Source: Alphaproteobacteria bacterium
GTDB taxonomy: Bacteria; Pseudomonadota; Alphaproteobacteria; GCA-2731375
NCBI GenBank assembly: GCA_016869175.1
Contig: VGEV01000020.1
Coordinates: 1-35,393, forward strand
Direction: 5' to 3'
DNA: 35,393 nucleotides
This document shows positions 1 to 35,393 of the stretch, in pieces; position 1 is the stretch's first letter; each line of letters opens with the position of its first letter. Both the position numbers and the translations under genes were made by a program. The notes under the pieces are model-generated. The model did not search any database and was not told the DNA's origin. It saw only the letters and a list, made by a program, of their open reading frames with translations.

Positions 1-827
<827 letters not shown>

Positions 828-831
<4 letters not shown>

Positions 832-1790
832 GTGGCGACCCAGCAGGCAACGCTGTGCCCGTCGAGCTGTCGCGAGGGCGGTTCGTCGCTGCGGCAACGC
901 GCCAGCGCATCCGGGCAGCGCTGGGCGAAGGGGCAGCCTGGCGGCATCTGGCCGAGCACCGGCGGCGCCCCGTCGATGCTCAACAGGCGCTCCTGCCCGC
1001 CTTCCAGGCGTGGAACGCATTGCCGCAGCAACCGGGTATAGGGATGCTTGGGCGCGCTGAACAGCGCCTCGACGCTCGCCGCCTCCATCGCCATGCCGCC
1101 ATACATCACGACGACACGGTCGCAGAGCTCCGCCACCAGTTCGAGATTGTGGGAAATGAACAGCACCGCCAGGTTCAGATCCCGCGCGAGACGCCGGAGT
1201 AGCGCGATCACCTGGGCCTGCACCGTGACGTCCAGGGCGGTCGTCGGCTCGTCGGCGATCAGCAGCTGCGGCCGACAGGCGATGGCCATTGCGATCAGGG
1301 CGCGTTGACGCATGCCGCCGCTGAATTCGTGGGGATAGCTATTGAGGCGGCGCTCCGGCGCCGGGATGCCGACCATGGCAAGCGCCTCCAGCGCCTCGGC
1401 CCGCGCTTCGCGGGGCGTGAGCGATCGATGGGCGTTGATGGTGTCGAGCAGTTGCTGGCCGATGGTGAAGGCGGGGTTGAGCGAGGTTTGCGGATCCTGG
1501 AACACCATGGCCATGCGCCGGCCCCGCACCTTTCGCAGCGCTCTCTCGTCCAGGGCCAGAATGTCGTCGCCGCCGAGGCGAATGCTGCCGCCGAGAATGC
1601 GTCCGGGATGCGCGACGAGGCGCATGGCGGCCAGCGCAGTGACGCTCTTGCCCGAACCAGACTCCCCCACCAGGCCAACCGCCTCGCCGGGCATCACGTC
1701 GAGCGAGAGGTCCCGGACCGCAAGGGCCATGCGGTCGGCGATCGGGAAGCCGACCCTGAGGTCGCGTATTTCCAGCAGCGGCGCGTTCAT
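828..1790 (-). CDS. Dipeptide/oligopeptide ABC transporter ATP-binding protein, DppD/OppD-type
   Basis: 320 aa ATPase of a peptide/nickel-type ABC importer. Visible are Walker A GESGSGKS (about residues 42-49), signature FSGGMRQR, Walker B LLIADEPTTALDV, and near the C-terminus the oligopeptide-ATPase extension with the cysteine-bearing stretch CPFAQRCPDALARC, which is typical of this subfamily. The start ATG overlaps the stop of the permease gene (ATGA) and its own stop overlaps the next ATPase gene, so translation is probably coupled through the whole transporter. Domain content and length are normal for the family. Two dissimilar ATPases (D and F types) plus two permeases and one binding protein make a complete importer. 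The substrate is inferred only from context with hyuA/hyuB. Confidence 0.93.
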
Positions 1791-2680
1791 GCGATCAGCC
1801 GGCCGGTGCTGCGCCGGGGATCGAGCATGTCACGCAGCGCATCACCCAGGAGATTGAAGCCGACGACGGTCACGGAGATCGCCAGGCCGGGGAAAACGGG
1901 CAGCCACCATTCGCCGGAGAACAGGTAGTTCCGGGAATCCGCCAGCATGGTCCCCCAACTCGGCGTCGGCGGCTGCACGCCGAGGCCGACGAAACTGACC
2001 GAAGCCTCGACCACGATGCCGATCGCGACCAGCAGGGTGCCCTGGACGATCAGCGGCGAGAGGCAGTTCGGCAGCACGTCGCCGAACATGATGGCGAGGT
2101 CCCTCGCCCCCTGGACGCGGCGCGCCCGGACATAGTCGGCCACCGCCTCGATTTGCGCCACCGTGTAGGTCACGCGGGCAAGACCCGGCATGTAGAGAAA
2201 GCCGATCAGCACCAGCAGCTTGAACTCGTTGGCGAAGCGGAAGGGGCCGATCAGCACCGGCCCGACGCCAATGATGCCGACCACGGCGATGGCCCAGATC
2301 AGCAGCGGAATCGAGGCGATGGCATCGACGGTCCGCATGATCGCCTGCTCGACCAGGCCGCCGCTGTAATAGGCGGCGACCAGGCCGAGGCCGACCCCGC
2401 CGACCAAGCCGATGACGACCGCGAGCACGCCGACCATCAGCGAGACGCGAGCACCCCAGATGGCGCGGCTCAGAATGTCGCGCCCGGCCTGATCGGTGCC
2501 GAACCAATGCGCCGCATCCGGGGCCTGCAGCTTGCGCTCGAGATTGAGCGAGACCGGATCGTAAGGGGCGATCCAGGGCGCGAGCAGGGCGGCCAGCGCG
2601 ATCGCCAGGACGATCGAGGCGCCGACGGCGCCCGACCAGCCGCCCAGCCGCACGACCAGACGGCGGATCCCGCGGTTCAT
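1787..2680 (-). CDS. ABC transporter permease, DppC/OppC-type
   Basis: 297 aa inner-membrane permease. It has the N-terminal membrane segment and short periplasmic stretch usual for DppC (APWIAPYDP followed by HWFGTDQAGRDILSR), then hydrophobic helices and the cytoplasmic EAA-like loop near VRARRVQGARDLAIMFGDV. The open frame extends far upstream of the start, but the ATG at 2680 sits in an ATGA overlap with the stop of the preceding permease and gives the normal DppC N-terminus, so the longer version is rejected. It forms the transmembrane channel together with the DppB-like protein. The assignment to the permease family is clear; the transported compound is not. Confidence 0.92.
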   Translation of the reverse strand: MNRGIRRLVVRLGGWSGAVGASIVLAIALAALLAPWIAPYDPVSLNLERKLQAPDAAHWFGTDQAGRDILSRAIWGARVSLMVGVLAVVIGLVGGVGLGLVAAYYSGGLVEQAIMRTVDAIASIPLLIWAIAVVGIIGVGPVLIGPFRFANEFKLLVLIGFLYMPGLARVTYTVAQIEAVADYVRARRVQGARDLAIMFGDVLPNCLSPLIVQGTLLVAIGIVVEASVSFVGLGVQPPTPSWGTMLADSRNYLFSGEWWLPVFPGLAISVTVVGFNLLGDALRDMLDPRRSTGRLIA

Positions 2681-3624
2681 CCGGCGCCCGCCAGCTTCGG
2701 GTTGAGCGCACGATTGAGCACATCGGCGATCAGGTTCGCGGCGATGAAAATGGCGGTGAAGACATAGACCACGGTCTGCACCATGAAATAGTCGCGCTGG
2801 CCGATCGCGGTGAGCAAGGCGCGCGACATGCCCGGAATGTTGAAGACATGCTCGACGATCAGCGCCCAACCGAACATGTAGCCGAACGACATGGCGGCGA
2901 TGCTGACCACCGGCGGCAAGGCGTTCTTGAGGGCATAGATCAGCACACGCCAGCGCGGCAAGCCGAGGGAGCGTGCCGTCCGCACATAGTCGGTGCCCAG
3001 CACTTCGAGCAGGCTCGAGCGCGTCATGCGGCTCAGGATGGCGACGTAGTAGATGCCGAGGGCGAAAGCGGGGAGTGACACCGACCGCAGATGCGGCCCC
3101 AATCCCGACGACAGCGGGCTGAAGCCGCCCGGCGGGAACCAGCCCCATTCGACCGCGAAAAAGCGGATCAGCATCAGGCCCAGCCAGAAGCCGGGAATGG
3201 AAACCCCGGCCACGGCGAAAACCCGCGCGACATGGTCGATGGAGCGGCCCTCGAGAACCGCGGACAGGATGCCGAGCGGCAATGCCAATGCCAGCGCGAA
3301 GACGAAGGCCAGCACGACCAGCTCGAAGGTGATCGGCATGCTGCGTGCGAGTTCGGCGTTCATGGCGAGGCCGGTGATGAAGGACTTGCCGAAATCACCC
3401 TGCAGGACGATCCGGCCGAGCCAGTCGAGATATTGCGTCAGGATCGGCCGGTCGAGGCCGTGGTCGCGGTTGAAGACGGCGATCTGCGCCTCGCTCGCCT
3501 CGATGCCGAGCACGATGCGGGCCGGCGTATCCGCCAACAGCCGCGTCAGCAGGAACAGGATCAACCCCACCAGCAGCAGGGTTGCCACCGAAAAGAGCAG
3601 GCGTCCCACGATCAGCCGCAACAT
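2677..3624 (-). CDS. ABC transporter permease, DppB/OppB-type
   Basis: 315 aa membrane protein with the DppB hallmark order: an N-terminal hydrophobic helix (about residues 9-28), a periplasmic domain with the DHGLDRPILTQYLDWL stretch, then five more helices and the EAA-type loop YVRTARSLGLPRWRV that contacts the ATPases. It is the first permease gene after the binding protein; a 61-base gap with a GC-rich hairpin separates the two. Its stop overlaps the start of the DppC-like gene. No strong ribosome site precedes the ATG. The substrate is unknown. Confidence 0.92.
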   Translation of the reverse strand: MLRLIVGRLLFSVATLLLVGLILFLLTRLLADTPARIVLGIEASEAQIAVFNRDHGLDRPILTQYLDWLGRIVLQGDFGKSFITGLAMNAELARSMPITFELVVLAFVFALALALPLGILSAVLEGRSIDHVARVFAVAGVSIPGFWLGLMLIRFFAVEWGWFPPGGFSPLSSGLGPHLRSVSLPAFALGIYYVAILSRMTRSSLLEVLGTDYVRTARSLGLPRWRVLIYALKNALPPVVSIAAMSFGYMFGWALIVEHVFNIPGMSRALLTAIGQRDYFMVQTVVYVFTAIFIAANLIADVLNRALNPKLAGAG

Positions 3625-3638
3625 GACCGGGTGCGAAG

Positions 3639-3665
3639 ACCCCTTCCCCTTGCCGGAGGAGGGGT
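3639..3665 (-). other. Intercistronic hairpin between binding-protein and permease genes
   Basis: An imperfect inverted repeat, ACCCCTTCC paired with GGAGGAGGGGT around a short loop, fills most of the only sizeable gap inside the transporter operon. There is no T-run, so it is not a standard intrinsic terminator. Hairpins at this place in importer operons often stabilise the binding-protein end of the mRNA so that more binding protein than permease is made; that role here is inference. Confidence 0.4.
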
Positions 3666-3685
3666 TCGTTCAAGTGCCACGCCGA

Positions 3686-5254
<1,569 letters not shown>

Positions 5255-5316
5255 CTGCGTTCTCCCCTTGTCCCTGCTGTCACGTTCTTGCTGCAAGACC
5301 CATTGGCCGCGCGTCC

Positions 5317-7446
5317 TCAGGCGGCGGCGGCGGCCTCACGTCGCGGCGCCGATTTCCCGGTCGCGATGTTGATGACGATGTTGCCGAAGTCGTCGAGCCC
5401 CGCCGCCGCGCCCGGCGGCACGATGCAGGTCGCGTCGTATTCCTCGACGATGCACGGCCCCGGATGGACCCTCTTGAGGTCGGCGCGGCGCAGGACGGGC
5501 GTCTTCGTCCAGCCATGTTCCGCCCCGAAATAGGCTTGGCGCGGCGCCGGCGCGGCGCTGTCCTCGCCGGTGACGTGCACCTTGTCCGGCACGCGCGGGA
5601 GCTCGGGGATCCCGCGCGCCACCAGGTTGATGCTGACGATCTCCACCGGCTCATCCTTGCCCGCACGGTGGCCATAGGTGCGCTCGTGCTCCTGGCCGAA
5701 AGCCTCCTCCAGTTCCGGCAGCGAGGCGTCGGTCAGCGGGCCGTCGCCGACCGCGATGCTGAGCTCGAACGACTGGCCCTGGTAATGCAGTTTGGCTTGG
5801 CGACCGAGGCGCATCCGCGCCGGCCGGAAGCCGTCGGCCGCCAGGCGTTTGCGCGCCTGCTCCTCCAGCACGCCCCAAGCCTCGTTCAACGCCGCCGCGC
5901 CCACCGCCCGCAACAGGCGGCGATGGGTGCGGGAAAAATGGTACTCGATGTCCGAATAGAGCAGGCCGAAGGACGAGAAGACGCCAGCGGAAGGCGGCAC
6001 GATCACCTTGGCGATGCCAAGCGCCTGGGCCATGCCGGCGGCGAAGAGTGGGCCGTTGCCGCCGAAAGCGAACAACGCATATTCCCGCGGGTCGCGGCCG
6101 CGCTCGCTGGAAACCGCCTTGATCGCCCGCATCATGTTGGAGGCGGCGATCAGATGCGCTCCGTGGGCGGCGCGCTCCAGCGACAGGCCCAACGGACCGG
6201 CGAGGCGCTCCTGCAGGACCGCCCGCGATTTGTCGGCCTTGAGGCGCACGCTGCCGCCGGCCAGGAATTCAGGATTGATGTAGCCGAGCACGATGTTGGC
6301 GTCGGTCACCGTCGGCTCGCTGCCGCCGAGGTCGTAGCACACGGGGCCGGGAAGGGCGCCGGCGCTCTGCGGGCCGACCTGCGGTACGCCGCCGGCATCG
6401 ATCCACAGGATGGAACCGCCGCCGGCGCCGACTTCCGCGAGGTCAATCGCCGGCACCTTGAGCAAATAGCCAGCCCCCGACATCAGGCGCGAACCGATCA
6501 TGATGCCGCCGCCGACCGAATATTCCTCGGCCCGCGTGACCTCGCCATTCTCGACCAACGAGGCCTTGGCCGTGGTGCCCCCCATGTCGAAGGAAATGAT
6601 TTTCGACAGGCCGATCTGCCGCGCCAGGGCCTGTGCGCCGACCACGCCGGCGGCGGGCCCCGACTCGATGATGTTCATCGGCATCTCGGCCGCCGCCTCG
6701 GCCGTCGTCAGGCCGCCATTCGACTGCATGAGCAGGAGCGGCGCCTTGACGTCGATCTTCTTGAGGTCGTCGATCAGGCGTTCGAGATAGGTCGCCACGA
6801 TCGGCTTCACATAGGCGTTGATGACGGTGGTCGAGGTGCGTTCGTATTCCTTGATCTCCGGCAGCACGTCGGAACTGACCGAGAGGACCAGGTCCGGCGC
6901 CCGCTTGCGCGCGATCTCCTTGATCATGCGTTCGTGGGCCGGATTAGCGTAGGAATGCAGCAGGCAGACGGCGATGGCCTCGACCTTTTCCGCCACCAGA
7001 CGGTCGACGACGCGCGCAACCTCGGCCGGGTCGAGCGGCCGCACGATCTCGCCCTCGCCGTTCATGCGCTCGTCGACCTCGAAGCGAAGACGCCGCTCGA
7101 CCAGCGTTTGCGGCTTTTGGTAGGCCATGTTGTAGAGCTTGGGCATGCGCAGCGTGCGGATCTCCAACACATCGCGAAAGCCCTTGGTGGTGATCAGGCC
7201 GATGCGCGCGCCCTTGTGCTCGAGGATGGCGTTGGAGGCGACGGTGGTGCCGTGCAGCACCTCGGCAACCTGGCGACCGGCCATGCCGGCCGCCTCGAAG
7301 ACCTGCGCCAGGCCCTCGGCGATGGCGCGGGCGTAGTTGTCGACGGTGGAAGAGACCTTCTTGCTGATGATGGCGCCGTCGTCGCCGAGGAAAACGATGT
7401 CGGTGAAGGTGCCTCCGATGTCGACGCCGACCCGATAGCCGCTCAT
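5317..7446 (-). CDS. Hydantoinase/oxoprolinase-family protein, A subunit (HyuA type), pair 1
   Basis: 709 aa cytoplasmic ATP-using subunit. HyuA proteins activate an amide, lactam or ketone substrate with ATP together with a HyuB partner. The N-terminal Hydant_A_N region opens with VGVDIGGTFTD (residues 6-16), the sugar-kinase/HSP70-like phosphate loop. The second ATPase motif is FDMGGTTAK, followed by the glycine-rich GAGGGSI and PGPVCYDLGG..PTVTDAN. Length is normal. The start ATG follows GAGGT, which overlaps the stop of hyuB1; the genes are 12 bases apart, in the order B then A. FDMGGTTAK is shared with pair 3 but differs from LDIGGTSAD of pair 2. Whether this is an N-methylhydantoinase, 5-oxoprolinase, caprolactamase-like enzyme or a carboxylase cannot be decided from sequence. 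Confidence 0.92.
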   Translation of the reverse strand: MSGYRVGVDIGGTFTDIVFLGDDGAIISKKVSSTVDNYARAIAEGLAQVFEAAGMAGRQVAEVLHGTTVASNAILEHKGARIGLITTKGFRDVLEIRTLRMPKLYNMAYQKPQTLVERRLRFEVDERMNGEGEIVRPLDPAEVARVVDRLVAEKVEAIAVCLLHSYANPAHERMIKEIARKRAPDLVLSVSSDVLPEIKEYERTSTTVINAYVKPIVATYLERLIDDLKKIDVKAPLLLMQSNGGLTTAEAAAEMPMNIIESGPAAGVVGAQALARQIGLSKIISFDMGGTTAKASLVENGEVTRAEEYSVGGGIMIGSRLMSGAGYLLKVPAIDLAEVGAGGGSILWIDAGGVPQVGPQSAGALPGPVCYDLGGSEPTVTDANIVLGYINPEFLAGGSVRLKADKSRAVLQERLAGPLGLSLERAAHGAHLIAASNMMRAIKAVSSERGRDPREYALFAFGGNGPLFAAGMAQALGIAKVIVPPSAGVFSSFGLLYSDIEYHFSRTHRRLLRAVGAAALNEAWGVLEEQARKRLAADGFRPARMRLGRQAKLHYQGQSFELSIAVGDGPLTDASLPELEEAFGQEHERTYGHRAGKDEPVEIVSINLVARGIPELPRVPDKVHVTGEDSAAPAPRQAYFGAEHGWTKTPVLRRADLKRVHPGPCIVEEYDATCIVPPGAAAGLDDFGNIVINIATGKSAPRREAAAAA

Positions 7447-7458
7447 GTCCCGATACCT

Positions 7459-9255
7459 CTATTCGGCCGCTTGCGGCAGCGCCGGCTCGCGCACCACGCT
7501 CGGAATCGCCTTCCAGCCGCGGGCCTGGCGCATTCGGGCGCGAAGCGCCGTCGTCGCCTGGACGTCGACTTCCAGGCGCGCCGGATCGATCACGACCCCG
7601 TAGTCGCGCGCCGCGGCTTCGAGTGTCACGAACTCGTTCTGCACATCCTTGAGCACGCGCCAGGCGTCCCGTTCCAGGGGATCGCCCCAACCGCCGGCGC
7701 CGGCCACCTCGTGGCTGAACAGATCGCCCTTGCGGATGGTCATGGTGAACTTGGAATCGATCAGCTTGGTCGGCCGGCCCTTGGGCGTGAAATAGTTCAT
7801 CGACGGCCGGCCGGGCTCGCCGCCGTACAGCCCGAAGGGCCGGAAAACGCGCCGGTCGGAGCGTACCTGCAGCACGCCCTCGCTCGCGAGGAAGCGATAG
7901 CTGCGCCGGAACGGCGCGCCGCCGCGGAACTTGCCCGGGCCGCCGCGGTCGGCGATGAACTCGTATTGCTCGATCAGGATCGGCTGCTCGATCTCGGTGA
8001 TTTCGACCGATTGCGAGGCCATGTTGGCGTAGAGGTTGGAAATGCCATCCAGGCCGTCGGAATCGGGCCGTCCGCCCCAGGCGGCGCAGGTGAAGTCGAC
8101 ATAGATGAAGGGCGAGCGGTCGGCATGGTAACCGCCGATCGAAATCCCGGTGTTGCCGCCGTCGGAACAGGCGAACACCTTGTCCGGCAGCATTTGCGCC
8201 AGAGCCCCGAACAGCACGTCGATCATGCGAAAGCCGGTCAATCCGCGCGCGGCACAGGCCGCCGGCAGGACGCAATTGGTGATGGTGCCGGGCGGCGACA
8301 CCACCTCAATGGCACGGAACACGCCTTCGTTGTTCGGGATGCCGGCGCCGATGATCGACTGCACCGCGCAATAGACGGCCGACTTGCTGAAGGAGAGCGT
8401 CGCATTGATGGCGCCCTTGACCTGCGGCGACGAGCCGGTCCAGTCGAAGCGGATGCCCTCGCCCTGCTTGACGATGGTGACCTTGATCGGTATCGGCTTG
8501 CCGAAATCGATACCGTCGTCGTCGATATGGTCGGCGAAGCTGAAGGTGCCGTCCGGCAGCTTGGCAATGGCCGCGCGGGTCATCCGCTCGGCATAGTCGA
8601 TCAGTTCATTCATGTAGAACCTGACCTTGGCCTTGCCGTAGCGGTGGCAGAGCTCGACAAAGGCGGTCTCGGCGATGTGGCAGGCCGCGAGCTGGGCGCG
8701 GATGTCGCCACTGACCAGCACCGGCAGGCGCACATTCTTCTCCAGGAAAGCGAAGAAGGTATCGTTGCGCTTGCCCTTCTCGTACATGCGCATGGGCGCG
8801 ATGCGCAGGCCCTCGGCATAGATCTCGGTCGAGTCGGACGCGTTGGAGCCGGCGACCCGGCCGCCGACATCGGTGTGGTGGCAAATCGTGCCGCCGTAGG
8901 CCATCAGTTCGCCATCGACGAAGATCGGCGAGAAAATGAAAATATCGGGCAGATGCATGCCGCCATCGAACGGGTCGTTGAGCACGAAGACATCGCCCGG
9001 ATTTACGTCCTCGCCGAAGCGCTGCTTAATCGCGGCGAGCGCCGAGGGCATCGAGCCGAGATGTCCCGGCAAGGTGAAGCCCTGGGCGACCAGCCGGCCG
9101 GCGTTATCGAAAAACGCCGTCGAGTAGTCCATGTTGTCCTTGAGGACGCCGGAATAGGTTGTGCGATGTATGGTCAACGCCATCTCATCGGCGACCGAGA
9201 GGATCGAGTTCTTGAACAACTCGAACTCGATGGGGTCCACCGCCAGTTCCGCCAT
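7459..9255 (-). CDS. Hydantoinase/oxoprolinase-family protein, B subunit (HyuB type), pair 1
   Basis: 598 aa partner of HyuA1. It begins with the family's DPIEFELFKNSI stretch and has the two conserved motifs NDPFDGGMHLPD (His101, Asp104) and HHTDVGG (His126, Asp129). Their His/Asp residues are candidate metal ligands by analogy with acetone carboxylase; I state this from memory of the family. Late in the protein are the RGGPGKFRGG and AGAGGWGDP stretches typical of HyuB. The ATG at 9255, eight codons inside the longest frame, gives the usual N-terminus and follows a G-rich stretch (GGGGGCGG). It is the first gene of the minus-strand operon hyuB-hyuA-binding protein-permeases-ATPases, and it faces hyuA2 across a 431-base divergent gap. 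Confidence 0.92.
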   Translation of the reverse strand: MAELAVDPIEFELFKNSILSVADEMALTIHRTTYSGVLKDNMDYSTAFFDNAGRLVAQGFTLPGHLGSMPSALAAIKQRFGEDVNPGDVFVLNDPFDGGMHLPDIFIFSPIFVDGELMAYGGTICHHTDVGGRVAGSNASDSTEIYAEGLRIAPMRMYEKGKRNDTFFAFLEKNVRLPVLVSGDIRAQLAACHIAETAFVELCHRYGKAKVRFYMNELIDYAERMTRAAIAKLPDGTFSFADHIDDDGIDFGKPIPIKVTIVKQGEGIRFDWTGSSPQVKGAINATLSFSKSAVYCAVQSIIGAGIPNNEGVFRAIEVVSPPGTITNCVLPAACAARGLTGFRMIDVLFGALAQMLPDKVFACSDGGNTGISIGGYHADRSPFIYVDFTCAAWGGRPDSDGLDGISNLYANMASQSVEITEIEQPILIEQYEFIADRGGPGKFRGGAPFRRSYRFLASEGVLQVRSDRRVFRPFGLYGGEPGRPSMNYFTPKGRPTKLIDSKFTMTIRKGDLFSHEVAGAGGWGDPLERDAWRVLKDVQNEFVTLEAAARDYGVVIDPARLEVDVQATTALRARMRQARGWKAIPSVVREPALPQAAE

Positions 9256-9686
9256 AGCCGCCCCCAATGTCACATGCACGCGCGATCAGCCGGCACTACG
9301 AGAACGAACTGCCGCAGCGGCGGGAAAGATAGCAGGCAGCGGAGGTGTTCGGTAGTCATGCGAGGGTTGCGCGATGCCGCCAGAGTCCTGGCCGTAGAGT
9401 CCCAGCCGTCCCGGACAAGGTCCGATCCGACGACAGGGTCTCGTTCCCAGCATGCAGGCGCACGCGTCCGGTCGCTCCGATCTTCCGGCAGAACAGCCAG
9501 CGTGGCCGGGTTCTCCGCTGGATGCTTGACGGGGTCGGTCGGAGGGTGAGACGCTGAATTCCGACGCTGTGGCCAATGTGCGTGGCTCGGTAGAAGGCCA
9601 TCGGATCGTGCCGCGAAATGGGTGCCGCAGGCGCCAGACTGAAGCCTTCGGCAAATGCTATCGTAACGGTTTCGAGGAGTCGCGGT
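9256..9686. other. Divergent intergenic region between hyuB1 and hyuA2
   Basis: 431 bases without a supportable gene. It must hold the promoter of the minus-strand hyuB1-to-ABC operon and that of the plus-strand hyuA2-hyuB2 pair. GAGGAG at 9674-9679 is the ribosome site of hyuA2. I looked for paired -35/-10 boxes; a TTGACG near 9527 has no acceptable -10 at 16-18 bases, so no promoter is called. Short frames here have arginine- and serine-rich, low-complexity translations and look non-coding. Confidence 0.6.
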
Positions 9687-11723
9687 TTGGCACGGCTGGC
9701 GGCGGATATTGGCGGTACTTTCACGGACCTTGTGCTGTGCGACGATGACGGCAAGGTCACCTTGGTCAAGACGTTTACGACGCCCGACGATCAGTCGGAA
9801 GGGCTTGCCAAAGGCTTTGCGAGGTTCGGTCGGCAAACCGGCAGCATCCAGCATTTCCTTCATGGCACCACGGTCGTTCTGAACGCGATCCTGACCGGCG
9901 CGTGGCCCGTTGTGGGGCTGTTGACCACCCGCGGATTCCGCGATGTTCTGGAGATCATGCGTGGCGACGCGCAGGAGCCCTACAATCTCAAGACGCCGAA
10001 GTCCGCGCCGTTGGTGCCGCGGCGCTTGCGCCTTGAGGTCGAGGAGCGGATGGCCGCCGATGGGGCCGTCCTGACGCCGATCTCCGACGAAGACGTCAGG
10101 CGGCAAGTCGAAGAGTTGCTGCGTCGCGGTGCGGAAGTGGTGGCGGTGTGTTTTTTCAACGCATATGCGAATCCGGCTCACGAGCAAGCGGCCCTGCGGA
10201 TCATCCAGACCGCGTTCCCTGAGTTGCCCGTCTCGATCTCCACCGCCGTCGCGCTCGAATGGCGGGAATTCGAGCGGACCTCAACGGTGGTTCTCAACGC
10301 CGGCGCCCTGCCGGTTGTGCGCCGCTACTTGCAGGTGCTGACGGACCGGCTCCGCTCTTTGTCGATCGACGCGCCGGCGCTCATCATGCAGTCGAACGGC
10401 GGCGTGACGAGCGTGGCGCGCACGCGGATGGCGCCGATCAGGACCGTGATGTCGGGACCGGTGGGCGGTGTCGTCGCCGCGCGCGGCCTTGGCGAAGCGC
10501 TTGCCTTGCGCGATCTGATCACGCTCGACATCGGCGGAACGAGCGCCGATGTGGGACTGGTTCAAGGCGGCGAGCTCGTCACCAAGTATCAAAACAGTGT
10601 TCGAGGATGGCCCATCCTGTCGATGTCCGTCGACGTGCATTCGGTCGGGGCGGGCGGCGGGTCGATCGCGCATCTGGATGAAATGGGTGCCTTCAAAGTG
10701 GGGCCGCGGAGCGCCGCCGCGGTTCCCGGGCCCGCTTGCTTCGGCCGCGGTGGGGAGTTGCCGACGGTCACCGATGCCCATCTCATCGTCGGCAACCTCG
10801 ACCCCGCGTATTTCCTGGGCGGCGAGGTGCCGATCCACCCCGATCGGGCTGCTCGTGCCTTCGAACGGCACATTGCCGCGCCGCTGAACCTCGCCGTGCC
10901 GATCGCGGCGCTGGGCGCCATCGACATCATCAATACCGTCATGGCCACCGCCATCCGTGATCACAGCGTGGTGCGAGGCCACGATCCGCGGGAGTTTGCG
11001 CTGGTGGCGTTCGGCGGCTGCGGCGGCCTCCATGCCTCGCAATTGGCAAGGGCGATCGGCATGCGGACGGTGGTCATTCCGCCAATGTCGTCGGCGTTTT
11101 CCGCCCTGGGTATCCTCGGTTCGGACCTTCGGCGCGATTTCACCCGCACCTATCTCGGCTCGCTTGCGGGCGACATCACGCAGGAATTGGACGGCGCGTT
11201 CGGGCGGCTGGAAGCGGAGGCGAGGGCCGAATTGAGGGCGGACGGAGTCGATCTCCACAACACCGCGATGAGCCGGAGCGTCGACATCCGTTACGTCGGC
11301 CAACAATTCACGATGGACGTCGCCGCGTCCTCGCCGTGCGACCAGAGGGCGATCGCCACTGCCTTCATCCGCGAGCATCGCGCGCTGTACGGCCATGCCA
11401 TGGAAGGCAATGCGATGGAGGTGACCGGCCTTCGCGTGACGGCGATCAGCGCTGTCGGCAAGACGGCGGTGGCGGCGAAGCTGGCGCCGGCGGGCGCGAC
11501 CGCGCGGGCCAAGGGCGAGCGTCGCGTCCTCTACCGTTCCGAGCTCACCGAACGGGCCGAGTGGCTGACCTACCCGGTATTTGATCGGGTGACCCTGCCG
11601 GAAGGGATGCGCCTGCCGGGTCCGGCCATCGTGGAGGAGACCTCGTCGACCACTCTGGTGCTGCCTGGGGACGAGGCGCGCGTGCACGCTTCCGGCAGCC
11701 TCGTCATGACGGTGGGGAGGTGA
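9687..11723 (+). CDS. Hydantoinase/oxoprolinase-family protein, A subunit (HyuA type), pair 2
   Basis: 678 aa ATP-using subunit. The phosphate loop DIGGTFTDLVLCDDDG lies at the very N-terminus; the second motif is LDIGGTSADVGLV, followed by VGAGGGSI and PGPACFGRGG..PTVTDAH. The start is called as TTG at 9687, seven bases after GAGGAG. The frame continues upstream to an ATG at 9618, but that extension has no family similarity and lacks a ribosome site. LDIGGTSAD instead of FDMGGTTAK places this protein in a different branch from HyuA1 and HyuA3. Codon use at the 5' end is less GC-biased: by hand count 15 of the first 50 codons end in A or T, against 4 of 50 in hyuA1. It is tightly coupled to hyuB2. 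Substrate unknown. Confidence 0.9.
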   Translation: MARLAADIGGTFTDLVLCDDDGKVTLVKTFTTPDDQSEGLAKGFARFGRQTGSIQHFLHGTTVVLNAILTGAWPVVGLLTTRGFRDVLEIMRGDAQEPYNLKTPKSAPLVPRRLRLEVEERMAADGAVLTPISDEDVRRQVEELLRRGAEVVAVCFFNAYANPAHEQAALRIIQTAFPELPVSISTAVALEWREFERTSTVVLNAGALPVVRRYLQVLTDRLRSLSIDAPALIMQSNGGVTSVARTRMAPIRTVMSGPVGGVVAARGLGEALALRDLITLDIGGTSADVGLVQGGELVTKYQNSVRGWPILSMSVDVHSVGAGGGSIAHLDEMGAFKVGPRSAAAVPGPACFGRGGELPTVTDAHLIVGNLDPAYFLGGEVPIHPDRAARAFERHIAAPLNLAVPIAALGAIDIINTVMATAIRDHSVVRGHDPREFALVAFGGCGGLHASQLARAIGMRTVVIPPMSSAFSALGILGSDLRRDFTRTYLGSLAGDITQELDGAFGRLEAEARAELRADGVDLHNTAMSRSVDIRYVGQQFTMDVAASSPCDQRAIATAFIREHRALYGHAMEGNAMEVTGLRVTAISAVGKTAVAAKLAPAGATARAKGERRVLYRSELTERAEWLTYPVFDRVTLPEGMRLPGPAIVEETSSTTLVLPGDEARVHASGSLVMTVGR

Positions 11724-11728
11724 CGACC

Positions 11729-13495
11729 GTGAACCAGCCCGATCCGGTCGTCGTCGAGGTCATCCGCAACCGGCTCGCCTCCGTGCTGTTCGCCGGCTCC
11801 ATTGCCCTCAAGAGGGCCGCCTACAGCACCGTCATCACGGAGGCGGACGACTTCAGCATTGCGATCTTCGACACGCGATGCCAATTGGTCGCCCAACTCG
11901 ACCAGTTGCCGATCTTCCTGGGGGCGATGCCGGAGCCGCTGCGCACCTTCGTCGACAAGTTCTCCTACGACGAGATGCAGCCGGGAGACGTCTACATCTC
12001 GAACGATCCGTTCACCGCCGGCGGCACCCACAAGAACGACATCAACATCATGGTCCCCGTCTTCGTGCAGGGGATATTGCGGCTGCTCGTCATGAGCAAG
12101 GCGCACTGGAGCGACATCGGCGGCAAATCGCCCGGGAGTTGGTCACCGGACGCCACGACATCGTTCGAAGAAGGGCTGTCGATCCCGTCGATCCGCCTGA
12201 TCAAGGCCGGCCAGCTCAACCAGGACGTCCTGGATCTGGTCCTTGCGAACACGCGGCTGCAGACCAACAACAAGGGCGACCTTCTGGCCCAGATATCGGG
12301 ATGCCACGTCGTCATCCGGGGCCTGGACGAGCTGTTCCGCAAATACGATTGGGAACTCTTCAGCGCCGTGTACAACACCATTCTCGACCGGACCGAGGCG
12401 CTTGTCCGCCGGCACATCTCGGACATCCCCGACGGCGTGTACCGGGGCTTCGAGCAGGTGGACGACGACGGGGTCAATTCGGGTCCGATCCCCATCGATC
12501 TGGACGTCATCATCGAAGGTTCGTCGTTGACGGTCGATTTTTCGCGCTGTCCGCCGCAGGCCGATGGCGCTTGCGGCAACTCCTCGTATGCGCGGACTCT
12601 CTCGATGGTGCGCACGGCCGTGCGGTCCCTGACGGCGATCAACGTGCCCAGCAACGAAGGATATTTCCGACCGATCCGCGTGGTCGCGCCTCCAGGCTCG
12701 GTGGTGCATCCGGTCGCGCCAGCGCCGGTCACTCTCGGCAATCATGTCGCGCGCGCCCTGCGCGAGGCGATTGTCAGCGCTCTTTCCCAGGCTATTCCGG
12801 ACCGGGTCGTCGCCGGCCAATTCGGCGGTGCGCTGACCATGATCATGAGCGGAGCCGACACCGCGCGAAATCGCGAATTCATCTATGTCAGCCCATATGC
12901 CGGCGGCTGGGGCGCCGGCTGCCGCCATGACGGCACCTTCCCGCTGATGATGCTGGAGGGGGGGCGAATGCGGAACGTCCCTTGCGAGGTCGTGGAGCAG
13001 CTCTATCCCCTGCGGGTGGAGAGCTACGCGCTTCGGCCGGACAGCGGCGGTCCCGGGGAGTGGCGCGGAGGATTGGGGATTCAGACGGACTTGCTGGTGC
13101 TGGCGCCCGAGCTTCGCCTCTCCGTCGCCATGGACCGACATCGGTTTCCCGCGCCGGGCCTGTTCGGCGGCGAGAACGGAGCCCACAGCAGGCTTTTCGT
13201 GCACGACGGCAACCAGGACTGGCGAGAGATCACCAAGGTGGCAGGCTATCGGCTCAGCCGCGGCAGCCTGATTTCGCATCGTTCCGGCGGTGGCGGCGGC
13301 TTCGGGCCCCCGCGCGCTCGCGATCCGGCCCGCGTTCTCGCCGATGTCGTCGCCGGATATGTGACGCCCGAGAGCGCCCGGGACCGCTTCGGCATCGTCA
13401 TTGTGGACGGCCAGGTCGACGCGGAAAACTCCAAGTCTCTGCGCGAGGGCCAAGTCGAACCATCGCCACGTCGTCGACGACCGGCCGGACTGTGA
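11729..13495 (+). CDS. Hydantoinase/oxoprolinase-family protein, B subunit (HyuB type), pair 2
   Basis: 588 aa partner of HyuA2, carrying both conserved motifs, NDPFTAGGTHKND (His101, Asp104) and HWSDIGG (His126, Asp129), plus the late RPDSGGPGEWRGG and GGGGGFGPP stretches. Two starts are possible. A GTG at 11720 overlaps the hyuA2 stop (GTGA), but GGGGAGG at 11714-11720 is correctly spaced only for the GTG at 11729, which is therefore preferred; the difference is three residues. A relic of an IS21-type transposase lies about 35 bases past the stop on the other strand, so this pair may have arrived with, or been disturbed by, a mobile element. Which substrate the A2B2 enzyme handles is unknown. 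Confidence 0.9.
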   Translation: MNQPDPVVVEVIRNRLASVLFAGSIALKRAAYSTVITEADDFSIAIFDTRCQLVAQLDQLPIFLGAMPEPLRTFVDKFSYDEMQPGDVYISNDPFTAGGTHKNDINIMVPVFVQGILRLLVMSKAHWSDIGGKSPGSWSPDATTSFEEGLSIPSIRLIKAGQLNQDVLDLVLANTRLQTNNKGDLLAQISGCHVVIRGLDELFRKYDWELFSAVYNTILDRTEALVRRHISDIPDGVYRGFEQVDDDGVNSGPIPIDLDVIIEGSSLTVDFSRCPPQADGACGNSSYARTLSMVRTAVRSLTAINVPSNEGYFRPIRVVAPPGSVVHPVAPAPVTLGNHVARALREAIVSALSQAIPDRVVAGQFGGALTMIMSGADTARNREFIYVSPYAGGWGAGCRHDGTFPLMMLEGGRMRNVPCEVVEQLYPLRVESYALRPDSGGPGEWRGGLGIQTDLLVLAPELRLSVAMDRHRFPAPGLFGGENGAHSRLFVHDGNQDWREITKVAGYRLSRGSLISHRSGGGGGFGPPRARDPARVLADVVAGYVTPESARDRFGIVIVDGQVDAENSKSLREGQVEPSPRRRRPAGL

Positions 13496-13529
13496 CGGCA
13501 GAACGGGCCACGGCTCGCATGGCAATCCG

Positions 13530-13715
13530 TTACCGCGCGCTGATCGGCGCCGCTCCCGGCGACCGTGCGGCCGGCGGATCGCGCAGGTGGCGCCGCACCG
13601 TGTTGCGCGACACCCCCAGCTCCCGCGCGATCTCTCGAACTCCCATGCCCTTCTTGGCCAGCGCCCGGATCCCTCTCGTGCGCGAAAGGGCCAACGCCGG
13701 ACTGGACAGCCGGTT
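13530..13715 (-). pseudogene. Remnant of an IS21-type transposase (IstA N-terminal helix-turn-helix)
   Basis: A 61-codon minus-strand frame with no ATG encodes IRALAKKGMGVREIARELG followed by VSRNTVRRHLRDPPAA, which closely resembles the N-terminal helix-turn-helix of IS21-family IstA proteins. The frame is closed by TAA at 13530-13532. Upstream it meets a TGA, although an ATG-AAA in the neighbouring frame just beyond suggests a frameshift. The catalytic DDE part and the partner istB are absent. The 329-base gap between hyuB2 and the amidase is otherwise empty apart from the amidase ribosome site. The HTH resemblance is clear; assignment to IS21 rather than another HTH family is from memory of the motif. 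Confidence 0.65.
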
Positions 13716-13824
13716 TCATCGGTGGATTGTTCACGCCAGCCGCGTCGCTTGAGCACGGCCGCCGTACTTGGCCCGGCCCCCCGTGCCCCATCGGGGCCGC
13801 CAAGACCACAGGGAGATCGTTCGC

Positions 13825-15102
13825 ATGGTGGAACCGAACCAGCTCACGGCGATCCAGGCCGCGACACGAATTCGCAATGGCGAGCTCACTTCGGAGGCCC
13901 TCGTTCGTGCCTGTCTGGCACGCATCGAGGAGCGCGAGGCAGCCGTCGCCGCCTGGGAGTATCTCAATCCGGCGCAGGCCGTCGCGCAGGCAAGGGCCTG
14001 CGACCGCATGAGCGAGCGGGGCGCCTTGCACGGCGTGCCCGTCGGCTTCAAGGACATCTGCGACACCGCGGACATGCCGACGACCTATGGCTCGCGGGCG
14101 CATCTCGGCCATCGCCCGACGATCGACGCCACCTGCGTTGCGCTGACCCGCACGGCCGGCGGGGTTGTCCTGGGCAAGACGGTGAGCACGGAATTCGCCG
14201 GGCGCCATGCCGGCAAGACCGCCAATCCGCACGATCCCCTGCGCACGCCGGGCGGCTCGTCCAGCGGTTCGGCGGCGGCGGTCGCCGATTACATGGTGCC
14301 GTTGGCGACCGCCACCCAGACCGGTGGGTCGGTCATTCGGCCAGCCGCCTATTGCGGCGCCTTCGGCTACAAGGCGACCTTTGGCCATCTCAGTTTCGAG
14401 GGCATCCGGCACGGCGCGGAGACGTTCGACACGCTGGGCTGCATGGCGCGCTCGGTCGAGGATCTGGCGCTGTTTCGCGCGGTGCTGATGGGCGTGCGAC
14501 CGGAGCCGCTGCAAGCGCCGGGCGCTGCGCCCCGCATCGCCTTCTGCCGGACCTTCCGTTGGGAGGAGGCCGACGACGCCACGCGGCGCTGCCTGGAAGC
14601 CGCCGCCCAGAGGTTGCGGCGCGCGGGCGCGGCGGTATCCGACCTCGCGCTGCCCAAGCCGTTCGCGGACATTTACGATCTCGCCTGGACGATCATGCAC
14701 TTCGAGTATGCGCGCAATGTCAGCCCCGAATGGCGCGAGCAGCCCGACAACGTGTCGTCGGCGATGCGCAAGATGATCGACGCCTCGGCGGAAATTCCCC
14801 TCGCGCGCTATCTCGCGGCGCTCGAGCGCATCGACCGCCTGCGGGCGGAGATCCAGGAAATCGCCTCGGGTTACGATGCGTTCCTGACACCGAGCGCCAT
14901 CGGCGAGGCGCATGTCGGCCTCAACGACACCGGGCCGGTCACCTTCAACGTGATCTGGAACGCCATGGGCATGCCCTGCATCACCATCCCGGCGTTCAAG
15001 GGACCGAACGGAATGCCGATCGGCGCCCAGTTCGTCGCTGCGCGCCATCGCGACGGGGCGTTGTTCGACGTCGCCGGCTGGGCGGCGGCCCGGCTGATGT
15101 AA
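13825..15102 (+). CDS. Amidase (amidase signature family)
   Basis: 425 aa hydrolase of carboxamides to acid plus ammonia or amine, presumably cytoplasmic (no signal peptide). The Ser-cisSer-Lys triad is visible: Lys76 in PVGFKD, Ser145 in GGSSSGS and nucleophile Ser169 in TQTGGSVIRP. These spacings equal those of malonamidase E2 (Lys62, Ser131, Ser155) shifted by 14. The start is the ATG at 13825, eight bases after GGGAGAT; an upstream in-frame start would add 19 unrelated residues. It stands alone on the plus strand, with its stop ten bases from the end of the convergent hydrolase gene. In this context it could open an amide released by, or parallel to, the HyuA/HyuB reaction. The substrate is unknown; GatA is unlikely because gatB and gatC are absent. 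Confidence 0.9.
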   Translation: MVEPNQLTAIQAATRIRNGELTSEALVRACLARIEEREAAVAAWEYLNPAQAVAQARACDRMSERGALHGVPVGFKDICDTADMPTTYGSRAHLGHRPTIDATCVALTRTAGGVVLGKTVSTEFAGRHAGKTANPHDPLRTPGGSSSGSAAAVADYMVPLATATQTGGSVIRPAAYCGAFGYKATFGHLSFEGIRHGAETFDTLGCMARSVEDLALFRAVLMGVRPEPLQAPGAAPRIAFCRTFRWEEADDATRRCLEAAAQRLRRAGAAVSDLALPKPFADIYDLAWTIMHFEYARNVSPEWREQPDNVSSAMRKMIDASAEIPLARYLAALERIDRLRAEIQEIASGYDAFLTPSAIGEAHVGLNDTGPVTFNVIWNAMGMPCITIPAFKGPNGMPIGAQFVAARHRDGALFDVAGWAAARLM

Positions 15103-15111
15103 GCGCTCGCC

Positions 15112-15951
15112 TCAGCCCCGCCACGAGCCCCAGCGTCCGCAGTCGACCGCCGAAAGAAAGCCGTCGACGAGGGCGTTGAAGGCCTCCGGCTCTTCGGTGT
15201 TCAGCGTGTGCCCGGTCCAGGGCAGAACGGCAAGTCCCACATGCGGCGCGGTGCGGGCGATGAACACGCTGGCCTCGAAGGCGGGCAGGTCCTGATCGCC
15301 GACGGCGACCAGGACCGGCATCGGCAGCCGGGCGATCTGGTCCTTGAGTTCGAAGACCGGGCGCCGCTGCATCAACGCGTTGGCCATCAGGTGGGCGCTG
15401 CCGACCGGCGAGAAGTCGCGCATCTGCGACAGGAATTCGTGCCATGCCCGCGGGTCCTTCACCCGCAACGCCTGGCGCTGCGGCGCGGCCTCGATGTTGG
15501 ACACCAGGCCGGCCATGCCTTGGCTCGCGATGGCATCGGACAGGGCCTGCGCGCCCTTGAGCCAGCGCTCGCGATCGACCGATCCGGCGCCGGCGCCGGC
15601 CACGACCACGGCGCGCGCCATCTGGGGATGCGCGATGGCGAAATTCAATGCGACATTCCCGCCCGTCGCCAGGCCGACGACATGGGCCTGTGTGGCGCCC
15701 GCATGCAGGAGCACGCAACGCAGGTCCTCGACCAGCGCGTCGTGACTGTAGGCCTCACGCGTTCCCGGCACCTGCGATGGCGGATAGCCACGATTGTTGT
15801 AGGTGATGACCCGGTATTTCCGGGCGAAATGGCGGACCTGCGGCTCCCACGCCCGCATGTCGCTGGCGAATTCGTGGCTGAAGATGACGGGAAATCCCGT
15901 GCCGCTCACCTCATAGTGGATCTCGCATTCCCTGGCTGCCGCCTTGGGCAT
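15112..15951 (-). CDS. Alpha/beta-hydrolase-fold protein lacking the nucleophile serine
   Basis: 279 aa. It has the fold's landmarks: FSHEFA (oxyanion region), WEPQVRHFARKYRVI, an acid in GDQD (Asp221) and TGHTLNTEEPEAFN (His248). The nucleophile elbow, however, reads GLATGG, with Ala95 (codon GCG, bases 15667-15669) where the Ser of G-x-S-x-G is expected. The rest is not degraded, so it may be a non-catalytic or changed-function protein rather than a pseudogene. It is clearly paralogous to the intact hydrolase at 19150-20031, which reads GLSMGG. The start at 15951 follows GGGAGAG; a longer frame to 16029 adds 26 residues of unrelated sequence. It is divergent from dctP and convergent with the amidase. 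Confidence 0.85.
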   Translation of the reverse strand: MPKAAARECEIHYEVSGTGFPVIFSHEFASDMRAWEPQVRHFARKYRVITYNNRGYPPSQVPGTREAYSHDALVEDLRCVLLHAGATQAHVVGLATGGNVALNFAIAHPQMARAVVVAGAGAGSVDRERWLKGAQALSDAIASQGMAGLVSNIEAAPQRQALRVKDPRAWHEFLSQMRDFSPVGSAHLMANALMQRRPVFELKDQIARLPMPVLVAVGDQDLPAFEASVFIARTAPHVGLAVLPWTGHTLNTEEPEAFNALVDGFLSAVDCGRWGSWRG

Positions 15952-16090
15952 GGCGCCGCTCTCCCGATGCAGCCTGCGCCGGTCCCTCGCGCGCGGCCCG
16001 CAGACGGCAAAGCATAGTCGTCCGGGCAAAGCGCGGTCCAGCCGAAGCGCCGCGCCTTTCGATCGTCGTCCGGTTCGATGATCCGGCGCC

Positions 16091-16120
16091 TTGACTTCGG
16101 CGTCCGCCGACCCCTACCGT
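16091..16120 (+). promoter_or_regulatory. Candidate promoter of the TRAP operon
   Basis: TTGACT, an 18-base spacer and TACCGT lie about 120 bases before dctP, inside the 290-base gap shared with the divergent hydrolase gene. The -35 box matches five of six consensus bases and the -10 only three. Nothing else gene-like was seen in this gap. Prediction by eye only. Confidence 0.3.
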
Positions 16121-16241
16121 CGCGCGTAAGGCGCGTCGGGGAAGCGCGCGCCAATCATCGCCGTCGGGCAACCTTGCGGTCGCTGGTTGCGCGCAATCGC
16201 GATCGCACGGCCGCCGCGCCGGGCCGAACAGGGGGAGATTG

Positions 16242-17225
16242 ATGATCGGACGGTTCTCGCTGACGATCGCCGTCGTCGCTGCCGGCATCGCCTGGACGGG
16301 CATGGCACTGGCGCAACAGAAGATCACGCTGCGCATCGGCCATGTCACCTCGCTGCAGGGCATCACCGGCCAGGGCTCGACCAAGCTCAAGGAAGTGGCC
16401 GACAAGTTGTCGAATGGCGCCATTCAGGTCGAGATCTTTCCCAACGGCCAGCTGGGCGGCGAGCTCGAGATGGTCTCGCAGGTGCGCCTGGGCACGCTCG
16501 ACATGGGGATTATCGGCTCAGGCATCGTGGCGGCGATCGAGCCGACCTTCAGCCTCACCGAATTGCCGTTCATCTGGAAGTCGGGCGAGGCGGCCTGGAC
16601 GGTCCTGAACGGGCCGATCGGCCAGAAGGTGCAGGCGCTGCTCGAGCCCAAGGGCATCAAGGGCCTCGGCTGGGGGGTTTGGGGCTTTCGCGGCTTTCTC
16701 ACCAACGGCTTCGACGTCCAGACACCCGACGATCTCAAGGGCAAGAAGATCCGGGTGATCGAGAATCCGCTTTATGTGCGTACCATCCGCGCCTATAGCG
16801 GCAACCCGGTGCCGATGGCCTGGCCCGAGGTCTATTCCGCGTTGCAGCAGAAGACAATCGACGGCGTCGAGACCAATTACTATGGCATGACCGACGCCAA
16901 GCTGTTTGAGGTGGCGAAGAACCTTACCGTCACCGACCATATCTGGACGGCGACTGTCTTCATAATCAACCTCAAGAAGTACCAGTCGCTGTTGGCCGAG
17001 CATCAGAAGATCATCGAGCAGGCGGCGCGAGAGGGCGGCGCGGTGATGAATGCGGGCGCCAAGAAGTCGAACGATGATGCGATCGACCAAATCGAGAAGG
17101 CGGGCGGCAAGATCATCCGCGCGGATCGCGCGGCTTTCGGCAAGGCGGTTGAGCCGGTGCACAAGTATTTCGCCAACCTGGTAGGGCAGGATTTGCTCGA
17201 CGAGGTCGCCGCCGCCCAGAAATAG
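16242..17225 (+). CDS. TRAP transporter solute-binding protein (DctP family)
   Basis: 327 aa periplasmic receptor of a tripartite ATP-independent transporter, which typically captures carboxylates. A Sec signal peptide spans residues 1-24, ending ALA before QQKITLRIGH. Family landmarks are NGQLGGELEMVSQVRLGTLDM, the KKIRVIENPLY stretch with the arginine that normally binds the ligand carboxylate, and PMAWPEVYSALQQKTIDGVE. The start is the ATG at 16242 after GGGGGAGA (short spacing); an in-frame TTG one codon earlier is less likely. It is the first gene of dctP-dctQ-dctM. The receptor class points to an organic acid, in keeping with uptake or scavenging of an acid related to the neighbouring hydrolases; the ligand itself is unknown. 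Confidence 0.93.
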   Translation: MIGRFSLTIAVVAAGIAWTGMALAQQKITLRIGHVTSLQGITGQGSTKLKEVADKLSNGAIQVEIFPNGQLGGELEMVSQVRLGTLDMGIIGSGIVAAIEPTFSLTELPFIWKSGEAAWTVLNGPIGQKVQALLEPKGIKGLGWGVWGFRGFLTNGFDVQTPDDLKGKKIRVIENPLYVRTIRAYSGNPVPMAWPEVYSALQQKTIDGVETNYYGMTDAKLFEVAKNLTVTDHIWTATVFIINLKKYQSLLAEHQKIIEQAAREGGAVMNAGAKKSNDDAIDQIEKAGGKIIRADRAAFGKAVEPVHKYFANLVGQDLLDEVAAAQK

Positions 17226-17285
17226 CGACGCCGTCAGCCGCGGGCGGCCACGCCATTGGTCCCGCCGCCGGAAGAACTGGTTGCC

Positions 17286-17852
17286 ATGGTGCTCGTGTTG
17301 GCGGCGCTCGCGGCGTGGTTCGCCTGGACGCTGCGCGGGGATTGCCGCAAGGCCGATGGCCGCTTCGACCCGTGGGCGGCGTTCGAGACCTATGTCAGCC
17401 TGTTCCTGATGCTGTGCATGCTCATGTCCTCGGTGGCACAGGTCCTGGTGCGCTACCTGTTCTCCGATCTCGTCGACCTGCCCTGGACCGAGGAGTTCGG
17501 ACGGCTGGCGCTGATCTGGGCCGGGTTCTGGGGGGGCGCGGCGCTGCAACGGGCCGATGACCATATCAGCATGACCGTGGTCTTCGACCTGCTGCCCGAG
17601 CGCGCGAAGCTTGCCGTGCGTCTGTTCGGTGACATCGTCACCTTGGCGGTGTTGGCGCCCATTGTCTGGCTGGGCTGGGAGTCGGCGCGCAATCTCGACA
17701 TCATGCACGCGATCTCGCTGGGCTTGCCGCTTTCGGTCTTCGCCTATCCGGTGCCGGTGGCGGGCGCGCTGATGGTGCTGCACACCGTGGCGCTGATGGT
17801 GCGGCGATTGACCGGGCGGCCGCCGGTTCGGCACCTCGAGCCGGCGGTCTAG
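17286..17852 (+). CDS. TRAP transporter small permease (DctQ family)
   Basis: 188 aa inner-membrane subunit that bridges the binding protein and the large permease. Five hydrophobic segments are visible: MVLVLAALAAWFAWTL, then YVSLFLMLCMLMSSVAQVLV, IWAGFWGGAAL, FGDIVTLAVLAPIVWLGW and YPVPVAGALMVLHTVALMV. The first is an extra N-terminal segment compared with the usual four-helix DctQ. The conserved WTEEFGRLALIW and DDHISMTVV stretches are present. The ATG at 17286, about nine bases after GGAAGAA, is preferred; a TTG ten codons upstream keeps the frame but lacks a ribosome site. It lies between dctP and dctM, three bases from dctM. Confidence 0.88.
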   Translation: MVLVLAALAAWFAWTLRGDCRKADGRFDPWAAFETYVSLFLMLCMLMSSVAQVLVRYLFSDLVDLPWTEEFGRLALIWAGFWGGAALQRADDHISMTVVFDLLPERAKLAVRLFGDIVTLAVLAPIVWLGWESARNLDIMHAISLGLPLSVFAYPVPVAGALMVLHTVALMVRRLTGRPPVRHLEPAV

Positions 17853-17855
17853 CGC

Positions 17856-19145
17856 ATGGGGTCGCTCGGCTACGTGCTGCTGGTCTTTTTCGGGTTGTTC
17901 GCGCTGCGGCTGCCGATCGCCGTCGTGCTCATCGCCTCGACCATCGTCGGCCTGCTGCTGGCCCCCGCCCAGATTCCGCTCGCCACCCTGCCGACCACGC
18001 TGTGGCACGGGGTGAACCACTTCGTGCTGATGGCGATCCCGTTCTTCATCCTGATGGGCGACCTGGCGCTGGCGAGCGGCGTGACGAAGCGGCTGGTCGA
18101 CCTGACCAAGGCCTTCGTCGGCCATATCGCGGGTGGCCTTGCCCATGTCAGCGTGCTGGTCAACATGGTGATGGCGGGCATGTCCGGTTCGGACCTGGCC
18201 GACGCCGCGGCCACCGGCAAGCTGCTGATCCCGGCCATGCAGCGCTCCGGCTATCCGACCGGTTATGCCGCTTCGATCATCGCCGGCGCGGCGATGATCG
18301 GACCGCTGATTCCGCCCAGCATCGCCTTCATCATCTTCGCCGCGGCGACGGATACTTCGGTCGGGCGGCTGTTCCTGGGCGGGGCCATCCCCGGGGTGAT
18401 GCTCGGCGTCTTCCTGATGCTGCAGGCTTATTTCGTGGCGCGTCGCAACGGCTATCCGCGCGAGCCCCGCATGCCCTACCGCGAGCGTGTGCGGGCGACC
18501 GCGCTCGGCCTGCCGGTCCTGGCGATCCCGGTGATCGTGTTGGGCAGCATACTGGCCGGCGTCGCCACGCCGACCGAGGCCGCGGTGCTGGGCGTCCTGG
18601 GGGTGATCATCATCGGCGCGCTCTATCGTGAACTCAGCGTCGCGGTGTTCGCCCGCCAATGCCTTGCGACCATTCGCACCATCGGCGCGGTGTTCCTCAT
18701 CATCGCCGCCGCCGCCGCCTTCGGCCGCGTGCTGACGCTTTACGGCGCGGCGGAATCCCTGGCGCAGTGGATGACCGGCCTAACCACGAATCCATTGCTC
18801 TTCCTGCTCGGGGCGAACGTGGTCTTCCTGCTGCTTGGCGGCATGATCGACACCGTGCCGATCCTGCTGGTCTTCGTGCCGTTGCTGATGCCGACGGTGG
18901 CGGCGCTGGGCATCGACACCGTGCATTTCGGCGTCATCACCGTGTTCAACCTGCTGGTCGGCCTCGTCACGCCGCCCTATGGCCTGACCATGTACCTGCT
19001 ATGTCGACTGTCAGGCATCGGCATGCTGGAATTCTGGCGCTACCAGTGGCCGATCTTTCTGACCATGCTGTTCGCGCTCGGCCTGGTGACGGTATTCCCT
19101 TGGCTCACCACCTACCTGCCCGACCTTGTGATGCCGGTGCGTTGA
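17856..19145 (+). CDS. TRAP transporter large permease (DctM family)
   Basis: 429 aa membrane protein that forms the sodium-driven translocation pathway. Many hydrophobic helices cover the whole length. Family landmarks are FILMGDLALASGVTKRLV, the MSGSDLADAAATGKLLIPAM stretch, MIGPLIPPSIAFIIF and, near the end, LLVGLVTPPYGLTMYLL. Length is normal. It begins three bases after dctQ and ends four bases before the stop of the convergent hydrolase gene, leaving no room for a long terminator. With dctP and dctQ it makes a complete transporter. Confidence 0.94.
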   Translation: MGSLGYVLLVFFGLFALRLPIAVVLIASTIVGLLLAPAQIPLATLPTTLWHGVNHFVLMAIPFFILMGDLALASGVTKRLVDLTKAFVGHIAGGLAHVSVLVNMVMAGMSGSDLADAAATGKLLIPAMQRSGYPTGYAASIIAGAAMIGPLIPPSIAFIIFAAATDTSVGRLFLGGAIPGVMLGVFLMLQAYFVARRNGYPREPRMPYRERVRATALGLPVLAIPVIVLGSILAGVATPTEAAVLGVLGVIIIGALYRELSVAVFARQCLATIRTIGAVFLIIAAAAAFGRVLTLYGAAESLAQWMTGLTTNPLLFLLGANVVFLLLGGMIDTVPILLVFVPLLMPTVAALGIDTVHFGVITVFNLLVGLVTPPYGLTMYLLCRLSGIGMLEFWRYQWPIFLTMLFALGLVTVFPWLTTYLPDLVMPVR

Positions 19146-19149
19146 GGCC

Positions 19150-20031
19150 TCAACGCATGCCGGAGATGCCGTCGCTCGCCGTGCGGGGATCGCGCATGGG
19201 CCAGCGGCCGGCATCCACCTGGGCGAGGAAGTCGGCAAGCGCGGCGTTGAAGGCAACGGGCTCTTCCAGGTTGATCGTGTGACCGGAATTGGGGATCACC
19301 AGCAGGCCGGCGGAGGGAATGGCGCGCTTCAGGAAAATGCTGGGGTTTAGGCAGGGCTGGTCCTCGTCGCCGGTCAGCACCAGGGTCGGCACGGTCAGCT
19401 TGCGCAGCCGGTCCTCCAGATCGTAGAGCGACGGCCGTTCCTTCAGCACGCCCAACAGGGTTTGGGCCGCGCCCTTGGCCGAATGCCCGGACAGCATGCG
19501 CTTGAACTCGGCAAAGCCGCGGGGGTCCTTGTCCTCGAACTGCACCCGCGTCGGACCTTGGACGTAGGCCGCGGCGAACCGCTCCATTCCGTCGATCTCG
19601 ATCTTGGCGGCCATGTCCTCGGCTTCCTTCCGGACCTTCGCGCGCTGGTCCTTCTCCGCCCCGTAGCCGCAACCCGCAACCAGCAGCGAGCGCGCGCGTT
19701 CGGGGTAGTTCAGGCCGAAATGCAGCGCGGCAAAACCGCCCATCGACAGGCCCACGACATGCGCCCTGTCGATCCTGAGCGCGTCAAGCACGGCCTTCAC
19801 ATCCTCGCAAGCCCGCTGCTGGGAGTATTGCGAGACCGCATCCGGCACGTCCGACGGCGGCACGCTACGCGCGTTGAAGATGATACAGCGATAGCGCCGC
19901 GCGAAGTGTCGGACCTGCGGCTCCCAGCTGCGAAGGCTGCCGGCGAATTCGTGGATGAAGAGGACGGGCGTGCCGCCGGCGGTTTCCTCGAGATAGAGCT
20001 TCACGCCGTCATCGGTCGTGAGAAAGGGCAT
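19150..20031 (-). CDS. Alpha/beta hydrolase with intact catalytic triad
   Basis: 293 aa, with nucleophile Ser96 in GLSMGG, acid Asp224 in GDEDQP and His251 in SGHTINLEEP. It resembles enol-lactonase/esterase-like hydrolases but the substrate is not identifiable. It shares with the protein at 15112-15951 the HEFA oxyanion region, WEPQVRHFAR, PPS.VP, the strand before the nucleophile (HVVGL) and the ending VD.GRW, so the two are paralogues. The ATG follows GGGAGG four bases upstream. It is the last gene of the minus-strand operon hyuA3-hyuB3-hydrolase, 18 bases after the hyuB3 stop, which suggests that it acts on the product of that pair or a related ester or lactone. Confidence 0.9.
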   Translation of the reverse strand: MPFLTTDDGVKLYLEETAGGTPVLFIHEFAGSLRSWEPQVRHFARRYRCIIFNARSVPPSDVPDAVSQYSQQRACEDVKAVLDALRIDRAHVVGLSMGGFAALHFGLNYPERARSLLVAGCGYGAEKDQRAKVRKEAEDMAAKIEIDGMERFAAAYVQGPTRVQFEDKDPRGFAEFKRMLSGHSAKGAAQTLLGVLKERPSLYDLEDRLRKLTVPTLVLTGDEDQPCLNPSIFLKRAIPSAGLLVIPNSGHTINLEEPVAFNAALADFLAQVDAGRWPMRDPRTASDGISGMR

Positions 20032-20049
20032 GGGACCTCCCGATCGGGG

Positions 20050-21765
20050 TCAGCGGCCAGCGCGCAGGCGCCTGGTCTCGGCCTCGTCGATCGCCTCGCC
20101 GGTGGTCGTCAGCGCCACGCCGTAGGCCGCGTGCGCCCGCTCGCGCGAAACGTAGCCATCGCGAATGTCGGCGAGCACGGCTAGCGGGGTTCGCTCGTGC
20201 GGATCGCCATAGCCGGCACCGCCAGAGCAGCGCACGGAATAGAGGTCGCCCGGCTTGAGACTGAGGGTCTTCTTGGAATGCACCGCCGCGCCATTGACCG
20301 AGACGGAAGCGGCGGCGCCCGGTCCGCCGCCAAACAGGCCCAGCGGGGGATGCTTGATGCGGTCCAGGCGCACGCCGATCGTGATCGGCTCGGCCGCGGC
20401 CGAACGCACCGTCAGGCCCTGTGCCAGGCCGCCGCGCTGTCGGCCGGCGCCACCGGAATCGGCCAGAAGCTCCTTTTCCAGGAACAGCAGCGGCTTTTCG
20501 TTCTCGGTCACCTCCACCGGCAGACCGGCGATATTCGCCGGCCAGCCGATCGACGAGATGCCATCCATGTTGGGTCTCGCTCCCAGGCCGCCATTGAGGA
20601 ACATGATGTCGACATAGCGCCGCCCGCCATTGCCGATACCCATGTAGGCCGAGAGGTGCGGCGGCGTCCCGGTCTCGGCGATGACGCGCTCGGGCACCGC
20701 CTGCGCCAGGGTGCGGAAAATCAAGCCTTGCAGGTACATCGAGACCAAGGCACGGGCGCCCAGCGCCGCGGGGTAGGTCGCGTTGATGACCGATCCTTCG
20801 GGCGCGCTGAAGCGGATGCGCTTCAGCATCGCCCCGTTCACCGGCGAAGCCGGCCGGGCGACGCAGACGCAGGCATGCGCAACCTCGGCGAACGACCAGC
20901 GCTTCGTGCAGTTGATTCCATGTTCGTCCTGCGGCGAGCAGCCCGTGCAGTCGATCTCGATCTCGTCGCTGCGGACCGTGATCGCGCAGCGCAGCGTGAT
21001 CGGCCGCTCGAAGCCGTCGGCCTCCGTCTCGCCGTGGTAGGTCCCGGGCGGGATCTTGGCGATCGCCTGACGCATGGCCAGGTCCGAACGCTCCCATACC
21101 TGGGCGAACAGCGCGTCGGCGTCGTCCAGCTTCCGGGCCTCGAGGAACTCGACCAGGCGGCGGGCCATGATGGTGTTGGCCGCGAGTTGCGCCATCAGGT
21201 CACCGACGACGATCTCGGGAACCCGTACGTTGAGCCGGATGATGCGGAACAGATCCTCATTGGGCTCGCCGCGGCGGAACAGCTTGACGATCGGCAGTCG
21301 GAAACCCTCTTCGAACACCTCCTTGGAATCGGCCGAAAGCAGCCGCCCGCCCACATCGGGCGAATGCGACACACTCATCGCATAGGCGACGATGCGCCCG
21401 CGATGGAAGATCGGCGTCACGAAGAACACGTCGTTGATCTGGCTGGCGCCGATCCACGGGTCGGTGGTGATCAGGCTGTCGCCCGGCTCAAGCGTCTGCG
21501 GCGGACAGGCCGCGATGAAGTCGTGCAGCGCTTGCGCCATGCAGCCCAGAAAGGCCGGCAGTCCGTGCCGGCCCTGCGCCACCATTTCCCCCTTGGTGTC
21601 GAACAGCGCACAGCTGAAATCCCAGGCTTCGGTGACGATGCGCGAGAAGGCCGTGCGCAGCAGCGTCACCTGCGCCTCGTCCACGATGGTCAGCAGTTTG
21701 TTCCACGCCATTGTCAGCGTGGTGGCGTCGAGCGCCGTGGTCCGCGTCTGCAACATCGCCGTCAT
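20050..21765 (-). CDS. Hydantoinase/oxoprolinase-family protein, B subunit (HyuB type), pair 3
   Basis: 571 aa partner of HyuA3. The second family motif, HSPDVGG (His134, Asp137), is present. The first reads TDPWIGASQIND, with Gln109 where HyuB1 and HyuB2 have His (GGMH, GGTH). Late stretches LADSGGAGRQRGG and SGGAGYGDP are typical of HyuB. The start is taken at the ATG whose ATGA overlaps the hyuA3 stop; AAGGG directly before it is better spaced for an ATG three codons later, so 21756 is an alternative. The frame upstream of 21765 is the end of hyuA3 in another phase. It is the second gene of the operon hyuA3-hyuB3-hydrolase. Substrate unknown. Confidence 0.9.
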   Translation of the reverse strand: MTAMLQTRTTALDATTLTMAWNKLLTIVDEAQVTLLRTAFSRIVTEAWDFSCALFDTKGEMVAQGRHGLPAFLGCMAQALHDFIAACPPQTLEPGDSLITTDPWIGASQINDVFFVTPIFHRGRIVAYAMSVSHSPDVGGRLLSADSKEVFEEGFRLPIVKLFRRGEPNEDLFRIIRLNVRVPEIVVGDLMAQLAANTIMARRLVEFLEARKLDDADALFAQVWERSDLAMRQAIAKIPPGTYHGETEADGFERPITLRCAITVRSDEIEIDCTGCSPQDEHGINCTKRWSFAEVAHACVCVARPASPVNGAMLKRIRFSAPEGSVINATYPAALGARALVSMYLQGLIFRTLAQAVPERVIAETGTPPHLSAYMGIGNGGRRYVDIMFLNGGLGARPNMDGISSIGWPANIAGLPVEVTENEKPLLFLEKELLADSGGAGRQRGGLAQGLTVRSAAAEPITIGVRLDRIKHPPLGLFGGGPGAAASVSVNGAAVHSKKTLSLKPGDLYSVRCSGGAGYGDPHERTPLAVLADIRDGYVSRERAHAAYGVALTTTGEAIDEAETRRLRAGR

Positions 21766-23849
21766 CCCTTCAGCGAGATCGCCAGCATGCGTAACTCGTC
21801 GATCCATGCCCGCGCGCCGGGTGGGACGACCGCTGTCGATTCATGGTCCTCGATGATCGCCGGCCCGCCGATCTCGGCCCCGGGAGCCAGTCGGTTGCGC
21901 TCGTAGACCGGGCAGTCGACCGCCGGGCCGCCGTCAGGGAAGACAACCGGTCGGCGTCCCTTCAAGGCCTGTCCGGCATCCCCGCTCGCCGGCCAGGTGA
22001 CGGCGAGTTCGGGGGTCGGCCCCGACACCGTGAGGCGCCAGCTCACCGTCTCCACCGGCACCTCGCGTATGTCGCGGCCATAGTGCTGGCGGTAGGCCGC
22101 ATAGAAGTCGTCATGCAGACGATCCAGCAGTTCGGGCCCCAGCGGCCCGGCGGGCAGCGGGACGTTCACCTCGTAGCGCTGGCTGAGATAGCGCATGTCG
22201 GCCGAGAAGCGCGCACTCACGTCGGCGACAATGCCGGCCTCGGCCAGGTGCTGGCGACCCTCGCGTTCCATCGCGGCGAAGCGGGCATTGACGCTGTGCC
22301 AGTCCACCAGCTTCAGCTCGCGCATGTAACCGAACACGTAGTCAAACGAGAACGGCGAAGCGAGACAGCCGAGCGCCGAAAGCACGCCGGCGGCGAAAGG
22401 CACGCGCACCTCGCGAATGCCGATGCGCCGGGCCACGTCGCAGGCATGCGCCGGCGCCGCCCCACCGAACGCCAGCAGGGTGAAGTCGCGCAAGTCCACG
22501 CCCTGTTCGGCGGCATAGACCGAGGCCGCGTTCGCCATGTTGTCGTTCACGACCTCATAGATGCTGCGCGCGGCGCCGGTCGCGTCGGTTCCCAGTGCCT
22601 TGCCGACATTCTCGGCCACCGCCACGGCGGCCTGCTCGGGATGCAGCTTCATCTTGCCGCCCAGGAAATAGCCGGCGTCGAGGTAGCCCAGAAGCAAGTC
22701 GGCGTCGGTCACCGTCGGCAGCGTGCCGGCGGTGCCGTAGCAGGCCGGCCCGGGAACCGCGCCGGCGCTGTCCGGGCCCACGTTGAGCAGGCCCAGCGCG
22801 TCCACCCGCGCGATGCTGCCGCCGCCCGCGCCGATCTCGATCAGGTCCACCGCCGGCGCCTTCAGCAACAGACCGCTGCCCTTCTGGAACCGCCGCACCC
22901 GCGCCACCTCCAGTTCGGTCGTGCGCGTCGGCTTCCCGTCGACGATCAGCGAGATCTTCGCCGTGGTGCCGCCCATGTCGAAGGCCATGACATTGGGCGC
23001 GCCCAGGCGCCCGGCATAGTGCGCCGCGATCGACACGCCGGCGGCCGGGCCCGATTCCACCAGCCGAACCGGAAAGGCGCGCGCCAGGTCCAGGCTCAAG
23101 GTGCCGCCGTTCGAGCCCATCACGAAGAAGGCCCCGCGCGAGCCTCGCGTCCGCAACGCCCCGGCCAGCTCGCTCAAATAGCGCGCCACCAACGGCTGAA
23201 CATAGGCATTGGCCGCGGTGGTCGAAACCCGGCCGTATTCCCCGATTTCCGGCAGCACGCGCGAGGACAGCGTGAGCGAAAGCTCTGGCCGGGTCGCCTG
23301 GATGACACGCGCCGCCGCCTCTTCGTTGGCCGGGTTGGCGTAAGCGTGCAGGAAGCACACGGCGATCGCCTCCACGCCCTCAGATCGCAGGGCCTCGAGC
23401 GCCGCTAGCACCTCGGCCTCGTCGAGCGGCGTCAGCACCTTGCCGTCATAGCGGGTGCGCTCGGTGACGCCGATCCGCCGGCGGCGCGGGATCAGCGGTT
23501 CGGGAAATGCGATGAACAGATCGTGCAGGTCGTAGCGCATCTCGGTCGCGGTCTCCAGCGCGTCGCGGAAGCCGCGCGTGGCCAGCAGCGCGGTGCGTGC
23601 GCCCTTGCGTTCGATGATGGCGTTGGTCGCCAGCGTCGTGCCGTGCACGATCGTGCGCACCGCGGGGTGCGCGGCCTGGGCCTGGCCCAACACCTGGTCC
23701 ACGGCCGTCAGCACCGCCTGCTCGGGCTGCCCAGGCGTGGTCAGCACCTTGGCCGAATGAACCCGGCCGGTCCGCTCGTCCACCAGGATCACGTCGGTGA
23801 ACGTGCCGCCGATGTCCACGCCAATGGCGAAGTGCTTGTCTGTATCCAC
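21762..23849 (-). CDS. Hydantoinase/oxoprolinase-family protein, A subunit (HyuA type), pair 3
   Basis: 695 aa ATP-using subunit. It has the phosphate loop IGVDIGGTFTD near the N-terminus, FDMGGTTAKISLI, IGAGGGSI and PGPACYGTAG.LPTVTDAD, and LAFGGAAPAHACDVARR near the middle of the C-terminal half. FDMGGTTAK groups it with HyuA1 rather than HyuA2. Two GTG starts lie nine bases apart: GAGAGG is flush with the GTG at 23858 but well placed for the GTG at 23849, so the latter is used. It is the first gene of its operon and is divergent from the hydrolase/monooxygenase pair. An ATP-dependent ring-opening or carboxylating reaction with HyuB3 is the family expectation. Confidence 0.92.
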   Translation of the reverse strand: MDTDKHFAIGVDIGGTFTDVILVDERTGRVHSAKVLTTPGQPEQAVLTAVDQVLGQAQAAHPAVRTIVHGTTLATNAIIERKGARTALLATRGFRDALETATEMRYDLHDLFIAFPEPLIPRRRRIGVTERTRYDGKVLTPLDEAEVLAALEALRSEGVEAIAVCFLHAYANPANEEAAARVIQATRPELSLTLSSRVLPEIGEYGRVSTTAANAYVQPLVARYLSELAGALRTRGSRGAFFVMGSNGGTLSLDLARAFPVRLVESGPAAGVSIAAHYAGRLGAPNVMAFDMGGTTAKISLIVDGKPTRTTELEVARVRRFQKGSGLLLKAPAVDLIEIGAGGGSIARVDALGLLNVGPDSAGAVPGPACYGTAGTLPTVTDADLLLGYLDAGYFLGGKMKLHPEQAAVAVAENVGKALGTDATGAARSIYEVVNDNMANAASVYAAEQGVDLRDFTLLAFGGAAPAHACDVARRIGIREVRVPFAAGVLSALGCLASPFSFDYVFGYMRELKLVDWHSVNARFAAMEREGRQHLAEAGIVADVSARFSADMRYLSQRYEVNVPLPAGPLGPELLDRLHDDFYAAYRQHYGRDIREVPVETVSWRLTVSGPTPELAVTWPASGDAGQALKGRRPVVFPDGGPAVDCPVYERNRLAPGAEIGGPAIIEDHESTAVVPPGARAWIDELRMLAISLKG

Positions 23850-23883
23850 TCGGTCCACCCTCTCGCGAACTATCCATCATCAT

Positions 23884-23902
23884 GCGGCGGGCCAACCGCC
23901 GC
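23884..23902. promoter_or_regulatory. Perfect palindrome in the hyuA3 leader (possible operator or leader hairpin)
   Basis: GCGGCGG and CCGCCGC flank a five-base centre, about 35 bases upstream of the hyuA3 start inside the 250-base divergent region shared with the hydrolase/monooxygenase pair. Position and symmetry fit a regulator-binding site or an mRNA hairpin. In such GC-rich DNA a seven-base palindrome can also occur by chance. Apart from this and one weak promoter candidate, the gap shows nothing gene-like. Confidence 0.3.
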
Positions 23903-23959
23903 AACCCGCCTTGCGATCGCACGCGAATGAGAAGCTGTCATGCGTGGCTGGCGGCTGCG

Positions 23960-23988
23960 TTGCCAGGGGCGGCGCTGATGGCTACGGT
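23960..23988 (+). promoter_or_regulatory. Candidate promoter for the hydrolase/LLM monooxygenase pair
   Basis: TTGCCA (five of six matches to the -35 consensus), a 17-base spacer and TACGGT (three of six to the -10) lie about 110 bases before the hydrolase ATG. Prediction by eye only. Confidence 0.25.
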
Positions 23989-24099
23989 GTCGCCAGAAGC
24001 CGAGGGACCGGGGCTCATCGGCGGACTGTCGGGTCATATCGCGGGCGATGGCATCCATACCTTCGCTGGAAGTCGGGGCAACACTGACGAGGGATCGGA

Positions 24100-24867
24100 A
24101 TGGGACGCCTGGAAATGCGCGGCGCTTCGCTTGAGCTGCTGTCGCGCGGCAGCGGCAGGCCGGTGCTGTTCCTGCACGCGGAGGAGGCCTTCGAGCAGAA
24201 CCTGCCGTTCCTGGAGCGGCTGGCGAAGAAGTATCGGGTGATCGTGCCGCGCCATCCGGGCTTCGGCGGCTCCGCCCTGCCGCCGGAGTTCCGCACCGTC
24301 GCCGACCTTGCGCTGCTCTATCTCGATCTGCTGGACGAACTGGAGCTCAAGGATCCGATCCTCGTCGGCTCCTCGTTCGGCGGCTGGATCGCAACCGAGA
24401 TGTGCGTCTACTCGCCCGAGCGGATCGCCCGCCTCGTGCTGGTCGGCTCGCTCGGCGTGAAGCTCGGCGGCCGCGAAGACCGCGACTTCGCCGACATCTA
24501 CTTCATGCCGCACGAGGAGCTGAGGCGCCGGCTCTACGCCGATCCCGAGCGCTGGTCGCCGGACTTCTCGAAGCTGTCGGAGGCCGATCTTCAGATTGCC
24601 GGGCGCGACCGGCAGAGCATGGCCTACTTCGGCTGGCGGCCCTACATGCACAATCCGCTGTTGCGCAAGTGGATGCACCGCGTGCGCATGCCCACCCTGC
24701 TGGTCTGGGGCGAGCAGGACGGGTTCGTCTCGCCGGCCTACGCGAAGAGCCTCGCCGCCGCCTTGCCGCAGGCCGAGCTGTGCACGATCGCCAAGGCGGG
24801 GCACTTCCCGCAGATCGAGCAGCTCGAGGAAACCGTCGGCGTGGTCGAAAGCTTCATCCGGTCTTGA
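24100..24867 (+). CDS. Alpha/beta hydrolase
   Basis: 255 aa soluble hydrolase with a complete triad: Ser92 in GSSFGG, Asp207 in WGEQDGF and His235 in AKAGHFPQIEQ. The oxyanion region reads FLHAEEA instead of the usual HG-containing turn. It is only distantly related to the two hydrolases beside the TRAP genes. The ATG follows GAGGGATCGGA. It is 42 bases upstream of, and probably cotranscribed with, the luciferase-like monooxygenase; in such pairs the hydrolase usually cleaves an ester, lactone or C-C bond made accessible by oxygenation. The actual substrate is unknown. Confidence 0.9.
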   Translation: MGRLEMRGASLELLSRGSGRPVLFLHAEEAFEQNLPFLERLAKKYRVIVPRHPGFGGSALPPEFRTVADLALLYLDLLDELELKDPILVGSSFGGWIATEMCVYSPERIARLVLVGSLGVKLGGREDRDFADIYFMPHEELRRRLYADPERWSPDFSKLSEADLQIAGRDRQSMAYFGWRPYMHNPLLRKWMHRVRMPTLLVWGEQDGFVSPAYAKSLAAALPQAELCTIAKAGHFPQIEQLEETVGVVESFIRS

Positions 24868-24909
24868 TCAACGCAGGGGCCCGCCGCGGCGCGGCCGAGA
24901 GGGAACGCC

Positions 24910-26088
24910 ATGAAAGTCTGGCATTTCAGCGAGATGGCCTATCACCCCGGCTGGGACCAGCTCGGCCATTCCCTGCGCAACAGCATCCCCAGCCGCGTCG
25001 CCGATCCGAAGATCGTGGCCGATCTGCTGAACCGTTATCTGGACGAATGGGCGCTGTGCGACGAGCTCGGCATCAACATCATGGTGAACGAGCACCACGC
25101 CTCCGCCACCTGCCTCGACGCGGTCTGCACGGTGCCTCTGGCGATCCTGGCGCGCGAGACCAAGAAGGTGCGGTTGCTCTGCCTGGGCATGCCGATCGCC
25201 AACCGCTACGACGCCGTCCGCGTCGCCGAGGAATATTCGATGATCGACGTCATCTCGCGCGGCCGCGTCGAGATGGGCTTCGTCAAGGGCTCGCCGCTGG
25301 AGATCGCGCCGGCGAACAGCAGCCCGGTCGACCTGATGGAGCGCTTCTGGGAAGCGCATGACCTGATCCTGAAGGCGATGACGACGCAAGACGGCCCGTT
25401 CAACTGGGAGGGCAAGTTCTTCCATTACCGCCAGGTCAATGTCTGGCCGAGGCCCTACCAGGCGCCGCATCCGCCGGTGTGGATCACCTGCGGCAGCCAG
25501 GGCACGGCGACCGTGGTGGCCGAGAAGGGCTACGTCATCGGCGTGCTGAACACCGGCTACACGCGCACCCCCGGAATCTTCAACGCCTACCGCAAGCGGG
25601 CGGCGGAGCTCGGCCGCGCGGCCGCGCCCGACCGCTTCGCCTACATGGCGCTGATCGGCGTCGGCGCGACCAAGGAGGAAGGCTATCGGCGGGCGCACCA
25701 GATCGCCGACTACAGCCGCACCACGCCGCGGGCCAACGGCTGGGACTTCGATCCGCCCGGCTACAATCCGCTGCCGCTCAGCACCAAGATCATGGCCTCG
25801 GCCGCCGCCAAGGGGCCGGGCGTCTCGGTGTTCCCGGTCGAGAGGCGCGACGGCACGCGGGTCGACGTCACCAAGGCGACGGTCGACGAGTTCATCGACG
25901 CGGGCCTGGTGTTCGCCGGCACCCCGGACATGGTCTACGACCAGATGAAGGAGTTTTACGACCACGTCGGCGGCTTCGGCCACCTGCTGATGATGGGCCA
26001 GGGCGGCTACATCAGCCACGCGGAAACGGTCGCCAACCTCAAGCTGTTCAGCAAGGAAGTGCTGCCGCGGCTGTCCGACCTCGGCTAG
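24910..26088 (+). CDS. LLM-class flavin-dependent oxidoreductase (luciferase-like monooxygenase)
   Basis: 392 aa TIM-barrel enzyme that uses reduced FMN or a deazaflavin supplied by another protein to oxidise organic substrates. Family landmarks are NEHHASATCLDA near residue 60, IANRYDAVRVAEEYSMID, SRGRVEMGFVKGS, the HPPVWITCGS strand and GTPDMVYDQMKEF in the C-terminal part. The ATG follows GAGAGGG. It is cotranscribed with the hydrolase at 24100-24867. No flavin reductase lies in the window, so reduced flavin must come from elsewhere. RutA-like, alkane-sulfonate and many uncharacterised enzymes share this fold, so the reaction is not predicted further. Confidence 0.9.
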   Translation: MKVWHFSEMAYHPGWDQLGHSLRNSIPSRVADPKIVADLLNRYLDEWALCDELGINIMVNEHHASATCLDAVCTVPLAILARETKKVRLLCLGMPIANRYDAVRVAEEYSMIDVISRGRVEMGFVKGSPLEIAPANSSPVDLMERFWEAHDLILKAMTTQDGPFNWEGKFFHYRQVNVWPRPYQAPHPPVWITCGSQGTATVVAEKGYVIGVLNTGYTRTPGIFNAYRKRAAELGRAAAPDRFAYMALIGVGATKEEGYRRAHQIADYSRTTPRANGWDFDPPGYNPLPLSTKIMASAAAKGPGVSVFPVERRDGTRVDVTKATVDEFIDAGLVFAGTPDMVYDQMKEFYDHVGGFGHLLMMGQGGYISHAETVANLKLFSKEVLPRLSDLG

Positions 26089-26119
26089 GCGCGGCGACCG
26101 AGCGTCGTCGGCGCGCCGC

Positions 26120-26147
26120 GGTTCGGTCGAAGCGGTTCGGTCGAAGC
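26120..26147. repeat. Two tandem copies of a 14-base repeat
   Basis: GGTTCGGTCGAAGC occurs twice head to tail, followed by a partial third copy (GGTCCGG), in the 117-base gap between the convergent monooxygenase and yghU genes. No hairpin with a T-run is seen in this gap. Probably replication slippage. Confidence 0.7.
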
Positions 26148-26205
26148 GGTCCGGCCCCGGGGTGCCGAGAGCGAGCGTCCGGGCCGACGCCGCCCGGCTA
26201 TGTTG

Positions 26206-27081
26206 TCAACCGCCGGCCTCGACCTTGTCCCGGGTCTTCGTGGCGAAGTCGCCGGCGTCGTGGCGCTCCCAAAGCTGGCTCGAGGGATCGCCCTGGATGC
26301 GATTGACCATGCGCCCACGCTTGACGGCCGGCCGCGCGCCGATGGCATCCGCCCAGCGATGCACTTGCCTGTATGACTGCACATCCAGGAACTCGGCCGC
26401 CCCGTACAGCCACCCTTTGACCAGGCCGCCATACCAGGGCCAGATCGCCATGTCGGCTATCGTGTACTCCCCGCCGGCCACGTACTCGGTCTCGGCCAAG
26501 CGGCGGTCGAGTACGTCCAGCTGGCGCTTGACCTCCATGGCGAAGCGATCGATCGGATACTCCATCTTGGCCGGCGCGTAGGCATAAAAGTGGCCGAAGC
26601 CGCCGCCCAGATAGGGCGCGCTGCCCATTTGCCAGAACAGCCAGGAAAGGCACTCGGCGCGCGCCGTGCGCTCGGCCGGCAGGAAGGCGCCGAACTTCTC
26701 GGCCAGGCACATGAGGATCGCGCCCGACTCGAATACCCTGGTCGGCGTCGGGCCGCTGCGGTCCACCAAGACCGGGATCTTCGAGTTCGGGTTGATGGCC
26801 ACGAAACCGCTGCCGAACTGCTCGCCCTCGCCGATCCGAATGAGCCAGGCATCGTATTCTGCGCCGGAATGGCCCTGGGCCAGGAGTTCCTCGAGCAACA
26901 CGGTGACCTTCACGCCGTTCGGCGTGCCCAGGGAATAGAGCTGCAGCGGATGGCGGCCGACCGGCAGCTCCTTCGCCTGCGTCGGGCCCGCGATCGGGCG
27001 GTTGATGTTGGCGAACCGCCCGCCATTGGGCTTGTTCCAGGTCCAGACCTTGGGCGGGGTGTATTCAGGCGACGTGTTCAT
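26206..27081 (-). CDS. yghU: YghU-type glutathione S-transferase / glutathione-dependent disulfide-bond oxidoreductase
   Basis: 291 aa cytoplasmic protein strongly resembling E. coli YghU. The N-terminal extension KVWTWNKPNGGRFANINRP and the thioredoxin-like domain start HPLQLYSLGTPNGVKVTVLL are nearly diagnostic. NPNSKIPVLVD holds the cis-proline and the FESGAILMCLAEKF stretch completes the glutathione site; the C-terminal helical domain follows. YghU-type proteins bind two glutathiones and reduce disulfides, and also have weak peroxidase activity. The protein ends soon after the helical domain. It stands 47 bases from the HSL-type hydrolase gene on the same strand. A link to the catabolic genes is not evident; general redox or detoxification duty is likely. 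Confidence 0.92.
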   Translation of the reverse strand: MNTSPEYTPPKVWTWNKPNGGRFANINRPIAGPTQAKELPVGRHPLQLYSLGTPNGVKVTVLLEELLAQGHSGAEYDAWLIRIGEGEQFGSGFVAINPNSKIPVLVDRSGPTPTRVFESGAILMCLAEKFGAFLPAERTARAECLSWLFWQMGSAPYLGGGFGHFYAYAPAKMEYPIDRFAMEVKRQLDVLDRRLAETEYVAGGEYTIADMAIWPWYGGLVKGWLYGAAEFLDVQSYRQVHRWADAIGARPAVKRGRMVNRIQGDPSSQLWERHDAGDFATKTRDKVEAGG

Positions 27082-27127
27082 TTTCGAACGGTCCCGGCGA
27101 TAGACGCGGAGGCGCGTCCCCCCGAGC

Positions 27128-28066
27128 CTACATCATCCCGGCCGCCAACGCCCGCCGCGCCCATGCGCAAGCCTCGGCCATGGCCGACCCGGCGCCGTCG
27201 ACCAGCCCGACCCAGAACAGGAAGCCGTGATTCATGCCCGACCGGCGGGTGATCGTCGCCGGCACGCCCGCGGCCTTCAGGCGCGCGCCGTAGCATTCCG
27301 CCTCGTCACGCAGCGGATCATACTCCGCGCTCATGACCAGGGCGGGCGGCAAGCCGCGCAGTTCGGTGGCGCGCAACGGGGCGGCATGTGGATGCGTCGC
27401 CTGGCCGGCATCGGCCAAGTAGTGGCGCCAGAACCAGACCATGGTGTCGCGGGTCAGGCCGTACCCTTCGCCATTCTCGACATAGGAAGGCGTGCCTGGC
27501 GTGTGGTAGTCGGTCACCGGGTAGAGCAGGAGCTGACCGCACAGTTCGGGGCCGCCTTCGTCGCGTGCCCTGAGCGCGGTGACCGCCGCCATGGTGCCGC
27601 CGGCGCTGTCGCCGGCGACCAGGATGCGCGTCGGGTCGGCGTCAATCTCGCCGGCATGCGCCGCGGCCCAGCGCGTTGCCGCCAGGCAGTCATCCGTGCC
27701 GGCGGGAAACTTGTGCTCCGGCGCCAGTCGGTAGTCGACCGAGACCACCACGCAGCCGATGCCGGCGCACAGATTGCGGCACATGCCGTCATGGGTGTCC
27801 AAGCTGCACAGCACAAAGCCGCTGCCGTGGAAGAACACCATCAGCGGGAACGGGCCGGCGCCTGCCGGGGTGTAGATGCGCAACCTCAGCGGTCCGGCCG
27901 GCCCAGCGATGCGGCGCTCGCCAACTTTCGCGACCTGTGCAGGCGGCGCCATGATCGCGACGCGCGCCTCGTATTGCCGCCGTGCCTCGGCCACCGTCAG
28001 CGTGTGCGTCGCCGGCACGCCAGTACCCTTGTCGAGCAGCGCCTGAATCTGGGGATCGACCGGCAT
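27128..28066 (-). CDS. Alpha/beta hydrolase of the hormone-sensitive lipase (HSL, family IV) type
   Basis: 312 aa carboxylesterase-like enzyme. It has the cap-forming N-terminal region, the oxyanion motif as HGSGF (residues 80-84; usually HGGGF), VSVDYRLAPEHKFPA, nucleophile Ser154 in GDSAGG, the acid in SAEYDPLRDE (Asp249) and His279 in MNHGF. Length and order are those of family IV esterases acting on short-chain esters. The start is the ATG at 28066. It lies upstream of yghU on the minus strand with a 46-base gap, so the two may be cotranscribed. The natural substrate is not known. Confidence 0.92.
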   Translation of the reverse strand: MPVDPQIQALLDKGTGVPATHTLTVAEARRQYEARVAIMAPPAQVAKVGERRIAGPAGPLRLRIYTPAGAGPFPLMVFFHGSGFVLCSLDTHDGMCRNLCAGIGCVVVSVDYRLAPEHKFPAGTDDCLAATRWAAAHAGEIDADPTRILVAGDSAGGTMAAVTALRARDEGGPELCGQLLLYPVTDYHTPGTPSYVENGEGYGLTRDTMVWFWRHYLADAGQATHPHAAPLRATELRGLPPALVMSAEYDPLRDEAECYGARLKAAGVPATITRRSGMNHGFLFWVGLVDGAGSAMAEACAWARRALAAGMM

Positions 28067-28099
28067 GGCTGTGCTTTCCCGCGGAGTTGTTTCCGCAGT

Positions 28100-28207
28100 T
28101 TACGACGGCATCCTGGTTCCGCCATTGGCATGCACGGTCTGGCCAACCATGACGGAGGACGCGCCGGAGGCCATGTACCGCGGCCCAGCAGGGTAGGTCG
28201 TCGGCAT
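28100..28207 (-). pseudogene. C-terminal fragment of a short-chain dehydrogenase/reductase
   Basis: A 35-codon frame ends with YMASGASSVMVGQTVHANGG and six more residues before TAA. This is the usual end of SDR/FabG-type enzymes (the strand VTGQ.I.VNGG), but nothing of the Rossmann core or the YxxxK site remains. It lies in the 341-base gap between the HSL-type hydrolase and ffh, at the border between accessory and housekeeping genes. It is best read as the last piece of a deleted gene; expression is unlikely. Confidence 0.7.
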
Positions 28208-28314
28208 GATTGTCGGCGCCCGGTTCTGCGGTGCGCTACTGTCAGGCGATGACCGTCGCAGCACATGCCGGTGACCACCGCTGGGCTAAACCACCGCCCA
28301 AAACACGACCCCGC

Positions 28315-28343
28315 TTGACTGCACGGCGTTCGCCGCCTAGATA
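28315..28343 (+). promoter_or_regulatory. Candidate promoter for ffh and the downstream ribosomal-protein operon
   Basis: TTGACT, a 17-base spacer and TAGATA lie 65-93 bases before the ffh ATG. The -35 box matches five of six consensus bases; the -10 is weaker. The location, directly before a housekeeping operon, supports the call; it was made by eye. Confidence 0.45.
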
Positions 28344-28407
28344 CGCGGGACCGCCCGGGCGGACCAGTGGTCCGCGCCGGCTGTAGCGCGTTGCGCGAAG
28401 AGGAAGC

Positions 28408-29757
28408 ATGTTCGAGGGCCTGAGCGGCCGGCTTGGCGAGGTCTTGCAGCGCCTGACCCGGCGGGGCGCGCTGAGCGAAGGCGACGTGGCGGCGGCGATG
28501 CGCGAGGTGCGCGTCGCGCTGCTCGAGGCCGACGTCGCCCTGCCGGTGGTCAAGGGCTTCATCGAGCGGGTCAGCGAGAAGGCGGTCGGGCAGGCGGTGC
28601 TGCGCTCGGTTTCGCCCGGCCAGATGGTCATCAAGCTGGTGCATGACGAGCTGCTGGCCATGCTGGGCGGCAGCAGCGCCGAGCTCAACCTGGCGGCGGC
28701 GCCACCGGTCGCGGTGTTGATGGTGGGCCTGCAAGGCTCGGGCAAGACCACGACCACGGCGAAGCTCGCCAAACGGTTGACCGAACGGGACAACAAGCGG
28801 GTGCTGATGGCCTCGCTCGATACCCGGCGGCCGGCCGCCATGGAGCAATTGGCGACGCTTGGCCAGCAGTCGGGCGTCGCCACCCTGCCGATCGTCGCCG
28901 GGCAAGCCCCGGTCGACATCGCCAAGCGCGCCCTGCAGGCCGCCCGGCTGCAGGGCTACGACGTGGTACTGTTGGACACCGCCGGCCGCCAGCATGTGGA
29001 CCAGGGCCTGATGGCCGAGGTGGCGGACGTCAAGGCGGCGGCGCAGCCGTTCGAGACACTGCTGGTGGCCGATGCCCTGACCGGCCAGGACGCGGTCAAC
29101 CTGGCCACGCATTTTCACGAGCGGGTCGGGCTTACCGGCATCGTGCTGACCCGGCTGGACGGCGATGGCCGGGGTGGCGCGGCGCTGTCGATGCGCGCGA
29201 TGACCGACCTGCCGATCAAGCTGATCGGCGTTGGCGAGCGGCTGGACGCGCTGGAGCCGTTCCACCCGGACCGCATCGCCGGCCGCATCCTGGGCATGGG
29301 CGATGTCGTGAGCCTGGTCGAGCGCGCGGCAGAGACCATCGAGAAGGACGATGCCGAACGGCTTGCCAAGAAGGTGCAGAAGGGCCAGTTCGATCTGCAG
29401 GATCTGCTGGGCCAGCTCCGCCAGATCAAGAAGATGGGCGGCTTGGAAGGCCTGATGGGCATGCTGCCGGGGGTGCAGCAGCTCAAGGACAAGATGGCCG
29501 ACGCCAAGCTCGACCCGCGCGTGTTGAAGCGGCAAGAGGCGATCATCCTGTCGATGACGCCCGCCGAACGGCGCGACCCGCGGGTGATCCATGCCTCGCG
29601 CAAGCGGCGCATCGCGGCCGGCTCATGCACCGAGGTGCACGAGGTCAACAAGCTGCTGAAACAGCACCAGCAGATGCAGACCATGATGAAACGGGTGCAG
29701 AAGCTGGGTAAGACGGGCATGCTGCGCCAGGGCATCGCCGGCCTGATGGGCCGCTAG
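28408..29757 (+). CDS. ffh: Signal recognition particle protein Ffh
   Basis: 449 aa SRP54-type GTPase that binds 4.5S RNA and signal sequences and delivers nascent membrane proteins to FtsY. N domain about residues 1-95; G domain with GLQGSGKTTTTAKL (residues 108-120), DTRRPAA where many bacteria have DVYRPAA, DTAGR and TRLDGDGRGG. The methionine-rich M domain begins near GLEGLMGMLPG and holds the RNA-binding SRKRRIAAGS, followed by C-T where E. coli has GCGM and most others GSG. The ATG follows GAAGAGG. It is the first gene of ffh-rpsP-rimM-trmD-rplS. Identity is certain. Confidence 0.98.
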   Translation: MFEGLSGRLGEVLQRLTRRGALSEGDVAAAMREVRVALLEADVALPVVKGFIERVSEKAVGQAVLRSVSPGQMVIKLVHDELLAMLGGSSAELNLAAAPPVAVLMVGLQGSGKTTTTAKLAKRLTERDNKRVLMASLDTRRPAAMEQLATLGQQSGVATLPIVAGQAPVDIAKRALQAARLQGYDVVLLDTAGRQHVDQGLMAEVADVKAAAQPFETLLVADALTGQDAVNLATHFHERVGLTGIVLTRLDGDGRGGAALSMRAMTDLPIKLIGVGERLDALEPFHPDRIAGRILGMGDVVSLVERAAETIEKDDAERLAKKVQKGQFDLQDLLGQLRQIKKMGGLEGLMGMLPGVQQLKDKMADAKLDPRVLKRQEAIILSMTPAERRDPRVIHASRKRRIAAGSCTEVHEVNKLLKQHQQMQTMMKRVQKLGKTGMLRQGIAGLMGR

Positions 29758-29799
29758 GCGGGCGCAAGGGCAAACAGTCGAGCAGCGGATGGAAGCAAG

Positions 29800-30162
29800 A
29801 TGGGCGTGAAGATCAGGCTGGCGCGCGGCGGGGCCAAGAAGCAGGCGCATTACAACATCATCGTGTCGCCCTCGCGCACGCCGCGCGATGGCCGCTTCAT
29901 CGAGAAGATCGGCACCTATGATCCGACCCTGCCGAGCGAGCATGCCGGGCGGCTGAAGCTCGACTTGGAGCGGACCAAGTATTGGCTGGGTTGCGGGGCC
30001 GAGCCGACCGATCGGGTCAAGCGCTTCCTGGCGGCCGCCGGCGTGCTGCAGCGCGAGCCGCGCGCCTATCCGCAGAAGGGCAAGCCGAAGGCCAAGGCGC
30101 AGGCTCGCCTGAAGGGCGCCGCGGAGGCCAAGGCTGGCACCGAGGCGAGCCCGGGCGCCTGA
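29800..30162 (+). CDS. rpsP: 30S ribosomal protein S16
   Basis: 120 aa. The conserved core is IRLARGGAKKQAHYNIIVSP, RDGRFIEKIGTYDP and a later YWLGCGAEPTDRVKRFL; the lysine- and alanine-rich tail (KGKPKAKAQARLKGAAEAKA) is the C-terminal extension common in alphaproteobacterial S16. It assembles early into the 30S body. It lies 42 bases after ffh and 34 before rimM, in the conserved order. Confidence 0.98.
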   Translation: MGVKIRLARGGAKKQAHYNIIVSPSRTPRDGRFIEKIGTYDPTLPSEHAGRLKLDLERTKYWLGCGAEPTDRVKRFLAAAGVLQREPRAYPQKGKPKAKAQARLKGAAEAKAGTEASPGA

Positions 30163-30196
30163 CCGGCGAAGGCCGCCCGGCAATGCGGGAGCGGGC

Positions 30197-30718
30197 ATGG
30201 CCGACAAGCGTATTCTGCTGGGCCGCGTGCTGGGCGCGCATGGTGTGCGCGGCCTCGTTCGGCTGACCAGCTTCACCGCCGAGCCGGAGGCGATCGCCCG
30301 CTACGAGACGCTGACCGACGACCAGGGCTGTCGGCGCCGCATCCGTCTGCGCGGCCGGGTCAAGGACGGCCTGCTGGCGGCGCTGGAGGGGATCGAGGAC
30401 CGCGCCGCGGCGGAGGCGCTGAAGGGCCTGGGGCTCTATGTCGAGCGCTCGGCGCTGCCTCAGCCGGCCGACGACGAATATTATCTGGCCGACCTGATCG
30501 GTCTGGTCGCGCGCGATCCCCAAGGGCGCGGACTCGGCCGGATCGTCGCGGTGCCGAACCACGGTGCCGGGGACCTGTTGGAACTGGCGCCCCGGGCCGG
30601 TGGGCCCACCCTGCTGCTGCCGTTCGACAAGGCCACGGTGCCGCGCTTGGCCATCGCCGAGGGCTGGCTGGAGATCGTGCTGCCGCCCGAGCAGGCGGAA
30701 GATCGGGAACCAACATAG
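30197..30718 (+). CDS. rimM: Ribosome maturation factor RimM
   Basis: 173 aa 16S rRNA-processing/30S-maturation factor that binds S19. The N-terminal RimM domain starts [18 protein letters not shown] and the C-terminal PRC-barrel part contains [17 protein letters not shown] and [10 protein letters not shown]. Length is normal. It lies between rpsP and trmD in the conserved order, five bases before trmD. Confidence 0.97.
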
Positions 30719-30723
30719 CCGCC

Positions 30724-31458
30724 ATGCCTTGGACCGCTCTGGTGCTGACCCTGTTCCCGGAGATGTTTCCTGGGCCGCTTGGCCACAGCCTAGCCGGGCG
30801 CGCCCGCGCGCAGGGGCTTTGGTGGCTGGAAACGGTGGACATTCGCGCCTTCGCGCGCGATAAACACCGTTCCGTCGACGATACCCCGTTCGGCGGCGGT
30901 CCCGGCATGGTCATGCGGCCCGATGTCGTCGCTTTGGCGATTGACGGGGTGCGCGAACGGCCTGGGATGGCAGCGCTGCCGCTGCTTTATCTCAGCCCGC
31001 GCGGCCGGCGGCTGACGCAAAGCCGGGTGCGGGAATTGGCGGCGGGCGCTGGCATCGTGGTGCTGTGCGGCCGGTTCGAGGGGATTGACGAGCGGGTGTT
31101 GGAGGCCCGGCGGGTGGAGGAGCTGAGCCTGGGCGATTTCGTGCTATCGGGGGGCGAGCCGGCGGCGATCTGCCTGATCGATGCGGCGGTCAGGCTGTTG
31201 CCCGGCGTGGTGGGCGACCCGCAGGCATTGTGCGAGGAGAGTTTCGCGGGCGACCTCTTGGAGTATCCACATTATACCCGGCCGCAGACCTGGGAAGGCC
31301 GGTCGGTGCCCGAGGCGCTGCTGTCGGGCCATCACGAGCGGATCCGGGCATGGCGGCGGCAGCGGGCGGAAGACTTGACGAAGGCACGGCGGCCGGATCT
31401 ATGGCGGCGTCATCTGGCGGGCGAGGCAAGGCGAGGATCGGACGATGAACCTGCTTGA
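30724..31458 (+). CDS. trmD: tRNA (guanine(37)-N1)-methyltransferase TrmD
   Basis: 244 aa SPOUT-fold enzyme that makes m1G37 next to the anticodon and prevents frameshifting. Landmarks are [28 protein letters not shown], the knot region [23 protein letters not shown] and [18 protein letters not shown]. The C-terminal end overlaps the start of rplS by 14 bases. Identity is certain from sequence and order. Confidence 0.98.
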
Positions 31459-31849
31459 GAAGTTCGAAAAGGACCAGGTGGCGAAGCTCTCCGTCGGTCG
31501 CAGCACGCCCGATTTCGGTCCGGGCGATACGCTGAAGGTCAACGTCAAGGTGGTGGAAGGCAACCGCGAACGGGTGCAGGCGTTCGAGGGGGTGTGCATC
31601 GCGCTGAAGCGGCGTGGCCTCAATTCCTCGTTCACCGTGCGCAAGATCAGCTACGGCGAGGGGGTGGAGCGGGTCTTTCCGCTGCATTCGCCGCGGATCG
31701 AGTCGATCGAGGTGGTGCGTCGCGGCAAGGTCCGGCGGGCCAAGCTGTATTATCTGCGCGGCCGCACCGGCAAGGCCGCGCGCATCGTCGAGCGGACCGA
31801 ACGCCGGCAGGCTGCGTCGGCGGCCGGGCCCACCGATGGGGCGAAGTAA
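31445..31849 (+). CDS. rplS: 50S ribosomal protein L19
   Basis: 134 aa. It has [43 protein letters not shown] and [20 protein letters not shown], all standard for L19, with [17 protein letters not shown] near the end. It sits at the interface of the subunits. The ATG at 31445 lies within the end of trmD, so translation may be coupled. Confidence 0.98.
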
Positions 31850-31853
31850 GCGG

Positions 31854-31872
31854 CCGGCGGTCCCGCCGCCGG
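31854..31872 (+). terminator. GC-rich hairpin between rplS and leuC
   Basis: CCGGCGG and CCGCCGG form a perfect seven-base stem around a five-base loop, directly after the rplS stop. No T-run follows, so full termination is doubtful; partial termination or mRNA-end protection between the ribosomal and leucine genes is as likely. Confidence 0.35.
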
Positions 31873-31906
31873 TCGGGGCGGCCTGCTTAGGTTAGGGGGA
31901 AGGGCG

Positions 31907-33319
31907 ATGGCTGGGCCACGCACGCTGTACGACAAGATTTGGGAAAGGCACGTCGTGCACGAGGATGCCGACGGCACCACGGTGCTCTACATCGACCGGC
32001 ACCTGACGCACGAAGTGACCAGCCCGCAGGGCTTCGAGGGTTTGCGGCAGGCCGGCCGGCGGGTGCGCCGGCCCGATGCCACGTTGGCCGTTGCCGACCA
32101 TAACGTGCCGACCACCGACCGTTCGCAAGGCATCACCGACCCGGAAAACGCATTGCAGGTGGTGACGCTTGAGAAGAACGTCAAGGAGTTCGGCATCGAA
32201 TACTTCGGCATGCAGGATATCCGGCAGGGCATCGTGCATGTGATCGGTCCGGAACAAGGCTTCACCCTGCCAGGAACCACTATCGTCTGCGGCGACAGCC
32301 ATACCGCGACGCATGGCGCGTTCGGCGCGCTGGCCTTCGGCATCGGCTCGTCCGAGGTCGAGCACGTGCTGGCCACCCAGACGCTGTTGCAGAAGCGCTC
32401 GAAGAACATGCGCGTGGCGGTCGAAGGGGCGCTGCCGTTCGGCTGCTCGGCCAAGGACATCATTCTGCACCTGATCGGCCGCATCGGCATCGCCGGCGGC
32501 GTCGGCCACGTCATCGAGTATATGGGTTCGACCATCCGGGCCTTGAGCATGGAAGGCCGCATGACGGTCTCGAACATGTCGATCGAGGCAGGGGCCAGGG
32601 CCGGCCTGATCGCGCCGGACGAGGTGACCTATGATTATCTGAAGGGCCGGCCGATGGCGCCCAAGGCCGGCGCCTGGGAGCAGGCCCTGGCCTATTGGAA
32701 ATCCCTGCCGAGCGATTCCGGCGCCAAATTCGATAGCGCGCTCGCCATCGACGCCGGCACGCTGGAGCCGCACGTCACCTGGGGCACCAATCCCGAGCAG
32801 GTATTACCGATCAGCGGCCGCGTGCCCGACCCTGCAGCGCAAAAGGATCCCGATCAGCGCGGCTTTGTCGAGCGTGCGCTCCATTACATGGGGTTGCAGC
32901 CGGGCCAGCCGCTGGTCGGGCTGAAGATCGACCGCGTGTTCATCGGCAGCTGCACCAACGGCCGTATCGAGGATTTCCGCGAGGCGGCCAAGTTGCTGAA
33001 GGGGCGCAAGATCGCCGCCCATGTCGGCGCCCTGGCGGTGCCGGGTTCCGGCCTGGTCAAGGAGCAGGCGGAGCGCGAGGGCCTGGACAAGATCTTCAAG
33101 GAGGCGGGGTTCGAATGGCGCGAGCCCGGCTGTTCGATGTGTCTGGGCATGAACGCCGATCGGATTGGCCCCGGCGAGCGTTGCGCCTCGACCTCCAATC
33201 GCAATTTCGAGGGCCGCCAGGGGCGCGGCGGCCGCACCCATCTGGTCAGCCCGGCGATGGCTGCCGCCGCGGCGGTGGCCGGGCAGCTGGCCGATATACG
33301 GCAGATGGCCAAGGGCTAG
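31907..33319 (+). CDS. leuC: 3-isopropylmalate dehydratase large subunit
   Basis: 470 aa aconitase-family subunit that, with LeuD, isomerises 2-isopropylmalate to 3-isopropylmalate in leucine synthesis. The [4Fe-4S] ligands are visible as Cys349 in FIGSCTNGR and Cys409/Cys412 in GCSMCLGMN. Other landmarks are [11 protein letters not shown] at the start and [14 protein letters not shown]. The ATG follows a purine-rich GGGGGAAGGG. It is four bases upstream of leuD. Confidence 0.98.
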
Positions 33320-33323
33320 GACG

Positions 33324-33950
33324 ATGCAGAAATTCACCACCCTGACCGGCGTCGCCGCACCGATGCGGCGCATCAACGTCGATACCGACCAGATCATCCC
33401 CAAACAGTTCCTCAAGGGCATCGACCGCAAGGGCCTGGGCAAGAGCCTGTTCAACGACTGGCGCTACAACCCCGACGGTAGCGAGAAGCCGGACTTCGTG
33501 CTGAACCAGCCGCAATACCGCAAGGCGAGGGTTCTGGTGGCCGGCGACAATTTCGGCTGCGGCTCCAGCCGCGAGCACGCGCCCTGGGCGCTCAGCGATT
33601 TTGGCATCCGCTGCGTCATCTCAACCAGCTTCGCCGACATCTTCTTCAACAACTGCTTCAAGAACGGCGTGCTGCCAATCCGCGTCGCGCCGGAGGAGCT
33701 GGAGGCGCTGATGCAGGATGCCGAGAAGGGCGCCAACGCGGCGCTCGCCATCGACCTGGAAAAGCAGACGATCGCCCGGCCCGATGGCGGCGTTATCCAT
33801 TTCCAGGTCGATCCGTTCCGCAAGCACAGCCTGCTGAATGGCCTGGACGACATCGGGCAGACGATGCAGCACAAGCCCAAGATCGACAATTTCGAGGGCA
33901 AGCAACGCGGCCAGCAGCCCTGGCTTTATCGCGGCCCCGGCGCCGCCTGA
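33324..33950 (+). CDS. leuD: 3-isopropylmalate dehydratase small subunit
   Basis: 208 aa swivel-domain partner of LeuC. It contains [30 protein letters not shown] and [17 protein letters not shown]. The ATG at 33324, four bases after the leuC stop, gives the standard N-terminus [14 protein letters not shown]; the frame extends upstream into leuC but has no coding support there. Confidence 0.98.
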
Positions 33951-33955
33951 CCGAT

Positions 33956-34023
33956 TGCCCTCAGCCTGCGGCCCGGCGGGAATCTCCCTCCCCAGGCGAG
34001 CGACCCAGGGCGGGGTGAGGGCA
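33956..34023. repeat. Inverted repeat filling the leuD-leuB gap
   Basis: TGCCCTCA and TGAGGGCA are perfect inverted copies bounding most of the 115-base leuD-leuB gap, with a C-rich and a G-rich tract inside that could extend the pairing. It resembles the REP-like palindromes found between genes in many high-GC proteobacteria. It could limit read-through or stabilise the leuCD message; no T-run is present. Confidence 0.45.
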
Positions 34024-34065
34024 GCGCGGTGCAACCTCAACAAGCGCGCAACCGGAGTGTCGAAC

Positions 34066-35178
34066 ATGGCCGCCAACAAGCGTCTTCTGGTATTGCCGGG
34101 CGACGGCATCGGCCCGGAAGTGATGCGGGAAGCCAGGCGGGTCGTCGATTGGCTGGACAAGCGCCGCGCCGTCAGCTTCGCCATCGAGGAGGGCCTGTGC
34201 GGCGGCGCCTCGCTCGACAAGCACGGCACGCCGTTGACCGACGAGACGCTGGAACGCGCCAAGGCGGCCGACGCGGTGCTGTTCGGCTCGGTCGGCGGTC
34301 CCAAATGGGACAGCCTGCCGTTCGACAAAAAGCCCGAGCGCGGCCTCTTGCGCCTGCGCAAGGAGATGGACCTGTTCGCCAACCTGCGACCGGCGGTGTG
34401 TTTCGATGCGCTGGCCGACGCCTCCTCGCTGAAGCCCGAACTGGTGCGCGGCCTCGATGTCATGATCGTGCGCGAGCTGACCTCCGGCATCTATTTCGGC
34501 CAGCCGCGCGGGATCGAGACCCTGCCGAACGGCCAGCGCCGGGGCTACAACACGCAGAGCTATACAACCGAGGAAATCCGCCGCGTGGTGCGGGTGGCCT
34601 GCGAACTGGCGCGGAAGCGGAACAAGCGCGTCACCTCGGTCGAAAAAGCCAATGTCATGGAATCGGGCGTGCTGTGGCGCGAGGAGGCGCAGAAACTGCG
34701 CGACGCCGAGTTCCCCGAGATCGAACTCAGCCACATGTATGCCGACAACTGCGCCATGCAGCTCGTGCGCAACCCCAAGCAGTTCGACGTGATCGTCGCC
34801 GACAACCTGTTCGGCGACATCCTGTCGGACGCGGCGGCGATGCTGACCGGCTCGCTCGGCATGCTGCCCTCGGCCTCGCTCGGCGCCATCGACGCCAGCG
34901 GCCGGCGCCCGGCGCTGTACGAGCCGGTGCACGGCTCGGCCCCCGACATCGCCGGCCAGAACCTCGCCAACCCGATCGCCATGCTGCTCAGCTTGGCGAT
35001 GACGCTGCGCTATTCCTTCGATCTGCTTGAGGACGCCAGGCTGATCGAGACGGCGGTCAAGCGCGTGCTGGACGGCGGCGCCCGCACCGGCGACATCATG
35101 CAGCCGGGCAAGGCCAAGGTCTCGACCTCCGTCATGGGCGAAATGATCGTGCGCGAACTGGACAATCTCGCGGCCTAG
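34066..35178 (+). CDS. leuB: 3-isopropylmalate dehydrogenase
   Basis: 370 aa, the usual length. It oxidatively decarboxylates 3-isopropylmalate with NAD+ to give the precursor of leucine. Landmarks are [58 protein letters not shown] and [14 protein letters not shown]. The start at 34066, nine bases after GGAG, is preferred over longer forms that run into leuD. It completes leuC-leuD-leuB. The gene that usually follows in related genomes (asd) is not seen; an insertion-sequence start is found instead. Confidence 0.98.
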
Positions 35179-35279
35179 CGCGGCGTCCGATCAGAGGGAA
35201 GCGCTCAGCGATCCATCGGATCGGCGCCGACCGCGCCGCGGTCACGGTCGCAGCGCAAGGGCTTGCGGACACCTCGAGA

Positions 35280-35324
35280 ACCTCTGGCGTTGAGGGTCGC
35301 GGGTTGATTCTCTGACCTCTGGCG
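35280..35324. repeat. Direct repeat near the presumed IS end
   Basis: ACCTCTGGCG occurs at 35280-35289 and again at 35315-35324, just before the transposase start. It may belong to the terminal region of the insertion sequence that runs off the right edge. The exact left end and target duplication could not be located. The rest of 35179-35340 shows no gene. Confidence 0.35.
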
Positions 35325-35340
35325 ATGGCCGGAGGCGGGG

Positions 35341-35393
35341 ATGGCGGGACAGGCTGGTTTCTTCGACACGGACGAGCGGCCGGCGTGGCTGTC
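35341..35393 (+). CDS. Transposase N-terminus, IS5/IS1182-like (partial, runs off the right edge)
   Basis: Only 17 full codons and part of another are visible: MAGQAGFFDTDERPAWL. This matches the start of the IS5/IS1182-like transposases that begin M.GQ.GFFD.D.R...LS, and GGAGG stands about six bases before the ATG. The catalytic part is outside the window, so intactness cannot be judged. The assignment rests on a short stretch recognised from memory. Confidence 0.6.
   Translation, partial: MAGQAGFFDTDERPAWL

Follow-up and report, generated by a model that had tools for sequence, protein, structure and literature searches.

Alpha/beta hydrolases that lack the catalytic Ser are known, and RutD, AqdC, and ShMKS1 serve here as references for comparison. 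RutD of Escherichia coli (PDB 3v48) has Ala at the nucleophile elbow (GHALGA in strain K-12), retains the downstream His, and is encoded in a pyrimidine utilisation operon together with an amidohydrolase and the flavin monooxygenase RutA, which belongs to the LLM class. RutD has been proposed to accelerate a reaction that proceeds spontaneously as well, and it is dispensable in the laboratory (PMC8113886). The cofactor-free 3-hydroxy-4-quinolone 2,4-dioxygenases AqdC and HOD use a His-Asp dyad in N-heterocycle catabolism, and the elbow Ser is dispensable; specifically, AqdC naturally has Ala at the elbow, while in HOD, in which the acid is Asp126, the S101A substitution leaves kcat unaffected and raises KM 60-fold (PMC10548524). 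Finally, methylketone synthase 1 (ShMKS1), a member of the plant MES family, decarboxylates 3-keto acids with an Ala-His-Asn arrangement (PMC11644291), and a review lists carboxy-lyases that need no Ser and rely on a D/E-H dyad (PMC11878206). Here, we analysed P0002, an alpha/beta hydrolase-fold protein with Ala at the elbow, which is encoded in a 35,393-nucleotide stretch of DNA (contig VGEV01000020.1 of the Alphaproteobacteria bacterium assembly GCA_016869175.1; from here on, the window). With its three orthologues, P0002 apparently represents an independent and uncharacterised case of Ser loss.

The P0002 gene lies on the minus strand at 15112-15951 (coding sequence 15951-15115, stop codon 15114-15112) and encodes 279 residues without internal stop codons. 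Pfam recognizes only the hydrolase fold (Abhydrolase_1, 1e-16), and a scan for promoters and terminators around the gene returned nothing that clearly exceeded the shuffled expectation. Codon 95 is GCG (15667-15669), placing Ala95 in the context G-L-A-T-G-G-N where all other inspected subfamily members have Ser; the following codons (15655-15666) encode Thr96-Gly97-Gly98-Asn99. In the AlphaFold2 model (pLDDT 90.5, pTM 0.90), residue 95 occupies the turn that joins strand 89-94 to helix 96-107, while Asp221 (15289-15291) and His248 (15208-15210) follow strands 213-218 and 238-243, respectively; these are therefore the canonical positions of nucleophile, acid, and base. Thus, direct reading of the codons and the model agree with the preliminary description of this DNA, which had reported an intact frame with Ala at the elbow and the acid and base retained. 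P0002 has the features of the alpha/beta hydrolase fold superfamily, i.e. an elbow after strand 5, an acid after strand 7, and a His after strand 8, but lacks the Ser, Cys, or Asp nucleophile at the elbow by which a covalent hydrolase of the serine type is defined.

Like RutD, AqdC, and ShMKS1, P0002 lacks the nucleophile and has kept the base. The likeness to RutD extends to Ala at the elbow (GLATGG in P0002) and to a setting among genes for nitrogen compounds; however, the two proteins match at only ~43 bits by phmmer, and P0002 scores 73.4 against the RutD model TIGR03611, for which the cut-off is 238.5. A rutABCDEFG-type gene order is absent from the window locus, where the neighbours are TRAP, amidase, and Hyu genes, and the LLM protein of the window matched no RutA model in NCBIfam. 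In phylogenetic trees, the proteins with Ala fall within a Ser-containing subfamily and RutD outside it, so that two changes are needed; this suggests that Ser was lost separately in the two lineages, with the qualification that the RutD branch is very long and its exact place unsure. HOD (L057:11551-12381) matches the subfamily profile at 20 bits over its N-terminal part only and differs in the acid, Asp126 as opposed to the Asp after strand 7 in P0002, and an assignment of P0002 to the HOD/AqdC group was therefore rejected. ShMKS1 is likened to P0002 by residues (Ala at the nucleophile position, His kept) and not by sequence relation, belongs to a plant family, and has Asn where the Ala-His-Asp of P0002 has Asp. 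By sequence and fold, the solved relatives of P0002 include lactonases, esterases, and MenH-like enzymes, and PcaD-like 3-oxoadipate enol-lactonases and the lactonase Est816 (5egn, 2xua) are among its nearest characterised neighbours. Because PcaD-like lactonases and Est816 use a Ser nucleophile where P0002 has Ala95, and because P0002 reaches 94.8 bits with the PcaD model TIGR02427 against a cut-off of 255.85, it was not assigned to PcaD either.

As for the persistence of Ala95, one orthologue was found by a genome-contig scan (JADZED010000054.1, hereafter L021, in G756, a metagenome-assembled genome named Acidobacteria), and two more (in G025 and G108) in a sample of 385 genomes of the window's class. 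These three orthologues, from three other genomes, are 61% (L021), 62%, and 54% identical to P0002 (range 54-62%), and all three have intact frames, A-T-G-G-N at the elbow, and the His and Asp; none has Ser, the finding that, according to the preliminary description, would have spoken against a stable loss. Within the class sample and two phylum samples, which were capped in size and overlap one another, there were no Ala members beyond these four proteins; the 386 genomes sampled from L021's own phylum are included in this result. Searches by gene order added nothing around the window locus and reached two genomes around the G108 locus and one around that of G025. The preliminary description had proposed a dN/dS test, and pN/pS was 0.42-0.64, but with saturated synonymous sites and a GC3 bias these ratios mean little. 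In its place, we used a test of codon identity at conserved residues: between the window and L021, 91 codons were identical compared to 87.1 expected at saturation (sd 5.9), the largest excess was 119 versus 108.0 (sd 6.0; L021 and L037), and across the Ala pairs codon identity equalled the saturated expectation or lay within ~2 sd of it. Because residues are shared even though synonymous sites are close to saturation, the shared residues, Ala included, have been maintained by selection. The stable loss of Ser suggested in the preliminary description is thus supported: every orthologue found has both Ala and the Thr next to it, and all fall in one clade.

Relatives with Ser provide the background for this conservation. 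Ser was present at the elbow of all of the ~30 more distant homologues inspected (~33-44% identical). These comprise one homologue from each of 14 further genomes in the window's family, two paralogues in the window's own genome (that at 19150-20031 and G000:C16), proteins from additional genomes of the class, one homologue from L021's phylum, and the three plasmid-encoded relatives in which the elbow was read. Because the three orthologues have A-T-G-G-N while 17 of 17 aligned Ser-type representatives have S-M at positions 95-96, the Ala elbow is more than a chance substitution. The maximum-likelihood tree unites the four Ala proteins in a single clade (bootstrap 97, SH-aLRT 86; present in 96% of bootstrap trees) on a long stem of 0.9 changes per column, so that Ser changed to Ala once in the subfamily; the tree does not settle which Ser relative is closest to this clade. 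Despite its phylum label, L021 is the sister of the G108 protein, and G108 belongs to the window's class, which points to either lateral transfer or a misbinned contig.

With only four Ala sequences, ~42% of columns are invariant and any one column is weak evidence, and for this reason our argument rests on the pattern of change and not on the Ala column by itself. The 17 Ser representatives agree at 51 positions. All Ala proteins retain the same residue at 37 of these, with H26-E27-F28, D219, H248, and N251 among them, while 11, including S95 and M96, are lost in four of four; Asp221 is likewise kept in all four Ala proteins, and His248 is common to these and to all 17 Ser representatives. 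In this fold, the H26-E27-F28 loop lines the oxyanion hole. The substitutions in the elbow and pocket that accompany the Ala clade are S95A, M96T, F99N, H103N, Y122A, and A53Y/N, such that T96, N99, N103, A122, and L193 are among the newly fixed residues, position 53 has become Tyr or Asn, and Thr96 and Asn99 of the Ala clade correspond to Met96 and Phe/Tyr99 of the Ser clade. A decaying gene is unlikely to have retained base, acid, and oxyanion loop and at the same time to have fixed other residues anew; hence, judged from the alignment, the pattern looks like remodelling with base and acid retained.

In the window, the Ala gene is convergent with a plus-strand gene for an amidase-signature protein (13768-15102; PF01425, 1.3e-72) and divergent from the first of three plus-strand TRAP transporter genes, encoding the solute-binding protein DctP (16239-17225; PF03480, 4.8e-74), the small permease DctQ (17256-17852; PF04290, 9.1e-28), and the large permease DctM (17856-19145; PF06808, 2.2e-105). 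Immediately beyond lies the close paralogue with G-L-S-M-G-G (19150-20031, minus strand; ~3.2 kb from the Ala gene), as the preliminary description had stated, which is 41% identical to P0002 over 267 residues and is followed on the same strand by a HyuB/HyuA-type hydantoinase/oxoprolinase pair (20050-23858; PF02538, PF01968). Two more HyuA/HyuB pairs are at 5317-9279 (minus strand) and 9618-13495 (plus strand, upstream of the amidase gene). HyuA/HyuB relatives include an ATP-dependent caprolactamase (PMC6061476), and the HyuA of the 5317-9279 pair is nearest to the caprolactamase alpha model; because it falls below the cut-off of that model, we name no substrate. With three HyuA/HyuB pairs within 19 kb, a Dpp-type ABC importer, the TRAP transporter, the amidase, and an LLM monooxygenase, the window is a dense catabolic island.

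In G025 and G108, the Ala gene is located between dctP, directly upstream, and dctQ on one strand, followed by dctM; the identities to DctP, DctQ, and DctM of the window are 70, 54, and 76% in G025 and 57, 47, and 66% in G108. Altogether, the Ala gene is beside or inside a TRAP cluster with the Ser paralogue 3-18 kb away in three of the four genomes, and G108 has HyuA/HyuB genes at a distance of ~25 kb from the Ala gene. On the L021 contig, where we found no TRAP genes, the Ala gene is likewise in convergent orientation with a gene for an amidase (52% identical to that of the window) and is near an NMT1-type transporter, so that an amidase gene faces the Ala gene in two of the four genomes. 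On plasmids, the genes of Ser members form operon-like runs with genes for aminotransferases, SDR proteins, and M20 proteins or carbamoylases; one such run also includes a nucleoside phosphorylase gene and deoC. What these neighbourhoods share is the import and degradation of small compounds that often contain nitrogen. That distant relatives have the same Ser loss beside similar uptake genes argues for a stable protein rather than a broken gene, and, as far as comparison of sequences allows, the Ala95 protein is a stable product that probably still works as an enzyme or a binder.

Based on these findings, our main reading, to which we assign a probability of roughly 0.55, is that P0002 belongs to a stable Ser-less clade and is most likely catalytic, with a putative non-covalent activity that depends on His248 and Asp221. 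Because the nucleophile is gone, an acyl-enzyme cannot form at residue 95, while the His-Asp base and the oxyanion site remain. The clade would have arisen from the Ser-containing subfamily through a single elbow substitution accompanied by changes around the pocket; the His248-Asp221 dyad may serve as a general base or shuttle protons, while a carboxylate, enolate, or carbamate may be bound in the oxyanion site, which is made up of the Thr96 backbone NH and the H26-E27-F28 loop. The reaction would then proceed without a covalent acyl-enzyme, as a decarboxylation, a C-C or C-N lyase step, or the addition of water to an unstable intermediate generated by the products of the neighbouring uptake, amidase, and hydantoinase genes, and the protein would function in the catabolism of imported, probably nitrogen-containing compounds, with its substrate arriving via the TRAP transporter. 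We infer catalysis, the class of reaction, and a TRAP-imported substrate from the retained residues and the gene context; several points speak against this reading, namely that His and Asp could also serve ligand binding or structure, that the acid of ShMKS1 is Asn instead of Asp, that P0002 belongs neither to RutD nor to HOD/AqdC, and that the linked genes differ between loci. More tentatively, the Ala proteins could represent a new Ser-independent class of enzymes on the alpha/beta hydrolase fold that is coupled to TRAP uptake, evolved independently of RutD, AqdC, and ShMKS1, and contributes to the degradation of a lactam, a hydantoin, or another N-heterocycle by a decarboxylation, a lyase step, or the breaking of a carbamate.

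The preliminary description had listed substrate binding, regulation of the active paralogue, and a reaction not needing Ser as roles for a protein that has stably lost this residue. The last of these agrees best with the data, given that both the His-Asp dyad and the oxyanion loop have been retained. The main alternative, which we consider rather unlikely, is that P0002 is a pseudoenzyme that binds an imported compound or a pathway intermediate without turnover and stores, delivers, or senses it for the TRAP system. In line with this idea, the fold has outlasted the nucleophile and the gene lies within or next to the TRAP cluster in three of the four genomes, and binding, scaffolding, and non-enzymatic roles have been proposed for alpha/beta-hydrolase-fold proteins that lack catalytic residues (PMC11878206). 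On the other hand, all four proteins retain His248, Asp221, and the H-E-F loop, Pfam finds no DNA-binding or membrane domain, and the L021 contig has the Ala gene without a TRAP gene.

Regulation of, or partnership with, the Ser paralogue at 19150-20031, e.g. in a heterodimer with one active subunit, fared less well, and we consider it doubtful. The two genes are close to each other in the window, and orthologues of the paralogue (65-67% identical) lie within ~5 kb of the Ala gene in G025 (66-67%) and 17-18 kb from it in G108 (65%); but G756 has the Ala gene and, at E<=1e-40, no orthologue of the paralogue (this genome may be incomplete), most genomes with a Ser protein have no Ala protein, the TRAP genes of the window separate the two genes and are on the other strand, and the G025 pair is on opposite strands. 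It is improbable that the nucleophile was replaced, with Thr96 or another hydroxyl residue taking over in an ordinary covalent hydrolase: in favour of this idea, every Ala protein has Thr at position 96 where the Ser clade has Met, but in the AlphaFold2 model Thr96 begins the helix that follows the elbow, and the residue at this place in the alpha/beta hydrolase fold normally serves through its backbone NH. Lastly, although a single base change from TCG to GCG, as noted in the preliminary description, would suffice for a decaying copy, a recent mutation, or a sequencing error, these are ruled out for all practical purposes by the three orthologues, which have the same residue in three other assemblies with intact frames and a protein conserved despite nearly saturated synonymous sites.

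The Ala proteins and their close Ser relatives (~40% identical, including one in the same cluster) form a natural before/after pair for the loss of the nucleophile and the possible gain of new chemistry, and the changes that accompany the Ala clade provide a defined set for testing. Names derived from the fold, such as hydrolase or enol-lactonase, may mislead for this clade. Three further observations were made in the course of the analysis. The genome from which the window originates also encodes, at G000:C32:1554-1886 (L018), an alpha/beta-hydrolase-like segment with G-H-Q-G-G, i.e. Gln, at the expected nucleophile position within a 725-residue open frame. In G025, a fusion of a caspase domain with an FGE-sulfatase domain (L038:5538-7739) is encoded between the Ser paralogue and dctM. 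Finally, a plasmid of Rhizobium sp. CB3060 (L076:4020-9526) carries a homologue 33% identical to P0002 in a run with genes for an aminotransferase, an SDR protein, a hydantoinase/carbamoylase, a nucleoside phosphorylase, and deoC, suggesting a function of this gene run in nucleoside or pyrimidine breakdown.
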